Source: Labrenzia sp. R4_2
Lineage (GTDB): Bacteria > Pseudomonadota > Alphaproteobacteria > Rhizobiales > Stappiaceae
Reading direction: 5' to 3'
Length of the DNA: 64,000 nucleotides
NCBI RefSeq assembly: GCF_017743865.1
Contig: NZ_JAGHRJ010000007.1
Location: 1 to 64,000 of the forward strand
Below the pieces are notes generated by a model. It was not told the DNA's origin, did no database searches, and saw only the letters and a list, made by a program, of their open reading frames with translations. Position numbers and translations under genes: made by a program. Shown here piece by piece: positions 1 through 64,000 of the stretch (the stretch's first letter is position 1; each line of letters opens with the position of its first letter).

Positions 1-93
1 TACAATACCAAGCGCCCGCACAGCGCATTGAGCTACCGACCACCGGCACCGGAGACCATCGTCCAGATGGACCAAAGCCCAGTCGTGCACTAA
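1..93 (+). CDS. Transposase C-terminus, IS3-type integrase core (5' end outside window)
   Basis: The frame is open from base 1 and translates to YNTKRPHSALSYRPPAPE and a short tail before a TAA stop at 91-93. The 'Y-N-x-x-R-P-H-S-A-L-x-Y-R-P-P' ending is the typical C-terminal signature of IS3/IS481-family DDE transposases, which cut and join IS ends. The catalytic DDE residues lie upstream of the window, so completeness is unknown. It is followed at once by the presumed IS terminal repeat. Confidence 0.75.
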   Translation, partial: YNTKRPHSALSYRPPAPETIVQMDQSPVVH

Positions 94-127
94 CAATCAA
101 AATGGACCACTCAGGTGGGGCAGATCA
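1..127 (+). mobile_element. Right end of an IS3-type insertion sequence (truncated by window edge)
   Basis: The first 93 bases encode the last 30 residues of a transposase, and the segment ends near 127 in a stretch which, read from the outside, begins TGATCTGCCCCACCTGAGTGG. TG...CA ends are usual for IS3/IS481-type elements. Only this end lies in the window, so the partner inverted repeat and target duplication cannot be checked. Confidence 0.6.
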
Positions 128-148
128 GGACCCGCTGGACATCATTTT

Positions 149-320
149 TCATGGCGCAAGCCAACTACCGTTGACCGGTAGAACTGCCCGTGGATAAAAC
201 TTTCATGGATACTCGCAGGGAATGTGACGAGACCTATAATGTCTTCTAGGCGCCCCCAGCGTCCCGCCAGAACACGGGACATAAGAGTCCGCGCTGGGTT
301 TTTCATCTGCTTGGTGGGCG
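149..320 (-). pseudogene. C-terminal remnant of a KduD-like short-chain dehydrogenase, frameshifted
   Basis: On the minus strand the frame reads ...NPARTLMSRVLAGRWGRLED IIGLVTFPAS...FIHGQ, matching the C-terminal part of SDR oxidoreductases of the 2-deoxy-gluconate 3-dehydrogenase type (usual pattern AGRWG-PED-xxxxVFLAS...F-x-HG). After HGQ the family continues with a VDGGWLAR-like end; here that tail (VNGSWLAP then TGA at 149-151) appears only in another frame, so there is a frameshift. No N-terminal Rossmann part is present before the neighbouring gene. The fragment abuts the IS end at 127, so IS-associated gene decay is likely. The start coordinate is approximate. Confidence 0.55.
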
Positions 321-366
321 GCCGTTTTGTCCGTTGGTATATAGCCCGGAACCACGGCATTTCCAT

Positions 367-1284
367 TCACGCCTCATGATCCAATGCCAGGTGGTCGGCG
401 ACGTATGCGCCGCGTTCGCCCATCGGGTGGTCCTTGCCGACTGTGGTGTCAACGCTCGTCTGGTGTTCCAGCTCGGCATTGAGTTCGGCGCCAAAGATGG
501 CGACCACTGCGGAAAACCAGAACCACAGCAAGAGAACGACGATTGACGACAGCGCGCCGTGAATCTCTTCGTAATTGGCGATTTTCTCAACATAGGTCGT
601 AAAGAGCAAAGAGCCAGTAATCCACATCAGCGCGGCGGCGACAGCGCCAACTGTGACCCAACGTGCTTTTGCCTGCCGACGCGACGGGGCGAACCGGTAG
701 GTGATCGACAGGCCGGCAATGACCGCAACGATCAGCAACGGCCAGCGCAAGAACCGCGCAATTAACTCACTGCTGCCTGACAGCGGCAACAGCGATAAGG
801 CGACTGGCAGCGCAAGAAACGCAATTACAGCCACCAAACCAATCAGCAATGCCGCGATCGTCAGACCAAGTGCCGTGAGGTGGAACTCCCAAAGCGGCCG
901 CTCCTCATCCTCCCGGTAGGCGACGGTGATTGCCGTCATCATCGCCCGCACGGCGGCGGCCGCCGCCCAGAATGAAAGGGCCAAGCCAAAGACAGCCTTC
1001 AACGTCAGAGCCGTCTGCCGTTCGTGTTCATCCAATACAGTTTCAAGTTGGTCTTTGATAAGCTGGCTGGAACTCTCAGGCAGGATGGTTCCAACCTCGT
1101 TTACCAAGTCCTGCACGGCCGCTTGCGGGATCAGGAGGTTGGCAATCGCCGAAAAAGCCGTCAAGGCTGGAGCCAGAGCCAGCAAAAAGAAGAAGGCAAC
1201 GCCTGCAGAGATCAGAAATACATTGTCAGCTTGAACCTGGGCGAAGGTCCGCCGAAGAACATCAAACCAGCCTCTCAACGGCAT
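367..1284 (-). CDS. YihY/BrkB-family inner-membrane protein
   Basis: A polytopic inner-membrane protein of the YihY/virulence factor BrkB family; its biochemical role is not established. The sequence begins with the family-typical MPLRGWFDVLRRTFAQVQ lead, followed by about six hydrophobic segments (first at about 26-55) and a polar C-tail ending LALDHEA. The open frame extends to 1440, but an EcfG-type promoter has its -10 at 1356-1359, so transcription would begin after the upstream ATG at 1353. That, plus homology, favours the Met at 1284; no strong Shine-Dalgarno is visible there. Probably a GSR gene of the envelope. Confidence 0.85.
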   Translation of the reverse strand: MPLRGWFDVLRRTFAQVQADNVFLISAGVAFFFLLALAPALTAFSAIANLLIPQAAVQDLVNEVGTILPESSSQLIKDQLETVLDEHERQTALTLKAVFGLALSFWAAAAAVRAMMTAITVAYREDEERPLWEFHLTALGLTIAALLIGLVAVIAFLALPVALSLLPLSGSSELIARFLRWPLLIVAVIAGLSITYRFAPSRRQAKARWVTVGAVAAALMWITGSLLFTTYVEKIANYEEIHGALSSIVVLLLWFWFSAVVAIFGAELNAELEHQTSVDTTVGKDHPMGERGAYVADHLALDHEA

Positions 1285-1355
1285 GTCTCGTACCGAGCGC
1301 GCGCTGCTTCCGCGCTTTGAGAGATGGGTTTGATCGCAATAATTCATATTCATAA

Positions 1356-1380
1356 AACGTTGTCGGAGGGCTTTCGTTCC
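1356..1380 (-). promoter_or_regulatory. EcfG-type promoter upstream of the BrkB-family gene
   Basis: On the minus strand GGAAC (1380-1376), 16 bases, then CGTT (1359-1356): an exact match to the alphaproteobacterial EcfG consensus GGAAC-N16/17-CGTT. It lies inside the longest open frame and so argues for the downstream start at 1284. Confidence 0.8.
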
Positions 1381-1550
1381 GCAAAAACGTTTCTTGGACC
1401 CAAAACCCTGGCTGACTGATTGGCGATGAATTCTATTCACGTGACCAGCACTCCACCAGCCTAGAGCAGTTAGCTAGTTTGAGCGTTTGTTTGCATATCT
1501 ACTTGGGGTGTCGCTCAACCGGATATTCGACGGTATGTTCAGGAACGGAA

Positions 1551-1577
1551 ACGAAAAACGGGCCGCTTTGCGGCCCG
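1551..1577 (-). terminator. Intrinsic terminator after the PRC-barrel gene
   Basis: On the minus strand GGGCCGC-AAA-GCGGCCC (1576-1560) is followed by a T-rich stretch (CGTTTTTCG). It sits about 20 bases past the stop of the PRC-barrel gene. Confidence 0.85.
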
Positions 1578-1598
1578 CTCTTTCGCTGGTAATCTTGG

Positions 1599-2513
1599 TT
1601 ACCCGTTCAGCGTTACAGCGTCGGGATTTTTCCTGTAGGCGGCGGGTTCAAAAGTCTTGGCGTTCTCAAGCTCAGATTTGGTGAACGGTGCCACGACCAA
1701 AAGCGCGCCGTTTTCAGTTTCATACATCTGAAGGCTGTCATAAGACACGGCAACAGGTTTCTCGTTGAACCCCAGAAAGCCACCAACGTCGATAACAACA
1801 GCTTCAGCCTTGCCGTCTTCGTTCAAAAGCACCTGCGATATCTCACCGATGTTCGCGTCTGCGCTGGAATGAACAGAGGATCCGATCAAGGCTTCAGATG
1901 ACACCGTGGCGCTCTGGACACGGGTCTTTTCAGCCGTCCATGATGCAATCGTTTCGTTGAGCCGTTTTTTCGCCGGATCAATCGCTTCGGTCCGGACCGT
2001 TTCATAGGTCTGTTTTGCGCCCTCGGAAATTTTATCGATCTCGGTCTGAACCGCAGAAACCGTCATCCAGTCCGGAATATAATCCGGGCGTTCAAACCCA
2101 TCGGCGTTTTCCAGCTCTGCGCGGGTTACATCGCTGAAAACGTCAAACTCACCGTCTGATTTTGCTGTGAAAGACAGGCGATCATAGTCGATCGCGACAT
2201 CTTTTTCGCCGAGACCGAGAAACCCGCCAACTCCGACAATTGCCGCGCGGATCGAACCATCACGGCTCAAGACCAGGTCGTTCACGGTGCCAATTTCAGT
2301 CGCCTCACCAGTGGAGGTGTTCAAGACCGATTTACCAATCATGTTGGAGGCGAGAAAGCCTGTTGCCGTGTCTGGCTTCACTGTCGACACGTCAAATTCA
2401 TAAATAACGCGATCGTTTTGAAAATCCTTTGAAGTAGTACCGGTGTCCTGAGCCAATGCTGGCGTAGTCAGAACGGCCAGAACAGCTGTAGAGGCAAGAA
2501 GATTGCGGATCAT
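1599..2513 (-). CDS. Secreted protein with two PRC-barrel domains
   Basis: 304 residues. A Sec signal peptide is clear (MIRNLLASTAVLAVLTTPALA, cleavage near residue 22). Two PRC-barrel repeats follow, about residues 45-130 and 200-280; both contain the same VGGFLGLGEK / VGGFLGFNEK core after a 'G-x-V-x-D-L-L'-type strand. An acidic/helical linker separates them. PRC-barrels are small beta domains found in photosynthetic reaction centre H subunits, RimM and many envelope stress proteins; the ligand here is unknown. The open frame runs to 2591, but the ATG at 2513 has a good Shine-Dalgarno (AAGGAGAAG) and exposes the signal peptide. A near-consensus EcfG promoter lies upstream. Confidence 0.88.
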   Translation of the reverse strand: MIRNLLASTAVLAVLTTPALAQDTGTTSKDFQNDRVIYEFDVSTVKPDTATGFLASNMIGKSVLNTSTGEATEIGTVNDLVLSRDGSIRAAIVGVGGFLGLGEKDVAIDYDRLSFTAKSDGEFDVFSDVTRAELENADGFERPDYIPDWMTVSAVQTEIDKISEGAKQTYETVRTEAIDPAKKRLNETIASWTAEKTRVQSATVSSEALIGSSVHSSADANIGEISQVLLNEDGKAEAVVIDVGGFLGFNEKPVAVSYDSLQMYETENGALLVVAPFTKSELENAKTFEPAAYRKNPDAVTLNG

Positions 2514-2564
2514 AGTCTTCTCCTTCACTTGTAAAAATGAGGTGGCCGTGATTGGCACCTCGTA

Positions 2565-2589
2565 AACATCATCAGTTGGGAATGGTTCC
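2565..2589 (-). promoter_or_regulatory. Candidate EcfG-type promoter (TGTT variant) of the PRC-barrel gene
   Basis: Minus strand GGAAC (2589-2585), 16 bases, TGTT (2568-2565). The -35 and spacing are exact; the -10 differs at one base from CGTT. It lies about 50 bases before the start codon. Confidence 0.5.
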
Positions 2590-2619
2590 AAAAAAAACGC
2601 GCCGGTAAGGCGCGTTTTC
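2590..2619 (-). terminator. Intrinsic terminator after the PLDc_N gene
   Basis: Minus strand stem ACGCGCC/GGCGCGT with a short loop followed by eight T residues (plus-strand A run at 2590-2597), directly after the stop at 2623. Confidence 0.85.
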
Positions 2620-2622
2620 TAA

Positions 2623-2808
2623 TTAAGCAAGCTGTCCGCTGCCCCGGGGCCCGGCAAGCAGCCAGACAATGAAACCCACCACAGGGAAGATAAGGATGCC
2701 CAGAATCCAAAGGATCTTTCCGCCGGTAGAAGCGCCGCTCTGGATAATTTTTATGATCGCATAAATGTTCGCGATCAGGACCAGCAAACCGAGAAGACCA
2801 TATTCCAT
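2623..2808 (-). CDS. Small PLDc_N (phospholipase D N-terminal-like) membrane protein
   Basis: 61 residues with two transmembrane helices (MEYGLLGLLVLIANIYAIIK and ILWILGILIFPVVGFIVWLL) joined by a short polar loop and ending AGPRGSGQLA. This is the stand-alone PLDc_N module, also found before cardiolipin-synthase domains; alone it has no catalytic motif and its role is unknown. The frame reaches an ATG at 2832, but AAGGAG is placed eight bases before the ATG at 2808. An exact EcfG promoter precedes it, so it is probably a stress-induced envelope protein. Confidence 0.85.
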   Translation of the reverse strand: MEYGLLGLLVLIANIYAIIKIIQSGASTGGKILWILGILIFPVVGFIVWLLAGPRGSGQLA

Positions 2809-2838
2809 GATTGAAACTCCTTGTTCTGTCATGTTGGA

Positions 2839-2864
2839 AACGGTCCGATAGAGGTTTTGGTTCC
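2839..2864 (-). promoter_or_regulatory. EcfG-type promoter of the PLDc_N gene
   Basis: Minus strand GGAAC (2864-2860), 17 bases, CGTT (2842-2839): exact consensus with the longer permitted spacer. Confidence 0.8.
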
Positions 2865-2937
2865 ATTACACCTGTTGTTGGAAAGGAATCTCCGAAGCGG
2901 TTTGAGCAAGATGGGAACAAATTTCTAAAGAAGAAAT

Positions 2938-2962
2938 GGAACTGAATTCATTCCCGAGCGTT
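2938..2962 (+). promoter_or_regulatory. EcfG-type promoter of the DUF1328 gene
   Basis: GGAAC (2938-2942), 16 bases, CGTT (2959-2962), about 30 bases before the start at 2993. It overlaps the longer open frame from 2936 and so excludes that start. Confidence 0.8.
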
Positions 2963-2992
2963 GAAGAACTGTTACTCAAACAGGAGGATATA

Positions 2993-3163
2993 ATGCTTTC
3001 TTGGGCACTCATGTTTCTCGTCGTTGCACTTGTTGCAGCAGTACTTGGCTTCGGCGGTATTGCCGGTACTGCGGTATCAATTGCAAAACTGATTTTCTTT
3101 GTCGCGATCGCACTATTTTTGATCTCTGCGATCATGCACGTGGTTCGCGGAAGAAGCGCATAA
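2993..3163 (+). CDS. DUF1328 (UPF0391/YtjA-like) small membrane protein
   Basis: 56 residues, almost entirely two hydrophobic helices: [33 protein letters not shown], then a second membrane span and a basic tail HVVRGRSA. Length and the LGFGGIAG...AKL pattern are typical of DUF1328/UPF0391 proteins, which often appear in stress regulons but have no known activity. The start is fixed by AGGAGG a few bases upstream and by the EcfG promoter at 2938-2962. A strong terminator follows immediately, so it is monocistronic. Confidence 0.9.
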
Positions 3164-3172
3164 GCAAAAACT

Positions 3173-3196
3173 GGGCGCCACTGGCGCCCTTTTTTG
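3173..3196 (+). terminator. Intrinsic terminator after the DUF1328 gene
   Basis: GGGCGCC-ACT-GGCGCCC (3173-3189) followed by TTTTTTG. It also separates this gene from the convergent DUF2254 gene. Confidence 0.92.
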
Positions 3197-3202
3197 TGCC
3201 AT

Positions 3203-4513
3203 TTATGATCTTCGCGAAACACTTTGACTTAGCTGCTGTGCTCGCCAGAGGCTGGTTGCAATCTGGGATCTGTCGGCAGGGCTATTCAACTCAAGATTTG
3301 CATCCCGGGCAATATCATAGAGTTGGCGTTTGATCAGAGCCTTGTGCTCTGGACGGCAGACGATAGCCATTTTCCCAAGCGCTGAAATGAGATGGTCCAG
3401 TACCAGGACGTTGGATCTTGCGCATTGGCGCAGCGGGGCCATCGCAGTGTGCAGGATGTCCTTTACGGAAATCAGATCCAGCCACACACGCGGAGCGCCA
3501 TCCTCATCGCATAAAAGGGAACTTGGCGCACCGCGTTGCAAGATACGCGCAAAGCTCGCCGACAAGTGGTCGATCGCGCTGATAGCCGTGTAGGAATCAT
3601 TGATGCCGGGAGACAACGCCCTCAAGCCAATTTCCACCAACAAATGAACTGAAAACTGAATATCTCCCTCCGGGGCCCGGGCTTTGGCGAATTGAAACGC
3701 CAAAAGAACGGGATCGGTGTCACAGCCGTCCTCCTGACATCTCACCTCGGCGATCGGCATGCCCTCGATTACAAATACTCCGGGCGTCACAAGCACCTCA
3801 ATGAACCCATCGTAATGTTTGGCTGTTTCGATCAGATAATCGATGTCAATCGCAGTCACATAACCGCTTCGGTTGCCGTGCACCTTGGTCACCGGTAAGT
3901 CCGGGATTTCCTGACGGTCTGACGTTTTTTCAGGGGGCTCATGGGCAAGAAGAGCGTCAATGGACTGGCGCAACGACGTTTGAATACGCCCAATCTCGGC
4001 ATCCACCCGGATGCGGCCCGCCACGTCGTTTACAAAATAAACCAGCCAGAAAAAGCTCGCCGCCGCCAAGAAAATTGACACGCCAACGGAAAATCGAACT
4101 TCTTTCCCGTCCTCGACAACGAATAGTACAAGCAAGGCGTACAAAAAGGTTGCGCCCAGAAGACCGATGGTGATCTGGGTTGTGCGGTTGCTGGCAAAGG
4201 TCTCCAGCAAACGGGGAGCAATGTTGCCGGCCGCCAGAGTGAAGACCACCAGGGTCAGCGAATAGACCAAGCTGATGACCGACATCATCGCGCCGGCAAT
4301 CGTCGAAAGAACGCTCCGCGCACCTTCGACACTCAGTGTATTGTACCGGAGACTATCGAACACTTTGGCAAGCAGTTCGTTATCATCGATAAACAAGGTA
4401 ATTGGGGCAAGCACTGCGCCAAGAAGCGCAATGCAGACCGGTATGAAAAGAAACCCTTTGATCAGGCGGTAAAGCGCCTGCTCCTTCGCGTTATTCTGGT
4501 AGGCAAGCGCCAA
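3203..4513 (-). CDS. DUF2254 membrane protein, last gene of the nepR-ecfG operon
   Basis: 436 residues. About four membrane spans fill the N-terminal half (around residues 18-40, 75-98, 110-130 and 142-163), followed by a soluble C-terminal half with several conserved acidic/His positions (for example DIDYLIETAKHYDG and ALSPGINDSYTA). This is the DUF2254 architecture; the function is not known. The start codon is TTG at 4513, chosen because AGGAGC sits seven to eight bases upstream, just past the stop of the preceding channel gene (17-base gap). It is therefore likely cotranscribed with nepR-ecfG and the formate/nitrite-type channel. Confidence 0.88.
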   Translation of the reverse strand: MALAYQNNAKEQALYRLIKGFLFIPVCIALLGAVLAPITLFIDDNELLAKVFDSLRYNTLSVEGARSVLSTIAGAMMSVISLVYSLTLVVFTLAAGNIAPRLLETFASNRTTQITIGLLGATFLYALLVLFVVEDGKEVRFSVGVSIFLAAASFFWLVYFVNDVAGRIRVDAEIGRIQTSLRQSIDALLAHEPPEKTSDRQEIPDLPVTKVHGNRSGYVTAIDIDYLIETAKHYDGFIEVLVTPGVFVIEGMPIAEVRCQEDGCDTDPVLLAFQFAKARAPEGDIQFSVHLLVEIGLRALSPGINDSYTAISAIDHLSASFARILQRGAPSSLLCDEDGAPRVWLDLISVKDILHTAMAPLRQCARSNVLVLDHLISALGKMAIVCRPEHKALIKRQLYDIARDANLELNSPADRSQIATSLWRAQQLSQSVSRRS

Positions 4514-4530
4514 GCGATGTGCTCCTGATG

Positions 4531-5412
4531 TCAGATTTCTTTTCGGACCTGCGCATGCGCAATCAAAGCAAAAAGCGCTGTTCCACCAACGATGTTACCC
4601 AAGAGCGTCGGGATCAGGAAAGCTGCAACATCCAAAACACTGGAATGACCGATCCAGACGGCAAACACCGCCTCCACCGATCCGGCGACCACGTGTGTGA
4701 GATCAAGAGCTGCGATCAGCCAGGCCATGAGAAGGATGATGGCGACCTGCGAGTTTTCAGCGCTTGGCAGCAACCAGACCAAGGTTGCGACAATCCACCC
4801 GGCCAGTATGCCACGCAGGAACATTTCATGGTGCGGGATTTCCATCATGTGTATGGAAAGAGATCCAACCGCGTCATAAACCTGGAGCGGCAGAAAAAAG
4901 CCGCTTGCGATCGCGGAGCCGAAGACAAAGCTACCGATCATATTCGCACAGAAAACGATGGCCCACAGACGAGCAACGCACAGATAGGTGTGACGTTTGC
5001 CTGTACTGATTGCCGGCAGGACCGCAGTTAGCGTGTTTTCGGTAAAGAGTTGCTGTCTGGCAAGGATAACGATTAGAAATCCAACGCCATACCCGAGATT
5101 TTCGACCAAATGGCGCCAAGGGGAATCAGGCAGATAGGTCCGGAACAACGCTTCGCCGAGCACGGAAAACCCGATCGAAAGTCCAGCTGCAATGCCCGAC
5201 CACCACAGACTTTTCGGTCTGCGCGCGAGCTCTTCTTCGCCTTCTTGACGGATAATTTCGTAAACAACGGCGGCTTTCAAACGAAGCCGGTCATCTACCT
5301 CGGCAAGATCGTCCGAGGTGAGCCGCGTGCCTTCGTTGTCGAGCCTCTCTTCGGTAATCGGGCTTTTATTGTCTGCCTTTTCGCCGGCAACACGCTCCGG
5401 TTGGCGAGCCAT
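4531..5412 (-). CDS. Formate/nitrite transporter (FNT) family channel
   Basis: 293 residues. A roughly 65-residue charged N-terminal cytoplasmic region (including LKAAVVYEIIRQEGEEELAR) precedes six predicted membrane helices. Family features include the ARQQLFTENTLTAVLP segment and the HHEMFLRGILAGW segment of the FNT pore. FNT proteins are pentameric channels for small monovalent anions or neutral acids (formate, nitrite, hydrosulfide); substrate cannot be told from sequence. The N-terminal extension resembles stress-linked 'YfdC-like' members. The start is supported by AGGAGG six bases upstream. It lies 46 bases behind ecfG in the same orientation, suggesting stress-sigma control by readthrough. 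Confidence 0.88.
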   Translation of the reverse strand: MARQPERVAGEKADNKSPITEERLDNEGTRLTSDDLAEVDDRLRLKAAVVYEIIRQEGEEELARRPKSLWWSGIAAGLSIGFSVLGEALFRTYLPDSPWRHLVENLGYGVGFLIVILARQQLFTENTLTAVLPAISTGKRHTYLCVARLWAIVFCANMIGSFVFGSAIASGFFLPLQVYDAVGSLSIHMMEIPHHEMFLRGILAGWIVATLVWLLPSAENSQVAIILLMAWLIAALDLTHVVAGSVEAVFAVWIGHSSVLDVAAFLIPTLLGNIVGGTALFALIAHAQVRKEI

Positions 5413-5458
5413 AGCTTTCCTCCTGTCCGTAGCGCGAAACTGAGAGAATTTTTTGAAG

Positions 5459-6019
5459 TTAGGGTTGGGCCGAGAGAGCGTTTTGGATCAGTTCGGCAGA
5501 TTCAGCGACCGCGAGCTCCGAGCGCTCAAAGCTCTCCTGACCGCTCATCAATTCCTCCAACCGAGCACGTGCCCGTGAGACCCGGCTTTTGACTGTGCCT
5601 GGCCTCACACCCAAGATGTCGGCCACTTCTTCATATGAGAAGCCGCTTGCCCCAATCAGAATGAGGGCCTCGCGCTGATCATCGGGCAGGACCTGCAGTG
5701 CACTCAGGAAGTCCTTCATCTCCAAATGGCCTGCCTGCTGCGGTTTTGATTCAAGGCTTGCGGCATGTTCGCCATCGGGATCAGCGACCTCACGCTGCAT
5801 TTTCCGGCCAACCGAATAATACTGGTTGCGCAGGATGGTAATCAGCCAAGCCGTCAGGTTCGTGCCTTCGGTGAATTTGTCTTTGTTGGCAATCGCTTTG
5901 GCCAGAGTTTCTTGGACGAGGTCGTCTGCGCGGTCCCGGTTGCCACTGATGGAACGGGCAAACGCTCTCAGGCGCGGAATGGTGTCAACCAGGTCCTGTT
6001 TGAACTTTGCATTGTTCAT
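5459..6019 (-). CDS. ecfG: ECF sigma factor EcfG, general stress response
   Basis: 186 residues. Sigma region 2 lies at about residues 12-80 (RDRADDLVQETLAKAI, then the NLTAWLITILRNQYYS promoter-melting helix) and region 4 at about 100-165 (LPDDQREALILIGASGFSYEEVA and the GVRPGTVKSRVSRAR recognition helix). This is the EcfG type that recruits RNA polymerase to GGAAC/CGTT promoters. It is held off by NepR and released by phosphorylated PhyR. Its ATG overlaps the nepR stop (ATGA), indicating translational coupling of sigma and anti-sigma factor. The divergent phyR completes the switch. Confidence 0.96.
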   Translation of the reverse strand: MNNAKFKQDLVDTIPRLRAFARSISGNRDRADDLVQETLAKAIANKDKFTEGTNLTAWLITILRNQYYSVGRKMQREVADPDGEHAASLESKPQQAGHLEMKDFLSALQVLPDDQREALILIGASGFSYEEVADILGVRPGTVKSRVSRARARLEELMSGQESFERSELAVAESAELIQNALSAQP

Positions 6020-6237
6020 CCCTGTGCCTCTCCACCGGAGTTGCCATCAGACTGATCGGCATCATCAAGCGCGGACAGGAGCTCAAGCATGTCATCGGGA
6101 ACGTCTTCCGAAAGGGCTTCGTCGTAGACCTGTTTCAGCTGATTACCGATCCAGTCTTCCTTGGTCTTTGCGCCCATGTTCGGCCGGATGATACCAGAGC
6201 CGGCAATCGCCTGATCCGGTAAGTTTTTGGTTGGCAT
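6016..6237 (-). CDS. nepR: NepR-family anti-sigma factor
   Basis: 73 residues. The conserved NepR core is at about 24-62 (KTKEDWIGNQLKQVYDEAL, then SEDVPDDMLELLSALD): two helices that bind either EcfG or the sigma-like domain of PhyR. The N- and C-terminal tails are disordered and acidic, as usual. The start at 6237 is chosen because the longer open frame has no family similarity upstream and runs through the promoter at 6287-6311. The stop overlaps the ecfG start by four bases. Confidence 0.95.
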   Translation of the reverse strand: MPTKNLPDQAIAGSGIIRPNMGAKTKEDWIGNQLKQVYDEALSEDVPDDMLELLSALDDADQSDGNSGGEAQG

Positions 6238-6286
6238 GGCTAATTCCCGATATTTGCAGCTGCAGTGGCATGTGAATTGTAGCAGA

Positions 6287-6311
6287 AACGTGTCAGGCAA
6301 AAAAAAGTTCC
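6287..6311 (-). promoter_or_regulatory. EcfG-type promoter of nepR-ecfG (autoregulation)
   Basis: Minus strand GGAAC (6311-6307), 16 bases, CGTT (6290-6287): exact consensus, about 50 bases before nepR. It indicates positive autoregulation of the sigma operon. Confidence 0.88.
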
Positions 6312-6336
6312 ATCTGGCTGGAACTTTTTTTTGCCT
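6295..6336. repeat. 18-bp perfect palindrome between nepR and phyR
   Basis: AGGCAAAAAAAAGTTCCA (6295-6312) and its exact reverse complement (6319-6336) are separated by TCTGGC. Each arm contains one GGAAC -35 element, so the palindrome places the -35 boxes of the two divergent GSR genes back to back. It could also fold as a hairpin with T tracts on both strands. Confidence 0.9.
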
Positions 6337-6344
6337 AGCGCATT
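6320..6344 (+). promoter_or_regulatory. Candidate EcfG-type promoter (CATT variant) of phyR
   Basis: GGAAC (6320-6324), 16 bases, CATT (6341-6344), about 70 bases before phyR. The -10 differs from CGTT at one base, but the same CATT form at the same spacing recurs before gdhA and the dps operon. Confidence 0.5.
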
Positions 6345-6416
6345 TTCTCGTTAAGGGGACGGTCCACGTCATCTGGATAGCCGCGCAGATGCGGCATTTC
6401 ATTAAGGAAAAAATGA

Positions 6417-7220
6417 ATGGCCACGAGTCTTTCTCAAGATATTGCACCTTTGCTTCCCTACCTGCGCCGTTATGCTCGCGCGCTCGCGGGAACCCAGCAA
6501 AGCGGAGATGCTTATGTTCGCGCATGCTTGCAGGCATTAGTTTCAGATCAAAGCATCATCGATACAGGCGATGGCGTGAAGATTGGCCTCTACAGGCTGT
6601 TCCATGTTCTGTGGAATGCGTCCGTCGTTCCGCCCCCAACAACAGACGGCGCGGCATCAATTTTTGAACAGACCGCACAACAGCGCCTTGCCAGCATGGC
6701 GCAGGAAAGCCGGCAGACCTTGTTATTGACGACACTCGAGGGTTTCTCGGTGCCCGAAGCTGCGCGGATTATTCAGAAAAGCCCGGAAGAGGTCACTGAA
6801 CTGATCAAAGACGCCGTAGCTGAAATTGATCGTCAAACGAAAACAAATGTCTTGATCATTGAAGACGAGCCTTTGATCTCGATGGATCTCACCCAGATCG
6901 TTGAGTCGCTAGGCCACTCTGTCCAAGGTGTTTCGCGGACCGCAGACGACGCCATAAAGGCAGCGAAGGCCAACGCTCCGGGGTTGGTGCTTGCCGATAT
7001 TCAGCTGGCGGATGGCTCGTCCGGGGTTGATGCGGTCAAGGCCATCCTGGGCGAGATGTCGGTCCCGGTTATCTTCATCACATCGTTCCCTGAACGCCTG
7101 TTGACCGGAGAGCGGCCGGAGCCGACATTCCTCATTACCAAGCCGTTCAATCCCAACACTGTGAAAGCGGGCATCAGCCAGGCTCTGTTTTTCAAAGGAA
7201 CAGATGCGGTTGCAGCATAG
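6417..7220 (+). CDS. phyR: General stress response regulator PhyR
   Basis: 267 residues. The N-terminal half (about 1-138) is a sigma-factor-like domain mimicking EcfG regions 2 and 4 (SLSQDIAPLLPYLRRYARAL and LEGFSVPEAARIIQKSPEEV). The C-terminal half (about 143-258) is a receiver domain with acidic E149-D150, phospho-acceptor D194 in LVLADIQL and conserved K242 in LITKPF. When phosphorylated, PhyR captures NepR and frees EcfG. The start at 6417 follows an AAGGA box; an overlapping out-of-frame ATG lies four bases earlier. Divergent from nepR-ecfG, sharing the palindromic intergenic region. The HWE kinase at 7643 is a likely phosphodonor. Confidence 0.97.
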   Translation: MATSLSQDIAPLLPYLRRYARALAGTQQSGDAYVRACLQALVSDQSIIDTGDGVKIGLYRLFHVLWNASVVPPPTTDGAASIFEQTAQQRLASMAQESRQTLLLTTLEGFSVPEAARIIQKSPEEVTELIKDAVAEIDRQTKTNVLIIEDEPLISMDLTQIVESLGHSVQGVSRTADDAIKAAKANAPGLVLADIQLADGSSGVDAVKAILGEMSVPVIFITSFPERLLTGERPEPTFLITKPFNPNTVKAGISQALFFKGTDAVAA

Positions 7221-7234
7221 GGCGAAGTTTATGG

Positions 7235-7268
7235 AAGACAAAGGCGGGGACTTTCCCCGCCTTGTCGA
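7235..7268. terminator. Stem-loop between convergent phyR and csbD
   Basis: GACAAAGGCGGGG (7237-7249) pairs with CCCCGCCTTGTC (7255-7266) with one bulged base. There is no long T tract, so it is a terminator-like hairpin serving both convergent genes rather than a classical one. Confidence 0.6.
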
Positions 7269-7273
7269 AGAGC

Positions 7274-7471
7274 TCAGTGCTCGGACATCCATTGGTCGAC
7301 TTCGCGCTCAGCCTCTTCGCGTGTTTTGCCGTACTTCTGCTGTATCAGACCTGCCAATTCCGTTCGACGGCCGTCAACCCGGTCAATCTCGTCATCGGTC
7401 AACTTGCCCCACTGGGCTTGAGCCTTCCCTTTGAATTCTTTCCAATTGCCTTCGATTTGATCCCAATTCAT
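7274..7471 (-). CDS. CsbD-family stress protein
   Basis: 65 residues beginning MNWDQIEGNWKEFKGKAQ, with the family's WGKLTDDEIDRVDG segment and a helical charged end. CsbD-like proteins are small hydrophilic proteins induced by general stress sigma factors; their molecular role is unknown. A GGGAG box precedes the ATG. An exact EcfG promoter about 35 bases upstream of the start makes it a direct GSR target next to phyR. Confidence 0.93.
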   Translation of the reverse strand: MNWDQIEGNWKEFKGKAQAQWGKLTDDEIDRVDGRRTELAGLIQQKYGKTREEAEREVDQWMSEH

Positions 7472-7506
7472 CTTCTGAAACTCCCTTTGGTGTCAGACAG
7501 CTAGAA

Positions 7507-7531
7507 AACGAATTTCAGCTTGGTTGGTTCC
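7507..7531 (-). promoter_or_regulatory. EcfG-type promoter of the csbD-like gene
   Basis: Minus strand GGAAC (7531-7527), 16 bases, CGTT (7510-7507): exact consensus. Confidence 0.85.
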
Positions 7532-7642
7532 CGAAGAAATCTGCCAACTGCTCCGAAACAGCACAAGGCTGCGGCCAGTGTAGTTCAAAAATCTAGAAGC
7601 CGGCGCTCCAGAAACATCCGGTGAACAAAACGGAAGCCCGAC

Positions 7643-9445
7643 ATGCAGGACATCATCAACTATCTCTTTGGGGCCGCATCCTTCATGCCTCATGGATATT
7701 GCCTCTTATGGCGGCCTGACCTGGTCGCACTGCATGCGATTTCCGATGGTCTGATCGCCTTGGCCTATATCGCTATTCCAATGGCGATTTTGACGTTCTT
7801 GCGGCAACGGCCGGATATCACGGGAACGCCGCGCAAAACCGCCTATCTCTTCGTTGCGTTTATCTTGGCCTGCGCACTGACACATCTCACCGCTCTGGCA
7901 ACGCTTTGGGTTCCGGCCTATGGCGCTCAAGGGCTCATAAAAGCGACAACAGCCATCATTTCCGTAGCGACAGCATTTGTAGTGTGGCGTTTGCTGAGCC
8001 AGTTGATCGACATGCCCTCGGTCAAACTGCTGGAACAAGCAAACGAACTGCTCGCAAAAGAAAACCGCGCGCTTAACACAGCTGTCGGCCGGACTAAGGC
8101 TGAGCTTGCCCGAACCAACGAGCTCTTCGAAACGGCACTTACCGGAAGCAATATTTCGGTTTTTTCTCAAGACCGGGACCTCAAGTATACATGGATCCAC
8201 AATCCGCGTTTCGGGCTTGAAAAGTCCGAAATTCTTGGCAAATCAGATGTTGATGTGTTGCCGGATGCAGCTGCCGACCAGGTCGTGCCCGTGAAACGCC
8301 GGGTCGTCGAAACAGGCGAACCGTCTTCGACCTATATTGGCATAGAGCGGGAAGACACTGAGCCCCTTTACTTCGACCTGATCGTCCACCCAACCTTTGG
8401 TGAGGACGGCAAAGTAGACGGCGTGTTGTGCACGGCCGTGGACATGACAGAAAAGAATTTTTACGAGATCCGGCTTGCGTCCATGGCCGCGCAATTGGCG
8501 GAAGCGAACAAACGGTTCGAAACAGCCTTGGATGGCTCAATCATCACCGTGTTCGAGCAGGATCGCGACCTCAAGTACGTTCATATGGTCAATCCACCGA
8601 ACGGATTGAAAGAAGACGTTTTCATCGGCAAGACAGATGACGAGATCTTCAACGAAGACGATCAGCTCAAACTTATTCCGGTCAAGAAAAAGGTGCTGGA
8701 AACCGGAGAAAGCGCCGTTGTTGAAGTTGATATCGCGATGGACGGAACCGCGAAGTTCTACAATGTCCGCTTCGATCCGGCGCGGGATGCAGAAAGAACA
8801 ATAACGGGCGTGATCGGCACAGCCGTCGACCTCACCTACAAGAGGGACAACGAACGCCAGATGCACTTGGTCATGCGGGAGTTGACTCACCGGTCCAAGA
8901 ACCTGCTTGCCGTCATTCAGGCAATGGCCCGGCAAACTGCCGCGAGATCCGATAATCCTGACGAATTCGTCGAAGTGTTCTCTGCGCGCCTTCAGGCCAT
9001 GGCCGCAAGCCACGATCTATTGGTTTCACAGTCCTGGTATGGGGCGGATTTGAAAGAATTGATTGTCGCGCATCTTTCTCAATCCATAGATCCGCAAAGC
9101 CCGCAAATCATTCTTGAAGGCCCTGGAAAATCCATTACAGCGGATGCGGCTCAAAATCTGGGATTGGCCCTGCACGAACTAACCACAAATGCTGCGAAAT
9201 ACGGAGCATTGTCAGTGCTGGATGGGAAGCTGAAAGTGACCTGGGCCGAAAATGACGGTGTGGTCGAACTCAAATGGGAAGAAATCGGGGGGCCTGAAGT
9301 CGTGCTGCCGAAGCGGAATGGGTTCGGCCGTATGCTACTGGAACAACTCGTTGGGCCTGCGCTGGATGGGGCAGTTAAAGTCGAGTTTGCTCCGGACGGA
9401 GTAAAATGCACCATCACCTTCCCTGCCAAACAACTTGTCAATTGA
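7643..9445 (+). CDS. HWE-type sensor histidine kinase with ethylene-receptor-like membrane domain and two PAS domains
   Basis: 600 residues. Residues about 14-122 form three membrane helices that follow the plant/bacterial ethylene-receptor N-terminus: PHGYCLLWRPDLVALH, ISD(35), AY(42), IP(45-46), then AC(77)ALTH(81). D35, Y42, I45, P46, C77 and H81 line up with D25, Y32, I35, P36, C65 and H69 of Arabidopsis ETR1, the Cu(I)/ethylene site. A coiled linker (126-160) leads to two tandem, similar PAS domains (about 160-270 and 290-400, both with VFxQDRDLKY). The kinase core has H416 in LTHRSKNLLAVIQ, the HELTTNAAKYGALS N-box at 511 and a W-x-E motif, all HWE/HisKA_2 hallmarks. Kinases of this type phosphorylate PhyR, encoded 0.4 kb away. 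Signal and partner are inference. Confidence 0.92.
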   Translation: MQDIINYLFGAASFMPHGYCLLWRPDLVALHAISDGLIALAYIAIPMAILTFLRQRPDITGTPRKTAYLFVAFILACALTHLTALATLWVPAYGAQGLIKATTAIISVATAFVVWRLLSQLIDMPSVKLLEQANELLAKENRALNTAVGRTKAELARTNELFETALTGSNISVFSQDRDLKYTWIHNPRFGLEKSEILGKSDVDVLPDAAADQVVPVKRRVVETGEPSSTYIGIEREDTEPLYFDLIVHPTFGEDGKVDGVLCTAVDMTEKNFYEIRLASMAAQLAEANKRFETALDGSIITVFEQDRDLKYVHMVNPPNGLKEDVFIGKTDDEIFNEDDQLKLIPVKKKVLETGESAVVEVDIAMDGTAKFYNVRFDPARDAERTITGVIGTAVDLTYKRDNERQMHLVMRELTHRSKNLLAVIQAMARQTAARSDNPDEFVEVFSARLQAMAASHDLLVSQSWYGADLKELIVAHLSQSIDPQSPQIILEGPGKSITADAAQNLGLALHELTTNAAKYGALSVLDGKLKVTWAENDGVVELKWEEIGGPEVVLPKRNGFGRMLLEQLVGPALDGAVKVEFAPDGVKCTITFPAKQLVN

Positions 9446-9495
9446 AGCAACGAGCCGATTATGCTGACGCTGACGGCTCGGGCCGACTTACAGAC

Positions 9496-9702
9496 CTACG
9501 TCTTCAGCCGCTGAAGCGCGTCTTCGATATCGTGCAGCTTTGCCTGACGGTCTGCGGCACCTTCAGTCATATTGGGGGATTGCAGCAGTCTGGTCCGCCA
9601 AGACAAAAGGGCTGATTTCTTTTGAGCTCGGTTCAATCCCGGATCGTTCAGAAGGCCTTCGACAGACCGGAAACCGGCGAAACGTTGGGGAACTGAATTC
9701 AT
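9496..9702 (-). CDS. Small hypothetical protein with a DPGL-(N)-R-A-x-K-K motif
   Basis: 68 residues. It resembles short alphaproteobacterial proteins with a 'L-x-D-P-x-L-x-R-x-x-K-x-x-L-L-x-S-W' pattern (here VEGLLNDPGLNRAQKKSALLSW) and a charged helical tail (LHDIEDALQRLKT). Function unknown. The frame has two possible ATGs (9714 and 9702); neither has a clear Shine-Dalgarno and the later is used because the motif begins soon after. It lies between the sensor kinase and dps, both of stress character. Confidence 0.55.
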   Translation of the reverse strand: MNSVPQRFAGFRSVEGLLNDPGLNRAQKKSALLSWRTRLLQSPNMTEGAADRQAKLHDIEDALQRLKT

Positions 9703-9799
9703 AACATCGCACATTTGTTTGCAGTTCTAAACCGGGCCTGCCGCCACCCGGAAAACGGATGGCGGCAGAGTTCCAATTCGTTCTATCTGAACGCACAGC

Positions 9800-10309
9800 T
9801 TATTCGGTGATGAGCGCCCTCAGCATCCAAGCGGCCTTTTCGTGGAACGTGATCCGCTCCGTCAAAAGATCTTCAGTGACGACATCACTATTGTCGCCGG
9901 CGTAAGTCGCCATGTCCCGCATCTCCGCGGAGATCGTTTCATGGCTCTCGACAAGGTCGGCAATCATGTCATGGGCGTCCGGCATGCCGCCAGATGGCAA
10001 CTGGATGGTGAGGTTCAGTTTCCCATCCTGAACGTTTACCGGCGCCCGATGCCCAAGGGCTCGAATGCGTTCCGCAAGCTCATCGGTGGCCGCAAACATG
10101 TCTTCATAATGCTCTTCCGTCAGGTCGTGGATCGACTTGAAGAGCGGGCCGACAACGTTCCAATGATACAGGTGAGACTTCACCGTCAGCATGTATGTCT
10201 CCGCCAGCATCACCGACAAATGTTTTGCAAGTTGAGCGCGTACGTCAGCGGAAACGCCGGTTTTGATGGGTTCGCTTTTCGGTGTTTCAACCTTCAATAC
10301 GTTAGACAT
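9800..10309 (-). CDS. dps: Dps-family ferritin-like DNA-protection protein
   Basis: 169 residues, the usual Dps length. The ferroxidase segment is intact at about residues 48-82: HLYHWNVVGPLFKSIHDLTEEHYEDMFAATDE, with the His, Asp and Glu ligands that bind iron at the dimer interface. A Lys-containing N-terminal tail may bind DNA. Dps dodecamers oxidise Fe(II) with peroxide, store iron and coat DNA during starvation and oxidative stress. It lies 54 bases downstream of a small membrane protein gene in the same direction and may share its promoter. Confidence 0.93.
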   Translation of the reverse strand: MSNVLKVETPKSEPIKTGVSADVRAQLAKHLSVMLAETYMLTVKSHLYHWNVVGPLFKSIHDLTEEHYEDMFAATDELAERIRALGHRAPVNVQDGKLNLTIQLPSGGMPDAHDMIADLVESHETISAEMRDMATYAGDNSDVVTEDLLTERITFHEKAAWMLRALITE

Positions 10310-10363
10310 TAGATTTCCTTTGTAATTTCAGTGTTCTAAACAAGATCGCAGCGGTTCTTTGCG

Positions 10364-10549
10364 TTAGTAGTTTTCTGGCGACTCAATGGCACCGATTGTC
10401 GGGACCACACCTGCGGTGTGAAGAATTCCAAGTCCGGCAAACGTCACAACAGCCAGGAACAGGCTTGCGGCGAGTACTTTTACGACCGGCCGCCCGCGTT
10501 CACCCTGACGGGCTTCTTCTGCAGTTCGCTTCGTGTGTTCTGTGACCAT
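10364..10549 (-). CDS. Small single-span membrane protein upstream of dps
   Basis: 61 residues: a charged N-terminus (MVTEHTKRTAEEARQGERGR), one membrane helix (VLAASLFLAVVTFAGLGIL) and a short outer tail ending SPENY. Not a named family that I recognise. A longer frame starts at a GTG (10558), but AGGAGG is ideally spaced (eight bases) for the ATG at 10549. A CATT-type EcfG promoter candidate lies upstream; dps follows closely, suggesting an operon. Confidence 0.75.
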   Translation of the reverse strand: MVTEHTKRTAEEARQGERGRPVVKVLAASLFLAVVTFAGLGILHTAGVVPTIGAIESPENY

Positions 10550-10596
10550 TTCGATCACCTCCTAAGCGTGATTTTCTAAAACGGGCTCAGGGTGTA

Positions 10597-10621
10597 AATG
10601 CAAAGATACGAAAAGCGTTCC
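10597..10621 (-). promoter_or_regulatory. Candidate EcfG-type promoter (CATT variant) of the small membrane protein-dps unit
   Basis: Minus strand GGAAC (10621-10617), 16 bases, CATT (10600-10597), about 50 bases before the start codon. Confidence 0.45.
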
Positions 10622-10740
10622 AGAAAAAATCTGAAGTATTTTTGAATTCATATGAAAAAATAAAGCTATTTCGCATCGAAAGATGACGGTATCAGCTGCG
10701 AATTACACAACATAGACGCCGTCTCATTTAATGGAGATTC

Positions 10741-10765
10741 GGAACCGGAAACAACTTCGCGCATT
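10741..10765 (+). promoter_or_regulatory. Candidate EcfG-type promoter (CATT variant) of gdhA
   Basis: GGAAC (10741-10745), 16 bases, CATT (10762-10765), about 25 bases before the translation start. Confidence 0.5.
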
Positions 10766-10792
10766 CTTATATTTAGACGCATGGAGGTTAGG

Positions 10793-12124
10793 TTGACGAA
10801 AAACAGTGTGATTGATGATTTGTTAGATGAAATTACTAGCGCAAATCCTGAGCAGCCAGAGTTTCTGCAGGCTATAGACGAGATGGCTCAGTCCATCGGT
10901 GTCTGGTACGGAAAGCAAAAAGACTTTCGAAAATCACGAATTTTTCAGCGGCTCGCGGAACCGGATCGCGTCATTTCGTTTCGCGTTTCCTGGCGCGATG
11001 ACAAAGGCGTGCTCCAGCATAACAGAGGCTGGCGTGTCCAGTTTTCTCATATTCTCGGCCCCTATAAGGGCGGATTGCGGTTCGCGCCGAGCGTTACGGA
11101 AAGTGTTCTGAAGTTTCTCGGCTACGAGCAGATTTTTAAGAACGCCTTGACCGGTCTGCCAATGGGTGGGGCGAAGGGCGGCTCAAACTTCGATCCCAAA
11201 GGAAAAAGCCCGGCCGAAATCGAACGTTTCTGCCAATCCTTCATGACGGAGCTATCACGTCACATCGGCCCGGACATCGATGTCCCGGCGGGCGATATCG
11301 GCGTTGGTCAACGGGAAATTAGCCTGCTCTACGGCCACTATCTCCGCCTTTCCAACACATGGCATGGCGCTTTGACTGGGAAAGGCTGCAATTTCGGCGG
11401 TAGCGCTGTTCGAACGGAAGCGACCGGCTACGGCTGTGTCTACTTTTGTTGTGAGATGCTGTCCCACAACGATTTGGAGATCGAGGGCAAGAGGATCGCC
11501 ATCAGTGGTTCTGGCAACGTCGCGCTTCATGCTGCGGAAAAGGCCATCGATATGGACGCCACGGTATTGAGTGTGAGCGACTCCGATGGGGTGCTGGAAT
11601 TCAAGGACGGCCTGACAAAAAAAGATCTCGGCAAGGTCAAAACCCTCAAAGGCAAGGGTGGACGCTTGTCGGATCTGTCTTTTGGCAAGTTCCACAAAGG
11701 CAAAACACCTTGGAACCTTGAATGCGACATTGCCATGCCCTGCGCAACACAGAACGAGTTGGACGAAGACGCGGCCAAAACACTCGTAGAGGCCGGCGTT
11801 TTAGCCGTCTGCGAAGGCGCCAACATGCCTTTGACTGCAAAAGCTTCAGAGATCTTTCGACAAAAACGAATCCTCCACGCGCCAGGTAAGGCAGCAAACG
11901 CGGGTGGTGTTGCCGTCAGTGGTTTGGAGCAGAGCCAGAATGCAATGCGGCAAAGCTGGAGCGCGGAAAAGGTCGACCAGGAGCTCCGGGACATCATGAA
12001 GAAGATCCACGGCGAGATCGTTTCTGCAGATACGGGCCAAAAGCGGCTCAGCTACGTCGACGGAGCCAATTTGGCTGCATTCAAACGTGTCGCACATGCG
12101 TTTCATTCATTCGGAAGTTTCTGA
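10793..12124 (+). CDS. gdhA: NADP-type glutamate dehydrogenase
   Basis: About 443 residues, the length of hexameric NADP-dependent GDH. It interconverts 2-oxoglutarate plus ammonia and glutamate in the cytoplasm. Visible motifs are GPYKGGLRFAPSV, LPMGGAKGGSNFDPKGKS (catalytic Lys region), VPAGDIGVGQREI, the Rossmann ISGSGNVALHAAEKA and ANAGGVAVSGLEQSQN. An in-frame ATG occurs at 10781, but its own bases supply a GGAGG box five bases before the TTG at 10793 (MTKNSVIDDLL...), so the TTG start is preferred. A CATT-type EcfG promoter candidate precedes it. Three small stress-type genes follow in the same direction, beginning 34 bases later. Confidence 0.93.
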   Translation: MTKNSVIDDLLDEITSANPEQPEFLQAIDEMAQSIGVWYGKQKDFRKSRIFQRLAEPDRVISFRVSWRDDKGVLQHNRGWRVQFSHILGPYKGGLRFAPSVTESVLKFLGYEQIFKNALTGLPMGGAKGGSNFDPKGKSPAEIERFCQSFMTELSRHIGPDIDVPAGDIGVGQREISLLYGHYLRLSNTWHGALTGKGCNFGGSAVRTEATGYGCVYFCCEMLSHNDLEIEGKRIAISGSGNVALHAAEKAIDMDATVLSVSDSDGVLEFKDGLTKKDLGKVKTLKGKGGRLSDLSFGKFHKGKTPWNLECDIAMPCATQNELDEDAAKTLVEAGVLAVCEGANMPLTAKASEIFRQKRILHAPGKAANAGGVAVSGLEQSQNAMRQSWSAEKVDQELRDIMKKIHGEIVSADTGQKRLSYVDGANLAAFKRVAHAFHSFGSF

Positions 12125-12158
12125 CCCGGTGCGGCTGTGAAAAGGAGAGTGAAAAACA

Positions 12159-12404
12159 ATGACTGAAAAGCACAACCCGTACAGCAAGGGAGACCGGGTC
12201 GCTTGGAACTGGGGTGAGGGTACGGGTGAGGCTACGGTGGTCGACACGCACACTGAGGACGTCTGTCTCAGCATCAAGGGCACGGATGTGAAGCGGCGCG
12301 CGACCCCTGAAGACCCCGCCTACACATTGCGACAGGATGATGGCGACAGGGTTCTCAAATCCGCGAGTGAACTGACGCTGATCAAGAAAGGAGATGGAAA
12401 ATGA
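12159..12404 (+). CDS. DUF2945 / hypervirulence-associated TUDOR-domain protein
   Basis: 81 residues. The YSKGDRVAWNWGEGTGEATVVDTHTEDV start is the small beta-barrel signature of DUF2945 (HVA1 TUDOR-like) proteins; the rest is charged, ending LIKKGDGK. Such proteins are often encoded with stress genes; molecular role unknown, nucleic-acid binding possible. AAGGAG precedes the ATG. Its stop overlaps the next start by four bases (ATGA), so the two are coupled and probably belong with gdhA. Confidence 0.85.
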   Translation: MTEKHNPYSKGDRVAWNWGEGTGEATVVDTHTEDVCLSIKGTDVKRRATPEDPAYTLRQDDGDRVLKSASELTLIKKGDGK

Positions 12405-12661
12405 GCAGCAAGGATCGCCCGAGCATTAAGGACGAAGAAACCTATGACGCCTTGCGGCGTGAGGGCTACGGAAAGTCAAAAGCGGCTCGTATCGCCAACG
12501 CACAGGCGAATGAAAACCAATCGCCTTCTGAAAAGGGTGGGTCACAGCCACCCTATGAGGATTGGACCAAGGAAGAGCTCTACGAGCGGGCGAGAGAACT
12601 GGAAATCGAAGGCCGATCAGAAATGTCTAAAGACGAATTGATTGGCGCCCTTCGGGGCTGA
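12401..12661 (+). CDS. Small protein with Rho-N/SAP-like C-terminal motif
   Basis: 86 residues in two parts. The N-terminal part (SIKDEETYDALRREGYGKSKAARIAN) resembles short ChaB-like/DUF7218 stress proteins. The C-terminal part (YEDWTKEELYERARELEIEGRSEMSKDELIGALR) matches the Rho termination factor N-terminal/SAP-like helix-extended-loop-helix fold, likely to bind nucleic acid. A linker with NENQSPSEKGGSQPP joins them. Translationally coupled to the DUF2945 gene. Confidence 0.82.
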   Translation: MSSKDRPSIKDEETYDALRREGYGKSKAARIANAQANENQSPSEKGGSQPPYEDWTKEELYERARELEIEGRSEMSKDELIGALRG

Positions 12662-12695
12662 TTGTTGTTTTCAAGCTGAATTTTCCTAAGTGCCG

Positions 12696-12720
12696 GGAAC
12701 TTTTGTCTGACCTCCAAGTT
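12696..12720 (+). promoter_or_regulatory. Weak EcfG-like promoter candidate (AGTT) before the DUF883 gene
   Basis: GGAAC (12696-12700), 16 bases, AGTT (12717-12720), 125 bases before the start codon. One mismatch in the -10; long leader. Tentative. Confidence 0.3.
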
Positions 12721-12845
12721 TACAGACGGTTGGACCTATGCGCTCCAGCCCCAATCGAGCAGCACGGAGCTGCTTGAACACAACATTTCCCACCGGCGGT
12801 TCGGGGACATTTCCCGGGTTCTCCGGAGCAAATTGGAGGCATTTC

Positions 12846-13190
12846 ATGGCAACTGCCAAAAGCACTTCCACTTCTTCGACCAAAGCTGCAAATGACGCGG
12901 TGAATGCCAGTGATATTGAAGCTGACATTCAGCGCATCCGCGAGGACATTGCCGCGCTTGCCGGCTCACTCAAAAATTACGGGTCTGGTAAAAGCCAGGA
13001 ATACAAATCGCGTGCGACCGCGGCAGGTGAAGATCTAACGCAAATGTCTCAGGACGCGCTCGATGATCTGACCCGTGAATTGAAATCCTATGAGCGGGCC
13101 GTGACCGATGAAGTCCGCCGCCACCCCTTGCAATCCCTGGGAATTGCGGCCGGTGTCGGTTTCCTGATTGCAGCTTTGATCCGCCGTTGA
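12846..13190 (+). CDS. DUF883 (ElaB/YqjD/YgaM-like) membrane-anchored protein
   Basis: 114 residues: a Ser/Thr/Ala-rich N-terminus, a long amphipathic helical region (about 25-85), and a C-terminal membrane anchor (HPLQSLGIAAGVGFLIAALIRR) typical of ElaB/YqjD proteins. In enterobacteria these tail-anchored proteins associate with ribosomes in stationary phase; that role here is inference. GGAGG lies seven bases before the ATG at 12846. The next gene starts just past its stop. Confidence 0.88.
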   Translation: MATAKSTSTSSTKAANDAVNASDIEADIQRIREDIAALAGSLKNYGSGKSQEYKSRATAAGEDLTQMSQDALDDLTRELKSYERAVTDEVRRHPLQSLGIAAGVGFLIAALIRR

Positions 13191-13192
13191 TC

Positions 13193-13612
13193 ATGCGGAC
13201 GGTCCCCCTCGCCTTCTCGGCGGCATCCCGCGACCTGCGCGGGATGGTGCGCCGGACGAAGCGCAACATCGTTATAATGGCGATTGCTGCCGCGTCTTTT
13301 GGCACGGCCTATCTGGCCGGTCTTGCCGCACTTGGCATTTATCTTTCTGAACAGCTCGGAGCCTTGAGCGCTGCTTTGGCCATCGCCCTGGGAATGATTG
13401 GCGTCGGTCTCGGCCTTCTCATTGTTTTAGCGGTCTTGAAGAAAATCGACGAGCGGCGCAGCGCGAAACGCCGCGCGGCTCAAAGGCTGGCCATAGCAGC
13501 AGCAGTTTCAGTCCTCCCACAACTGACCAATCGAAAGAGCATCATCGCCCTTGCCGCATTGGGTGGACTTGCGCTTTTTGCAGCGCGGGGCGGCGGAGAT
13601 GACGGGACCTGA
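13193..13612 (+). CDS. Phage-holin-like (DUF1469-type) membrane protein
   Basis: 139 residues: a basic N-terminus (SAASRDLRGMVRRTKRN), two close membrane helices (about 30-55 and 62-88), a basic loop (KKIDERRSAKRRAAQR) and a weaker hydrophobic C-terminal segment. It resembles the holin-superfamily/ActB-like partners that follow YqjD genes (YqjE-like); function unknown. A TTG at 13187 overlapping the previous stop could also start the frame; the ATG at 13193 is used. It overlaps the next gene by 14 bases. Confidence 0.72.
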   Translation: MRTVPLAFSAASRDLRGMVRRTKRNIVIMAIAAASFGTAYLAGLAALGIYLSEQLGALSAALAIALGMIGVGLGLLIVLAVLKKIDERRSAKRRAAQRLAIAAAVSVLPQLTNRKSIIALAALGGLALFAARGGGDDGT

Positions 13613-14684
13613 TATGGCACACCACGCTCCACCCGAAGCTCACGCAAATGTATCAGCCTCACCAGTTGGGATTGCAGATCCAGCCACGCGTATGTCCCTT
13701 GTCATACTTGCGTGTCTGGCTCTTGTGTTTGCGCTGGATGTGGGCAAGGTCATTCTTGCGCCGGTCTGTTTGTCGATCGTGGTCGGTTCTTTGTTCGGAC
13801 CTGCGGCGGATCGTCTTGGCCGTCTTGGCATACCGTCATGGGTGTCGGCGGCCTTAATGGTGGTTTTGTTTATCTTGCTCATCACGACCGCCGGCGCAGC
13901 ATTTATGGTACCGTTGTCTGACTGGCTCGATAAACTGCCGTTGATCTGGGCCAAACTGCAAAGCAAGCTCGTTTCCTGGCAGGGGTTGTTTGCCTCCATC
14001 AGCAGTCTGCAGGAAGAACTCCGCAATGCGATGGGCCAATCCGGAAACATGCAGGTTAGCGTCGATGAAACGTCGCCGGTGGAGAGCGTTTTCTACTTCG
14101 CCCCGACATTCATGGCACAGATAATATTGTTTCTCGCCAGCCTTTATTTCTTCGTCCTGACCCGGCCGCGAGTTTTCCGATCTACTGTCGATTGGTCAAC
14201 TCCGGCAACAAAACGGTATCGCATGGCAATTGCGTTTCAACGGATCGAAAAGCGGCTCTCGACTTACCTGTTGTCCATTACTTGCGTGAATGTCGGTCTG
14301 GCAGCGGCCGTTTCAGCGGCTCTTTGGCTGATCGGTGTGCCGTCACCGGTCTTGTGGGGCGTTCTAGCGGGTGTGCTTAACTATGTAATTTACATCGGCC
14401 CGGCCATCATGGTGCTGATCATGACAGGTGTGGGGCTGTCGATTGGAAACTCAGTTTCGGAAATTCTCCTGCCGCCAATGGTCTATCTGCTTATCAATCT
14501 TTTTGAGGCGCAGTTCGTCACGCCAACTGTTCTCGGCCGAACTATGACGCTCAACCCGTTTCTCGTATTTTTGACAATCGCATTTTGGATTTGGCTTTGG
14601 GGTCCAATCGGTGGGTTCATTGCCGTTCCAGCCCTTTTGGCAGGGGTAACGCTATATGAAATTTCGAATGATCCGTCTGATTAA
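13599..14684 (+). CDS. AI-2E/PerM-family transporter
   Basis: 361 residues with about eight membrane helices: paired helices at the N-terminus (about 30-75), another near 85-105, a cytoplasmic/periplasmic helical region around 115-165, then four to five helices to the end. The late LGRTMTLNPFLVFLTIAFWIWLWGPIGGFIAVP segment is the hallmark of the AI-2E (TqsA/YdiK/PerM) family, whose members export small molecules or act as antiporters. The ATG at 13599 overlaps the previous gene; an alternative is the ATG at 13614. A very strong bidirectional terminator follows. Confidence 0.87.
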   Translation: MTGPDMAHHAPPEAHANVSASPVGIADPATRMSLVILACLALVFALDVGKVILAPVCLSIVVGSLFGPAADRLGRLGIPSWVSAALMVVLFILLITTAGAAFMVPLSDWLDKLPLIWAKLQSKLVSWQGLFASISSLQEELRNAMGQSGNMQVSVDETSPVESVFYFAPTFMAQIILFLASLYFFVLTRPRVFRSTVDWSTPATKRYRMAIAFQRIEKRLSTYLLSITCVNVGLAAAVSAALWLIGVPSPVLWGVLAGVLNYVIYIGPAIMVLIMTGVGLSIGNSVSEILLPPMVYLLINLFEAQFVTPTVLGRTMTLNPFLVFLTIAFWIWLWGPIGGFIAVPALLAGVTLYEISNDPSD

Positions 14685-14702
14685 CAGGCGGATCTTTACG
14701 AT

Positions 14703-14744
14703 AAAAAAACAGCTGCTCGGACTTGTCCGAGCAGCTGTTTTTTT
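14703..14744. terminator. Strong bidirectional intrinsic terminator
   Basis: A perfect 19-bp inverted repeat: A7-CAGCTGCTCGGA, loop CTTG, TCCGAGCAGCTG-T7. It serves both the AI-2E gene (plus) and the convergent secreted-protein gene (minus). Confidence 0.95.
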
Positions 14745-14762
14745 ATGTGGTGTGCACGCAAA

Positions 14763-15059
14763 TCAATCTGAGTTTAGCGCAATCATACCATTTGCAAGCG
14801 GCCAGCCGGTACATGTTGTCTGCTGCATGCTGGACACACAGCGGACCGGGCGTTTGTGAACATCGTCGAGGGAAATCTTCAAGTCACCTTTCCCGCTAGA
14901 GAACATGTCTTGCACCTCTGCAACTGGCGTAACTGGCTTTGCATCGACATCCTCGTCTTCATACAGATATTCTGTAGCAGCAAGAGCACTGGTGAATAGA
15001 GTTCCCGCAAAAATTACAGGTGTACTGAGCGTAAGAACTCGCTTGCGAAAAGTAATCAT
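14763..15059 (-). CDS. Secreted hypothetical protein
   Basis: 98 residues. Signal peptide MITFRKRVLTLSTPVIFAGTLFTSALA, then a mature region starting ATEYLYEDEDVDAKPV with no recognised domain; it has two Cys (VRCVSS, TTCTGW) that could form a disulfide. The ATG at 15059 is fixed by GGAGG seven bases upstream; an earlier in-frame Met has no such site. It converges on the AI-2E gene and shares the bidirectional terminator. Confidence 0.7.
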   Translation of the reverse strand: MITFRKRVLTLSTPVIFAGTLFTSALAATEYLYEDEDVDAKPVTPVAEVQDMFSSGKGDLKISLDDVHKRPVRCVSSMQQTTCTGWPLANGMIALNSD

Positions 15060-15236
15060 ATCACTACCTCCGCTTAGTAAACGCACAACTTAAGAAAAAG
15101 TTTCACTCAGATCACTCTGACACGCCATAAGTGGAAAAGAGGTGATTTATCAAGCGCATATAACTTTTGTTAATGCGCGATATGAGGCATTGTGCAACGT
15201 TGCTGTCTTGGCAGCGGGCGTATGGCGAGCACATGA

Positions 15237-15605
15237 ATGACCGATGAAATGATAGCATCTGACGTAAAGCCGAGCGGTGCAGCGTTGATTGTTGAAGACA
15301 ATCCAATCATCGCGCTCGACACCCAGATGATGCTGGAAGAAATCGGCTTTGCGCCTGTGGTTGTGTTGAACAAATTGTCTGATGGATTGGACGCGCTGAC
15401 AGGCAACCTTTTCAGCTTCGTTATCCTTGACGTGCGTATGGGCGACGAAACGAGCCTAAAATTCGCCCGGCTATTGATTGAACGCGGGACGCGATTTGTT
15501 TTCGCCAGCGGCTACGGCGATACTGATACTCTGCCGCATGAGTTTAAAAGCCACGCTCTTCTCAGCAAGCCCTATACAAAGGAACAAATTCTGGAATTGC
15601 TGTAG
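15237..15605 (+). CDS. Single-domain response regulator, FAT GUY-like
   Basis: 122 residues, a stand-alone receiver domain: acidic E20-D21, phospho-acceptor D65 in FVILDVRMG, F-A-S-G-Y-G at 89-94 in place of the usual switch Thr region, and K111 in LLSKPY. The FASGYG segment matches the 'FAT GUY' receivers of alphaproteobacteria (such as SdrG), which act in phosphorelays around PhyR and HWE/HisKA_2 kinases. With no output domain it would modulate kinase flow. Its neighbourhood in the stress island supports this role; the partner is inferred. Confidence 0.88.
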   Translation: MTDEMIASDVKPSGAALIVEDNPIIALDTQMMLEEIGFAPVVVLNKLSDGLDALTGNLFSFVILDVRMGDETSLKFARLLIERGTRFVFASGYGDTDTLPHEFKSHALLSKPYTKEQILELL

Positions 15606-15629
15606 GGGAAAGCTGCTCGGACCACTGTG

Positions 15630-16376
15630 TTAAATCAACGGCCGGAGTGTTTTGACATCGCGTTCATAGGCAGCAAGATCCTCCAAGCCTTCCCGGTTCA
15701 GAATACGGATCCGGTTCTGTTTCCAGCTGAAATAGTTTTCGCTTTGCAATGTTCGGATGGTTCTGTTGGTGTGGACCGGTGTAATACCGAGTACATCTGA
15801 AAGGTGTGCCTGCGTAAAGGGTGCATCAAACGACTGGTTCTGAGCGTATCCGACTGTTTCTGCACGGTCGTGGAGATGCAGGAGCAAATAGGCGAGCCGT
15901 TCTTGAGCGTTGCGACGGCCAAGGCTCAGAAGGTGGCCGTCAATCAGCTGTTCTTCGCGCGATGCCATCCAGGTCATGGAAAATGCAAGGCCGGGATAAT
16001 CCTTGAAAACCGACCAGACCTTGTCCTTTTGAAAGACACACAATGTCGTGTCAGTCAGCGCCGTAACTGTGTGTTGCATTTCATTCAAGACAGCGAGCTG
16101 CAGCCCAAGAAGATCGCCTGGCAGGGCAAAATTCAACACTTGGCGCCGACCATCTGCCAGCGATGTGTGCCGGAAAGCCCACCCTTCAAGGAGGGTGTAG
16201 ATGTGGGGCGTCTTGTTGTCTTCCAAAATGATGGTTGAACCGGCCTCGACCTGAAGTTCGCCCGTTTTGAATTTGGTGACGAAGTCCAGTTCCTTGTCTT
16301 CAAACGGCCTGAAAACGTTCTTCTGCCTGAGGGGGCATGCATGGCACTTTGTTTGGAAATTCATGCTGTCCGTCAT
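15630..16376 (-). CDS. Crp/Fnr-family transcriptional regulator
   Basis: 248 residues: an N-terminal CHACPLR segment (only two Cys, so a full Fnr 4Fe-4S set is not evident), a cyclic-nucleotide-binding-like beta roll (about 25-140, with GWAFRHTSLADGRRQVLNFALPGDLLGL), a long dimer helix, and a winged HTH near 190-235 (AHLSDVLGITPVHTNRTIRTLQ). This subtype is common in Rhizobiales; the effector is unknown. The ATG at 16376 follows a GGAG box, while an earlier in-frame ATG (16439) lacks one. An exact EcfG promoter lies about 110 bases upstream, so the GSR likely drives it. It is divergent from the amidoligase operon. Confidence 0.9.
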   Translation of the reverse strand: MTDSMNFQTKCHACPLRQKNVFRPFEDKELDFVTKFKTGELQVEAGSTIILEDNKTPHIYTLLEGWAFRHTSLADGRRQVLNFALPGDLLGLQLAVLNEMQHTVTALTDTTLCVFQKDKVWSVFKDYPGLAFSMTWMASREEQLIDGHLLSLGRRNAQERLAYLLLHLHDRAETVGYAQNQSFDAPFTQAHLSDVLGITPVHTNRTIRTLQSENYFSWKQNRIRILNREGLEDLAAYERDVKTLRPLI

Positions 16377-16484
16377 TGGTTGGTCTCCGCATCCCGTGGA
16401 TCGCGCCCCCACACCTTTATGAGTACCTTGACCGGTCATACGGCGCAGTCGGGATTGCGAATAGGTCAGTTAAACACCTGAAGA

Positions 16485-16509
16485 AACGGTCGGAAAGCAT
16501 ATCCGTTCC
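16485..16509 (-). promoter_or_regulatory. EcfG-type promoter of the Crp/Fnr gene
   Basis: Minus strand GGAAC (16509-16505), 16 bases, CGTT (16488-16485): exact consensus. Confidence 0.83.
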
Positions 16510-16573
16510 AAATTTTTCCGTCAGCAAAGCCCAAAACCTGCTCCATCCGAACCTAACCAAGCCAGGTCTGTTT

Positions 16574-16598
16574 GGAACCGAATCGATCCTCGCGCGTT
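16574..16598 (+). promoter_or_regulatory. EcfG-type promoter of the amidoligase operon
   Basis: GGAAC (16574-16578), 16 bases, CGTT (16595-16598). The predicted transcription start falls only a few bases before the ATG at 16609, implying a near-leaderless mRNA or use of a slightly later ATG. Confidence 0.83.
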
Positions 16599-16608
16599 AA
16601 CTGGTCAA

Positions 16609-17595
16609 ATGACGAAAGCGATGATGACAGATATGCGTGAAGACAATGACCAAGATGCAGAGGCGGATTTTGCCGAATTGAATTCAGGCGATCGCCGCGT
16701 AGGCGTCGAAATCGAATTCGGTGGGTTATCTGCCTCAAAAGCGGCAAAAGTGGTCCACAAAATCGTCGGCGGAGATACCAAGGAAGTCGACGCCCATCGT
16801 TATAAAATCCATGGTACATCTCTCGGCACCGTCACGATCGAGCTTGACAGCAAGTATGTCCATACTGGCAAAGACGATACGGACGCCCAGAAAAAGGCGC
16901 GCCAAATCGCTGGTGACCTCGGCACATCAATTGTGCCGACCGAACTCATCACCACGCCCATCTTCCTATCCGATCTCGGGACCGTGGATACGCTTGTACG
17001 GGCCCTCGCGGATGCCGGCGCAATGGGTAATGAGCAGCCACACTTGGCTTGCGGATTGCACCTGAACATCGAATGGAAGAGCGAATCCGTCGAAGCCTTA
17101 TTGAGGGTCCTGCAGGCTTACCTGCTTATTGCCCCGAAGTTGCGCGAAGAAATTGAGCCGGATCCGACCCGAAAGCTTTTGCCGTTCATTGCAAGGTTCC
17201 CGGCTGACTATGAGCGGACTGTTCTTCATCCGGCTTATCAGCCGGACCTGGAAACATTCATACGCGACTATTGTACAGCTAACCCCAACAAAAACAGGGA
17301 GTTGGATCTCCTGCCGCTTCTGGCGTCGCTAAATGCAGGATGCGTGGAGGAGGCGATTGGCAAAGAGCCGAAGGCCGTCCGACCGGCATTCCATTACCGG
17401 CTACCCGACGCACGCATCGGAGACGCCGCATGGTCCGTTGCCGACGAATGGAAACGATGGAAGCGTGTCGAAGAGCTGGCAGCCGACCAGCAGGAACTCA
17501 TGAACCAGTTAGAAAATTGGCGTGCTGAAAACGAACAGCCGGACGGGCTTCTGGGGGCTGCCAAACGATTGATCAACCGGGTAAAGAGCTCATGA
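16609..17595 (+). CDS. Putative amidoligase (GS-like fold, PF12224 type)
   Basis: 328 residues. The N-terminal DRRVGVEIEFGGLSASKAAKVV strand-helix with paired acidic residues, and later ACGLHLNIEWKS, are the metal/ATP-site motifs of the amidoligase branch of the glutamine-synthetase-like fold. These enzymes are predicted to join amino groups to carboxylates. Substrate unknown. The C-terminus is helical and charged. Several Met codons (16609, 16621, 16624, 16633) could start it, and the EcfG promoter is so close that a later one may be used. The amidotransferase gene overlaps its stop by four bases, a pairing described for this family in comparative genomics. Confidence 0.85.
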   Translation: MTKAMMTDMREDNDQDAEADFAELNSGDRRVGVEIEFGGLSASKAAKVVHKIVGGDTKEVDAHRYKIHGTSLGTVTIELDSKYVHTGKDDTDAQKKARQIAGDLGTSIVPTELITTPIFLSDLGTVDTLVRALADAGAMGNEQPHLACGLHLNIEWKSESVEALLRVLQAYLLIAPKLREEIEPDPTRKLLPFIARFPADYERTVLHPAYQPDLETFIRDYCTANPNKNRELDLLPLLASLNAGCVEEAIGKEPKAVRPAFHYRLPDARIGDAAWSVADEWKRWKRVEELAADQQELMNQLENWRAENEQPDGLLGAAKRLINRVKSS

Positions 17596-18290
17596 AACCA
17601 CTCATTGGCGTATCGACATCGGCAACCGGGGGCTGGCGGTCCTATCTTGCCATATCTTTCGCGATATGGCGGGCCGGCGGCCAATCTCGGCGGATCACTC
17701 CGAAAACCGGGTATTCGATCAATGAGATGGACGGCGTGATTGCCGGCGGCGGCGACGACATCAGCGCCTCTGTCTATGGTGGAGAATTGCTCCCGAATGT
17801 GCGCCTTGATCCGGATCGCGACGCTTTGGAGACAGAGCTCATTCCCGAGGCTGTGAGACTGGAAATCCCGGTGCTCGGGATTTGCCGCGGCGCGCAAATG
17901 ATCAATGTGAGTCTGGGCGGAACACTGCACACGGATATTTGGGAAGTTTTTGAGACTGCGCCCAAACTCCGCACGGTGCTGCCTCGAAAGGAAATTGGTA
18001 TTGCCGGTGATGCATGGCTTGCATCTGTCCTTAAAACGCGGCGGTGCCGGGTCAATGCGCTCCATCATCAGTCCATCAAGACCACAGGGCGTGGTCTGCG
18101 GGTATCAGCCTTGGACGACCACGAGATCGTGCAAGCGATCGAAGCCAGATCCGGACAACCTGTGATCGGTGTCCAATGGCATCCGGAATTGATGCCGTTC
18201 TCGAAGACACAACAACGGTTGTTCCAATGGCTCGTTGAGGCCGCAAAAAATCGTAAAGACACCGGCGAACATTTCGAACTCGCGGCCTGA
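17592..18290 (+). CDS. Class I glutamine amidotransferase-like hydrolase (peptidase C26, PuuD-like)
   Basis: 232 residues. Nucleophile Cys in GICRGAQMINVSLGG (about residue 99), and catalytic His-Glu in VQWHPELMP (about 196-198), complete the class I GAT triad. Members hydrolyse gamma-glutamyl amides such as gamma-glutamyl-GABA or supply ammonia from glutamine. Here the ATG lies within the stop of the amidoligase gene (ATGA), so the two are produced together; the pair may make and cleave, or supply ammonia for, a gamma-glutamyl-type amide. Product unknown. Confidence 0.88.
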   Translation: MKPLIGVSTSATGGWRSYLAISFAIWRAGGQSRRITPKTGYSINEMDGVIAGGGDDISASVYGGELLPNVRLDPDRDALETELIPEAVRLEIPVLGICRGAQMINVSLGGTLHTDIWEVFETAPKLRTVLPRKEIGIAGDAWLASVLKTRRCRVNALHHQSIKTTGRGLRVSALDDHEIVQAIEARSGQPVIGVQWHPELMPFSKTQQRLFQWLVEAAKNRKDTGEHFELAA

Positions 18291-18383
18291 CAGGCGCGCG
18301 TGATCTGCCGGCAAACCATCTGAACCGAAACAGACACCTGACTGGACCAGACCCACTCTGGCCGGGCATAGAAGGAGAATTCA

Positions 18384-19049
18384 ATGACCGATAAGGTTGA
18401 AATCCTGGAGAAATCCAAAGTCACTCATGATGTTTGGGCACTCACGACAGCCCGCCCTGATGGGTTCTCATTTGAACCCGGTCAGGCGACCGAAGTGCGG
18501 ATTGACCGGGAAAAGTGGCGGGAAGAACCACGGCCATTCACCTTCACCTCCTTGCCGGACGACGACGTTCTGGAATTCACGATCAAGGCGTACCGGGACC
18601 ATGATGGCGTCACCAACAAGCTCGATGATGTAAAAGTTGGCGAGAAACTTCTGATTGATGATCCATGGGGCGCAATTACCTACAAGGGACCAGGGACTTT
18701 CATTGCAGGTGGGGCAGGAATTACACCGTTCCTGGCGATCCTCCGGGACCTGAAGCAAAAGGGCCAACTGTCCGGGCATCGGCTGTTGTTCGGCAACAAG
18801 ACGTCAGATGATATCATCTTGAGGGATGAACTGGATGACATGGCCGGTCTTGAGGTCGTTTATGCGCTGAGCGACGAGAGCAAAGACGGCATGCGTGAAG
18901 GGCATTTCGACAAGGCCGCGTTGAAGGACATTCTCGGAACCACGGATCAAATGTTTTATGTCTGCGGTCCGCAGAAAATGGTCGACGCTGTAATCGAAAA
19001 CTTGAAATCACTCGGCGTCTCCGCCGACATGATCGTCACGGAAGACTGA
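18384..19049 (+). CDS. FAD/NAD(P)-binding ferredoxin reductase-like oxidoreductase
   Basis: 221 residues with the FNR fold: FAD-binding barrel (about 1-95, flavin motif RPFTFTSL), NAD(P)-binding half (about 100-221) with GGAGITPFLAIL and the C-terminal FYVCGPQKMVDAV. No 2Fe-2S domain is present, so it would need a separate carrier or act as an NAD(P)H-flavin reductase. A good AAGGAG box precedes the ATG. It follows the amidotransferase gene by 93 bases in the same direction; cotranscription from the EcfG promoter is likely but not certain. Confidence 0.87.
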   Translation: MTDKVEILEKSKVTHDVWALTTARPDGFSFEPGQATEVRIDREKWREEPRPFTFTSLPDDDVLEFTIKAYRDHDGVTNKLDDVKVGEKLLIDDPWGAITYKGPGTFIAGGAGITPFLAILRDLKQKGQLSGHRLLFGNKTSDDIILRDELDDMAGLEVVYALSDESKDGMREGHFDKAALKDILGTTDQMFYVCGPQKMVDAVIENLKSLGVSADMIVTED

Positions 19050-19659
19050 TGCTTAGTCAGGTATTTGCCGTGGACTGCAGCTGTTACATAGAAGACAACT
19101 TGCCAAACGCGCGCCAAAAAGAGTCTCAACGAGCAGAAAGCGGCTTTGACCTTCATGTTCTTGCTTGCTGGTAGGCCACTAGAGTACGAAGCTCATGCTT
19201 GGATTTTTAGACGAAAGCGATTGTATCGGACCTGATCCTGAAACACCTCCAGCCACCGCGCGTCTTTGTTTCCTACGGTCGTAAATAACTCCGTAGGACG
19301 TCAAATACTCTGAAAGGATCGGCGCCTGAACTAAGGGCCTCGACTTCACAAATAGCTTTTATATGTGACGCTCGGGTGGATGCGACGTAACGTCAAGATA
19401 CGACTGCTTTCTAGCCGTTAGTAGTTCGCTTTGCGCGCACATTCAGGTCGTTGAGCAAGTGAAGTCCAATCCCGAAAGCTGACATTCATTCAGAATGCAG
19501 CGAACTCAGAATTCGGGCGGAAAGCAGACGTTTGTTGCATCGCGCGTAAACGTCCGCATTGCGATTAACCTGCTAATGATTTTAATGGAGCCGACCGATT
19601 GAAGCGGCGGATAGCAACATACGGTGGCGCTGGTCTTGCGCTGAAGCTACTGGCAAACG
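19050..19659. other. 610-base stretch without a supportable gene
   Basis: Between the FNR-like gene and the end of the MacB-like gene I see no coding frame with a plausible start and family similarity, no clear terminator and no RNA gene. Composition is close to its surroundings. It may contain decayed sequence or regulatory DNA. Confidence 0.6.
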
Positions 19660-20883
19660 CTACTCGTGCCGGAGTGCTTCGATTGGATCGAGATTGGCGG
19701 CTGCGCGGGCGGGGTAATAGCCGAATGTGGCACCGACGATAGCTGAGAATACAAAGGCCAGCAGGATCACAGCCGGGTCAGGCACAAAAGGGATATCGAT
19801 CCAATGGGCACCGATCGCCGCCAGACCCAATCCCAGGATGATGCCGACAAAGCCGCCAAGCAGAGACAATGCGACCGCCTCAATCAGAAACTGCACGAGG
19901 ACCTGATGTGTTTGCGCACCCACCGCCAGCCGGATGCCAATTTCACGGGTTCGTTCCGTAACGCTCACAAGCATGATATTCATGATGCCGATGCCTCCGA
20001 CCAGCAGACTGACGGCAGCCACCGCTGACAGCAATCCGGTAAGAACGCCGGTAATGCTTGTCAGCATCGACGCCACCTGCTTCATGTCAATCACCGAGAA
20101 GTCGTCCTCGTCACCCGGTGCGATGCGGCGCAGTTCGCGCATTAGGTTTTCAACGTCCCGGATCGCCCGGCCGGTTGAGGTCCCGTCAACCACCGACATG
20201 TATATGACGGAGACATCGTCCTTGCCAGTAAGGCGCCTTTGATAGGTCCGCAAAGGGACAAGGACCACATCGTCCTGGTCCGCGCCAATCGAGGAAGCGC
20301 CTTTTTCGGAGAGGACGCCAATCACTTTGCAGGACATTTTTTTGATCCGCACCGGCTGATCGAGCGGGTCTGCGGTTCCAAACAGTTCCTGGCGCACAGT
20401 TTGACCCAGGATGCAGACAGGTCTCCCGCTCCGGGTTTCGCTGGCATTGAAATTTCGTCCGAGCGCTAGCGGCCAGTCGGATGCCACGAGATAGCGCTGG
20501 TCCGTCGCCGTGATTTGCGCCCTGTGGTTCTCGGTGCCGGCGACGATCGTCCCTTGCAGCGAGGAAATTGGCGCCGCCGCATCAATCTCCGGGAGTGCTT
20601 CCTCAAGGGCATCCACGTCCTTGATGTCGAAGGGCCGTGCTGCCGTGCTGTTGGCTCTCGGGCCCATGCCGCGCTGCCCAGGGCGCACCACGATGACGTT
20701 GGTTCCCATTTTCTCCACATCGGCAATCACCTGCTCGGATGAGCCTTGTCCCAGCGTAAGCATGGCGATGACCGACGCGACACCGATAACAACACCCAGC
20801 ACCGTCAGACAGGACCGCAGTGCATTGCGAAAGATCGATTTGAGGGCCAGCTTGTTCATATCCCAGAGCATGCTAGGCCGCAT
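19660..20883 (-). CDS. ABC transporter permease, MacB-like
   Basis: 407 residues with the MacB/FtsX plan: one N-terminal helix (about 25-46), a large periplasmic domain (about 50-280), then three helices (about 285-400) with the GIMNIMLVSVTERTREIGIRLAVGA coupling motif. Ends in the typical NLDPIEALRHE. No ATPase domain is fused; that is the adjacent gene, which overlaps its start by 11 bases. With the MacA-like adaptor it forms a tripartite mechanotransmission efflux pump for peptides, antibiotics or siderophores; substrate unknown. Confidence 0.92.
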   Translation of the reverse strand: MRPSMLWDMNKLALKSIFRNALRSCLTVLGVVIGVASVIAMLTLGQGSSEQVIADVEKMGTNVIVVRPGQRGMGPRANSTAARPFDIKDVDALEEALPEIDAAAPISSLQGTIVAGTENHRAQITATDQRYLVASDWPLALGRNFNASETRSGRPVCILGQTVRQELFGTADPLDQPVRIKKMSCKVIGVLSEKGASSIGADQDDVVLVPLRTYQRRLTGKDDVSVIYMSVVDGTSTGRAIRDVENLMRELRRIAPGDEDDFSVIDMKQVASMLTSITGVLTGLLSAVAAVSLLVGGIGIMNIMLVSVTERTREIGIRLAVGAQTHQVLVQFLIEAVALSLLGGFVGIILGLGLAAIGAHWIDIPFVPDPAVILLAFVFSAIVGATFGYYPARAAANLDPIEALRHE

Positions 20884-21580
20884 CCTTCAGCTGGCGGTCG
20901 TTATGAACCCGCCCATCGACCATCCAGATCAGGCGGCTCGCGTACGCGGCGATCTCCTCATCGTGGGTGACCATGATGATCGTGAGCCCTGATGTGCGGC
21001 GGAGCTCACCAATAAGCTCCATGATCTCCCGCGACCGCTGCGTGTCGAGATTCCCGGTCGGCTCATCCGCCAGCACAACATGCGGATCGCCGGCCAAGGC
21101 CCTGGCAATCGCGACTCTTTGTTGCTGCCCGCCGGACAATTGGGACGGATCGTGCTTCTCCCGTCCCTTGAGCCCGACCAGATCCAGCGCATGAAGGGCG
21201 CGTTCCTGCCGTTCCCGTTTGCCAAGGCCCTTGTAGATGAGGGGAAGTTCCACATTGTCGAGTGCCGATGTGCGGGCCAAAAGGTTGTAGCCCTGGTAGA
21301 TAAAGGCAAGGTAATGGCGTCTGATCAGCGCTCGTTCATCGCCGTCCAGACCGGCAATCTCAAGCCCGTTGAACCGGTAGGTGCCGGATGTTGGCCGGTC
21401 GAGGCAGCCGATAAGGTTCATGGCCGTCGATTTTCCGGATCCGCTTGGCCCCATGATCGCAACGAATTCACCCCGCTTGATATCGATATCGACACCGTCA
21501 AGCGCGCGGACCTCCGCATCGCCTTGGCCATATATTCGGCGGATGTCCTTGAGCGAAATGTAGGGTTCCGAGTATGGCAT
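20873..21580 (-). CDS. ABC transporter ATP-binding protein, MacB-like
   Basis: 235 residues. Walker A GPSGSGKST, Q-loop in YQGYNLLARTSALDNVELPL, signature LSGGQQQRVAIARAL, Walker B VVLADEPTGNLD and H-loop VTHDEEIA are all intact. The YQG/NLDTQRS features are those of the MacB/LolD group. Encoded between the adaptor and permease genes, with one base between the adaptor stop and this start and an 11-base overlap with the permease start. Confidence 0.94.
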   Translation of the reverse strand: MPYSEPYISLKDIRRIYGQGDAEVRALDGVDIDIKRGEFVAIMGPSGSGKSTAMNLIGCLDRPTSGTYRFNGLEIAGLDGDERALIRRHYLAFIYQGYNLLARTSALDNVELPLIYKGLGKRERQERALHALDLVGLKGREKHDPSQLSGGQQQRVAIARALAGDPHVVLADEPTGNLDTQRSREIMELIGELRRTSGLTIIMVTHDEEIAAYASRLIWMVDGRVHNDRQLKDAA

Positions 21581-22828
21581 CTAGTTCTCCACGCCGACAA
21601 TCACCTGGTCCCCGGGCTGCACATCGCCGCCCAGAATTTCCGTGTACCGTCCGTTGGTGTCGCCGCGCACGATTTCGATCTCGGTCATTCCCCTCTCCCG
21701 CAAGACCCAGAGCGTGTTGGTCGTGGGCCGCGGCGGAACCATGGACGGCTGATCGGAAAACAGGAGCCCGAACATACCGGTGCTCCGCGTCGGTTCCTCG
21801 TCGGTGGAACCGGTCGGGTCCGGCACGAACCTCAGGGCCGCATTCGGAACCAAGAGAGCATCCGCCACCTCGTTGACCAGGATGTCGGCGGATGCGGTCA
21901 TGCCGGGCCGCAGCACCAGGTCCGGATTATCGACCTCAAGACTTGCCAAATAGGTGACGACGTTGTCGATCACTTCAGGCGCAAATCGCACTGTTTTGAC
22001 CTGTGCAATGAATTCGCGGGACGGATAGGCGTCGACCGTGAAAGTTGCCCGTTGCGCTTCCCTAAGGCGGCCAATATCAGCTTCGTCGATCGACAGTTGA
22101 AGCTCCATTTCGCTGAGACTTTCCGCAATCTTGAAAAGAACCGGCGCTGACATCGATGCGGCGACCGTTTGGCCCTGGTTTATCTTGCGCTCCAGAATGA
22201 TCCCATCGACAGGCGAGCGAAGACAAGCATCGGCGAGATCCTCCTCCGTGACCGCAAGATTGGCGCGCTCCCGGGCAATGTCCGCGCGCGCTATTTCGAC
22301 ATCGGCCTTCATGCGCTCGAAAGCCGCATCTGCGGTGATAACCTGAAGAGCGCTGCTCACATTTCGCTCCTTGAGCGTGCGCGCGCGTTGTGCCTCCTCG
22401 CGGGCCTCCTCCAGATTTACCAGCGCTTTTACAAGCCGTGCCTCCGCCGCGCGAAGGTTGGCTTCCTGAACTTTTTTCATCGCTTCCAGTTTCGAGGTGT
22501 CGAGCCGGGCGAGGACATCACCGGCCTTGACCTGATCATTGAAGTCGACGGCGACGGCCGAGATGGTCCCCGACAACTCGCTGGAGACATCGACCGTGTT
22601 TGTCGGTTCGACTGATCCCGTTGCACTTATGGTAACCTTGAGATCGCCGCGAGCAATCGTCTCAGTCCTGAGTTTGGTTTCCCCCGCTCCCCTGTCCGCG
22701 CGCGATACAACCAAGCCTCCACCAAGTCCGAAAACGGTAATCAAGATCAGCAGCCACATTTTCGATAGAGCGCGTTTTCGCTTTATCAGCCCCAGCTGTC
22801 TTTTGATCTCTTCCTGTTCGTCGTTCAT
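21581..22828 (-). CDS. MacA-like periplasmic adaptor (HlyD/RND-type membrane fusion protein)
   Basis: 415 residues. One N-terminal membrane anchor (about 24-42), then barrel/lipoyl half-motifs (ETIARGDLKVTISATGSVEP, FNDQVKAGDVLARLD), an alpha-helical hairpin (about 105-195, rich in Glu/Ala/Arg), second lipoyl half (LRSPVDGIILERKINQGQTVAA) and beta-barrel domains. The hairpin reaches an outer-membrane channel, not encoded here (a TolC-type protein must come from elsewhere). First of the three efflux genes proper. Confidence 0.93.
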   Translation of the reverse strand: MNDEQEEIKRQLGLIKRKRALSKMWLLILITVFGLGGGLVVSRADRGAGETKLRTETIARGDLKVTISATGSVEPTNTVDVSSELSGTISAVAVDFNDQVKAGDVLARLDTSKLEAMKKVQEANLRAAEARLVKALVNLEEAREEAQRARTLKERNVSSALQVITADAAFERMKADVEIARADIARERANLAVTEEDLADACLRSPVDGIILERKINQGQTVAASMSAPVLFKIAESLSEMELQLSIDEADIGRLREAQRATFTVDAYPSREFIAQVKTVRFAPEVIDNVVTYLASLEVDNPDLVLRPGMTASADILVNEVADALLVPNAALRFVPDPTGSTDEEPTRSTGMFGLLFSDQPSMVPPRPTTNTLWVLRERGMTEIEIVRGDTNGRYTEILGGDVQPGDQVIVGVEN

Positions 22829-22861
22829 GAATCCGGCCTCAGTTTCCTTGATAGCCCACGC

Positions 22862-23305
22862 TCATCTTGAGCGTCCGAAATGCACCGCGGACCGCATTTG
22901 TCGCCATACCGATAAAAGCCCAGACGTCGCAGCCACGACACAGATCGTCAGGTAGACCGTCATGTTGAACTGGCCAGGAAACACACCCTGTCCGGTGAGA
23001 CCGATTTCATGCATCTGTAGTCCGATATGGGCGGCGAGGTAGGCAATCGGGATCAGGATGAGCAGGACAAGTGAACCAGCGCGATCTGTGAGCGCCAGGT
23101 AGATCAGCGCGCAGGCCGTAACCAAATTGGAGGCACCGAAAGCGACCATGAGAACAAGCAAATCCCGTCCTGCCGGTCCTTTCAGGTCAACGCCTGCAAG
23201 ATGCGTCGCTGCATAGCCTGCAAAGATCGTATGAGCGACACCACGCACGATGTCATAGGTGCCAAGCGCGAAGGCAACAAAGGAGATGTATCTGGGGATC
23301 GCCAT
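22862..23305 (-). CDS. Four-span hypothetical inner-membrane protein
   Basis: 147 residues with four predicted membrane helices (about 5-28, 48-70, 76-98, 112-132) and short loops; basic C-terminus. No family recognised with confidence; the size and layout resemble DUF4345-type proteins. It lies 33 bases upstream of the MacA-like gene in the same direction, so it is probably the first gene of the efflux operon. The 9-base direct repeat TAGTTTACG (23305-23313 and 23319-23327) overlaps its start region and could be an operator. Confidence 0.7.
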   Translation of the reverse strand: MAIPRYISFVAFALGTYDIVRGVAHTIFAGYAATHLAGVDLKGPAGRDLLVLMVAFGASNLVTACALIYLALTDRAGSLVLLILIPIAYLAAHIGLQMHEIGLTGQGVFPGQFNMTVYLTICVVAATSGLLSVWRQMRSAVHFGRSR

Positions 23306-23484
23306 AGTTTACGTGTCCTAGTTTACGATCAATTCCTGTCAGGTATTTCCATATCCAATGACCTGACATCCGACCCGCACCGAAGAGCCTTCGGCAGATG
23401 ATGGAGGCGTGCCGTTGAGGCCCCTCGGTGCGGTTGATGCCGTTGCCGATACCGTGCGGACAGTATTGGTTCGGCAACAAGCAT

Positions 23485-23787
23485 TTACTTGGCTGCTTTT
23501 TGCAGCTCTGCTGGTGTCACACGCCCGTCGCTGTTGCCGTCCAGGCGTTTGAAGGCGCGGGCATACAGTCCGCGGGATTGTATGCGTCCGGCATTCCCAA
23601 GATTGTCTGCCGCGTTCATGTCGATGAAGGACACAAACTCCTCATAGACCAGCACGCCGTCGCCGTTACGATCGGCTGCCTGATAATTGCGCGCGGCCGT
23701 TTCAGCGGTCTCGGACGATGCGGTGGCGGGCAGTCCGCCTAAAGCCAATATAGCTATTGCCCCAGACACACTTCTATATGTCGTCAT
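23485..23787 (-). CDS. Small secreted EF-hand protein
   Basis: 100 residues. Signal peptide (MTTYRSVSGAIAILALGGLPATASS), then two EF-hand loops with Ca ligands: DRNGDGVLVYEEF and DGNSDGRVTPAEL. Likely a periplasmic calcium-binding protein; partner unknown. The ATG at 23787 is preceded by an AGAGG box and places the signal peptide first; the upstream frame is non-coding. Between the efflux operon and a second secreted protein. Confidence 0.8.
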   Translation of the reverse strand: MTTYRSVSGAIAILALGGLPATASSETAETAARNYQAADRNGDGVLVYEEFVSFIDMNAADNLGNAGRIQSRGLYARAFKRLDGNSDGRVTPAELQKAAK

Positions 23788-23813
23788 TTCAACTTCACCT
23801 CTTCCTGTGTTTG

Positions 23814-24224
23814 TTATCGGGAAATGGTGCGGTTGACCGAACCGCTTTTGCCGTTGGGGCCAGTGACCGTTTGGGTCCGGCTGCACACACCGTCGGCGCA
23901 CGATGCCGACCCGGAGCGGACCATCGAGTTCCCTTTAGGTCCTGTCCGAGTGACTTCTGCTGTACAGGTTCCGCTGCTGCAATGGTGGTTTTTGGATGCC
24001 ACCGCTGCCCCGTAGAGTGGCGCTGGCCTGCGGAGCACCAATCGCGGACGCCGCATCGGTGCTACAATGACCGGTATGGGGGGCACTACAACGACTTTGG
24101 GTGCGGGCGGCGGAGCCACCGGGTAGACGACGACAGGGGCAGGAAAAATCAGTGCCTCGGCTTTTGCCACATCACTACCCACAACAGACAGGGCAAGGGC
24201 GGCTGATACAAACAATGGTTTCAC
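23814..24224 (-). CDS. Secreted Pro/Val-rich protein with TGPxGxS repeats
   Basis: 136 residues from a GTG start at 24224, chosen because GGAG lies six bases upstream and a signal peptide (MKPLFVSAALALSVVGSDVAKA) begins there; the longer frame upstream has no support. The mature part has a Pro/Val stretch, basic residues, then a Cys-containing C-terminus with two related segments (TCTAEVTRTGPKGNS and CSRTQTVTGPNGKS). Not a family I can name. It precedes the EF-hand gene in the same direction. Confidence 0.65.
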   Translation of the reverse strand: MKPLFVSAALALSVVGSDVAKAEALIFPAPVVVYPVAPPPAPKVVVVPPIPVIVAPMRRPRLVLRRPAPLYGAAVASKNHHCSSGTCTAEVTRTGPKGNSMVRSGSASCADGVCSRTQTVTGPNGKSGSVNRTISR

Positions 24225-24554
24225 GACTGTCTCCGAAGGTTTTCGTTCAAACGTTCCAGACCAGAGCATCCGGCGGCTTCGACGAGTTTGCCATTTGGCA
24301 AATGCCGGTCGGTTGTGGTCGCCTTCAATGATCCGACACCACAGAAGGTATTCACTTGGCACGCGGATGGTATCGATGGACTGAAACGTTTTTTGACGTT
24401 TTGTGACACTCATGCGCGCCCCGGCAGACAACCGGACACAGTGCAAGGGTCGAGACTCTGCGCCATCACAGATTTGGCATCGGCGCTGCGACAGTGCTTT
24501 CGCTAACAATTCCGGAGAGGGATATGGAGAAAGACCAAGGCACGGGCAGATGGT

Positions 24555-24619
24555 GTTGTGTGGGATCCATGGTTGATGGGGGCCGGACCCCACACAACGG
24601 GTTTGCACTGCCAAGTGCA
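24555..24619. promoter_or_regulatory. Inverted repeats in the divergent region before the two-component system
   Basis: GTTGTGTGGGATCC (24555-24568) is repeated inverted at 24585-24598 (13 of 14 positions complementary). A second small palindrome TGCACT-GCCA-AGTGCA lies at 24604-24619. Both are upstream of the response regulator at 24727 and could be operators or a folded leader. Confidence 0.45.
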
Positions 24620-24726
24620 GTCCATTCCTATCAACCCGGATGCGACGCTATTTGTCGATTTGTGTCAAATTGTGCATCTGCGTAATCTTGCTTGCACAGC
24701 TTATGAGCCTTTCGCACAATAAGCGT

Positions 24727-25443
24727 ATGCAGTCTGACACCAATAAAATACTGATCGTTGACGACGATCCGGACATCCGGGAAATGCTTAGCGAGTTACT
24801 GGAGGAAGAAGGCTTTCGAACCCAGTCCATAAGCGACCCGGTCTCAATTGACACGGCCATCGCCCAGTTCGTCCCGGATCTGATCCTGCTCGATCTCATG
24901 CTGCCGAACGAGAACGGGCTTGGGATATGCCAGCGGCTACGGACCAAGATCACAACGCCGATCATCATGGTAACGGCCAAGGCATCCGAACTGGATCGGG
25001 TCGTCGGTCTGGAGATCGGCGCGGATGACTATATCACCAAGCCCTTTTCGAAGAGGGAACTGATCGCCAGGGTCCGGGCCGTTCTTCGCCGCGGCGCGCA
25101 TGAGCTGCCGGTTCAAGAAAGCACTCTCGCATTCAAGGACTTCGTAATAAACTTGGATTCCCGAACCCTGAAGACAAGTGAGGGTGAATTGATCCCGCTT
25201 ACCAGTGCGGAGTTCGATCTTCTGGCTTGTTTTATAGGGGCCCCGCAAAAGGTGTTGTCGCGGGACCATCTCCTGCGCACCGTTTTACGGCGCAAATCGG
25301 ACCTTTTCGATCGATCGGTCGACACACTTGTTTCAAGGCTCAGGAAAAAAATCGAACGGCCGGAAGATGACGAAAAAATAATCGCGACGATCCGGCAACA
25401 AGGCTACCTCTTTACCCCCAAAGTGCAGCCGGCGGCACCATGA
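24727..25443 (+). CDS. OmpR/PhoB-family response regulator
   Basis: 238 residues: receiver domain (about 7-118; DDD acidic cluster, phospho-acceptor Asp in LILLDLMLPNENG, Lys in DDYITKPFSKRE) and a winged-helix DNA-binding domain (about 130-230; LTSAEFDLLACFIGAPQKVLSRDHLL and SVDTLVSRLRKKIE). The ATG at 24727 is the latest upstream of the receiver core; ATGs at 24703 and 24640 are possible but none has a strong Shine-Dalgarno. Its stop overlaps the kinase start by four bases. Divergent from the secreted-protein and efflux genes, which it may control. Confidence 0.92.
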   Translation: MQSDTNKILIVDDDPDIREMLSELLEEEGFRTQSISDPVSIDTAIAQFVPDLILLDLMLPNENGLGICQRLRTKITTPIIMVTAKASELDRVVGLEIGADDYITKPFSKRELIARVRAVLRRGAHELPVQESTLAFKDFVINLDSRTLKTSEGELIPLTSAEFDLLACFIGAPQKVLSRDHLLRTVLRRKSDLFDRSVDTLVSRLRKKIERPEDDEKIIATIRQQGYLFTPKVQPAAP

Positions 25444-26795
25444 AAGCTGTCAGCGGCTTTCGGATAAGTCTTGCACTCATCCTTGTTTTTCTAGTCCTGA
25501 TGTTGACCTTCTCGGTCTTCATGGCACGCGTTTATCAGTTGCCCGCCGCGAGCCCGCTTCCCGACCCTGAGCGACTGGCTGCGATGGTTCGGCTTTTTGA
25601 AAGCCTGCCGGACGCCGACCGGCCGATTGCGTTGACGTCCTTTTCCTCTCGGCTCCTGTCCGTTTCGTTCAAGGACCAGAACACAAATACCCGCTCGATG
25701 ACCGAAGGGCGGACCGCAGACACGACCGCACGTCTGGAAGACTATGAACTGGCCCTGGCCGGCCGTATTGTGTCGATTTCTTCCGACCGGGGCGATGCAA
25801 ACCCGACCGTTTTGCCGGCGCTCCTGGATACGGTAACACTCCAGGTGGACCTTAAGACCGGCGGAGCACTGGTATTTGAGGCATTCCTGCCGGTGCGGAC
25901 TGTCTGGCGCATTCCGTTCGTCCTCCTTGCGGGTTTGCTGGGGGCTGTCATTGCCTTGTCCATGTTCATCTTTCTGCAAAACCAGATCCGCCCCCTCAGG
26001 GACCTGTCCCGCGCGCTCGAAAACCACGACTATGGCAGGACTGCCGATGAAATCCCCGAGGGGCTGGCAACGGCTCCGGAAATCCGGGCGCTCATTCGAA
26101 CCTTCAACCAACAGCAGGCACGCCTGGCCCGGGCCGAACAGGCCCGCAACTCGCTGATCACCGGTCTGCAACACGACATCAGGACGTTTGCGACGAAGCT
26201 CCGCCTACGCCTCGAGCGGTCAAGTGACACGTCCCTGCGGGACCGCGCGACTTCGGACCTTGAGGACATAGTGCGTCTGCTGGACGACGCATTGCTGGCC
26301 ACACAGGGCGAGGTTCTCGCAGACAAACGTCCTGACGAGATGGTCGGACTGATTGACCTGGTCGCTTCCGAGATCGCGGCAAGGCCCACAGACACGATTG
26401 CCTTGAAACAGGGGGACAAAAGCGACCTCAAGGAGCTCCACGTCCTTGGCGATCGGTTGTCCCTGCGCCGAATTGTCTCGAACCTGATTGAGAATGCTCT
26501 GGTCTACGGCGGATGCGCCGCAATCGAAATTCTCGGTACAGAAACCGAGGTGATCATTCATATTGATGATAACGGACCGGGCATTCCAGAAGACAAAAGG
26601 GACCTGGTGCTTGAACCATTTGTGCGGCTCGAAAAATCGAGATCGCGTGCGACCGGCGGGTTTGGCCTTGGTCTGGCAATCGTCGCGAAACTCGTGGCGC
26701 AACAGGAAGGTCAACTCTTCATTTCCGATGCGCCGACACCGCTAAATGGCGCCAGGGTGTCTGTCACCCTGCCGCGGTTTGATCCTCGAAAATGA
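25440..26795 (+). CDS. Membrane sensor histidine kinase (HAMP-HisKA-HATPase)
   Basis: 451 residues. Helix 1 about 8-28, a periplasmic sensor region of about 130 residues, helix 2 about 158-180, HAMP, then a HisKA segment with H245 in TGLQHDIRTFATKL. Note QHDIR rather than the usual SHELRTPL, so the H-box is atypical. The ATPase region has IVSNLIENALVYGG (N-box), DDNGPGIPEDKRDLVLEPF and GGFGLGLAIVAKL. Cognate to the overlapping response regulator. Signal unknown; neighbouring MacAB and calcium-binding proteins suggest envelope stress or antimicrobial sensing. Confidence 0.92.
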   Translation: MKAVSGFRISLALILVFLVLMLTFSVFMARVYQLPAASPLPDPERLAAMVRLFESLPDADRPIALTSFSSRLLSVSFKDQNTNTRSMTEGRTADTTARLEDYELALAGRIVSISSDRGDANPTVLPALLDTVTLQVDLKTGGALVFEAFLPVRTVWRIPFVLLAGLLGAVIALSMFIFLQNQIRPLRDLSRALENHDYGRTADEIPEGLATAPEIRALIRTFNQQQARLARAEQARNSLITGLQHDIRTFATKLRLRLERSSDTSLRDRATSDLEDIVRLLDDALLATQGEVLADKRPDEMVGLIDLVASEIAARPTDTIALKQGDKSDLKELHVLGDRLSLRRIVSNLIENALVYGGCAAIEILGTETEVIIHIDDNGPGIPEDKRDLVLEPFVRLEKSRSRATGGFGLGLAIVAKLVAQQEGQLFISDAPTPLNGARVSVTLPRFDPRK

Positions 26796-26944
26796 GCCGG
26801 CGAATCCCGTACAGGTAACCGTTCCTGCGTTTCAACCGTAGGCCGGCCGCATATGGCCTGTTAATTGCTTAATAAATCATGCCGGTTCGGCCGGCACGCA
26901 CTGCCAAGGTTGCCTATCTTGTTTAAGAGAAGGAACCTAAACTC

Positions 26945-27382
26945 ATGTCTATAGGTGGTTTATCGTCTGGAATGATGGATTTCTCGTCCATTCAAGCCCA
27001 GATCAAGGAGCGAATGACCGAGAGGTTGAATGCTGCCGATACGGACGGCAGCAATGGACTGTCCCTAGAGGAATTCAATGAAGCATCCAAGGACAGTCCG
27101 CTCAACCGGGCAGGTTCTGCCTCCGGGGTGTCCATTGAGGAACTATTTGCCGAGTTGGATGCCGACGGCAACGGAGAAGTGACCGGTGACGAGTTCAAAG
27201 ACCGGTTCAATTCCCGGTCTGGCAATGGCCTTGCTGCAAGCATGTTGCCGCAGCTTCTGTCGCTTCAGGAACAAGGCGGCGGTTTGTCATCAATGATTGA
27301 CACCAGCGACAACTTTCAGTCGAACACTTTCGATCAATTGATGGAAATGCTTGGCGCCAGTTCGGAGGATGAGCGGCGCTAG
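26945..27382 (+). CDS. Cytoplasmic EF-hand protein
   Basis: 145 residues without a signal peptide. EF loops are DTDGSNGLSLEEF (about residues 33-45) and DADGNGEVTGDEF (about 76-88), separated by a linker; Gln/Leu-rich C-terminus (MLPQLLSLQEQGGG) and acidic end. Likely a calcium sensor or buffer; it resembles rhizobial XopAW-type EF-hand proteins. GAAGGA precedes the ATG. Follows the two-component genes by 150 bases. Confidence 0.82.
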   Translation: MSIGGLSSGMMDFSSIQAQIKERMTERLNAADTDGSNGLSLEEFNEASKDSPLNRAGSASGVSIEELFAELDADGNGEVTGDEFKDRFNSRSGNGLAASMLPQLLSLQEQGGGLSSMIDTSDNFQSNTFDQLMEMLGASSEDERR

Positions 27383-27668
27383 CCTCTCGCCACGAAACCG
27401 ACACCGCGCCGCTCAGGGGTAACTCTGGGCGGCATTTATCCAAGTGTGTTGATATCAGGAATCTAAAGTCTCTTTAAGCAGAGAGATGATTTTTACAAGC
27501 ACACAAGCGCTTGGGTCTCGTTGCGGACATTTGTTGCAATCGGCACCAATGTCGGCAAAGGGCCGTAGGCGACTACGCACCGTCAATTCTTGAATGCTCG
27601 CTTTGTTGAGCACAGGTGTAGAAAGTCGAACGACTGCAATCAGCCCGCAATCTCCCGAATACAGATAA

Positions 27669-29822
27669 TCATTTGGCTGTTTGGCAGAGGGTAATCAACC
27701 GCTGTGCGCCGGTAGAGCGCTTGATTGTCTGTATCCCCCGATGCCTTAAAAGCGGGGCGGCCCGGTCCACCGCATTCCCAAGCGCATTGGGTTTCGCTGG
27801 CCAAAAGCGGGAACGGCGGAGGTCTTCGGAGACAATCCGATTGAGATGGCCGAGCAACTCTGTGGCAGTCCCTTCCCATCCATTGGTCGGGTGTTCCTCC
27901 TGAATGAATTTCAGGATTGCGACGGCTACCGGATCAGATTCAAACACCGCCTCTGTTGTAGCTTGCCGGTTGGCCGTATAGGCCTCCATGAAATCGCCCG
28001 GCTCCCATCCAAGCCCCGGTTCGGCCGCGGTCATCATGTGCGCAAAATCCGCCATGCGTGGTTTTTGCTTAAGATCGGTGGTCTCCCAGTTTCGAAGTGC
28101 GGCTGATACCGCATCAAGCAACGCGCCCAAAATACCAGGTCGAATGGTCTCCCAGGCACTCCAGAACGCGTCTTCAGACTGGCGGGACATTTCATCGATC
28201 CGTTGCAGCCGGACAGTCAAAGACCGTTCGGCAAGGTCGGCCCGCTCCGTCAGGCTTGGAATGCCGTTTAAGAGGACCGGCTTCGAGCCCTGGAACCAGA
28301 ACGGATCCCCATCGGAATGAAGTTTGCGGGTAATGAACCCGGCCCCAGTGGCCAGGCGGCAAATCGCATCAGAAAACCAGGGCTCGACTTTCGAAACATT
28401 GTCGAAGGAAAGCACATGCGCGTTCAACGCCATCACGACAAAATCCCGTTCGTCCTTCGGTGTTGCGAGAGCAGACACATGGCTTGGATCCGTCAGGCTT
28501 CGCAGCAATCTCGCCATGGTGGATTTGCCGCTGCCTTGCTCGCCGCCAAGCGCCAGAACCGGATAGGTTCTCGCCTTCCCGAAAAAGCTCGCCACCAACC
28601 AGGCAACGATCAGTTTATAGTCGTCGTCGCTTGCATTCACGAACGGCCGCAGTTCTTCGATCATCACCGCCTCTTCCGGATCTGGAAGCGACTCCATTGT
28701 TTCAGTCCGCAGGAACTTTACCGGTGGACGATCAACCACCTCCCATCCATGCCGGGTGATGCGAACCGCGCGCCAGGCATCGTCCGCGAGATCCAGCCAA
28801 CAAGCTTCGCCATCAAACCCAGTTCGAACGAACGGCTGATAACAGGGGCCGTCTTCCAGCGCCTTAACTTCAAGAATGCGCAAGGCGTCAGAGATGGATG
28901 GACCGGACGGGATATGAACAAAGTGCTCGTGGATCCGCGCTGAAAACCAGCGTTTGAAGCTTCTGCTCTCTAAAGGCCAGTGTTCTGCATGCCCGTTGAA
29001 AGGAACCGTTGCAAAAACCTGTTTCTGTGGGGAATGCCAAAAGTCCGCGTCCTTGGCCGCATCCAGGATCGACCCGCGTTTCTTTTTCTTGAGTGCAGAG
29101 CGCGATCTTCGAGCGGTTGTTTTCTGGGGTGTCTCGGGCTCTGAAGTTTCTGTTTCCTGAGCTTGGTTCACAAAGTCGGCTGTTTGCTCGGATGTCCAAC
29201 CCGCTTCCAAGGCGTCGGCCGCATCCCACCCCTGTGAGACCTCTTCGGGTGGTGACAAAACAACAACCGAAGCAGCACCCGAACTCATCACCTGTGCGCA
29301 GACCGCCTTGGCATATTTCTGGCCCGGTTCATCGGCATCCGGCCAGATGATGACACTGCGACCGTTTAAGGGCCAAAAGTCGATTTTCGCGACGCCATTC
29401 GAACCGCCCGGAGCAGTCATCGTGACGAAGTCCGGCAAAAGCTCTTGCGCAGCATCTGCAGCTTTTTCACCTTCGGTCACAAGCACTGTTGCCGCCGAAT
29501 TGGCCGCCAGTTTGTCCAATCCATAGAGGGGCCGATTATCGGGCCAGGCCTGCCAGCGCCACCGAAGCGCACCGGGTTCTTCAAAAAGCGTGAGCGGCCG
29601 GAAACTCTTCGCACCGCTCTCGTCTTCAAAGCGGCAGACAAAGCCGAGAAGGTTCCCGTGTGGATCGTTGTACCGCCAGACTTTGGATGGTCGGCCAAGC
29701 TTTGGATGCGTGGACGGTGCCTCTGGTGCAGTCTCCGGAACCGGCACAATACAGCGCCGGTTCTTTGTGCCTTGTTTCGATTGCGCACCGGCTGAGATTG
29801 GTGCGAAGGGGTCAACCGTCAT
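27669..29822 (-). CDS. Element-encoded TOPRIM primase / P-loop helicase-like protein
   Basis: 717 residues from the ATG at 29822. A TOPRIM domain at about residues 105-195 has its Glu in VLVTEGEKAADAA and the DxD pair in VIIWPDADEPGQ. A basic linker (RRSRSALKKKKRG, about 239-250) precedes an ATPase region with Walker A GGEQGSGKST (about 426-435) and Walker B-like HVLSFDNVS. The C-terminus (DPVAVAILKFIQ onward) resembles regulatory ends of phage primases. Likely primes and unwinds element DNA during replication. The longer open frame upstream of 29822 overlaps the primase zinc-domain gene and is not needed; the two genes overlap by 11 bases in different frames. Confidence 0.85.
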   Translation of the reverse strand: MTVDPFAPISAGAQSKQGTKNRRCIVPVPETAPEAPSTHPKLGRPSKVWRYNDPHGNLLGFVCRFEDESGAKSFRPLTLFEEPGALRWRWQAWPDNRPLYGLDKLAANSAATVLVTEGEKAADAAQELLPDFVTMTAPGGSNGVAKIDFWPLNGRSVIIWPDADEPGQKYAKAVCAQVMSSGAASVVVLSPPEEVSQGWDAADALEAGWTSEQTADFVNQAQETETSEPETPQKTTARRSRSALKKKKRGSILDAAKDADFWHSPQKQVFATVPFNGHAEHWPLESRSFKRWFSARIHEHFVHIPSGPSISDALRILEVKALEDGPCYQPFVRTGFDGEACWLDLADDAWRAVRITRHGWEVVDRPPVKFLRTETMESLPDPEEAVMIEELRPFVNASDDDYKLIVAWLVASFFGKARTYPVLALGGEQGSGKSTMARLLRSLTDPSHVSALATPKDERDFVVMALNAHVLSFDNVSKVEPWFSDAICRLATGAGFITRKLHSDGDPFWFQGSKPVLLNGIPSLTERADLAERSLTVRLQRIDEMSRQSEDAFWSAWETIRPGILGALLDAVSAALRNWETTDLKQKPRMADFAHMMTAAEPGLGWEPGDFMEAYTANRQATTEAVFESDPVAVAILKFIQEEHPTNGWEGTATELLGHLNRIVSEDLRRSRFWPAKPNALGNAVDRAAPLLRHRGIQTIKRSTGAQRLITLCQTAK

Positions 29823-30126
29823 AGGGTGACACCCGCAGCATCTCGGCAATCCGAAGCGCTGCGTCCTTTTGGGAAATGCCGAAGAGATAGGCCGCGAGGG
29901 CGACGAGATCGCCGCCCTTATCGCCCGTTGCAAAGTCGCCCCACCGTCCAGTAGACAAGTTGACCTTGAACGATCCAGGGCGCCGATCGGTCCGCCGCGG
30001 ATTGCGCGCAATCCATTCCTTGCCGTCCTGGTACCCATCTGGAAGCCAGCGGCGGCACAGACTGTCGGAATGCATCAGCGCCATTCTGGCGATCCGGGCG
30101 AAGTTGATCGAAGGGCTTACCCGCAT
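29812..30126 (-). CDS. Primase N-terminal (CHC2-like) domain protein
   Basis: 104 residues. The core DGKEWIARNPRRTDRRPGSFKVNL and GRWGDFATGDKGGDLVALAAYL is the pattern found at the N-terminus of mobile-element primases, where it precedes TOPRIM. No zinc-binding Cys set is visible (one Cys). Here it is encoded as a separate protein overlapping the TOPRIM-helicase start by 11 bases, suggesting a split primase made by coupled translation. AAGGA lies about ten bases before the ATG. Confidence 0.78.
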   Translation of the reverse strand: MRVSPSINFARIARMALMHSDSLCRRWLPDGYQDGKEWIARNPRRTDRRPGSFKVNLSTGRWGDFATGDKGGDLVALAAYLFGISQKDAALRIAEMLRVSPYDG

Positions 30127-30245
30127 GGCGGCAATTCCTTCAGCTGGAAGTTCAGAATGATTATCGAATCCAAACCCGGCTCTGCGTCGATTGGGGCCAA
30201 GCTTACTTTGACGGACTTACTCTCCTTCAGCATCTCTAAGACCAT
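30117..30245 (-). CDS. Possible small ORF upstream of the primase pair
   Basis: 42 residues from ATG at 30245 (MVLEMLKESKSVKVSLAPID and on, ending LKELPPCG). The same frame is open further upstream (QIATILSGKDRPAAS) but lacks a standard start there. Its stop overlaps the primase-domain start by a few bases, as in coupled genes. No family recognised. Confidence 0.35.
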   Translation of the reverse strand: MVLEMLKESKSVKVSLAPIDAEPGLDSIIILNFQLKELPPCG

Positions 30246-30342
30246 TGAGGCAGCAGGGCGGTCCTTTCCGCTTAGAATAGTTGCGATCTGAATGAGACGA
30301 GTAAGTGCGTGTTACTCGCTTTCCAGTAAGTGAGGCATGACT

Positions 30343-30564
30343 TCATACCTCGCCTTGACTGGTGGACTTGCGGCGATTGGCTTCAAGCCAATCGTCCAAA
30401 TCACATATGCGGTACCGTACCGCTCTGCCGAGTTTCAGGTAGACAGGGCCTTTTCCCTGCACTCGCCAGGCCTGCATGGTTCTCGGCGAAGCCCCGACAT
30501 AAGGTCCTGCAATCTTTTCGCAAACACATCGTTTGCGATCGAGTTCTTTAGAGATGGCTTCCAT
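30343..30564 (-). CDS. AlpA/HTH_17-type DNA-binding protein (possible excisionase)
   Basis: 73 residues. A winged HTH of the MerR/AlpA class spans YVGASPRTMQAWRVQGKGPV (helix-turn-helix) and the wing YLKLGRAVRYRICDLDDWLEANR. Such proteins act as excisionases or regulators of element integrases. The ATG at 30564 has AAGGAG at the right distance (eight bases); the ATG two codons earlier is too close. It lies between the primase genes and the unknown gene, same strand. Confidence 0.8.
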   Translation of the reverse strand: MEAISKELDRKRCVCEKIAGPYVGASPRTMQAWRVQGKGPVYLKLGRAVRYRICDLDDWLEANRRKSTSQGEV

Positions 30565-30631
30565 GACCATCGCTCCTTGTTGGTTGCGATGGAGTGAGAT
30601 TGCTGAGATGGTCTTCTTCAAACACCCAAAA

Positions 30632-31612
30632 CTAGTTTTGCCCCCTAGAGAGTTTCCTTCGAAGGACTGTAACTTCATATAAGCTTTGATGTTTATTCTT
30701 CAGGTACCGTGCAGCGTCCTTCTCTTCCGGAGGATCTACGCCAAAGAATGGTTCCATGAAATCCAGCAGAAGTCGTGCCAAATGTGCTCCTGATTCAGGT
30801 AGGCCGTCTCGGGCAATTTTTTCCAACAGGGCAGGCATGGCTTGTTCCCATGGATGAATTGGCGGGCGACCACCGCCGTGTTTGGCGGCTTCGCCCGAAA
30901 CTGGTTGAGCTTCTATAGTTGAAGCGACAATCCGATCATCTTTTGTTGGGAAGATTTTTGCGCCGAACCAATCGACTCGCGTCTCTGGAGCCCCCCAAAT
31001 GTCCGCGGGTATTAAAATATCAGGCGCATCCTTATGGCGTCGTCCAGTTGCCATAAGAAGTCCTTTCTCCAGAGCGCCACATAGAGAATCGTAATGGTGC
31101 AGGAAATCCTCGATTGTTGTCCGGGTTTCCTTGTCCATTTGTTTTTGTAAGGTCGACGGAAGTCCATATTGCCCATCGAAAAACTTCGTGGTCGGATTCT
31201 TGTCGGTTGGCCAGAGGTAATCTTGTCTTACGGTTGTTGGTCCGATCTGTTGAGCCAGATCAGAAGGGCTTAAGTTATCAACTTCGTTAGTTGAGTAATA
31301 TATCCTTATAATTTCCTTTCCATGTTCATGCATGATTTCATAAAAAGACTTATCTAAATCACGAGCGGTATAGTGAATGTCTGTGTTGATTGCATCGATA
31401 AGGCTTTCAATATTGGTGCAAGTCTGAGAGCGATGAAGATTTAATGCAAACGGCGTATTCGGTAAGTAGTGGCGCCAACTAAACCTCCCTTTATAAAACA
31501 CCTCACCAAGATCGTGATTCTTGCTAACAGCTTTCTCAACTGAAGCGCCAAGCCTAGGGTTTCCAACGAGGATAAACTTAAAAATACTCTTAAAATCAAT
31601 AATATCAGTCAA
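30632..31612 (-). CDS. Unknown element-encoded protein
   Basis: 326 residues from a TTG at 31612, supported by GGAAGC eight bases upstream; the frame is open to another TTG at 31645 with no ribosome site. The N-terminal two thirds (IDFKSIFKFILVGNPRLGAS start) match nothing I recognise and are unusually AT-rich for this genome. The C-terminal third (GGGRPPIHPWEQAMPALLEK, LPESGAHLARLLLDFM, DAARYLKNKHQSLYE) resembles a helical module seen at the end of various alphaproteobacterial mobile-element proteins. It lies between the integrase and the excisionase-like gene, a usual cargo position. Function unknown; not claimed as defence. Confidence 0.7.
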   Translation of the reverse strand: MTDIIDFKSIFKFILVGNPRLGASVEKAVSKNHDLGEVFYKGRFSWRHYLPNTPFALNLHRSQTCTNIESLIDAINTDIHYTARDLDKSFYEIMHEHGKEIIRIYYSTNEVDNLSPSDLAQQIGPTTVRQDYLWPTDKNPTTKFFDGQYGLPSTLQKQMDKETRTTIEDFLHHYDSLCGALEKGLLMATGRRHKDAPDILIPADIWGAPETRVDWFGAKIFPTKDDRIVASTIEAQPVSGEAAKHGGGRPPIHPWEQAMPALLEKIARDGLPESGAHLARLLLDFMEPFFGVDPPEEKDAARYLKNKHQSLYEVTVLRRKLSRGQN

Positions 31613-31786
31613 TTTTGATCGCTTCCCAGGTAACTTCAGAAGCAATCATAGATTTTATTCATTGGTATAAGCAACTTTTGATGAGAGTGGGAATTTGTCT
31701 CTGGTACTTGTGTGATTGTGGGTTCGGACAACTGAGATTCTCACGAGTTGTCAGATGAGTCTTGCGATTATTGCCCCCTGCATTGC

Positions 31787-33109
31787 TTAACGTGGAGCAG
31801 GGCGGCGTCTTGGGAATTGAACGACGTTGCCGGTGGGTTCTTGCGGGCTCGGTTCGGGCTCTGGCCGTTTCGACAAACCGTCAAGGAGTCGTTGGCCAAT
31901 GACCCCGGATAGAACGCGGATCGGATCCAGGTCCGTGTTCACATATCGGTTGGTGATTGTCACGTTGCGATGCCGGAGCAGATGACTGATCAGAAACGCA
32001 TTTCCGCCTGACTGTGCAGCAAGAGTTCCCACTGTGTGCCTGAGGTCGTGCAATCGCACGTCCTCGATTTGGGCATGCTTGCGGATCCGGCGCCACGCAG
32101 TTTCAACAACCTCTTTACTCACATGGCGCGTGGCGTCCCCGTCGCGGGGAATGACATAGTTGCTGCGCTTTGTTTCGGCCAATTGGCCGATGAGCTTCAT
32201 GACGGTATCGCTGACAGGATGAGGCTTCCGGCCGTCCCCTTTGCGGCTTGGGAGGGCAAGTGTGCGGTTTTCGAGATCAACATGTGACCATTCGAGTGTC
32301 AGGATTTCCGAAAGCCTTGCCCCGGTGTGCAGCAATAATCTGATGACATAGAGCGCCGGTTTGCTAACTGGTGTTCGTCGATTTTCTGTGTCTTTTGGAA
32401 GGTGTTTGCGCGTTTTACAGCTGGCTGTGATCACCCAAGGCAATCCAATTGTCTCAGCCTGTTCAAGCGCCGTTCCCAGACGACCCAGCTCTTGGTCCGA
32501 CAGAAAGCGATCACGTTCGGCTTCCTTGTAACGTTTGATCAAGCGCACAGGATTAGAGAGTTCTGGCCGCCACCCCCAGACCTCCGCCAGATTCAGGGCC
32601 TTGGACAAGACTGATAGCGTCATATTGGCTTGACGGGGTGTGTGCTTCAGCTTGGAATGCAACTCCACAATGTCTCTGCGCGTCAGTTCCGTGACTTTCA
32701 TCGTGCCAAGGTGAGGGCGCAGGATGCTCTTGATGATATGTTTCAGGGTGCTTTGGGTCGTTTTCGCATTATGAACCAGCACATGATCAGACCAGTATTT
32801 GTCTAAGAGGTCGTTGATTGTAGGTGCTGCGCGGAATGCGTGCCGGGTCGCCATCGGGTCATCCCCGTTCCGGACCCGCACAACCAACTCGCTCGCCATC
32901 CGTTTGGCTTCTGTGGGGGTGAGAGCGCCATATGGGCCTAGGGTGAGCCGCCGGGACCGTCCTCCGAGTGTCCGGTATTGGAAGACGAAAGATTTTTTGC
33001 CGCTTGGTAAGACCAATAGGCCGAACCCCTTGAGGGTATCATCCCACAAGAATTTTTGTTTCGCGCCGGGCTTGGCTGAATCGATGACGCGTTTTGAAAG
33101 CCTTGGCAT
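31787..33109 (-). CDS. Tyrosine-type site-specific integrase
   Basis: 440 residues. The N-terminal arm-binding domain (MPRLSKRVIDSAKPG, FLWDDTLKGFGLLVLPSGKKSF) is of the DUF4102-like phage type; the core-binding domain is at about 100-190. The catalytic set is Arg in LHTGARLSEILTL, His-x-x-Arg in LHDLRHTVGTLA, the following His in LLRHRNV, and Tyr in TNRYVN. It would integrate the element at the tRNA-Arg 3' end encoded 320 bases upstream of its start. Oriented away from the attachment site. Confidence 0.93.
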   Translation of the reverse strand: MPRLSKRVIDSAKPGAKQKFLWDDTLKGFGLLVLPSGKKSFVFQYRTLGGRSRRLTLGPYGALTPTEAKRMASELVVRVRNGDDPMATRHAFRAAPTINDLLDKYWSDHVLVHNAKTTQSTLKHIIKSILRPHLGTMKVTELTRRDIVELHSKLKHTPRQANMTLSVLSKALNLAEVWGWRPELSNPVRLIKRYKEAERDRFLSDQELGRLGTALEQAETIGLPWVITASCKTRKHLPKDTENRRTPVSKPALYVIRLLLHTGARLSEILTLEWSHVDLENRTLALPSRKGDGRKPHPVSDTVMKLIGQLAETKRSNYVIPRDGDATRHVSKEVVETAWRRIRKHAQIEDVRLHDLRHTVGTLAAQSGGNAFLISHLLRHRNVTITNRYVNTDLDPIRVLSGVIGQRLLDGLSKRPEPEPSPQEPTGNVVQFPRRRPAPR

Positions 33110-33290
33110 TGTTCGTCTCCACTGACAGCGAAAGACGGCAATCCGGAGCGCGTTGGGTCTGCTGTGCTCCTTGATGCGATTTGCCTAGTCTGCTGTTTTG
33201 ACGGCCTGACGACTTCTGACGAACGGTCAGGGTTTCATTTTAGCGCCAACACTTGGGGTCCCGAGTTTTGGCCGTTGAAAGCGAGTTCTG

Positions 33291-33309
33291 TGTAAGCACT
33301 ATGTAAGCA
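33291..33309 (+). repeat. Tandem TGTAAGCA repeats near the attachment site (possible integrase arm sites)
   Basis: TGTAAGCA occurs at 33291-33298 and 33302-33309, 11 bases apart, between the integrase start and the tRNA fragment, where arm-type integrase sites are expected. Confidence 0.45.
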
Positions 33310-33400
33310 GATGGAAGCGAAAAGGCGAGAAAAAGTCAATATTAGATCGTAGAAAAAATTTTATAAGATATTGATAAATAGTAATTAATAGTAGAAGCGC

Positions 33401-33424
33401 GAAAAACTGAGTATTGAGTTTTTC
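33401..33424. repeat. Inverted repeat abutting the tRNA fragment
   Basis: GAAAAACT (33401-33408) and AGTTTTTC (33417-33424) flank an 8-base loop just before the tRNA sequence begins. It may be an integrase core or terminator-like element. Confidence 0.5.
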
Positions 33425-33425
33425 T

Positions 33426-33473
33426 CGTCTACGAATCTGGGGGTCGGGGGTTCGAATCCTCCCCGGTGCGCCA
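33426..33473 (+). other. 3' half of a tRNA-Arg(ACG) gene; attachment site
   Basis: CGTCTACGAATCTGGGGG, then a T arm with the TTCGAAT loop and an acceptor strand ending GGTGCGCCA. The loop CTACGAA (33429-33435) gives anticodon ACG. The 5' half (expected to begin GCACCGG) is absent; the sequence changes to element DNA at the anticodon stem. This is the usual footprint of integration by a tyrosine recombinase into a tRNA gene. Confidence 0.85.
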
Positions 33474-33547
33474 TTCTCTTAAAGACACTCGCGTTAACTG
33501 CATGATTTCCAACGGTTTTCTGTCGGAGCTCCTGCGGAGGGTAGACC

Positions 33548-34287
33548 ATGCGGTTGACCAAAGAGACCACCTATATCTTCACCAAACGTGGTGTCTATTA
33601 TTTCTCAAGGCGTGTGCCTGCTGATCTCAGAACCCATTACAATCGAGATCGGATCGTAATTTCACTCAGGTCGAAATCGCGTCTTGCAGCCCAGACACGG
33701 GCGAAATCACTTGCTCCCAAGCTTGAAGAAGACTGGCTAACCCTTCACTGGAAGTCGTCGAACAACCCGTTCTCTGATTTCCTTCGCGACGGTGCTGTCG
33801 CTGTTGCAGAACCTACAGGCGCTCCTCTCCTTTCTGAAGCACTGGAGGTCTACATCGAGACAAAAGGCAGAGATCGGTCCAGCACATTCGAGCAAACAGC
33901 CAACCGGTCGATCGGATACATGCTTCAGTTACACGGTGATAGGCCAATCGATGCCTACACCCGTATCGAAGTGAACGCCTTTAGGGACTCGCTCGACGCC
34001 AGAGGCCTCAATCCAACGAGTGTCAAACGTATCTTCAGCACCGTCCGGGCTGCGGTGAATTTTGCAGCGAGAGAGAATGGCTACGACGAACCCAGAGCAT
34101 TCTCGGGTGTCTATCTTGGTGAGAGCGCAACGAGCGCGCAGTCGAACCGTAATCCAATCCCGCTTAATGATCTCAGAAAGATGCAGATGAATTGCCGGTC
34201 GTTGGACGACGAGCCGAGGTGGCTGATCGCTCTGATCAGCGACACAGGGCTCCGGTTGAGCGAAGCCGCTGGTCTGACAAAAAGCGC
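33548..34287 (+). pseudogene. Second tyrosine recombinase gene, cut off by an IS3-family element
   Basis: The start is well formed (GGAGG before ATG). The protein begins MRLTKETTYIFTKRGVYYFSRRVPADLRTHYN, an N-terminal module typical of alphaproteobacterial integrases, then a SAM-like core-binding domain (about 90-180) and the start of the catalytic domain with the first Arg in SDTGLRLSEAAGL. The homologous reading ends at about 34287, where IS sequence begins; the His-x-x-Arg and Tyr motifs are missing. No continuation is found beyond the IS, so the 3' part has been lost, perhaps by an IS-linked deletion. Confidence 0.8.
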
Positions 34288-34374
34288 TGTGTTCCCGTCA
34301 GCATCTATGGGTCCAGATAGGCTGATTGCATAAGGGAGAGTTTTTGGCTCATCTTCACCATTCAGGAGTGAAGC

Positions 34375-34749
34375 ATGAGACAGAAGAGCGAGCGTCATCG
34401 GGATGCAGCTGATCGCACTGTGAAGGACATCCGCTACAAGACGCGGAAGAGGTATTCCTCAGAAGACAAGATCCGGATTGTGCTGGCAGGTCTTCGCGGC
34501 GAAGACAGCATAGCCGAGCTGTGTCGCCAGGAAGGTATTGCCCAGAGCCAGTACTACAGTTGGTCGAAGGAGTTCATGGAAGCTGGCCGCAAGCGTTTGG
34601 CTGGTGACACAGCCCGGGAAGCCAACACAGGTGAAGTGCAGGATCTGCGTCGTGAAGCTCGCGATTTGAAGGAGGTGGTTGCAGAACAGGCTCTGGAACT
34701 CCGTCTACTCAAAAAAAGCGTGATCGGGCATGGGGGAGACGACGAATGA
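34375..34749 (+). CDS. IS3-family transposase OrfA
   Basis: 124 residues. HTH of the IS3 OrfA type (KRYSSEDKIRIVLAGLRGEDSIAELCRQEGIAQSQYYSWSK) followed by a coiled-coil (DLRREARDLKEVVAEQALELRLLKK) for dimerisation. A heptamer A-AAA-AAG at 34712-34718 near its end is a typical slip site for -1 frameshifting to make the OrfAB transposase. Its stop overlaps the OrfB ATG (ATGA). Confidence 0.92.
   Translation: MRQKSERHRDAADRTVKDIRYKTRKRYSSEDKIRIVLAGLRGEDSIAELCRQEGIAQSQYYSWSKEFMEAGRKRLAGDTAREANTGEVQDLRREARDLKEVVAEQALELRLLKKSVIGHGGDDE
34712..34718 (+). promoter_or_regulatory. Programmed -1 frameshift slippery site in orfA
   Basis: Seven A residues (34711-34717) followed by G (34718) give A-AAA-AAG in the orfA frame; a -1 shift leads directly into the orfB frame without an intervening stop. 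Confidence 0.7.
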
Positions 34750-35726
34750 GATATCCCGCCTCAGAGAAGCTTGCGATCATACGGCTGGTGGAACAGGCGC
34801 ACCTTCCGGCCAAACAAACCCTCGATACGCTTGGTATCCCTCGCACCACATTCTACCGCTGGTATGACCGATATCTGACAGGTGGTCCGGAAGCGCTGGA
34901 GGATCGTTCGCCAAAGCCGTCACGGGTGTGGAACCGCATACCAGATGATGTTCGCAGACGTATTTTTGCCCTGGCATTGGCCGAACCCGAGCTATCACCG
35001 CGGGAGTTGGCTGTGCGGTTCACCGATACCCAGCAGTACTTCGTGTCCGAAGCCTCGGTGTATCGCTTGCTCAAGGCGCATGACCTCATCACCAGCCCGG
35101 CCTTTGTGGTCATCAAGGCTGCGGATGAGTTCCGCGACAAGACCACAGCCATCAACCAGATGTGGCAGACAGACTTCACCCACATCAAGATCATCGGCTG
35201 GGGCTGGTATTACCTCTCTACCATGCTAGACGATTTCTCGCGATATGTTGTCGCCTGGAAGCTGTGCACGACAATGACTGCTGGTGATGTCACCGACACG
35301 CTGGAACTGGCCCTTGAGGCTTCTGGCTGTGATCGGGTCGCCGTTCGGCACAAACCCCGCCTGCTGTCGGACAACGGTGCGAGTTACATTTCTGGCGAAC
35401 TGGCTGAATGGCTCAACGACCAAGGCATGGATCATGTTCGAGGCGCGCCATACCATCCGCAAACACAGGGAAAAATTGAACGCTGGCACCAAACCCTGAA
35501 GAACCGCATCCTGCTGGAAAATTACTTCCTGCCCGGTGACCTTAACGCCAGCATCGAGCGCTTAGTCTTCCACTACAATAACGCACGTTATCATGAGAGC
35601 CTCGGCAATCTGACACCTGCCGACGTCTACTTCGGACGTGGCGAAAACATCCTGCTCCAACGTGAAAGGATCAAACGAAAAACAATCAATCAACGGCCTT
35701 TGCAATACCGCAATCAAGCCGCATAA
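34746..35726 (+). CDS. IS3-family transposase OrfB (DDE catalytic subunit)
   Basis: 326 residues. HTH region at the start (LPAKQTLDTLGIPRTTFYRW), then the rve/integrase core with the DDE triad: Asp in MWQTDFTHIKI, Asp in LLSDNGASYIS and Glu in QGKIERWHQTLK. C-terminal NNARYHESLGNLTPADVYFG is the family ending. All catalytic motifs look intact, so the IS may be active. Confidence 0.94.
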   Translation: MRYPASEKLAIIRLVEQAHLPAKQTLDTLGIPRTTFYRWYDRYLTGGPEALEDRSPKPSRVWNRIPDDVRRRIFALALAEPELSPRELAVRFTDTQQYFVSEASVYRLLKAHDLITSPAFVVIKAADEFRDKTTAINQMWQTDFTHIKIIGWGWYYLSTMLDDFSRYVVAWKLCTTMTAGDVTDTLELALEASGCDRVAVRHKPRLLSDNGASYISGELAEWLNDQGMDHVRGAPYHPQTQGKIERWHQTLKNRILLENYFLPGDLNASIERLVFHYNNARYHESLGNLTPADVYFGRGENILLQRERIKRKTINQRPLQYRNQAA

Positions 35727-35801
35727 AATCAACCAACACGATGAGCCAATCTCTCCGTTAAATCACGCGGCTAACTGTTCCAAATACCCTGACGACGGAC
35801 A

Positions 35802-36124
35802 GACCAAACGGTAGACCAAAATCGCCTCTTGGTATCGCACCTGACCTATGTTAATTGTCTGGGATCGTTAGATGTCATGTCTCAAATGACGCCTGTGACG
35901 GGAGCCACCTAATCTCGGGTGCGCCATATATAGATGTTATATTTCTCGGTGGCTTCGGGTCGAACCAGGGAATGGGTAACGTGACAGATCACACCATAAG
36001 ATGTGGCATTGGCTAGGAGAGTCGGCGCCACTTGGTTACCGAACGTTTTGCATCTCCAACTTTCCTATACACTTTGGTATCAGAGTTTTCTGCCCGCTAT
36101 AGTTTTCGCGAAATCGAGCTTGTT
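35802..36124. other. Remnant DNA between the IS and the polysaccharide locus, with a partial attachment-site repeat
   Basis: No gene is supportable. At 35912-35926 the sequence TCTCGGGTGCGCCA (and the next T) matches 13 of 15 positions of TCCCCGGTGCGCCAT at the tRNA-Arg fragment end, in the same orientation, so it may be a second, degenerate attachment site for the interrupted integrase. Confidence 0.4.
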
Positions 36125-37132
36125 TTAAGAGAAACCGTCTATAGTCGTAACGAGACAAGGACCTTTGTGAAGATAGGCTGTGCCCTTCCTCTTTGATTGA
36201 ATGCCAGTCCAGGCATTTTCCACCTGTTCGGTTGTCAATCCAGCCTCTGCTGCAACTTGATCGACCGATACGCCGTTGTTAAGTCCAAACAGACAGATGT
36301 CCATCTCTTTGTACGGAAGGGAGAAATAGAACTCTTCCTGACTTTGTTGCAGGGAGAAAGTGTCGGTTGTCGGAGGACGAGAGCAGATCTCTTCCGGCAC
36401 ATCCAGATAGCGGGCCAGTTGGTAAACTTGCGTCTTATAAAGATGCGCAATTGGTTTGATATCAGCCGCACCATCGCCGTTCTTGACGAAGAATCCCTGA
36501 TCATACTCCAGCCGGTTCGGTGTACCCAACACAGCGAAATTCAGACGGTCAGCGTGGTAATACTCAAGCTGCTTGCGTGTGCGCTGTTTCATATTGGTTG
36601 CCGCTACAATTCCCAGATAGACATCAGTCGGCATGCGAAGTCGTTTCTGATTGCCATCCGGATCTTCGACCACAAGGAAAAAAATGTTATAGCCTTGACC
36701 TTGTACAGAATTCGAAATCACGATTTTAGATTTCCAATCCTTACCATATTCGGGCACGAGTCTTTGGATGCAGGCATCCCGCCGTTCATAGCATTTCATC
36801 GCCCTCAGCGTGCTGCTTATGTCTTCAATTTCTGAGTTGATCCCGAACGTTTTGGCGACCAGGTCTCCTAGAGACAGGCTTTCCGGATCGGAATCCGCTT
36901 CCGGCATGAAGAGGGCATGAACGTTTTTCGCACCGACAGCCCTCGCCGCCAAAGCTGCGCATACACTTGAATCCACACCCCCAGACAGACCGAGAACCAG
37001 CCCGCGTTTCTTCAGTTCGACACGCAATTGTTTGCGGATCGCAGCGACAATTTTTTCTGTTTCGGCGGCCGGATCCAAATGCAGACCGGTGATGGAAGGA
37101 TTTTTTGTGTCAACAGGAGTTGTGTTAGTCAT
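36125..37132 (-). CDS. NAD synthetase-like ammonia-dependent amidotransferase in the polysaccharide locus
   Basis: 335 residues with the NadE fold: PP-loop LVLGLSGGVDSSVCAAL (adenylate-forming), and the later segments TPNRLEYDQGFFVKNGDGAADIKPIAHLYKTQVYQLARYL and PPTTDTF found in NH3-dependent NAD+ synthetases. No glutaminase domain is present, unlike the main alphaproteobacterial NadE. Its place as last gene after AMP ligase, ACP and AsnB-like genes, overlapping the ligase by four bases, suggests either a true NAD synthetase paralog or an enzyme adapted to amidate a carboxylate in this pathway. Confidence 0.82.
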   Translation of the reverse strand: MTNTTPVDTKNPSITGLHLDPAAETEKIVAAIRKQLRVELKKRGLVLGLSGGVDSSVCAALAARAVGAKNVHALFMPEADSDPESLSLGDLVAKTFGINSEIEDISSTLRAMKCYERRDACIQRLVPEYGKDWKSKIVISNSVQGQGYNIFFLVVEDPDGNQKRLRMPTDVYLGIVAATNMKQRTRKQLEYYHADRLNFAVLGTPNRLEYDQGFFVKNGDGAADIKPIAHLYKTQVYQLARYLDVPEEICSRPPTTDTFSLQQSQEEFYFSLPYKEMDICLFGLNNGVSVDQVAAEAGLTTEQVENAWTGIQSKRKGTAYLHKGPCLVTTIDGFS

Positions 37133-38688
37133 GAGGCCGCGTCCATGCTTTGCGAAATCAGGCGCCGACTAAGCTTTCCGTTGTCGGTCTTCGGAAGGTC
37201 GGTCCTGATCTCAATCTTCTGCGGAACCATGAAATCTTCCAGCCGGTCCCGACAATATTTGGCGATCTGCTTGGTATTGAGGCCTTCAAGGCCGCTCTGC
37301 CTCAGCACCACAAAGGCGTGAAGTGCTTGACCGAGAATGTCATCCGGGACCCCCACAATAAGAGCTTCCGCAATATCCGGATGCGCATGAAGGACTTCTT
37401 CGATTTCTTTGGGCGCAATCTTTTCTCCGCGGCTTTTGATGATGTCATCTTTCCGGCCGACGAAATAAAGGTATCCATCTTCGTCTTTTCGAAATAGATC
37501 CCCGGTATAAAGCCATTTTTCCCAGGAGTTGCGTCCGGTCTTGAGCAATTGGTTTGTCTCTTCGGGCTTTTTCCAATAGCCCTGCATGACATGGGGGCCG
37601 CGAATCACCAATTCACCGATCGCGCCGGGAGCGCAGTCTTGGCCTTCATCATCTAAAACAAATGCTTCGGTGTTGGGGATTGCGATGCCGACTGAATCCG
37701 CCCGTGAGTCGAGCTGATCAGGAGGCAAGTAGGTGCATCGTTTACACTCGGTCAAACCGTACATGGAGTATACGGTTGTTCCAGGAAACAGGTGCCGCAA
37801 GTCTTTGATATGACTGGCCGGCAACGCAGCTGCGGTACTGGATATGTAGCGCAGACTCGAATATACGCCGGGTTTTATCGATTTCATCTGCAGCAGCATG
37901 GCAGCTACCGTCGGCACTATTGGCAAGCCGGTCACTCGTTCTTCCACAATCCTGTTCAAAACAGCCTGGGGAAACGCAAAGGACTTTTCCAGAACCAGCG
38001 TAGATCCGACCAAAACTGACATAATCAGTTGATAAAGCCCGTAGTCAAAAGCCATTGGCAAAGCGTTGAGGATTATGTCTTCCGGTGTTTTTTCCAGATA
38101 GGTGCTAATCGATCTCGCTGCCGCCTCAACATTCTGGTGGGTCATCATGACCCCCTTGGGACGCCCGGTCGTGCCGGAGGTGTATATCAGTAGTGCCAGA
38201 TCGGTGCTGATGCCGCCTTGCGCTGCTGGAGGAGCCGATATCGGGTGATCCAGACAGGCCGAAAAACTCTCCGTCCCTTCCGGTCTCCCACCCGTTGCAT
38301 CTTCGGTCGACACCACCAGCAAAGGGCTTTGGAAGTCTTCCCTGGCCTTGGCCACGACCTGGGCCTGTTTCGACTGGCAAATAACGCAGCGCGTTTCACA
38401 GTCCTCAAGCATGTAAGCGAGTTTGTCGGATTTGACCGACGGATTAAGAAGGCTTGCAGTGGCACCGGCCTTCCAAATGGCAAACAAACTGACAGCTGCT
38501 TCCCAACAATTGTCCATAAAGACAAAAACGCGGTCGTTTCTTGCCACGCCTTTGGCAATAAGAGCCAAAGCCAATCGGTCCGAGAGGTTATCGAACTCTG
38601 AATAGGTCAACCGCCGCGCGGTCGTGACAATGGCTTCTTTATCAGCGAAGCGGTTTGCGCTTTCCCTCAGGAAGTTCTCTACCCGCAT
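37129..38688 (-). CDS. AMP-forming acyl-CoA synthetase/acyl-ACP ligase family protein
   Basis: 519 residues, ANL superfamily. P-loop-like LLIYTSGTTGRPKGVM (about residues 169-184), the SMYGLTECKRCTYL region, the GELVIRGPHVMQGYWKKPEET motif, hinge LYTGDLFRKDEDGYLYFVGRKDDIIKSRGEKIAPKEIE and C-terminal Lys in TDNGKLSRRLI. It activates a carboxylate as acyl-AMP and transfers it to CoA or a phosphopantetheine thiol. An ACP gene lies 42 bases upstream, so loading that carrier is the likely role. Similar ligases accompany exopolysaccharide/exosortase-type loci. Overlaps the NadE-like gene by four bases. Confidence 0.9.
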   Translation of the reverse strand: MRVENFLRESANRFADKEAIVTTARRLTYSEFDNLSDRLALALIAKGVARNDRVFVFMDNCWEAAVSLFAIWKAGATASLLNPSVKSDKLAYMLEDCETRCVICQSKQAQVVAKAREDFQSPLLVVSTEDATGGRPEGTESFSACLDHPISAPPAAQGGISTDLALLIYTSGTTGRPKGVMMTHQNVEAAARSISTYLEKTPEDIILNALPMAFDYGLYQLIMSVLVGSTLVLEKSFAFPQAVLNRIVEERVTGLPIVPTVAAMLLQMKSIKPGVYSSLRYISSTAAALPASHIKDLRHLFPGTTVYSMYGLTECKRCTYLPPDQLDSRADSVGIAIPNTEAFVLDDEGQDCAPGAIGELVIRGPHVMQGYWKKPEETNQLLKTGRNSWEKWLYTGDLFRKDEDGYLYFVGRKDDIIKSRGEKIAPKEIEEVLHAHPDIAEALIVGVPDDILGQALHAFVVLRQSGLEGLNTKQIAKYCRDRLEDFMVPQKIEIRTDLPKTDNGKLSRRLISQSMDAAS

Positions 38689-38730
38689 TGGGCCCCCAGG
38701 ATAATTTATCAGATTGGCTTTACGCCAAGC

Positions 38731-39000
38731 TCATGCCGCAGATTGCGCATCCACCTGCTTGCGTTTGATGAATGCTTCGATCGTGGCAACGGAATCCAGA
38801 TTGTCCGGAACAATATCGGTATCATCGACACTGATCTCGAAATCCTCTTCGATGAATGCCACCAGCTCCAGCACACCGGTTGAATCAATAACGTCGTTTT
38901 CGATCAACGATGATTCAGGTGTCAGATCGTGTTCAGTGTCCCCGAAGAGAAAATTTTCGACGATAAAATCGAAAATCCGCTTACGGATATCTACAGACAT
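38731..39000 (-). CDS. Acyl carrier protein (phosphopantetheine-binding)
   Basis: 89 residues, acidic, four-helix ACP. The modification Ser is in VIDSTGVLELVAFIEEDF (about residue 40), in a D-S-T context typical of specialised ACPs rather than the D-S-L of fatty-acid AcpP. It begins inside the end of the AsnB-like gene (10-base overlap) and precedes the AMP ligase, so a dedicated carrier for one acyl or aminoacyl group is likely. Confidence 0.9.
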   Translation of the reverse strand: MSVDIRKRIFDFIVENFLFGDTEHDLTPESSLIENDVIDSTGVLELVAFIEEDFEISVDDTDIVPDNLDSVATIEAFIKRKQVDAQSAA

Positions 39001-40970
39001 ACTTCAGTTCCTTTTGACGATTGATATGAGCGGTCTGGCGTTGAGGTCGCAGATGACCGCGTGAATTCATCGATCCAGATTTGCGTAGAAAGCACGCCAA
39101 CAAAGGCCGCATTGTCACGAAACCCGTGCGCAGCGCCATCCATACACTTCCGGACAAGCTTCGAAACAGATTTCGGGTTGAACAGGTTGGATTGTTCAAG
39201 GGCAGTGTCACTCATCAACCGGTCAACATATTCAGGGCGGTGTTTGCCGGCGAAAGATTGACTTTCAGGAGCGCGGTAAGGCTGTTTCGGCCGATCAAGA
39301 ATGGTATCCGGCACTTTGCCGCGTGCCACTTCCCGCAAGATGTTCTTTTCCGTCAGGCTTTTGAGTTTCAGTTCCGGATGCAATTTCGCTGCAAAATCGA
39401 TCAGCCGATGATCCAAAAATGGAAATCGTCCTTCCACCGAATTGGCCATCGCCATTCTGTCTCCCTGGCTCGAAAGGATGTATCCTGGAAGCAGAAAACT
39501 GGTTTCTAGATATTGTGCCTGATTGAGAGGGTGCCAGCGATGAAAGCGCTCGGGTAACTTGTCGCGAAGTTCCTCAAGCGTATCGTAGTCACGGACTTCG
39601 GACTTCAGATCGCTGGAAAAAAACAACTTGGTGGCCGAAGTGCTTTTGAACCTAGGATGGTGAGAATAGAGTGGATCAGCGAGGGTTTCGGGACTGACAC
39701 CGAAATAGGCTGCCATATATTCAGGTGTCTGGCGGGACAGGTTCGTCAGGTAGGGATATAGTCTCCGGAACAGGTGCGGGCGGATCTCTGAGTTCGGTTG
39801 CCGCGCGCAAAACCGGCGCACGCGTGCTTCCTTGAAAATGTCATAGCCGGCAAACACCTCATCGGCTCCTTCACCGGTTAGCACCACCTTCATTCCATTC
39901 TCGCGGACAAGTTTTGAGAGGCGGAATAAGGGTGCAGGTGCGGTGCGGAGGATCGGCCGTTCCGTTGCACGGATGACGTCTTGAAACACGCTGGCAATCT
40001 CGTCTTGACCGCAATTCACTGTGTGATGGCGTGTCCCCAAATCCCGGGCCATGGTTTTTTGAAACGCACTTTCATCATGTTCTGCGCTTTCAAAAGTTAC
40101 CGAATAGGTTTCCAGTCCTTCGTCCGACATGGTGACTGCCGAAGCCGCAACCATCGAGGAATCCAGTCCGCCTGAAAGATAGGATCCAACAGGAACATCG
40201 GCTCTCATCCGCAACCGGGTTGCGTCGACGAAAAGCTCTTCCAACCCCTCTGTCACAGTCTGCGGGTTGTCCCGGCTCTCTTCCCCTACGTCTGGAAAAT
40301 CCAGCATCCAGTATGCGCGGGTATGCGCGTCTGAACCGGAAACGGTCATGACCCGAGCCGGTTCCAATTCCTGAATACCGACAAAGGGGGTTCGGGGCGC
40401 AATCGGACTCCAAAGCGTGAAAATCTGCTCCAATGCAATCGGATCAATCTTGGCCTCGGTGCCCGGAACTCTTAGCAGTGCCTTGATTTCAGAAGCGAAG
40501 TAGAAGACACCGTCCCGCCACATGTAAAACAGTGGCCGGACACCTGCTCTGTCCCGGGCCAATGTCAGACAGCGGTCACGCTTGTCCCAGATTGCAAAAG
40601 CAAAGTCCCCGTTCAACCGGTCAAGTGCCGCCTCCCCCTCATAGGCGAACAGCTCCAGAAGGACTTCCGTGTCACTGCCCGTCCGAAAACGGATGCCTTT
40701 TTCACGCAGAAACTCCCGTAACTCAACGTAGTTGAAAATTTCACCATTGAACGTGATGACAAAACGCCCGCTGGCGTCTTCCATAGGTTGTTGCCCGTCT
40801 TCCAGACCAACAATCGACAATCGGGTGTGTCCAAGGCCGCAACTGTCGAGTACTTTTATGTCGGAACCATCAGGCCCTCTATGGTGCAGTGCGGTCGCCA
40901 TTTCGCCCAACAAGACAGTTGGGTCGAGAACGTGTCTGTCGCCACAAAAATATCCAACAATTCCGCACAT
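38991..40970 (-). CDS. asnB: Asparagine synthase-like glutamine-hydrolysing amidotransferase
   Basis: 659 residues. Class II glutaminase N-terminus with catalytic Cys2 (MCGIVGYF), RLSIVGLEDGQQPM and FNGEIFNYVELR; synthetase half with PP-loop VPVGSYLSGGLDSSMVAASA and LTGEGADEVFAGY. Homologues make asparagine, amidate uronic acids in surface polysaccharides, or form amides on carrier-bound intermediates. The ACP and AMP-ligase genes directly downstream favour a polysaccharide or carrier-linked substrate over general asparagine supply; that is inference. Confidence 0.9.
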   Translation of the reverse strand: MCGIVGYFCGDRHVLDPTVLLGEMATALHHRGPDGSDIKVLDSCGLGHTRLSIVGLEDGQQPMEDASGRFVITFNGEIFNYVELREFLREKGIRFRTGSDTEVLLELFAYEGEAALDRLNGDFAFAIWDKRDRCLTLARDRAGVRPLFYMWRDGVFYFASEIKALLRVPGTEAKIDPIALEQIFTLWSPIAPRTPFVGIQELEPARVMTVSGSDAHTRAYWMLDFPDVGEESRDNPQTVTEGLEELFVDATRLRMRADVPVGSYLSGGLDSSMVAASAVTMSDEGLETYSVTFESAEHDESAFQKTMARDLGTRHHTVNCGQDEIASVFQDVIRATERPILRTAPAPLFRLSKLVRENGMKVVLTGEGADEVFAGYDIFKEARVRRFCARQPNSEIRPHLFRRLYPYLTNLSRQTPEYMAAYFGVSPETLADPLYSHHPRFKSTSATKLFFSSDLKSEVRDYDTLEELRDKLPERFHRWHPLNQAQYLETSFLLPGYILSSQGDRMAMANSVEGRFPFLDHRLIDFAAKLHPELKLKSLTEKNILREVARGKVPDTILDRPKQPYRAPESQSFAGKHRPEYVDRLMSDTALEQSNLFNPKSVSKLVRKCMDGAAHGFRDNAAFVGVLSTQIWIDEFTRSSATSTPDRSYQSSKGTEVCL

Positions 40971-41105
40971 AGGGTGTCACTTACACAGATTGCATTAAAA
41001 TTGCTCTAATTGCTTGTTATTTATCAGATCATGATTTTGAAAATAATGACAAATTCTTAATCTATATATTCAACCAGCCGTCAAGGCGTTGACCTTTTCT
41101 CACCT

Positions 41106-43319
41106 TCATAATTCACGCTCGATCAGGAAGTAGGTTGTCGGACGCGCAATATGATGGTTTCGCAATCTGATGCTGAGTTCTCCAGCCCCGGACAAGACTT
41201 CTTCTCCGACCTCTCCATTCAAATAGACTGGTGAAATCCGCCAGCTCTTCATGTTGCCCTTGAGCGAGAATTGGATTTCGCCCTCCTTGATCCTGACCGG
41301 AAGCGTTCCGAAATCCTCGATGACTTTTTGATCCCTGTCGCGAAATCGCATGTTTGTGTTGTGGGCATCGGTCGCAAATATCATCAGCAAACGCTCACTT
41401 TCACCGACCGTTTCTGCGTCATCGATTGCAGAAATGGAAACCAGGGCACCAGTTGAGGCCGCACTGACTGTGAGATCACCGGCAGACAGGCTTTCCGGCA
41501 ACGCTGAGAATGCGACAGCATCTGTACGGTAGGTATCGACAACAAAAGTCCCCTGCCTCTGATTGAGCACAATCTGGCCGGTGCTGCTTTGATAGATACC
41601 TTTATCCGGGTTCGTTAGATTACCAGCCGGCATGACACCGGAAGCTTTAACCTCTCGCCAAAATTGACCCGCATTTGAGAGATCCCGCAGTGGGCCCATG
41701 ACAACATCTGCACGCGAGGTGTCCGGTTTATCCGTCAAGCCGAATTGTGAAAACAGGGAAATCAGGGTCAAAAACTCCGGCACATGCGCCTGCATGTCCT
41801 CGGTGAGGTCCTCTTCGCCTTCAATTCTGAGCGCAACAGAAAAACCTGAAGGCGATACGTCTCGTCTTCTAAATAGAAGGGCGGCCAGTTTCTCGCCAGC
41901 TCTGGCAATCGGATCGAGCGCTATGGCATAGGGCAGCATCGCCCTTTTGTGAGGAACATCCTCGCCGTACCGAAGCACAATCGGGCCATGGCCGTGCCTG
42001 CATATTCCACTCCAGTCCTGCAGGGAGGCATAAGACCCCATAACCACTCCGGCTTCGTATCGGTACCGATTCCAGAACAGGTGATCCCATTCTGTCGCCA
42101 AAAATGGTTTGTCTATAAAACGGCTTGACGCCATCATCCTGTAGTAAGTTGCGAAATCTTCTATGGAACTGGTTTGTTTCAGTTTCGAACCGGGATGATA
42201 GCCACTGACCCAATCATGATAGGTATTCATGGTAACAACATCCAAATTGACACGCGATTGCGCCGTTTGGATTGTGGGCCAATTGTTATAAGTGCTTATG
42301 AGCCCATCATACCCCAAAGACCGGAGATAACCGGACATTTGCAAATAGGATTTACGCTCCGCATCGATCAAGAACGCCTGAAAATCACGCATCCTCTTAG
42401 AATCAACATATCGATCGCGTGGCAGAGAGATGGAATTGGCGCTCAAGCTTTCAAAAAGACCGAGTCCTCCCCACGCATTTTGTAAATGATAGTCCTGTCC
42501 ATAACGTTCTGCGAGCCACTGGTTGAATGGCTCTTGCAGCACTTTGTCGTAGTGCCCCTGCAAAAAGCGCTCTTGGACAACACTTTCGAATTCAATACCG
42601 TTTTCATTGTTCAGAACAACCAGAGCCAGCGCCGGATCTTCGACTGGCTTCAAGCCGGTGTAGGGGTTTTCGCGCGCAAGAACTTCGCGGATCAATCTCT
42701 TCCAATGGCCTAGGGCTTCGGTGTCGAAGTAAAGGCTCAGTTTAAGATTTCCATTTGGATCCCATCGATCATCATATCCTCCATATGCACCGCGCCATGA
42801 AGTCATTCCATCGACGACCCAATAGATGCCTTCCTTCTTCAAGGCTGCTAGGAGGTATTGGATCCGATCCATCACAACAGGATCAAAATCGAAATCGTGC
42901 TGCCGCCCGATCATAAGGCTGGCGTCAACAAAGTGAAGCCGTGCTGCGTTGTAGCCGTGCATCGCCAGTTGGCGTGCGTAAACATCTGCTGTTTTGTGAT
43001 CGGGAAAGCCGCCAGATGCCGGGCTCCAGGCAAGCGATGCGCACAATAATCTCTCGCCCTGGAAAGATCCGTCTGCAGAAGTGCCCCTATTCGCCGGAGC
43101 GATTTTGCCTCCCGGAGAAAGGACGAGCCGATCCGCCTCGTTGATCGGTGTGTTGGGCAAGAGTGCTGAGAAATCGAGTGGGCTTCCAGAAGGGACGATC
43201 ATGTCGGCTTCCAGAACCGGCAGCCAGACCGCCTGTTCTGAATGTGCCGGTAAAGCGATCAACAAACCGAAAGTAAAACTGGCAAGGACCTGTTGGCCCC
43301 GGCGCAAGAGTTTACCCAT
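41106..43319 (-). CDS. Secreted glycoside hydrolase-like protein of the polysaccharide locus
   Basis: 737 residues. Signal peptide near the start (QQVLASFTFGLLIALPAHS). The central region looks like a TIM-barrel glycosidase: YNAARLHFVDASLM early strand, GIYWVVDGMTSW, ALVVLNNENGIEFES (N-E acid/base pair as in clan GH-A), and PFLATEWDHLFWNRYRYE (possible nucleophile Glu), followed by beta-rich C-terminal domains. I cannot assign a GH family. Polysaccharide loci often carry a secreted hydrolase to trim or release polymer. The ATG at 43319 overlaps the GT2 stop by eight bases; longer frames have no support. Confidence 0.72.
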   Translation of the reverse strand: MGKLLRRGQQVLASFTFGLLIALPAHSEQAVWLPVLEADMIVPSGSPLDFSALLPNTPINEADRLVLSPGGKIAPANRGTSADGSFQGERLLCASLAWSPASGGFPDHKTADVYARQLAMHGYNAARLHFVDASLMIGRQHDFDFDPVVMDRIQYLLAALKKEGIYWVVDGMTSWRGAYGGYDDRWDPNGNLKLSLYFDTEALGHWKRLIREVLARENPYTGLKPVEDPALALVVLNNENGIEFESVVQERFLQGHYDKVLQEPFNQWLAERYGQDYHLQNAWGGLGLFESLSANSISLPRDRYVDSKRMRDFQAFLIDAERKSYLQMSGYLRSLGYDGLISTYNNWPTIQTAQSRVNLDVVTMNTYHDWVSGYHPGSKLKQTSSIEDFATYYRMMASSRFIDKPFLATEWDHLFWNRYRYEAGVVMGSYASLQDWSGICRHGHGPIVLRYGEDVPHKRAMLPYAIALDPIARAGEKLAALLFRRRDVSPSGFSVALRIEGEEDLTEDMQAHVPEFLTLISLFSQFGLTDKPDTSRADVVMGPLRDLSNAGQFWREVKASGVMPAGNLTNPDKGIYQSSTGQIVLNQRQGTFVVDTYRTDAVAFSALPESLSAGDLTVSAASTGALVSISAIDDAETVGESERLLMIFATDAHNTNMRFRDRDQKVIEDFGTLPVRIKEGEIQFSLKGNMKSWRISPVYLNGEVGEEVLSGAGELSIRLRNHHIARPTTYFLIEREL

Positions 43320-44340
43320 ATTCACCCGGCTCCCATTTCTTGCTCTCAATCCAACTCTTTGGGTCGAGACGCGGTTTGACAAACCCCGCGGCCAGCCCGG
43401 CGGCATTAAACAGCCAAGCGACGACGGTGTAGACCCCCATTCGCAGACTGGATTTTCGAAAACTCATCACGGAAATCAACAGAGCAATGGTCAACAGGTT
43501 GACCAACAACGGGTAAATCAGGCCTGGAAGTATGAAGAACAACGCGGCTGCGGTAAACCACCAGGCGTAAACTACGAACCAAAGGCGCAGTTCCGGCAAT
43601 TCTTGAAGAAACATAGAAAAATGACCTTCAGCGAGAGAGGCGCGCAGAGCCTGGCCGAGCCCAAAGAGATACCGGCTTCTCCAACGCCGGATCAGCAACT
43701 TATATGCATTTTCAGTATGACCAAAATGTTGAACAAAAGGTCGGTCGAGGCGACTTAAATTCCATCCCCTTTTTCTGAGACGCACACCCAAATCGAGTTC
43801 TTCATAGCCATTTAGATTTCTATCGGACAGGTAACCCAACTCTTCTACTGCTTGCCGACGATAGAGCCCCCCGCCATTCATCCGATCGATGTCACCGATC
43901 CGATTTTCCGGAGAACTTCTTTGAACGCGGCGTTGAAACTCGAGATTTTCCAGATTGCACTCAACTACATGCCCGGTCACCCCTGCACAGGCCGGGTGAT
44001 CGTTCAAATAAGCGACAGCTGCGACAAGAAACTCTGGGTCAAGTTCCATGTCGCCATCCATGAGGCACACAAATTCATACTTTGAATACTGAAATCCCAA
44101 TTGAGGACCAACCCCGCAGCTCCCGGTGGCTGGTGGTTTGACCTGTGCGATACGTGCTCCATGTTCGGCTGCAATCTCTAAGGTTCGGTCGGTCGACCCA
44201 CTATCAGCAACGATGATTTCGCCAAGAGGGTATTCCTGGGACTTATCCTTCAGCCGGGTTAGCCCTTGAACAGCGGTCACTATCGTCTGACCAAGACGAG
44301 CTTGCTCGTTCAGGGTTTTGATGATGATCGAAACGCTCAA
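43312..44340 (-). CDS. Family 2 glycosyltransferase, membrane-anchored
   Basis: 342 residues. GT-A domain: VSIIIKTLNEQARLGQTI start, EIIVADSGSTDRTLEIA (nucleotide site) and FVCLMDGDMELDPEF (DxD metal site); acceptor region with NGGGLYRRQAVEELGYL. Two C-terminal membrane helices (about 255-280 and 290-312) anchor it. Start is TTG at 44340 with GGAG about six bases upstream, overlapping the end of the GT4 gene. Adds a sugar to the lipid-linked repeat unit in the cytoplasm. Confidence 0.9.
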   Translation of the reverse strand: MSVSIIIKTLNEQARLGQTIVTAVQGLTRLKDKSQEYPLGEIIVADSGSTDRTLEIAAEHGARIAQVKPPATGSCGVGPQLGFQYSKYEFVCLMDGDMELDPEFLVAAVAYLNDHPACAGVTGHVVECNLENLEFQRRVQRSSPENRIGDIDRMNGGGLYRRQAVEELGYLSDRNLNGYEELDLGVRLRKRGWNLSRLDRPFVQHFGHTENAYKLLIRRWRSRYLFGLGQALRASLAEGHFSMFLQELPELRLWFVVYAWWFTAAALFFILPGLIYPLLVNLLTIALLISVMSFRKSSLRMGVYTVVAWLFNAAGLAAGFVKPRLDPKSWIESKKWEPGEYG

Positions 44341-44343
44341 AGA

Positions 44344-45501
44344 CTACTCCGATCCAAGACGCTTTTCAGGCAAGATACCCCGGTATAGCCGAAAGGTTTC
44401 CTCAGCTACGGTGTCCCATCCGTACATTTGATGGAACCGCTCGATTTGTTCCTGTTTGGTTTCAGCGGTCATTGGATCTGCCAACTTCCGTTCCAAAGCG
44501 TTGGTCAATTCGTTGATGTCGCCGACCGGAAAATAGTCCCGCGGATAAAGCCCAATTTCTTTGTTCGGAACAATGTCGCTGGCGAGCACCGGTAAGCCGT
44601 AACTCAAGGCCTCCAGCAATGCGATCGGCATGCCCTCGTGGCTTGATGGCAAGACAAACAGCCGAGCATTCGCAAACAGTTCTGACAGCGCTTCGCCGGA
44701 CTGAAATCCGGTTGTGACAACGCCTGGTGTCTTTTCCGCTTCGATCCTGACCTTCTTTTCATATTCATCCGGATGATCGGATCCACCAACCACCGCAAGC
44801 TGAATACCGGCCGGATTTGACATGCGGGCGTACGCCGTGATGAGGTCGAGTTGGCGTTTTTCAGGAACGAGGCGTGCTGCGACCAACATATAGTTAGCTG
44901 GCTTGAGGCCAAAAGCCTCAATTCGTTCAGCGCCCTTTGATGCACCTGAACCTGGCATGCCATTAGGCACGAAATGAACGTCAACGCCGTATCGCGCTTT
45001 CATTGTGGTAGAGATGTCCTTGGAAATCGCAATGCGCAGGTTGGCGAATTTCATCCCAAGATACTCACCTGCTTTGAGGATAGCTTTTGAGACCGGCCCC
45101 CATTTGTCCCGGTTGTAGTCGTAGCCGTGATGCGTGACAGCCACTTTTAGCCCGGCAAGGCGTGCAACTGGAGTCATCAGCGCGGGTCCGACCGCATGTA
45201 AATGCAATACATCCGGACGTGTCCAGGCCGCTCGACATACCCCAAAGAACGTATGAAAAATTGTTTCGAAAAACTTGTTTTTCGGACACGGCAACCAAGT
45301 CAAGGCAACGCCCTGCCATTTCTTGCTAACCTGCTCAGGCATATATGCGCTGCGCCCGACAACCTCAACGGAAAGACCGCGGTCCACGATCAGTGGCGCC
45401 AAGTGCTCTACGTGTTTTTCGATTCCTCCCTGCACCTTCGGAATCCCGCGCAGTCCCAGAAACATGATATTAACTTTTGACTTTGATTTGTCAGCCGGCA
45501 T
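44344..45501 (-). CDS. Family 4 glycosyltransferase (GT-B)
   Basis: 385 residues. N-terminal acceptor domain with GLRGIPKVQGGIEKHVEHL and a HLHAVGPAL segment, C-terminal donor domain with ARLVPEKRQLDLI and the E-x7-E motif in PSSHEGMPIALLEALSYGLPVLASD. Retaining GT-B enzyme. The gene begins 11 bases inside the previous GT4 gene and is part of the polysaccharide assembly operon. Confidence 0.92.
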   Translation of the reverse strand: MPADKSKSKVNIMFLGLRGIPKVQGGIEKHVEHLAPLIVDRGLSVEVVGRSAYMPEQVSKKWQGVALTWLPCPKNKFFETIFHTFFGVCRAAWTRPDVLHLHAVGPALMTPVARLAGLKVAVTHHGYDYNRDKWGPVSKAILKAGEYLGMKFANLRIAISKDISTTMKARYGVDVHFVPNGMPGSGASKGAERIEAFGLKPANYMLVAARLVPEKRQLDLITAYARMSNPAGIQLAVVGGSDHPDEYEKKVRIEAEKTPGVVTTGFQSGEALSELFANARLFVLPSSHEGMPIALLEALSYGLPVLASDIVPNKEIGLYPRDYFPVGDINELTNALERKLADPMTAETKQEQIERFHQMYGWDTVAEETFRLYRGILPEKRLGSE

Positions 45502-46726
45502 TGTTCATTAGCTCCCCGTAGAGATCCAATACCTTCCGACGGTACTCCCGACGTGAGAATTGCGATTTAGCGAGCGCAAGGCCGGCCGTTCCCATTTCTT
45601 TCAGATCATTGTCCGGAGCCAACTTCACGCGGGACAGAGCTTCGCCCCACGCGCTGACATCACCAGCAGGAACAACTATTCCGGAGCTACCGTCCAATAT
45701 CATCTCAGGAATGCCGCCGATATCTGCCCCAATAACCGGGGTTCCACACTGATAAGCTTCAAGCACGGAAATTGGTGCATTCTCGTACCAAACTGATGGC
45801 AGCGCCAACGCTCGCGCCGATCCAATTAGGCCGAATAAGGCTGCACCTTCTACGAACCCCAAAAAATCCACCGGTGCCGAAAGCTTGGCCGCGAGACTTT
45901 TCAATGCCGCCTCTTCCGGCCCTGAACCAGCAATGAGTATTTTTACGCCCGCCTCCGCCGAAGCCCGGATCAGCGTATCAAGTCCTTTTTCAGGCGCCAG
46001 ACGACCGGCAAACAGAACATAATCCTTTTTGGAGCATTCGCGTGTACCGCCTTCCAATTCCACGAAATTGGGAATGTGGACAAGTTTTTGCCGAGGCCAT
46101 CCCCATTCAACAAGCTTTTCCAGGTAGAACTTGCTTGGGACAACAAATCGATCGACGTGTTGGCTGTATAGGCTAAGAGAGCGGTGAATGAGGGTTTCGG
46201 CATAGACTAGTGAACTCAGAAGTTTAGAATCCTTAATACAAGAGTACCGAACAACATTGTGTATTGCTCCACCCTTGCACTCTTCGCACACTTTGCCGCC
46301 GCGCAACATTTTGTAAGACGGACAGGCCAGTTTAAGGTCATGAACGGTCATAACAACCGGAACGCCCCGCTTCTTCAAAATCGGGAAAATCGCAGGTGAA
46401 ATGTGATGATAAACATTATGCGCATGCGCGATTTGCGGCTTCACGGCATCGAGCAAAGTCGACAGTTTTTGCCGCGCTTCAAAGGAATAGATGATCTTGC
46501 CAGCCTGCTGAACCTTTGCCAAGGGGCTCAAGTTCCGTCCATATTCGATTTCATCAATGAAGTATTCTGACCAGTTAGACGGAAGATTTTCCGGATGCTG
46601 CATGGAAAAAGGCACAACGTCCCAACCCTCTTCCTGCATGAGGGTATTATGATCGAAAAACACAACTTCGGCGCCCCCGCGCCGATAATAATAGTTGTTA
46701 ATCGACAAAAGGTTTTTTGAAACCAT
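45491..46726 (-). CDS. Family 4 glycosyltransferase (GT-B)
   Basis: 411 residues. N-terminal YYYRRGGAEVVFFDH and AHAHNVYHHISPAI features, a Cys cluster in PSYKMLRGGKVCEECKG seen in a subset of GT4 enzymes, donor-site FAGRLAPEKGLDTLI and VWYENAPISVLEAYQCGTPVIGAD (E-x7-E). Retaining transferase acting on a lipid-linked intermediate; sugar specificity unknown. Lies 14 bases after the deacetylase gene's upstream neighbour in operon order. Confidence 0.92.
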   Translation of the reverse strand: MVSKNLLSINNYYYRRGGAEVVFFDHNTLMQEEGWDVVPFSMQHPENLPSNWSEYFIDEIEYGRNLSPLAKVQQAGKIIYSFEARQKLSTLLDAVKPQIAHAHNVYHHISPAIFPILKKRGVPVVMTVHDLKLACPSYKMLRGGKVCEECKGGAIHNVVRYSCIKDSKLLSSLVYAETLIHRSLSLYSQHVDRFVVPSKFYLEKLVEWGWPRQKLVHIPNFVELEGGTRECSKKDYVLFAGRLAPEKGLDTLIRASAEAGVKILIAGSGPEEAALKSLAAKLSAPVDFLGFVEGAALFGLIGSARALALPSVWYENAPISVLEAYQCGTPVIGADIGGIPEMILDGSSGIVVPAGDVSAWGEALSRVKLAPDNDLKEMGTAGLALAKSQFSRREYRRKVLDLYGELMNNAG

Positions 46727-46740
46727 TCTCGGAAATCGCC

Positions 46741-47529
46741 TTATTGGGAAATCAGTTTGAGCGCATCACGCACCGGGAGAATGTGACACCCCTTGCCAAT
46801 TGCGCTAGAAACCAATTCACGAAGAACCGCTGTACTACACCCATATGGTGACGGGTTATCCTGGACGTCGTGAGAAAAGAAAATCAGCCACCCATTTGAG
46901 CTGACAACACGATCTATCCAAGGCATCAGATGAGCATTGATGTCGCGACCTGCGTGGATTTCGACGGCCTTTAGCATCAGCGGATCGATCAAATCTGTGT
47001 TCACATTTTCGCCCGCTGCCCTGCATGTCGCAAAGTGTCGGCGAAGAACAGACCGGGAGCCGGGCCATGCAGCATTGTAGGGAAAAGCGAAATTCACCTC
47101 CTTTGAGGTTACTCCAACGTCCTTCAGAAATTTCCGATTTGCGTTCAACTCATCTTCAAGCTCACGTTTACTGAGCCGCCTGAGTTTTTTATGAGAAAAG
47201 GTATGACAGCCAAGTTCATGCCCCCGTTTGACCAGTTCCTTGCAGTTTTCTGCGGAGGCCATTTTTTGACCGTCATGCACTCCACCCGCTTTACTTCCAG
47301 ATACAAAAAAGGTTCCGCGTACACTGGCCTCCTCTAGAATAACCGCACCAATTGTGGCCGCTGTTTCGGGAAAGTCGTCGAAAGTAAAACTTACGATTGG
47401 GAACGGTAGTTGCATGCGAAGAATCGGCTTAGCAAACTTCCAGATTAGTCGGTTACCGATTGCATCTGTTTTGGCTGAAAACCAGTCACCGTATTTGGAA
47501 GGTATAGGTTCTGCAGTGATTTGTTGCAT
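46741..47529 (-). CDS. Polysaccharide deacetylase (NodB/CE4 family)
   Basis: 262 residues. Motif 1 VSFTFDDFPETAA (catalytic Asp and metal Asp), motif 2 GHELGCHTFSHKKL (metal His pair), motif 3 FAFPYNAAWPGS and a late FFSHDV His segment match CE4 deacetylases. No signal peptide, so it may act on cytoplasmic lipid-linked sugars or be exported another way. It would remove N-acetyl groups from amino sugars of the polymer. Confidence 0.88.
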   Translation of the reverse strand: MQQITAEPIPSKYGDWFSAKTDAIGNRLIWKFAKPILRMQLPFPIVSFTFDDFPETAATIGAVILEEASVRGTFFVSGSKAGGVHDGQKMASAENCKELVKRGHELGCHTFSHKKLRRLSKRELEDELNANRKFLKDVGVTSKEVNFAFPYNAAWPGSRSVLRRHFATCRAAGENVNTDLIDPLMLKAVEIHAGRDINAHLMPWIDRVVSSNGWLIFFSHDVQDNPSPYGCSTAVLRELVSSAIGKGCHILPVRDALKLISQ

Positions 47530-47565
47530 GAATGAAATCTCTACTAAAACACGCGCAACCGTCAG

Positions 47566-48897
47566 TCAGCACTCTCTTGTTGAATTTACGCTTTCCGAAC
47601 TACTCACCATATGAGCGTTGGCTTGGAAATACAGGCCGAACATGGCGACCATACACATGAACCATGATGGATTTCCACCTTCAAAGAAAAATGTTTCGAG
47701 ACCCGCTGTAAACATAGTAAATAGCCAAATCCGCAAATAGAGGCGGGTTAGCGGTGTACTTTTTTGGCTATCTGGTATTTTAGAGTAACTGTGAAGCGGC
47801 CAGATCAAGATCCATAAAACTGCAAGAACCAATCCGACCAGGCCCGTAGCCAATGTGATGTCAATAAAGGAATTGTGTCCATTTGCGGCTGCAACTGCCC
47901 ATGTCTCCAGATCCCCGCCACCAAAAACTAAGTCGTCTTTTTGCCAAAAAGCGCGCAATCCTTGCCCAGTGATTGGGCGCTCAACAATCTTATCGATAGC
48001 AAAACGCCAAATGTCCGACCGATTGGTAAAAGTCGCATCAATCCCCATGCTCACTATTAATTCTCTAACTGGCCTAATGACCGCTGCTCCGATAACTAAA
48101 AAGTTAAATGCTGCTACACCGAATAAAATAATTGGCGTTCGGCTGAGGCGGATTTTTTCAAAAACAAATGCAATAAGCAGAGAAAATGGGAGCAACATGC
48201 TTGCTGTTTTTCCTCCAGTATTAAAAAGAAATACCGCTGACATCAGAAATAGTAATATTCCAAAAGTTTTCGACCACACTCTTGATATAAACAGCGCAAA
48301 AAAGCAGGCAAATGTCATAGCAGTCGCGGCAGTGTTTTTATGAGGGAAATGTCCCCGCCAAAACCCTGCGTTCATGGGCTCGAGAAGTTCAGAAGCCTGA
48401 TGAATTGAAAGTGTCGGGATAAAAATGATCCCAAAATACGACACGAATAATACAATAAAAATGCCAACGCCTAACCATTTCGCAAATTGTAACTCCGACT
48501 GAGGAAGTAACAAAAAAACTGCTGCGTTCATCATCATTAGCGTCGACAGAATAACGCCCTTTATCCCATCTACAGGGTACTCTGATATCAACGATGTAAA
48601 GAAAAACCATCCCGTGAAAAATACTATCAAAGCTCGAGGCTGAAGCAATAAACTACGAAGCGGATGTGTTACGCCAAACACGATCATTAATCCCGACAGA
48701 GTAAGCGCTATTAGTTGATTGAGCTTATTTGCGTTATTCTCCGCAATCTCCGTCGGAAGATCACCCGTCAGATCGACGAATGGGTTTATCGAAATCCACA
48801 TGAACAAAAACAGGGCCCAGAACAAAAGCGTTCTGAACACCATGTTTTCCAAAAACACAGGATTTGCGGAGTTCAAGTCTGCATTCCCAGAAACCAT
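47566..48897 (-). CDS. O-antigen ligase/Wzy-like polymerase family membrane protein
   Basis: 443 residues with about eleven to twelve membrane helices and one large periplasmic loop (about 255-340) containing RSDIWRFAIDKIVERPITGQGL and GHNSFIDITLATGLVG, the Wzy/WaaL (PF04932) signature. The gene is clearly more AT-rich than neighbours, common for Wzy. It polymerises repeat units on the periplasmic side in a Wzx/Wzy pathway. Confidence 0.87.
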   Translation of the reverse strand: MVSGNADLNSANPVFLENMVFRTLLFWALFLFMWISINPFVDLTGDLPTEIAENNANKLNQLIALTLSGLMIVFGVTHPLRSLLLQPRALIVFFTGWFFFTSLISEYPVDGIKGVILSTLMMMNAAVFLLLPQSELQFAKWLGVGIFIVLFVSYFGIIFIPTLSIHQASELLEPMNAGFWRGHFPHKNTAATAMTFACFFALFISRVWSKTFGILLFLMSAVFLFNTGGKTASMLLPFSLLIAFVFEKIRLSRTPIILFGVAAFNFLVIGAAVIRPVRELIVSMGIDATFTNRSDIWRFAIDKIVERPITGQGLRAFWQKDDLVFGGGDLETWAVAAANGHNSFIDITLATGLVGLVLAVLWILIWPLHSYSKIPDSQKSTPLTRLYLRIWLFTMFTAGLETFFFEGGNPSWFMCMVAMFGLYFQANAHMVSSSESVNSTREC

Positions 48898-48928
48898 GGA
48901 TTAAAGGTTCCTAATCAGGGCACCACGG

Positions 48929-50788
48929 TCAATTTGACGGTCTCTGGCTTAAAAACCGCCAAGCTCCCCGCATGGCAGTGACTGTTACACCCACAGCGAT
49001 GCCGACTATTGCCCCGAAAATCAACAGCAGCACGGTCCTTGGCGGCCAACTCCGAGACTTGGGCGGAAAGGCGGGCGAAATGACGCGAATGTTTGTCGTG
49101 TCAACCTGCTGCTGCTCGGTGATTTGCTGAACCCGCGCCAAGTAGGCCTCATAGATGCCAGCTTTAGCCTCCGCATCGCGCTCCAATTCCCGCAATCCGA
49201 CGGTGGCGTCGTACTGCGAGTAAACACGGGCCTGCTCGGAGGACAACTCCTTACGCAATTCCTCTACAGTGGATTGAGTTTGATTCATCTCAGAACGGGC
49301 GGCATCGACAAGGCGCCTGGCTTCACCATCAATCGCACGCTGAATTGTTTGACGTTGAGCGTTCAAAACAGTCAATTGTGGATGTTTGGGGCCTAGGGCT
49401 TGGGAACTTGAACTGAGTTCCAAGTCGATCGTGTTGGCTTCAGCCCTAAGACTAGTCATTTCCTCAGATTGAAACACGGAGGATTGGATTACAGATCCGT
49501 TGTTTTGTGCTGCAACCATTGCTTCATATTGGGATTTTGCCCTCAGGAATACGGCTTGTGCTTCCACAAGTCGATTGTTCAATTCAGCAACCCTTTGGGC
49601 CTCAACACGGTCTTCACGGCTTGAGGCCAAGCCATTTTCGCGCAAATAAGAAGAAACACGATCTTCGGCGTCAGAAACATTCTTGCGCAGTTCATCAAGC
49701 CGGTTAGCAATCGCTGTGGCAACTTTTCCCGCACTGGCCGATGCCGTGTTGAATTGTTCAATTTGAAACATTTCGACAACAGTGTTGGCGATCTCGACCG
49801 CTTTGTCCGGTTCTTCACTCCACACAGCAAGCGTAACGACAAAGGAACGCGCAGCTCGATCCACTTCGACGCGCTCGCTCAGAGCTCTCAGGGCGACAAG
49901 TTCCTTGTCACCTTCCCCCCGCCCTGAATTGGATAAAAAGGAAAACCAGGAGGGTTTGCCAACAAACTCACTATCGTTCGTCAGGTTAAGTTTGCGAATC
50001 ACCGCAAGTAAGACATTTCGCGAGACAAGGATCCGCATTTTGCTTTCAACTTCAAGAAGTTGTGCGTCTCCAATCGGGTTTGCAGGTACTAAGTCATCCC
50101 TAATGACTTGCAAATTTATAGGAGCGATCAAAATATCGGTGTAAACGGTATACCGAGGCGGGGTTGCCTGGGAAAACGTGAAACCGGCAAGAATTCCAAG
50201 AAGCGTGAACAGAATAACGATCCACTTCCCTGACCATACCCACCAGAATATGTCGCTGGCCCGAACTTCCCCCATACGCTGGATACAGCGTGAGAAGAAG
50301 TCCGAATTATTGCCTTGTGATCGGACTACAGTTGAGCTGGATTTGTATCCACTATCATTTAGACGGCTTGCAGTCGCTTTGCTGCGAGAACCACTGCGGT
50401 TTTCTCTATACCTATCTCCGACGTAAGGCCGTTCTGGCTGATAGCCTCTTGAGTACCGACTAGGCCTTCTATCAGCTCTTTCGTCTCCGACCTTATCTGC
50501 CAGCGAGTACAGCCGCTCTACGCCGCTTTCATTCATGCTCTCCTTCAAAGTACCTTCTGAGCGCATGCCAGCCCGCGTGTATTTCCTTTTGACAGAGCTC
50601 CGGTCCTGCCGGTTGATCATCCATGGATCATCCAAAGACTCATGGTCAACATCGTCTAAGTAATCGTCCTCTAAGTCATCATGAAATTGGTATTGTCCGC
50701 CGGTAAACCGCCGACGCTTGTTGGCGGATCCGGTCTTGACCTTTTTCCCGGCGGTTGACGGGCGCCTGTCATCTTTCGGCCTGTACAT
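48929..50788 (-). CDS. Wzc/GumC-like chain-length determinant protein with a long N-terminal extension, no kinase domain
   Basis: 619 residues. Residues 1-180 are a charged, Arg/Tyr/Asp/Ser-rich cytoplasmic tail of low complexity (for example DDLEDDYLDDVDHESLDDP and YSRGYQPERPYVGDRYREN). Membrane helix 1 is at about 188-206, the Wzz periplasmic domain and long coiled-coil fill 210-580, and helix 2 is near 585-605 after the PPKSRSWPPR motif. No Walker motifs follow, so the BY-kinase must be separate. The protein controls polymer length and export. The N-terminal tail is far longer than the usual 10-40 residues. Confidence 0.87.
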   Translation of the reverse strand: MYRPKDDRRPSTAGKKVKTGSANKRRRFTGGQYQFHDDLEDDYLDDVDHESLDDPWMINRQDRSSVKRKYTRAGMRSEGTLKESMNESGVERLYSLADKVGDERADRRPSRYSRGYQPERPYVGDRYRENRSGSRSKATASRLNDSGYKSSSTVVRSQGNNSDFFSRCIQRMGEVRASDIFWWVWSGKWIVILFTLLGILAGFTFSQATPPRYTVYTDILIAPINLQVIRDDLVPANPIGDAQLLEVESKMRILVSRNVLLAVIRKLNLTNDSEFVGKPSWFSFLSNSGRGEGDKELVALRALSERVEVDRAARSFVVTLAVWSEEPDKAVEIANTVVEMFQIEQFNTASASAGKVATAIANRLDELRKNVSDAEDRVSSYLRENGLASSREDRVEAQRVAELNNRLVEAQAVFLRAKSQYEAMVAAQNNGSVIQSSVFQSEEMTSLRAEANTIDLELSSSSQALGPKHPQLTVLNAQRQTIQRAIDGEARRLVDAARSEMNQTQSTVEELRKELSSEQARVYSQYDATVGLRELERDAEAKAGIYEAYLARVQQITEQQQVDTTNIRVISPAFPPKSRSWPPRTVLLLIFGAIVGIAVGVTVTAMRGAWRFLSQRPSN

Positions 50789-51254
50789 TTATGACTTCAA
50801 CCTCAACCACTGTCCCGAGAGCTAACTATGTCCGATGACACAGACTTTTTCATAATAAGGTTAATTGCAGGCAAAGACTGATATCTGTGAGCCAATGTCA
50901 TTTTAACCCCAAGAGATCTGATGAGCCCTAAGAAACTGCCTGTAACGCTGGAATTGTTTGGCGCTCCCACTTGTTTGATTCACATATAGTAATCAATTCC
51001 CACAGCAGAAGAAGATCAATAGGATTTGAGTATCAACAGTTCAGCAGCAATAAAGCCATTGCACGAATTAGTCTGGCTGTGTCCCGGAGACTGTTGAAGT
51101 CCCAGTTTTTCCGGATTTGACACCAGATACGCCGGTAACTCTAGTATCAAAGAGTCCGTAGCTTGAGGTCTTTTTTACATTTCTTTGACGTTTTTCACGC
51201 CACTCCGCCCTTATTTACTAAGGAGTACTCGAAAGCAACGCCGCTGACCCCGCT
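50789..51254. other. 466-base intergenic region before the Wzc-like gene
   Basis: No supportable gene. AT-rich stretches near 50840-51010 and 51170-51235 probably contain the promoter of the large minus-strand polysaccharide operon. I see no recognised operator. Confidence 0.5.
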
Positions 51255-52481
51255 TTAATAGTCGGTGGTGAGCTGACTCCAGATCTCAGATGCTAAACCA
51301 CCAAAAACCACGTCACCTTTTTGAATAGCGTCTAAAACAGCCTCATTTTGAGTTGAAACACAAAAATAGCTGTTGGCCTTGAAAAACAGACGTGTCTGCT
51401 CGGTTATAGCCATAAATGCGCGCTGCTCCATAACGCCAATTGCTGTGCAAAAGCCTTTCTGATCGTATAAGTCGAAAAACGCACGATACACCCTTTTCAG
51501 TTCCGCATCAGGCGCGAAAAGATGCAAGAGCCGAACGGTCCTCTGAGCTTTCTCATAGACCATAAAAGCTCCGATAGTTGTCCCGTTTTCAGATGACACC
51601 AAATACGTTTTCAGTCTCCCGAGAGTGTGGTTCCGGCTGGCCATCAAATAGAGCCATTCAAATTCCTGTTTCGACCATTCAGGCCGCAATCGAACACTTT
51701 TTATCAGTGCCAATGCAGTTGCTCTAAATTGATCGCTAGAGCAAGTCTCTATTTTCGTAGTCGACTTCGGCCTAAATGCCTCTGCGACACCGAAGCTTGG
51801 GAACCAACAGCGAATCAGGGCATCCAATGGGCGGGATAAGAAGCAGAACGTTGAAACAAGTGAAGCCGGAAGCCGTTTCTGCCAGCGCAGTACAAATGCT
51901 GATACTGGTCGATATGGCCGCTCCCAGACGAGGCTGTTTTGTGGCAAAACTATTGCACCGCCCGCGCGTCCGTGACCAGCGCTACGGGGCGACGCATTGT
52001 CAGAAAAACAGAATTCTGCAGGGTCTTGAGGACGTGCGGAAGTCGAAACGCTGGCTGCAGCGCGAGTACTGCCCTTGCCGGACGCCATAAAGGCACAGAG
52101 CATCCGCCCCCGAATTTGTTCGCCATCGATCAGATAGCCGACCGGAATTCCCAGAACCGCGCTGGTAATGTTTCCACTTTCATCAGAGTACACAACCCCT
52201 CCTTGAGACGTTGATGAAATCGGATTGCCGAATGAAAGGTCTTTAATATATTCGATCAAGTTCTGGTCAACTTTATGCCCTGGAGCGCCGAAAACCTTCA
52301 CGAACAACTCCGCAACTTGCGGGATGTCTTCGATGGCCAGTTGGTGCGCTCCAATTCTTTTTCTTACGCCTTGTCCGAGACCCCTCTCAGCGAGTTCGTT
52401 ATTAAACATTTGCAACGCTTCGACCGATTGCTCTCCATAGGCAGCAGATCTGGCACCCTCAAGGATCTGTTTGGCTTTCAT
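51255..52481 (-). CDS. GNAT-like acyltransferase family protein (paralog of the gene at 54700)
   Basis: 408 residues. The N-terminal half (AIEDIPQVAELFVKVFG...SDESGNITSAVLGIPV) has a GNAT-like beginning and aligns with the start of the protein at 54700. The C-terminal half (KSVRLRPEWSKQEFEWLYLM, TYLVSSENGTTIGAFMVYEKAQ) looks like a second GNAT-type fold, as in FemAB/tandem GNAT proteins. Likely transfers an acyl or aminoacyl group onto the polysaccharide; not proven. The stretch about residues 140-175 is Ser/Ala/Arg-rich and matches its paralog poorly, so a local frameshift pair is possible. Its start overlaps the flippase stop (ATGA). Confidence 0.68.
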   Translation of the reverse strand: MKAKQILEGARSAAYGEQSVEALQMFNNELAERGLGQGVRKRIGAHQLAIEDIPQVAELFVKVFGAPGHKVDQNLIEYIKDLSFGNPISSTSQGGVVYSDESGNITSAVLGIPVGYLIDGEQIRGRMLCAFMASGKGSTRAAASVSTSARPQDPAEFCFSDNASPRSAGHGRAGGAIVLPQNSLVWERPYRPVSAFVLRWQKRLPASLVSTFCFLSRPLDALIRCWFPSFGVAEAFRPKSTTKIETCSSDQFRATALALIKSVRLRPEWSKQEFEWLYLMASRNHTLGRLKTYLVSSENGTTIGAFMVYEKAQRTVRLLHLFAPDAELKRVYRAFFDLYDQKGFCTAIGVMEQRAFMAITEQTRLFFKANSYFCVSTQNEAVLDAIQKGDVVFGGLASEIWSQLTTDY

Positions 52482-53773
52482 GATACCTCAGGGCTCCTCG
52501 TACGCGACAACTTCATCACATAAAAATAGATCCCCCACGCAACCAGCGCCGTCAGGATTTCAACATTATAGTAGGCAACAATGGTTCCTGTTGGGGGGTA
52601 AAACCAAGTCCCTAAGGCAATGAATATTGCACCAAAAATACTTCCGCCGCCCAAGATCCAGGCTCGGTATTTCTGATTACCTGAAGCCCCTAATGCTTCA
52701 ATTGCAACAACCCAAACTGCCATTGGGATGATTACCCAACATAAAACTCGCGTGAAATCGACGAGAGAAGTATACCCTTCTCCGAAAATGACCGGCAGAA
52801 GCGGAGCAAGCAGAAACACCACTAGAGCGGCGGAAAAAGCGATTGTTATCGTTATCCAGAAAACTTTCTGCACTCTTCCCCAAGCGTAGTGAAGGCCATT
52901 AACCGCGACCTTGGCAGTACCCGGATAGACAAGCCGGTTTAATGCATCGATTGACAGATAGCTGCTTTCGACAATCCGGCGCGCAACACTGTAGCTGGCG
53001 ACAATTTCAGCTGTAGAAACAATGTTAAGTACCATAACATCCACGTTCTGACGCGTAGCCCGCAAGATGAAAGGAATGCTGAAGTAAAGACCTTGTCTGA
53101 CTTCCTCAGGCACGATGCTGAACACCGGCCGACCATAGGGCCTAATGGCATATATTGCGCCGAGGGCAACAATGACATGCGCGGCAAACTGCCAGAAGAT
53201 GAAACTGGCAACGGTCGTCACACCAAAAACGATACAAGCCGTCACCGCAGCGATTGTACGAACGATGGCAAACGACAAAACGGTTGCATTCGCTCCTGCG
53301 AATTTCTCATGTGCGATGAAAATTTGCTCAACGAGTACAATGACACGAACTAAAAGAATGTTTGTTGTCATCATCAAGGTGATGAGAAAGAAATTCGCGA
53401 TTGGATCATCGGACACCTTGAAATAGTGCGGCAAAACCAGACTTCCAACGAAGATAATTGCGAAGGCACTTGGAAGGGTTAGCAGAATGTTGTGACCCAA
53501 CAGCTTTGGGTACATCGATGGGTCTTGGGCGGTTCGTCGCAAAAGGCTTTCCATAGCCCCCAGACCACAGAGGTGTACCGCGATGTTGGCAACCGCCATC
53601 AAGGTGACGAAGAGACTAAACTGGTCAACGCCAAACCACCTGGCCAGGATTGCGAACGTGAGTAGCTGTGCGGCAGCGCTCAACACGAGGCTTCCACCGG
53701 AGGCGACATAGGTTTTCGCCATCTTGAAGGACGCCAATTGCTGAAAGCGCATTTTCATAGGTGCAATACTCAT
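52478..53773 (-). CDS. Wzx-like oligosaccharide flippase (MATE/MOP superfamily)
   Basis: 431 residues with about twelve membrane helices (first at about 22-45: GGSLVLSAAAQLLTFAILARWFG). The layout and the sparse charged helices match polysaccharide flippases. It moves lipid-linked repeat units across the inner membrane. The frame begins at a TTG at 53776; the ATG at 53773 is used, although no strong Shine-Dalgarno is seen. First gene of the minus-strand polysaccharide block, divergent from the PrmC-like gene. Confidence 0.88.
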   Translation of the reverse strand: MSIAPMKMRFQQLASFKMAKTYVASGGSLVLSAAAQLLTFAILARWFGVDQFSLFVTLMAVANIAVHLCGLGAMESLLRRTAQDPSMYPKLLGHNILLTLPSAFAIIFVGSLVLPHYFKVSDDPIANFFLITLMMTTNILLVRVIVLVEQIFIAHEKFAGANATVLSFAIVRTIAAVTACIVFGVTTVASFIFWQFAAHVIVALGAIYAIRPYGRPVFSIVPEEVRQGLYFSIPFILRATRQNVDVMVLNIVSTAEIVASYSVARRIVESSYLSIDALNRLVYPGTAKVAVNGLHYAWGRVQKVFWITITIAFSAALVVFLLAPLLPVIFGEGYTSLVDFTRVLCWVIIPMAVWVVAIEALGASGNQKYRAWILGGGSIFGAIFIALGTWFYPPTGTIVAYYNVEILTALVAWGIYFYVMKLSRTRSPEVS

Positions 53774-54028
53774 CAAAAAAGATTCACTAAGGTGATATTC
53801 AATTATTGATCAACCGGTATTGACTGATGAATATCCCAATAGCGTTGACGATCAATTTACAGAAAACTGCCTAGGGGCCCGACCACATAATGAACACAAA
53901 CCAACGGAGCGTTTACTCTGGCAAGGTGCGTGGTTTAGAACATCGATAGCTGAACACCTAAAGCGGCCAAAATAAAGCCATCACTGCGGCAATAGCCGCT
54001 CCATTTCATTCCTAAGGCGACTTCTCAC

Positions 54029-54703
54029 ATGTCAGGATCTGCCGCTTCACCCATCACAAAACCGTTTCTGGGGATCGAAATTCAGCTTGCAGGTAGCGTT
54101 CTGGTCCCGCGCGCAGAAACTGAATTGCTTGGCGCAACCGCGATCCGGCTTGTTCAAGAATTGGATGGCCCCTTAAAGGTCATCGACATGTGCTGCGGTT
54201 CCGGCAATCTGGCACTTGCCATTGCGCACCATCTGCCAAATGCAAAGGTGCGGGCCTGTGATTTGACCGAAGACTGTATAGCCACCACTAAGGAGAACGC
54301 ACGCCTGCTTGGGCTACATGATCGCGTCACAACGTGCAGGGGCGATCTGTTTTCTGCTTTGCCGCACGCAAGTCCCGGCGAAGAAACGGATTTGATTGTT
54401 TGCAATCCGCCCTACATCTCTTCGGGCCGCCTGGAAAATGAGAGCGCTCATCTTCTGGAAAACGAACCACGGGCCGCGTTTGACGGTGGGCCATACGGGA
54501 TTTCCGTACTCCAGCGCCTTGTTCGCGATGCCGCGGGCCATCTCAAAGAAGGGGGATGGCTCGCCTTTGAATTTGGTGAAGGTCAGCACAAGCAAGCGCT
54601 GCATCTTCTCAAAAGAGCCAAATGCTACGTCGATATTCAGCTCATTGACAACAATGACAGTGTTCCAAGAGTTGCTATTGCCCGCAAAGAGCACAATCAA
54701 TGA
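54029..54703 (+). CDS. PrmC/HemK-like SAM-dependent methyltransferase, short form
   Basis: 224 residues. LVPRAETELLGATAI is the PrmC lead motif, VIDMCCGSGNLALAIA the SAM site (motif I) and VCNPPYISS the NPPY active site for amide-nitrogen methylation. The N-terminal helical domain of release-factor methyltransferase PrmC (about 80 residues) is absent, so this is a paralog, probably with a different substrate. The next gene overlaps its stop by four bases. Its link to the polysaccharide locus is positional only. Confidence 0.83.
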   Translation: MSGSAASPITKPFLGIEIQLAGSVLVPRAETELLGATAIRLVQELDGPLKVIDMCCGSGNLALAIAHHLPNAKVRACDLTEDCIATTKENARLLGLHDRVTTCRGDLFSALPHASPGEETDLIVCNPPYISSGRLENESAHLLENEPRAAFDGGPYGISVLQRLVRDAAGHLKEGGWLAFEFGEGQHKQALHLLKRAKCYVDIQLIDNNDSVPRVAIARKEHNQ

Positions 54704-55815
54704 GCAACATCAGAACGGCTGTCCCTGGTGATGCTGATGCTGTTGCTCGGCTGTTTTGTGATGTCTTTCGAAACGGTTCCTCAGCCGATGAGGATCAACT
54801 GCGCGCCTATCTGGAGAAGTTGTATCTTCATCCGGAAGACAATGGCGGTATTGGGTCTCTCGTGCATGAAACATCTTCGGGCGACATTTCGGGATTTTTG
54901 GGCGGATATGCCGCGCCGATGGTATTCGAAAACAGACGTTTACTTGCGGCTATCTGCGGATCCTTCATGGTTAAAGATCCAAAAGCCGAACCGTTGACCG
55001 CGCCCCGGTTGATGAAAGCCTTTCTAAACGGGCCACAAGACCTTTCGCTGAGTGAAACAGCGAGCGAAGTGTCGCATACAATGTGGACGAAGCTAGGCGG
55101 AATTACTCTTCCAGATTATAGCTGGACCTGGCACCGCTCACTACGTCCGACCAACTATTTACTTATAGTATCGGCGGCCAGATCTAACTTGCTGAAAGCA
55201 GCGTTTCCGGTCATCAAACCCGTCACCAACTTCTTAGATAGCTCACTGTTGAAGCGTAATGCACATGCTGGAAAGAGCTGGCTTGCGCTTGGGCAACCTG
55301 AAAACCAGTCAGCGGAGCTTGTTGCGCCGATCGACCATAGCACGTTCATAGGTCTATTCGAAAAATGTACAGACAGGTTTTCGCCTCGACCTGCGTTTGA
55401 CAAAACGCAACTCCTACAACTCCTGGACGACTCAAAGCAAAAATCTAAAATTGGTCCTATGGAGGTAGCCAAGATTAATGGAAAGCGGAATGAACCGATC
55501 GGAACGTTAATCTATCATAAAGGTCATGATCGTGTTCTTCGTGTACTTCAGATGCTTTCGCTACCAAAAGCAGAATCTCAAGTTCTGGAAGCAGTTTTGA
55601 ACTACGCTAATTGGAGCGGTGCAGTCGCTGTTACTGGGCGAACACAACCGAATTTCATTCCAGAGATTTTAGGTAGGCGGATCTTTCTATCCAACCATAA
55701 TGCCACAGTGGTCCACTCCCGAGATCCGGAAATCGTAGCTGCCTACATCCGAGGAAAAGGTTTCGCAAATGGGCTAGTTGGAGAGTACTGGAACAGGTTG
55801 AACGGAGACATTTGA
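54700..55815 (+). CDS. GNAT-like protein (paralog of the gene at 51255)
   Basis: 371 residues. N-terminal GNAT-like region (NIRTAVPGDADAVARLFCDVF, SGDISGFLGGYAAPMVFENRRLLAAICGSFMV) and a conserved LPDYSWTWHRSLRP stretch align with the protein at 51255 (LPQNSLVWERPYRP). The C-terminal half is a second, weaker GNAT-like fold. Probably an acyltransferase of the polysaccharide locus; substrate unknown. Translationally coupled to the methyltransferase (ATGA). Confidence 0.7.
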   Translation: MSNIRTAVPGDADAVARLFCDVFRNGSSADEDQLRAYLEKLYLHPEDNGGIGSLVHETSSGDISGFLGGYAAPMVFENRRLLAAICGSFMVKDPKAEPLTAPRLMKAFLNGPQDLSLSETASEVSHTMWTKLGGITLPDYSWTWHRSLRPTNYLLIVSAARSNLLKAAFPVIKPVTNFLDSSLLKRNAHAGKSWLALGQPENQSAELVAPIDHSTFIGLFEKCTDRFSPRPAFDKTQLLQLLDDSKQKSKIGPMEVAKINGKRNEPIGTLIYHKGHDRVLRVLQMLSLPKAESQVLEAVLNYANWSGAVAVTGRTQPNFIPEILGRRIFLSNHNATVVHSRDPEIVAAYIRGKGFANGLVGEYWNRLNGDI

Positions 55816-55904
55816 GCGTCCACGATTGCCAAGAAGGTAACTAATCGCTTTAAAACCCTTATTTTCAAGACGCGATTGGTGGGTCGACCTGATACCGAAG
55901 TTCA

Positions 55905-56747
55905 TCAGTCCACAACAACTTCCTGCCGCTGGGAGCCGAGGCCCTGGATGCCGAGCTCCACAACGTCACCGGCTTTCAGATAGCGCGGCGGTTTCATGCC
56001 CATGCCGACACCCGGAGGTGTTCCAGTGGAAATGATGTCGCCCGGATGCAGCGTCATGAACCGGCTGAGATAGGAGACGAGATACGCCACGGAATAGACC
56101 ATCGTCCGGGTCGACCCGTCCTGAAGCTTTTCGCCATTCACTGTCAGCCACATGTTCAAATCTTGCGGGTCAGAGACCTCGTCCCGTGTGACCAGCCACG
56201 GCCCGACCGGGCCAAAACTGTCGCAGGACTTGCCTTTGGTCCACTGGCCTGACCGCTCAATCTGATAGCTGCGTTCCGAAATGTCGTTGGCCACCGTATA
56301 CCCGGCCACATGGTCCATGGCGTCCGCGTCATTGACGTATTTCGCGGTCTTGCCGATCACGACAGCCAGTTCAGCTTCCCAGTCCGTCTTTTCGCTGCCG
56401 CGCGGCAATAAAGTGGGATCGTTAGGACCACAGATCGCACTGGTTGCCTTCATGAAAATGATCGGTTCCGGCGGCACATCCATACCGGCCTCTTCCGCGT
56501 GGTCTGCGTAATTCAGACCGATACAGATGAACTTGCCTGTTCCGGCAACACAGGGGCCAAGTCGCGTTCCAGGCGTGACTTCCGGAAGCTTTTCCGCGTC
56601 AATGCCGCGAAGGGCCGAAAGACCGGCATCGGACAAAACCGCACCCGCGATATCCGGAACAATGCCCGTGAGATCGCGGATCTTGCCGTCTTTGTCCAGT
56701 AGACCGGGTTTTTCGGCGCCTGGGGCCCCATGCCGCAACAACTTCAT
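55905..56747 (-). CDS. Fumarylacetoacetate hydrolase (FAH) family protein
   Basis: 280 residues. FAH fold with FICIGLNYADHAEE, EPIIFMKATSAICGPND, metal ligands in KTDWEAELAVVIGK and AGYTVANDISERSYQ, and the C-terminal ISTGTPPGVGMGMKPPRYL. Members cleave C-C bonds of acylpyruvates or ureidoglycolate, or decarboxylate oxaloacetate; many are annotated ureidoglycolate lyase, which would suit a nitrogen-compound locus, but this is not proven. The ATG at 56747 has a GGGAG-type box; the upstream frame crosses a terminator and is rejected. Confidence 0.88.
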   Translation of the reverse strand: MKLLRHGAPGAEKPGLLDKDGKIRDLTGIVPDIAGAVLSDAGLSALRGIDAEKLPEVTPGTRLGPCVAGTGKFICIGLNYADHAEEAGMDVPPEPIIFMKATSAICGPNDPTLLPRGSEKTDWEAELAVVIGKTAKYVNDADAMDHVAGYTVANDISERSYQIERSGQWTKGKSCDSFGPVGPWLVTRDEVSDPQDLNMWLTVNGEKLQDGSTRTMVYSVAYLVSYLSRFMTLHPGDIISTGTPPGVGMGMKPPRYLKAGDVVELGIQGLGSQRQEVVVD

Positions 56748-56833
56748 TCCTGTATCTCCCGTTGCCCAAGTGATTGCACGTTCAAGCGCAGCCGAAAAGT
56801 GCAGCAGTGCCAAAAAGACCTGCATCCGGCACA

Positions 56834-56864
56834 CAAAAAAGGCTCCAGGTTCCCCTGAAGCCCC
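56834..56864 (-). terminator. Intrinsic terminator after the glutathione-transferase gene
   Basis: Minus strand GGCTTCAGG-GGAA-CCTGGAGCC followed by TTTTTTG. It separates the GST gene from the FAH gene downstream, so FAH may have its own promoter or depend on readthrough. Confidence 0.8.
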
Positions 56865-56888
56865 ATTGAGTTTAGGCGCTTTAGGAAC

Positions 56889-57521
56889 TCAAGCGCCAGG
56901 AACCTTCATGGCGGAAAAGTCGATCATGATGTTCTCCTGATAGGCTTTCCGTTCACACAGCCGGTCATAATAGGCTTTCAGTTGCGGGAGATCCGCACGA
57001 TCGAAATCCAGTTCGTAGTATCGGTACAAAAGGCCGCCAACCTGGTAGTCGACGAGATTGAGTGCATCACCGCCGAAAAACGGACCTTTGATGTTTGCCT
57101 CGAAGATACCCATCGCCTGCTTCAGAGCCGCTTCTGCCTGAGCAACCGCAGCCCCGTTGCGTTCTTCCGCAGTCACCCGGACCATCTGGATAAAGATCGT
57201 TGGGATCAACGGCACATAGATGTGCTGACGGGACATGTCGGCCCATTTTTCGATCTGCGCGGCCGCCATCGGGTCGCTCGGATGCCCACCAAAACGGCGC
57301 ATCAGATAACGCAGGATGGTGACTGCTTCCGAAATCGCCTGACCATCTTCTTCCAGAACCGGCACAAGACCCAGCGGGTTCATGCCCAAGAACTCTTGGG
57401 TATCCGTGCCGCCAAACGGGCCCCCGACATCAAGGCGTTCATACTCGACACCCAGCTCGTCCAGGCACCAGATCACGGGCTGCACATTGGCCGAGGTCTT
57501 GCGGCCATGGATCTTGATCAT
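56889..57521 (-). CDS. Glutathione S-transferase family protein
   Basis: 210 residues. Thioredoxin-like N-terminal domain (IKIHGRKTSANVQPVIWCLDELGVEYERLDVGG, FLGMNPLGLVPVLEEDG and the SEAVTILRYL glutathione-binding motif) and all-helical C-terminal domain with FFGGDALNLVDYQVGGLLYRYYEL. Catalyses glutathione conjugation or a related thiol reaction; substrate unknown. The ATG at 57521 follows GGGAG. Downstream of creatinase on the same strand. Confidence 0.9.
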   Translation of the reverse strand: MIKIHGRKTSANVQPVIWCLDELGVEYERLDVGGPFGGTDTQEFLGMNPLGLVPVLEEDGQAISEAVTILRYLMRRFGGHPSDPMAAAQIEKWADMSRQHIYVPLIPTIFIQMVRVTAEERNGAAVAQAEAALKQAMGIFEANIKGPFFGGDALNLVDYQVGGLLYRYYELDFDRADLPQLKAYYDRLCERKAYQENIMIDFSAMKVPGA

Positions 57522-57676
57522 TTTCAACTGTCTCCCAAACTGGATGTCGCTTTTTGTTGCGGCTGGATAATGCCCGGTCATGCGCGTTGAGCCAATGGCT
57601 TCAAAATTCGAATTGCAGCACAATTCGTCCTGCATGGCCGCCGCCGGAACCCATGATGCCCCGGCGGCTACCTCAA

Positions 57677-58906
57677 CTATCGTTTCGGGATGATGTTGTG
57701 CTCCGGACCAAACGGGAAGCCGGTGATGTTCTCCGCACCATCTTCCGTCACGATCAGGATGTCATGCTCACGATATCCACCCGCACCCGGCTCTCCTTCC
57801 GGGATCATGATCATTGGCTCCATGGAGACAACCATTCCGGGTTCCAAGACGGTATCGACGTCTTCCCGCAACTCAACCGAAGCCTCACGGCCATAGTAGT
57901 GGCTCAAGACCCCGAATGAGTGGCCATATCCAAAACTGCGATACTTCAGAAGATCGTGGCTGCGGTAGATGTCATTCAGCTCCGCCGCGATGTCGCGGCA
58001 GCGCGCACCCGGCTTGATGAGCTTCAGTCCTTCACGGTGGACATGACAGTTCACTTCCCAAAGCTTCAAATGGTCATCGGAAGCATGCTCGCAGAACAGC
58101 GTGCGCTCCAACGCCGTGTAGTAGCCAAAAATCATCGGGAAACAGTTCAGGCTCAAGATGTCGCCGGCTTCCACCACCTTGTTGGTCACCGGGTTATGCG
58201 CGCCGTCCGTGTTGATGCCGGACTGGAACCAGGTCCATGTATCCATCAGCTCGACAAACGGGAAGGATTTTGCGATTTCGCGGATCATGGCACTGGTGGA
58301 TGCGATCGCGACCTCGTGCTCGGTAACGCCCGCTTGAACGGCATCGACGAGCGCCGCGCCGCCCACGTCACAAATTCGGGCACCTTCGCGGATCAACACA
58401 TGCTCTTCCGCGCTCTTGATGGTTCGCTGGGTCATTGCATCCGCTGCAATGTCGACCAGCTCGACCCCCGGCAAAGCCGCCTCAAGCTGCTTCAACAAAT
58501 CCAGAGAGACGTGATCGAACTCGACGCCAACACGCTTCACGGAAGCATTGGGCAAGCCGAGCAACGACTGGATGGCGTAGAAATAGTTGTCCCGGCGCCA
58601 GTCTGTGTAAATCACGGTGTCACCATGGGTCCGGCGCCATGGCTGGCCGCCGTCGATCCCGGCTGCAATCGTGGTTGCGTTGTCCTGAGTGACCAGAAAC
58701 CCGTATTTCCGGCCGAAGTAGCAATAAAGGAAGCCCGAGTAATAGCAGATGTTGTGATACGAGGTGAACAGACAGGCGTCGATCCCCCGGTCTGCCATCA
58801 AGGTCCTGAGCTGAGCCTGCCGGCGGTCCATCTCCTGCGGCGAAAATGGCGAGAATGCCTTTTCGCCATTGTTCATTTCATAAATCCGGATCATGTCGTC
58901 GCTCAT
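57677..58906 (-). CDS. Creatinase (creatine amidinohydrolase), M24 family
   Basis: 409 residues. It follows Pseudomonas creatinase closely over its length as I recall that sequence: FTSYHNICYYSGFLYCYFGR, IDGGQPWRRT, YTDWRRDNYF, IKSAEEHVLIREGARI, MDTWTWFQSGINTDGAHNPVT (catalytic His), SFGYGHSFGVLSHYYGREAS and GYREHDILIV. The pita-bread fold hydrolyses creatine to sarcosine and urea without metal. Alternative: another M24 amidinohydrolase such as ectoine hydrolase. AGGAGG precedes the ATG. Encoded downstream of a PotABCD-like transporter; sarcosine oxidase is not in the window. Confidence 0.85.
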   Translation of the reverse strand: MSDDMIRIYEMNNGEKAFSPFSPQEMDRRQAQLRTLMADRGIDACLFTSYHNICYYSGFLYCYFGRKYGFLVTQDNATTIAAGIDGGQPWRRTHGDTVIYTDWRRDNYFYAIQSLLGLPNASVKRVGVEFDHVSLDLLKQLEAALPGVELVDIAADAMTQRTIKSAEEHVLIREGARICDVGGAALVDAVQAGVTEHEVAIASTSAMIREIAKSFPFVELMDTWTWFQSGINTDGAHNPVTNKVVEAGDILSLNCFPMIFGYYTALERTLFCEHASDDHLKLWEVNCHVHREGLKLIKPGARCRDIAAELNDIYRSHDLLKYRSFGYGHSFGVLSHYYGREASVELREDVDTVLEPGMVVSMEPMIMIPEGEPGAGGYREHDILIVTEDGAENITGFPFGPEHNIIPKR

Positions 58907-59161
58907 CGCGTCCTCCTGTGTATCTTCACCAAAGAAGGCCTTGAAAAAAGAAAACGGGCCGGCTTCTGAAAAGAAGCCGGCCCGCCAGGCCCAAACCCAA
59001 ATTGTCTTGCTGCCGGCACGGTTTTCCGTCCACCCGGTGACTGGCGTTCCGCCACCGGTCTTTTAGAAACAGCTCGGTTATTTCCTACTGCGCAAGCGTG
59101 CGCATGTCATGTTCAAAACCGTCACGTCCTACGCAAATCCGGACAGATGGCGCCAGGTCTT
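58907..59161 (-). promoter_or_regulatory. Structured leader between the transporter operon and creatinase
   Basis: 255 bases without a gene. On the minus strand it contains nested hairpins (CCGGTGGCGGAACGCC...CACCGG, ACGG-AAAA-CCGT) and ends in a strong intrinsic terminator only about 35 bases before the creatinase ATG. Any promoter for creatinase must lie upstream of that terminator, so the layout is that of a leaky terminator or an attenuation leader. Confidence 0.45.
58941..58984 (-). terminator. Intrinsic terminator upstream of creatinase
   Basis: Minus strand CGGGCCGGCTTC (58984-58973), loop TTTTCA, GAAGCCGGCCCG (58966-58955), then TTTTCTTTTTTC. A 12-bp perfect stem and T tract. Confidence 0.9.
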
Positions 59162-60025
59162 TTAGCCCGGCGTTAGGCCTCTCAAGCGTTCCGACCGGCG
59201 GCGCAACAGTTCCAGAACTGTCAGAAGCGCAATTGAAATCGCCACCATGAGCGAGGCGACCGCCAAAATCGTTGGTGAGATCTGTTCGCGCAAACCGGTG
59301 AACATTTGCCAAGGCAAAGTCTGCTGACTGGCAGATCCGAGGAACAAGACCACGACCACCTCATCAAAGGACGTGATGAACGCAAACAAGGCTCCAGACA
59401 CAACACCTGGAATGATCAGCGGCATCTGGACCTTGAAGAAGGTCGTAACCGGATCTGCCCCCATGCTTGCAGCTGCGCGGACGAGGCTTTTGTCAAATCC
59501 GACCAGCGTCGCTGTCACCGTGATGATCACAAAAGGGGTGCCAAGAGCCGCGTGTGCCAGTACGACCCCCCAGTAGGTGCCTTGCAGACCAATCCGGGAA
59601 TAGAAGAAGTACATGCCTGCGGCCGAGATGATCAACGGCACGATCATCGGCGAGATGAGGACCGCCATAATTGCCGACTTGTACGGTACATGACTTTGAG
59701 ACAGACCGATCGCTGCAAGCGTGCCCAGGAACGTTGCAAGGATTGTTGCGGCCGGAGCAATCATCACCGAGTTGCGCAGGGCCTGCTGCCAGTCCGGGTT
59801 GGTGAAGAAGTCGTGATAGTGCTTCAACGAATACCCGGCCGGATCAAGAGCAAGCATCTCTGGCGTGAACGTGAAAAAGTCCTGTGCGTTGAAGCTCAAA
59901 GGCACGATCACCATGATCGGAAAGATCAGGAAGAAAAAGATCAATCCGCAAATGACCCGGAAGCTGTAATGCCAGGTCCTCTGAAGCGGGGAGGCATATG
60001 GAGGTAAAGCGCTCATGTTCGTCAC
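59162..60025 (-). CDS. ABC transporter permease, PotC-like
   Basis: 287 residues, six membrane helices, with the binding-protein-dependent permease motif in AAASMGADPVTTFFKVQMPLIIPGVVSGALFAF (EAA-like loop). Class of spermidine/putrescine/2-aminoethylphosphonate permeases. Its ATG overlaps the stop of the upstream permease gene by four bases. Part of the importer with the ATPase, binding protein and second permease encoded upstream. Confidence 0.93.
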   Translation of the reverse strand: MTNMSALPPYASPLQRTWHYSFRVICGLIFFFLIFPIMVIVPLSFNAQDFFTFTPEMLALDPAGYSLKHYHDFFTNPDWQQALRNSVMIAPAATILATFLGTLAAIGLSQSHVPYKSAIMAVLISPMIVPLIISAAGMYFFYSRIGLQGTYWGVVLAHAALGTPFVIITVTATLVGFDKSLVRAAASMGADPVTTFFKVQMPLIIPGVVSGALFAFITSFDEVVVVLFLGSASQQTLPWQMFTGLREQISPTILAVASLMVAISIALLTVLELLRRRSERLRGLTPG

Positions 60026-61659
60026 CCCAGCTTCACGTTGTCGATGCCTACGATACGATCATAGACCATAAAGAGGAGCAGCACCGCGACGAGCAACAAA
60101 GTGCCGAGTGCTGCGGCAAGACCCCAGTTCAACGAACTGGAAATGTGGAACGCAATCCGGTTGGAGATGAAGATACCGGATGTGCCGCCGACCAATTCTG
60201 GCGTGATGTAGTAACCGATCGACAGAATGAACACGAGAATCGCGCCAGCGCCGATGCCTGGGATTGATTGCGGGAAATAGACCCGCCAGAAGGCAGTCCA
60301 GTCATTCGCCCCAAGGCTCTTGGCCGCGCGCACATAGGATGGTGAGATCGTCTTCATCACCGAATAAAGCGGCAGGATCATAAAGGGCAGCAGGATGTGC
60401 GTCATGGCGATGATCGTGCCCGTCTGGTTGTTGATCATCACCAATCTGTTCGCGTCCCCTATTATCCCTATCCAGACAAGGAAGTCGTTGATCACTCCTT
60501 GCTGTTGCAGAAGCACTTTCCAGGCGGACGTCCGAACGAGAAGCGATGTCCAGAACGGCAGCAAGACCAGAATTAGAAGCAGGTTGGAGTACCTGAGTGG
60601 CAAGGCTGCCAGCAAGAACGCGATCGGATACCCCAATAGCAGGCACGACACCGTAATCATGATCGAAAGCAGCAACGTGCGATAGAACAGATAAAGGTAG
60701 ATCCGTTCATCTTCCGGCTTCAACTCGACACCGGTTGGTGTCAACTGCGCATCAGCCGCAGACAGGAAATAACCGGATGTAAATTTGGGGGCAAATGTCT
60801 TGATGACGGCCCAGTTTTCAGCGCTTCCCCAGTCATCATCCGCGTCGATGAACAACTCTTTGATGCTGACTGTTTCAAAGTTTGGTGCGGCAGCTGCCGC
60901 TTGGCCAATGAGTGTCGCCGTTTCTCCGGAAAACGCAGATGCGGCGTCCGGGTTTGCAATCAGGTCCTGATACAGCGCCTTATAGACAGGGACCCAGGGA
61001 TCTTCCTCCATCGGGCTGTCGCTGTCTTCCGTCTGGATGAAGCGGGCGAATGCGCCGTACAGATCTGCCGTTGTCGGCAAGGCATTGCGGGCGGCGTCCG
61101 ACACCACAAAAGCCGGTTCCGGGCCAGATGGATTTGCTGCCCAGGTTTCTTGCGCCGAAATCCACTCAGGCGTTCCAAACATGGTCGCCCAGGTCACTGG
61201 CTCTTTCCAGGCTGCATTCAGGTCGATCAGCTGATCGGCGTAAACTTCTCCGAAATCGTCAACGCGCCGTCCAGTCCGCCTGAACATGGACGAAAGACCC
61301 GTCTGTTCATAGTTGAGGCGGGTTCCAAGCTGCGTATGACGCTTGTTTTCAACGGCAATAATCAGATCGTACAGGAGCGCATTGTAGACGTCTTCGCCGG
61401 GTGCTTGTCCCGATGCCTCATCCCACTCCTCCAGCGCGACCACTGTCCGCGGCAGTGTCTCGGAAACGATCTCGTTTTCGACAGACCGGAACAACATATC
61501 GATGATCGGCGCGACGAAGGTGATCAGGACAAAGATCAAGAGGGGCGCGATCAATAGAAATGACCGCAGCTTTTCCCGCCGAAGCGCGCGCGCAAGCGCG
61601 GCTTTTAACGGTTTTCCGTCTTGCGTCGTCAACACCTGGTCAGAGGTGGTATCGCTCAT
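60022..61659 (-). CDS. ABC transporter permease, PotB-like, with a large periplasmic insertion
   Basis: 545 residues, nearly twice the usual PotB length. Helix 1 is at about 33-54; residues about 55-325 form one hydrophilic, acidic, presumably periplasmic insertion; the remaining five helices carry the EAA-like loop AAKSLGANDWTAFWRVYFPQSIPGIGAGAILVF. The insertion matches no domain I recognise and may help dock the binding protein. Coupled to the PotC-like gene. Confidence 0.9.
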   Translation of the reverse strand: MSDTTSDQVLTTQDGKPLKAALARALRREKLRSFLLIAPLLIFVLITFVAPIIDMLFRSVENEIVSETLPRTVVALEEWDEASGQAPGEDVYNALLYDLIIAVENKRHTQLGTRLNYEQTGLSSMFRRTGRRVDDFGEVYADQLIDLNAAWKEPVTWATMFGTPEWISAQETWAANPSGPEPAFVVSDAARNALPTTADLYGAFARFIQTEDSDSPMEEDPWVPVYKALYQDLIANPDAASAFSGETATLIGQAAAAAPNFETVSIKELFIDADDDWGSAENWAVIKTFAPKFTSGYFLSAADAQLTPTGVELKPEDERIYLYLFYRTLLLSIMITVSCLLLGYPIAFLLAALPLRYSNLLLILVLLPFWTSLLVRTSAWKVLLQQQGVINDFLVWIGIIGDANRLVMINNQTGTIIAMTHILLPFMILPLYSVMKTISPSYVRAAKSLGANDWTAFWRVYFPQSIPGIGAGAILVFILSIGYYITPELVGGTSGIFISNRIAFHISSSLNWGLAAALGTLLLVAVLLLFMVYDRIVGIDNVKLG

Positions 61660-61691
61660 GCAAACTGACTTCCGTGAAAAGAAAAGAAGAA

Positions 61692-61713
61692 CGGACGGGG
61701 CGTACCCCGTCCG
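61692..61713 (-). terminator. Stem-loop after the binding-protein gene
   Basis: Minus strand CGGACGGGG-TACG-CCCCGTCCG followed by a pyrimidine-rich TTCTTCTTTTCTTTTC. A stem-loop here typically lowers downstream transcription or stabilises the abundant binding-protein message. Confidence 0.8.
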
Positions 61714-61731
61714 CAGGCCTCAAAAGGCCAA

Positions 61732-62832
61732 TTATTGTGCGAGCCAGGCCTGGAACTTTGCGTCCAGGTCATCGCGGTAATCCGCCCACCACTCATAGTT
61801 ATAGAGGAAGGTGTTTTTGGCGTTTTCCGGATCGGTCGGCATGTGCGGAGCCATGTCGATGCCCAGCGATGCGTGCTGACCAACCAGCGGTGCGGACGAC
61901 TTACGTGCCGGACCGTAGGAGATGTATTTTGCCTGATCGGCGAGACGCTGTGTGTCTGTCGCGAACTTCACAAAGTCCTTGACGCGCGCCAGGCGCTCTT
62001 CAGACAGACCGGTCGGGATGATCCAACCGTCAAGGTCGAACACCTGAGCGTCCCAGAGCATTTTCACCGGCTGCTTCTGCTCTTCGATCAGAGCAAAGAG
62101 ACGGCCGTTGTAGGTAGAACCGATGACGACTTCGCTGTCAGCCAGAAGCTGCGGGGTTTCCGCACCAGCAGACCACCAGACAACGTTGTCCTTGATGGAA
62201 TCAAGCTTGGCGAATGCACGGTCCTGACCTTCTTCTGTCTCCAGAACGTCATAGACGTCTTCCTTGGCAACACCGTCACACAGGAGTGCCCACTCCATGT
62301 TGTTGATCGGACGCTTTTCGAGCGACCGCTTACCCGGGAAAGCTTCGAGATCGAACACATCACAGATGTCATCCGGCTCTTTGCCGCCCCAATCGGCAAC
62401 GTCAGTGCGATAACCGAAGGTCGTGGAGTAAACGATCTGCGGGATGAAGCACTCGGAGACGAGAAGGTCGCCGAAGTCATCAGATGCAGAGGTGCCGTCC
62501 GGTGCCGCCGCAAGGTCGGTGTCCGGATCGATTTCCATTGCTAGGCCTTCGTCGCACAGACGGATGGCGTCAGATGCAACAACGTCAACGAGGTCCCAGG
62601 TGATGTTCCCAGCTTCGTTCATCGCGCGCAGCTTGGCAACAGCTTCTGCAGACGACTCGTCCCAAATGACATTCACTTCCGGATGCATTGCTACATAAGG
62701 ATCAGCATAAGCAGCCTTTTGGGATGCTTGATAAGCACCGCCCCAGGATACCAGCGTCATGTCTTCCGCAGTTGCTGCGCCACCGGCCATAGCCAGGGCA
62801 GTTCCTGCAAGAACCAATGTCTTGAGCTTCAT
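61732..62832 (-). CDS. ABC transporter substrate-binding protein, PotD/extracellular family 1-like
   Basis: 366 residues. Signal peptide MKLKTLVLAGTALAMAGGAATA (cleavage near 22), then the mature start EDMTLVSWGGAYQASQKAAY typical of polyamine/ABC family 1 binding proteins, with NVIWDESSAEAVAKLRAM and GSTYNGRLFALIEEQ segments. Periplasmic ligand receptor for the adjacent permeases. Ligand inferred only from context (creatine or another amine). Confidence 0.92.
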   Translation of the reverse strand: MKLKTLVLAGTALAMAGGAATAEDMTLVSWGGAYQASQKAAYADPYVAMHPEVNVIWDESSAEAVAKLRAMNEAGNITWDLVDVVASDAIRLCDEGLAMEIDPDTDLAAAPDGTSASDDFGDLLVSECFIPQIVYSTTFGYRTDVADWGGKEPDDICDVFDLEAFPGKRSLEKRPINNMEWALLCDGVAKEDVYDVLETEEGQDRAFAKLDSIKDNVVWWSAGAETPQLLADSEVVIGSTYNGRLFALIEEQKQPVKMLWDAQVFDLDGWIIPTGLSEERLARVKDFVKFATDTQRLADQAKYISYGPARKSSAPLVGQHASLGIDMAPHMPTDPENAKNTFLYNYEWWADYRDDLDAKFQAWLAQ

Positions 62833-62883
62833 GTTTGGTAGCTCCCTCTTTTAGGATTGAACGGTTTTCTTCCGTCGATCTCG

Positions 62884-62914
62884 CTAGCGGCCGAACACCG
62901 GCCGCCCTGCGACT
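62884..62914 (-). other. Stem-loop between the ATPase and binding-protein genes
   Basis: Minus strand GCGGCCGGTGTTCGGCCGC just after the ATPase stop. There is no T tract, so it is more likely an mRNA-processing or stabilising structure than a terminator. Confidence 0.5.
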
Positions 62915-64000
62915 TTAGACAACAGCGTCGAGCGCTTTGCAGTCATTCAACGCCCAGCCCACAGGGACTGTTTCGCCGACATGCAGCTTGCGCTTCTCTC
63001 CGCGGTTGCGAACTTTTACAATGAACTCATCATTGCCAGCCACGTTCATACGAACGCGGATGTGGTCACCCAGATAAATGAGTTCTTCGATCCGGCCATT
63101 GACAATATTGTCCATGCTGTCGTGGGTGTCGAACTCGACACGCTCAGGACGGAGCGACAATGTGGTCTTGTCGCCAACAGAGCTGACATTCACACGGTCG
63201 GCCTTGAGTTGTGTTCCGTCACCAAGCTCCACACGGCACTCTTCGCCCTGAATATCGATGACCTTGCCATTGAGCTTGTTGTTCTCGCCAATGAACTGCG
63301 CCACGAAAGAGTTTTGCGGATCTTCGTAAAGATCATCCGGCGTGGACAGTTGCTGAATGACGCCATCATTGAACACGGCGACGCGGTCCGACATGGTCAA
63401 CGCTTCGGTCTGGTCGTGCGTCACGTAAACAACAGTCACGCCGAGATTTTCATGGATGTGCTTGATCTCGTACTGCATCTGCTCGCGCAACTGCTTGTCA
63501 AGCGCGCCGAGCGGCTCATCCATCAAAACGAGTTCCGGGTCGAACACCAATGCACGGGCAACGGCCACACGCTGTTGCTGACCACCGGACAGTTGTGCTG
63601 GGCGCCGGTTTCCGAAGCTGCCAAGCTCCACCATATCGAGCGCGCGCTGAACCTTCTCTTCCTGCTCCGCTTTGCTGACGTTGCGGACCTGAAGCGGAAA
63701 GGCAAGGTTTTCTGACACTGTCATGTGCGGGAACAAGGCGTAGTTCTGAAAGACCATACCGATCCCGCGCTTGTGCGGCGGGACATTGTTGATCGGCCGA
63801 TCGTTAAGATAGATTTCGCCGTGCGTTGCCGGTTCGAAGCCTGCCAGCATCATCAGGCAGGTGGTTTTGCCAGACCCGGACGGACCAAGCATGGTCAGAA
63901 ATTCGCCCGGCGGGATATCCAGATTGAGATTTTTTACGACAAGGCTTTCGCCGTCATAGCTTTTTTGAACGCTGTCATACTTAACAGCAGCGCCCCGATT
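62915..64000 (-). CDS. ABC transporter ATP-binding protein, PotA-like (5' end outside window)
   Basis: About 361 residues are visible; the frame is open to the window edge (visible N-terminus NRGAAVKYDSVQKSYDGESL), so a few codons are missing. Walker A LGPSGSGKTT, Q-loop VFQNYALFPHMTV, signature LSGGQQQRVAVARAL, Walker B LVLMDEPLGALD and H-loop VTHDQTEAL are intact; the last 100 residues form a TOBE domain (LSLRPERVEF, YLGDHIRVRMNV). First visible gene of the importer operon. Confidence 0.95.
   Translation of the reverse strand, partial: NRGAAVKYDSVQKSYDGESLVVKNLNLDIPPGEFLTMLGPSGSGKTTCLMMLAGFEPATHGEIYLNDRPINNVPPHKRGIGMVFQNYALFPHMTVSENLAFPLQVRNVSKAEQEEKVQRALDMVELGSFGNRRPAQLSGGQQQRVAVARALVFDPELVLMDEPLGALDKQLREQMQYEIKHIHENLGVTVVYVTHDQTEALTMSDRVAVFNDGVIQQLSTPDDLYEDPQNSFVAQFIGENNKLNGKVIDIQGEECRVELGDGTQLKADRVNVSSVGDKTTLSLRPERVEFDTHDSMDNIVNGRIEELIYLGDHIRVRMNVAGNDEFIVKVRNRGEKRKLHVGETVPVGWALNDCKALDAVV

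Follow-up and report, generated by a model that had tools for sequence, protein, structure and literature searches.

AzoEtr1 of Azospirillum brasilense was introduced in 2025 as the first proteobacterial ethylene receptor known to be functional, its phosphorelay being given there as a prediction (PMC11819568). According to that report, residues 1-130 of AzoEtr1 bind ethylene in yeast, disruption of the gene abolishes binding by the cells, and residues D35, C75, H79, and K98 are the equivalents of D25, C65, H69, and K91 of ETR1, whose ethylene binding requires seven residues with D25, C65, and H69 among those named; for the plant, Synechocystis, and Azospirillum receptors, ethylene is proposed to act as an inverse agonist that inhibits the receptor (PMC11819568). 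Bacterial ethylene-binding domains are reported to carry varied outputs in a review whose accessible text does not contain the word HWE (PMC7700396). HWE/HisKA2 kinases are described as sensors of the general stress response that act via phosphorylation of PhyR (PMC12148442), and their hallmarks are HRxxN around the phosphorylated histidine and a glutamate in the N-box (PMC12148442, PMC5898713). PhyK of Caulobacter and PhyT of Sphingomonas are reported to pass phosphate from MrrA or SdrG to PhyR, PhyT being a negative regulator as well (PMC5964349, PMC5898713). Here we describe a locus in which a marine bacterium, Labrenzia sp. R4_2, appears to carry a membrane sensor of the plant ethylene receptor type on a kinase beside its general stress switch, and the kinase probably drives that switch.

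We analyzed a stretch of 64,000 nucleotides from this genome of 5.66 Mb, referred to as the window, which contains the following genes.

5459-6019, minus strand: ecfG-type sigma factor (sigma-70 region 2/4 and PhyR_sigma2 matches)
~6016-6237, minus strand: ORF of a nepR-like anti-sigma factor, 73 aa, its place between ecfG and phyR conserved in relatives
6417-7220, plus strand: phyR, sigma-like and receiver (NF006623, PF22029, PF22233, PF00072)
7274-7471, minus strand: csbD-like gene between phyR and the kinase (PF05532, E 8.1e-20)
7643-9445, plus strand: ETR1_N-PAS-PAS-HWE histidine kinase gene, 600 aa, ATG start (ORF, Pfam, AlphaFold2 model)
9496-9714, minus strand: conserved 72-aa ORF downstream of the kinase, in the same place in most relatives, no Pfam match
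9800-10309, minus strand: Dps/ferritin-like gene (PF00210), in the same place in most relatives

PhyR scores 360 bits against NF006623 (cut-off 240), and the ORF at ~6016-6237 on the minus strand is a probable NepR, judged from its place. The kinase had been placed next to phyR-nepR-ecfG in the original prediction, and EcfG, the NepR-like ORF, and PhyR do lie beside it with csbD intervening. The gap from phyR to the kinase is 422 bases between the genes, and because csbD stands in it on the opposite strand, the kinase adjoins phyR but does not form one simple operon with it. The parts of the kinase gene, all on the plus strand, are as follows.

7721-8011, plus strand: predicted ETR1_N ethylene/Cu(I)-binding domain, residues 27-123 (PF25487)
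7745-7747, plus strand: D35 (D25 of ETR1, D35 of AzoEtr1; alignment to AzoEtr1 of Sp7)
7871-7873, plus strand: C77, predicted Cu(I) ligand (C65 of ETR1, C75 of AzoEtr1; alignment)
7883-7885, plus strand: H81, predicted Cu(I) ligand (H69 of ETR1, H79 of AzoEtr1; alignment)
8021-8143, plus strand: probable signaling coiled coil, residues 127-167, a single long helix in the model
8156-8455, plus strand: PAS domain 1, residues 172-271 (PF08448, PAS_4)
8543-8836, plus strand: PAS domain 2, residues ~301-398 (second PAS_4 stretch, PAS_10, model strands)
8879-9124, plus strand: HWE kinase core, residues 413-494, with H416 in HRSKN (PF07536), the ATP-binding part running from there to the C-terminus

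PF25487 covers residues 27-123 of the kinase with 103.3 bits against a cut-off of 27 (E 8.9e-30 in the Pfam scan, 2.0e-30 in the profile search of the genome), PAS_4 matches in two stretches (E 1.4e-19), PAS_10 lies below its cut-off at residues 342-398, and HWE_HK (PF07536) is found at residues 413-494 (E 3.3e-25). The motifs read ELTHRSKN around the phosphorylated histidine and HELTTNAAKYG as the N-box, and both the N-box HELTTNAAKYGAL and a GFG motif are present, so that the profile, HRxxN, and the N-box glutamate all place the protein in the HWE class. An AlphaFold2 model of moderate quality (23-sequence alignment, pLDDT 74.9, pTM 0.34) has N-terminal helices at residues 25-55, 62-87, and 94-122, predicted to be transmembrane helices, with pLDDT below 50 at residues 1-23 and 88-92; C-terminal to these follow the long helix at 127-167, two PAS folds, the DHp helices, and the ATP-binding part. 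The best Foldseek match of the model is the Brucella LOV-HK HWE kinase 6ph4, and the kinase part is 34% identical to the LOV-HK kinase domain (5epv). No chain matching the ETR1_N alignment was found among solved structures up to E 10, and no relative among viral contigs scanned with the whole kinase.

With respect to the putative ethylene site, the ORF has D35, Y42, I45, P46, C77, and H81 at the positions expected, together with I74 and K100. If the other four binding residues of ETR1 are Y32, I35, P36, and I62, as we take them to be, the seven-residue set in the window is D35, Y42, I45, P46, I74, C77, and H81, and AzoEtr1 of Sp7 has the same residues. Aligned with AzoEtr1 in a 525-aa frame, equal to the published length (PMC11819568), the domain is identical at 54 of 128 aligned residues and at all 11 of the positions checked, namely P16, H17, C20, D35, Y42, I45, and P46 under the same numbering and I74/I72, C77/C75, H81/H79, and K100/K98 in the order window/AzoEtr1. 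The original prediction of a three-helix N-terminal domain bearing D35, Y42, I45-P46, C77, and H81 at the ETR1 spacing, followed by two tandem PAS domains and an HWE core, therefore holds in the helices of the model, in the residues of the ORF, and in the two PAS_4 and one HWE_HK matches. The profile search and proper alignment named beforehand as its test put ETR1_N far over the cut-off and set C77 and H81 against C75 and H79 of AzoEtr1. From a domain that scores over the profile cut-off, carries the seven binding residues, and forms three helices in the model, we infer that the kinase would bind copper and ethylene.

Candidate EcfG promoters were sought with GGAAC-N16/17-CGTT, which we assume to be the EcfG consensus, and the sites nearest to the switch are these.

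6287-6311, minus strand: EcfG-type site upstream of nepR-ecfG, exact GGAAC-N16-CGTT
6320-6344, plus strand: EcfG-type site upstream of phyR, one mismatch
7507-7531, minus strand: EcfG-type site upstream of csbD, exact

The exact N16 form occurs seven times in the window against a shuffled mean of 0.63 (200 shuffles, largest 4), and six of these sites fall within the first 17 kb, where shuffling gives a mean of 0.19 (300 shuffles, the largest of which also reached 6); with one mismatch allowed there are 27 sites in the window and 16.5 expected, and the N17 spacing is not enriched in exact form (one site, shuffled mean 0.84). Across 23 linked loci of the family, a count that excludes the 24th (G018/L056, which has no csbD match), a csbD-directed site is present in 23 and a site between nepR and phyR in 22, and an exact site directed at the kinase in two. 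General membership of the kinase in the EcfG regulon is thus not supported, the exact kinase-directed site being absent from 21 of the 23 loci, including that of the window.

Among 87 genomes of the family Stappiaceae, ETR1_N is found in 30 and PhyR over the cut-off in 44, these genomes being related and hence not 87 independent observations. In 24 of them, the window's included, an ETR1_N-PAS-PAS-HWE kinase lies downstream of phyR and is transcribed the same way; in the 23 other linked genomes the open frames are 387-1757 bases apart, and the kinases are 46 to 99% identical to that of the window. The usual gene order at the 24 loci is ecfG-nepR / phyR / csbD / kinase, and in one divergent member (G018) csbD, NepR, and Dps are all without a match. 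At the remaining 20 phyR loci of the family the stretch retrieved contains no ETR1_N kinase, and 17 of them have another HWE kinase (>150 bits); eight proteins scanned from seven of these loci comprised five CHASE-HWE proteins, two HWE proteins without CHASE, and one HisKA_2 protein with a weak HAMP match. An HWE_HK match is present in 48 of the 87 genomes, a count that a kinase too divergent for Pfam would escape, and these are all 44 genomes with PhyR and four without, of which two contain broken PhyR pieces (G003, G012) and two a degenerate kinase (G075, G086). The remaining 39 of the 43 genomes without PhyR are also without an HWE kinase. Thirteen of the 24 linked genomes have no HWE match apart from the ETR1_N kinase, and in 11 of these 13 the site is intact; for the window's genome, the kinase is the single Pfam match to HWE and, to E 0.1, the single one to HisKA_2. 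Among the best 80 of 267 matches in named genomes, the closest domains are those of an alphaproteobacterial bin without classification (99%) and of Roseibium hamelinense (97%), followed by other Roseibium and Stappia; the genome is Roseibium-like. By linkage and co-occurrence, the kinase is a genomic partner of PhyR.

Of the 24 linked family kinases, 18 have an intact ethylene site and six, that of Roseibium marinum among them, a broken one, with C77G and either H81Q or H81E in G053, G042, and G068, H81K in G018, C77Y and Y42C in G058, and C77N and other changes in G043; as three of the six are from close relatives, they represent fewer than six events. These six kinases are 36-56% identical to the window in the sensor and 54-78% in the kinase core. 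With the window as the only reference and the near-copies G035, G039, and G051 excluded from the alignment, the ratio of sensor to kinase identity is 0.92-1.07 for 14 kinases with an intact site versus 0.55-0.72 for the six that have lost it, and the two ranges do not overlap. The reverse is seen in Stappia indica and S. taiwanensis (G075, G086), where the full site persists and the HRxKN, N-box, and GFG motifs are gone; their ratio is near 1.5, and they have no PhyR over the cut-off. Constraint thus appears to act on sensors that retain the site and on kinase cores in genomes that have PhyR.

In wider samples ETR1_N (E up to 0.001) was found in 64 of 397 genomes of the order, 55 of them over the cut-off, and in 28 of 385 genomes of the class. 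Neighbors were examined for 80 of the 93 non-family rows of these two samples, the others being nine of 60 order-sample rows, all below the cut-off, and four of 33 class-sample rows, three of them over it. HWE-type proteins were called with a kinase HMM built from relatives of the window's kinase, so that HisKA_2 kinases fall under "other." In a tally restricted to ORFs of at least 150 aa, which passes over L218 and a fragment in L237 from the order and class samples, PhyR is near the HWE-type ETR1_N proteins in 23 of 25 cases in the family, 18 of 21 in the named set, and 21 of 30 in the order and class samples, and near the other ETR1_N proteins in 0 of 6, 0 of 59, and 2 of 49, respectively. 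Of the 18 linked cases in the named set, 16 are family species counted already, and the contrast in the order and class samples gives a Fisher value of 3.5e-10 with relatedness ignored. The two "other" linked cases are an HWE-like kinase cut by the contig end (L209) and an ETR1_N-HisKA hybrid kinase 1.2 kb from phyR (L163), and PhyR is missing from the stretch at nine of the 30 HWE-type loci.

Outside the family, the 21 linked cases are spread over 12 genera of the order sample and two class-sample genomes. The full site is present in five (three of family f14, Amorphus, and one of f16) and missing in 16, the most diverged rows having been placed by one MAFFT alignment. Amorphus coralli is a weak independent case, because the PhyR adjacent to its kinase is a very divergent second copy on a long branch; a better PhyR lies on another contig. 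With six of 24 family cases and 16 of 21 non-family cases devoid of the site, HWE kinases can evidently stay with PhyR without it. In the order sample PhyR itself is present in 259 of the 397 genomes and in 85 of the 141 genera. None of 40 further PhyR loci from the order, one per genus, has ETR1_N on an HWE kinase, these being the kinases in which the domain was sought. As these 40 were chosen from the higher-scoring among the matches listed, with genera already known to have ETR-linked loci excluded, the zero is not a frequency, and it indicates that an ETR1_N-HWE kinase at phyR is a minority solution rather than the usual one.

All trees were quick ones. A PhyR tree with 108 rows gathers the PhyRs of Stappiaceae ETR loci into a single group (23 rows, SH-aLRT 99), to which five loci of f16 and one MAG attach (29 rows, SH-aLRT 94), and a kinase tree of 114 rows likewise unites Stappiaceae and f16 (29 rows, 85). 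The label "ETR-type kinase nearby" changes eight times on the PhyR tree versus about 35 times when shuffled, near-copies contributing to this figure. The PhyR of G018 is an exception, standing on a long branch among PhyRs of the other type, and the label is mixed elsewhere, as in L269 (g38), a genus-mate of two ETR-type loci whose short kinase is without the domain. PhyR and kinase therefore seem, from these trees, to have been co-inherited in the main group. For the ETR1_N-HWE fusion, either one origin or several may apply: a first tree of 90 kinases placed 53 ETR rows in one group (SH-aLRT 86), which did not hold in the 114-row tree (34 kinases added from the 40 extra PhyR loci, 10 rows removed, namely long branches and the two pseudokinases), where the group split at weakly supported deep branches.

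The partnership of kinase and PhyR put forward in the original prediction is thus borne out by linkage in 24 genomes, near-perfect co-occurrence, trees that agree in the main group, and the absence of a second HWE/HisKA_2 match, from which we infer phosphotransfer from the kinase to PhyR; judged on these genomic comparisons, the link is stronger than mere adjacency. The accompanying statement that HWE kinases are the known phosphodonors of PhyR stands insofar as HWE/HisKA2 sensors act via PhyR phosphorylation, but it is too simple, as PhyT and PhyK are phosphotransferases, and a kinase gene beside phyR hence need not encode a direct phosphodonor. The simplest reading is nevertheless that the kinase phosphorylates PhyR directly, given that the ATPase motifs are present and that the genome has no second HWE/HisKA_2 Pfam match.

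Our preferred reading, which we consider probable, is that the protein is a membrane histidine kinase of the Cu(I)/ethylene receptor type that sets the activity of the PhyR-NepR-EcfG stress switch. Three membrane helices would hold Cu(I) through C77 and H81 in a site completed by D35 and K100, and ethylene would be bound there. Occupancy of the site would be relayed through the long helix and the two PAS domains, which may add cytoplasmic input, to the HWE core, which would phosphorylate PhyR either directly or via a single-domain regulator. Phospho-PhyR would then remove NepR from EcfG, allowing EcfG to transcribe stress genes, with csbD, nepR-ecfG, and phyR as nearby candidate targets. On the inverse-agonist model of the known receptors, the expected sign is that ethylene lowers kinase activity, so that PhyR is less phosphorylated and the stress response is damped.

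The signal need not be ethylene, however. ETR1_N may bind Cu(I) and report redox state, the supply of copper, or a small alkene or gas other than ethylene, or the PAS domains may sense while the membrane part serves as an anchor. The two PAS domains and the loss of the site in six of the 24 linked kinases with PhyR linkage kept would suit such a signal, and we know of no exposure of this bacterium to ethylene. Against this, an intact site goes with a sensor conserved to the same degree as the kinase core and a lost site with a faster-diverging sensor, and all 11 positions checked equal those of a proven ethylene binder, so that we regard a non-ethylene signal as possible but on balance rather unlikely; for copper as a signal rather than a cofactor, which had also been proposed, the analysis provides no support. 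A different question is what the kinase does to PhyR. It could be mainly a phosphotransferase or a brake on PhyR, fed by a single-domain regulator, with the membrane sensor tuning the traffic, as PhyT, encoded at the phyR locus of Sphingomonas, and Caulobacter PhyK act. The degenerate ATP-binding domain that characterizes the PhyT type is not seen here, however: the window's kinase has an N-box and GFG, it resembles the LOV-HK kinase domain of Brucella (5epv, 34% identity), and the genome offers no other HWE/HisKA_2 Pfam match, these two families being the ones searched, as a source of phosphate. We therefore consider a PhyT/PhyK-like role unlikely.

That the kinase is unrelated to PhyR and adjacent by accident would agree with csbD lying between them on the opposite strand and with the lack of an EcfG site of the window's kinase's own. 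Yet the linkage persists across kinases 46 to 99% identical to it, PhyR and HWE kinases co-occur with matching trees, and the two genomes with an ETR1_N-HWE protein and no PhyR have a degenerate kinase core, which makes accident highly improbable. A bolder form of the receptor reading is that ethylene is the dominant membrane input to the stress response. The receptor would be the cell's only HWE/HisKA_2 kinase and ethylene-inhibited, gas presumed to come from algae, plants, or photochemistry would set the stress readiness of the population, and ethylene- and cytokinin-type sensors would share the place at the stress switch across the family. Since CHASE-HWE kinases lie at phyR in other family genomes, two plant-hormone sensor types may indeed meet at one switch, but as a whole we hold this form to be doubtful and put it forward as speculation.

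Should the receptor reading be correct, a gas that serves plants as a hormone would control how well bacteria of a marine genus, members of which are described as isolated from corals or living with algae, tolerate stress. The locus joins a receptor with a clear candidate ligand to a well-studied output that can be read by an EcfG reporter, and the six of 24 linked kinases without the copper site and the two receptors without a working kinase core offer natural controls. ETR1_N and the PhyR-linked HWE kinase are each known, and their conserved union is undescribed as far as our literature search shows: the search, which was limited and covered subscription literature thinly, found no paper linking ethylene perception to PhyR/EcfG, and the main text of the AzoEtr1 paper, where accessible, contains neither the word HWE nor the word PhyR (PMC11819568).

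Compared with the known systems, AzoEtr1 of A. brasilense Sp7 is like the window's kinase in combining ETR1_N, PAS, and a kinase in an alphaproteobacterium, but it is reported with one PAS domain and with a single-domain regulator overlapping downstream (PMC11819568). Two other Azospirillum proteins that we scanned carry HisKA (L161) and HisKA_2 (L121), neither being HWE like the window's. SynEtr1 of Synechocystis and plant ETR1 share the three-helix ethylene domain on a histidine-kinase frame, but their outputs are given as slr1213 (PMC11819568) and CTR1 (PMC7700396), respectively, and not a sigma-factor partner switch. On the stress-response side, the Paks of Sphingomonas melonis are likewise HWE/HisKA2 kinases but are described as cytoplasmic (PMC5898713), whereas Rubellimicrobium RT-HK (PMC12148442) and Brucella LOV-HK, stress-response HWE/HisKA2 kinases too, have LOV rather than ETR1_N as the sensor. 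PhyT (PhyP) and PhyK resemble the window's kinase as histidine-bearing proteins acting on PhyR, and PhyT is also membrane-anchored and encoded at the phyR locus, but it is reported with a putative periplasmic sensor and a degenerate ATPase (PMC5964349, PMC5898713). The CHASE-HWE kinases of other Stappiaceae also place an HWE kinase at the phyR locus, but with CHASE, the domain type of cytokinin receptors (PMC7700396), instead of ETR1_N.

Exact matches to the EcfG-type promoter motif GGAAC-N16-CGTT are concentrated at one end of the window, with six of its seven sites falling within positions 1-17000, a region that looks like a stress-gene cluster surrounding phyR. These sites lie at the following positions.

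1356, 2938, 6287, 7507, 16485 and 16574: exact EcfG-type promoter sites (N16)

Other family genomes carry a CHASE domain on an HWE kinase near phyR (loci L062, L065, L067, L070 and L073), and a domain scan of seven sampled family phyR loci assigned the CHASE-HWE architecture to 5 of 8 proteins. CHASE is the kind of sensor domain that plant cytokinin receptors carry (PMC7700396), and is thus a second plant-hormone-receptor sensor type at the PhyR switch, besides ETR1_N.

Very diverged ETR1_N-like membrane domains are also found on PhyR-adjacent HWE kinases (L203-L205, L208, L210, L212 and similar loci). These domains, which occur in several families of the order, are without the copper site, and may be relics or sense something else. 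In a genome from a family other than the window's, 1.2 kb separates a hybrid kinase from a true PhyR; at the remaining fetched ETR1_N loci of the same genus, no PhyR was found in the stretch.

L163, 6260-10527: ETR1_N-PAS-HisKA hybrid kinase

Stappia indica (L005/L034) and S. taiwanensis (L006/L035) each encode an ETR1_N protein with an ethylene site intact by sequence. The H-, N- and G-boxes of these proteins are all degenerate, and a profile search detected no PhyR above the cut-off in either genome. Each is predicted to be a receptor-like pseudokinase.

For two further ETR1_N kinases, the next gene downstream overlaps the kinase gene and encodes a single-domain response regulator.

L106, 7899-10003: Caulobacter kinase, HisKA_2
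L117, 939-2458: kinase from a Hyphomicrobiales MAG

This arrangement resembles that of AzoEtr1, the ethylene receptor of Azospirillum brasilense Sp7 (PMC11819568).
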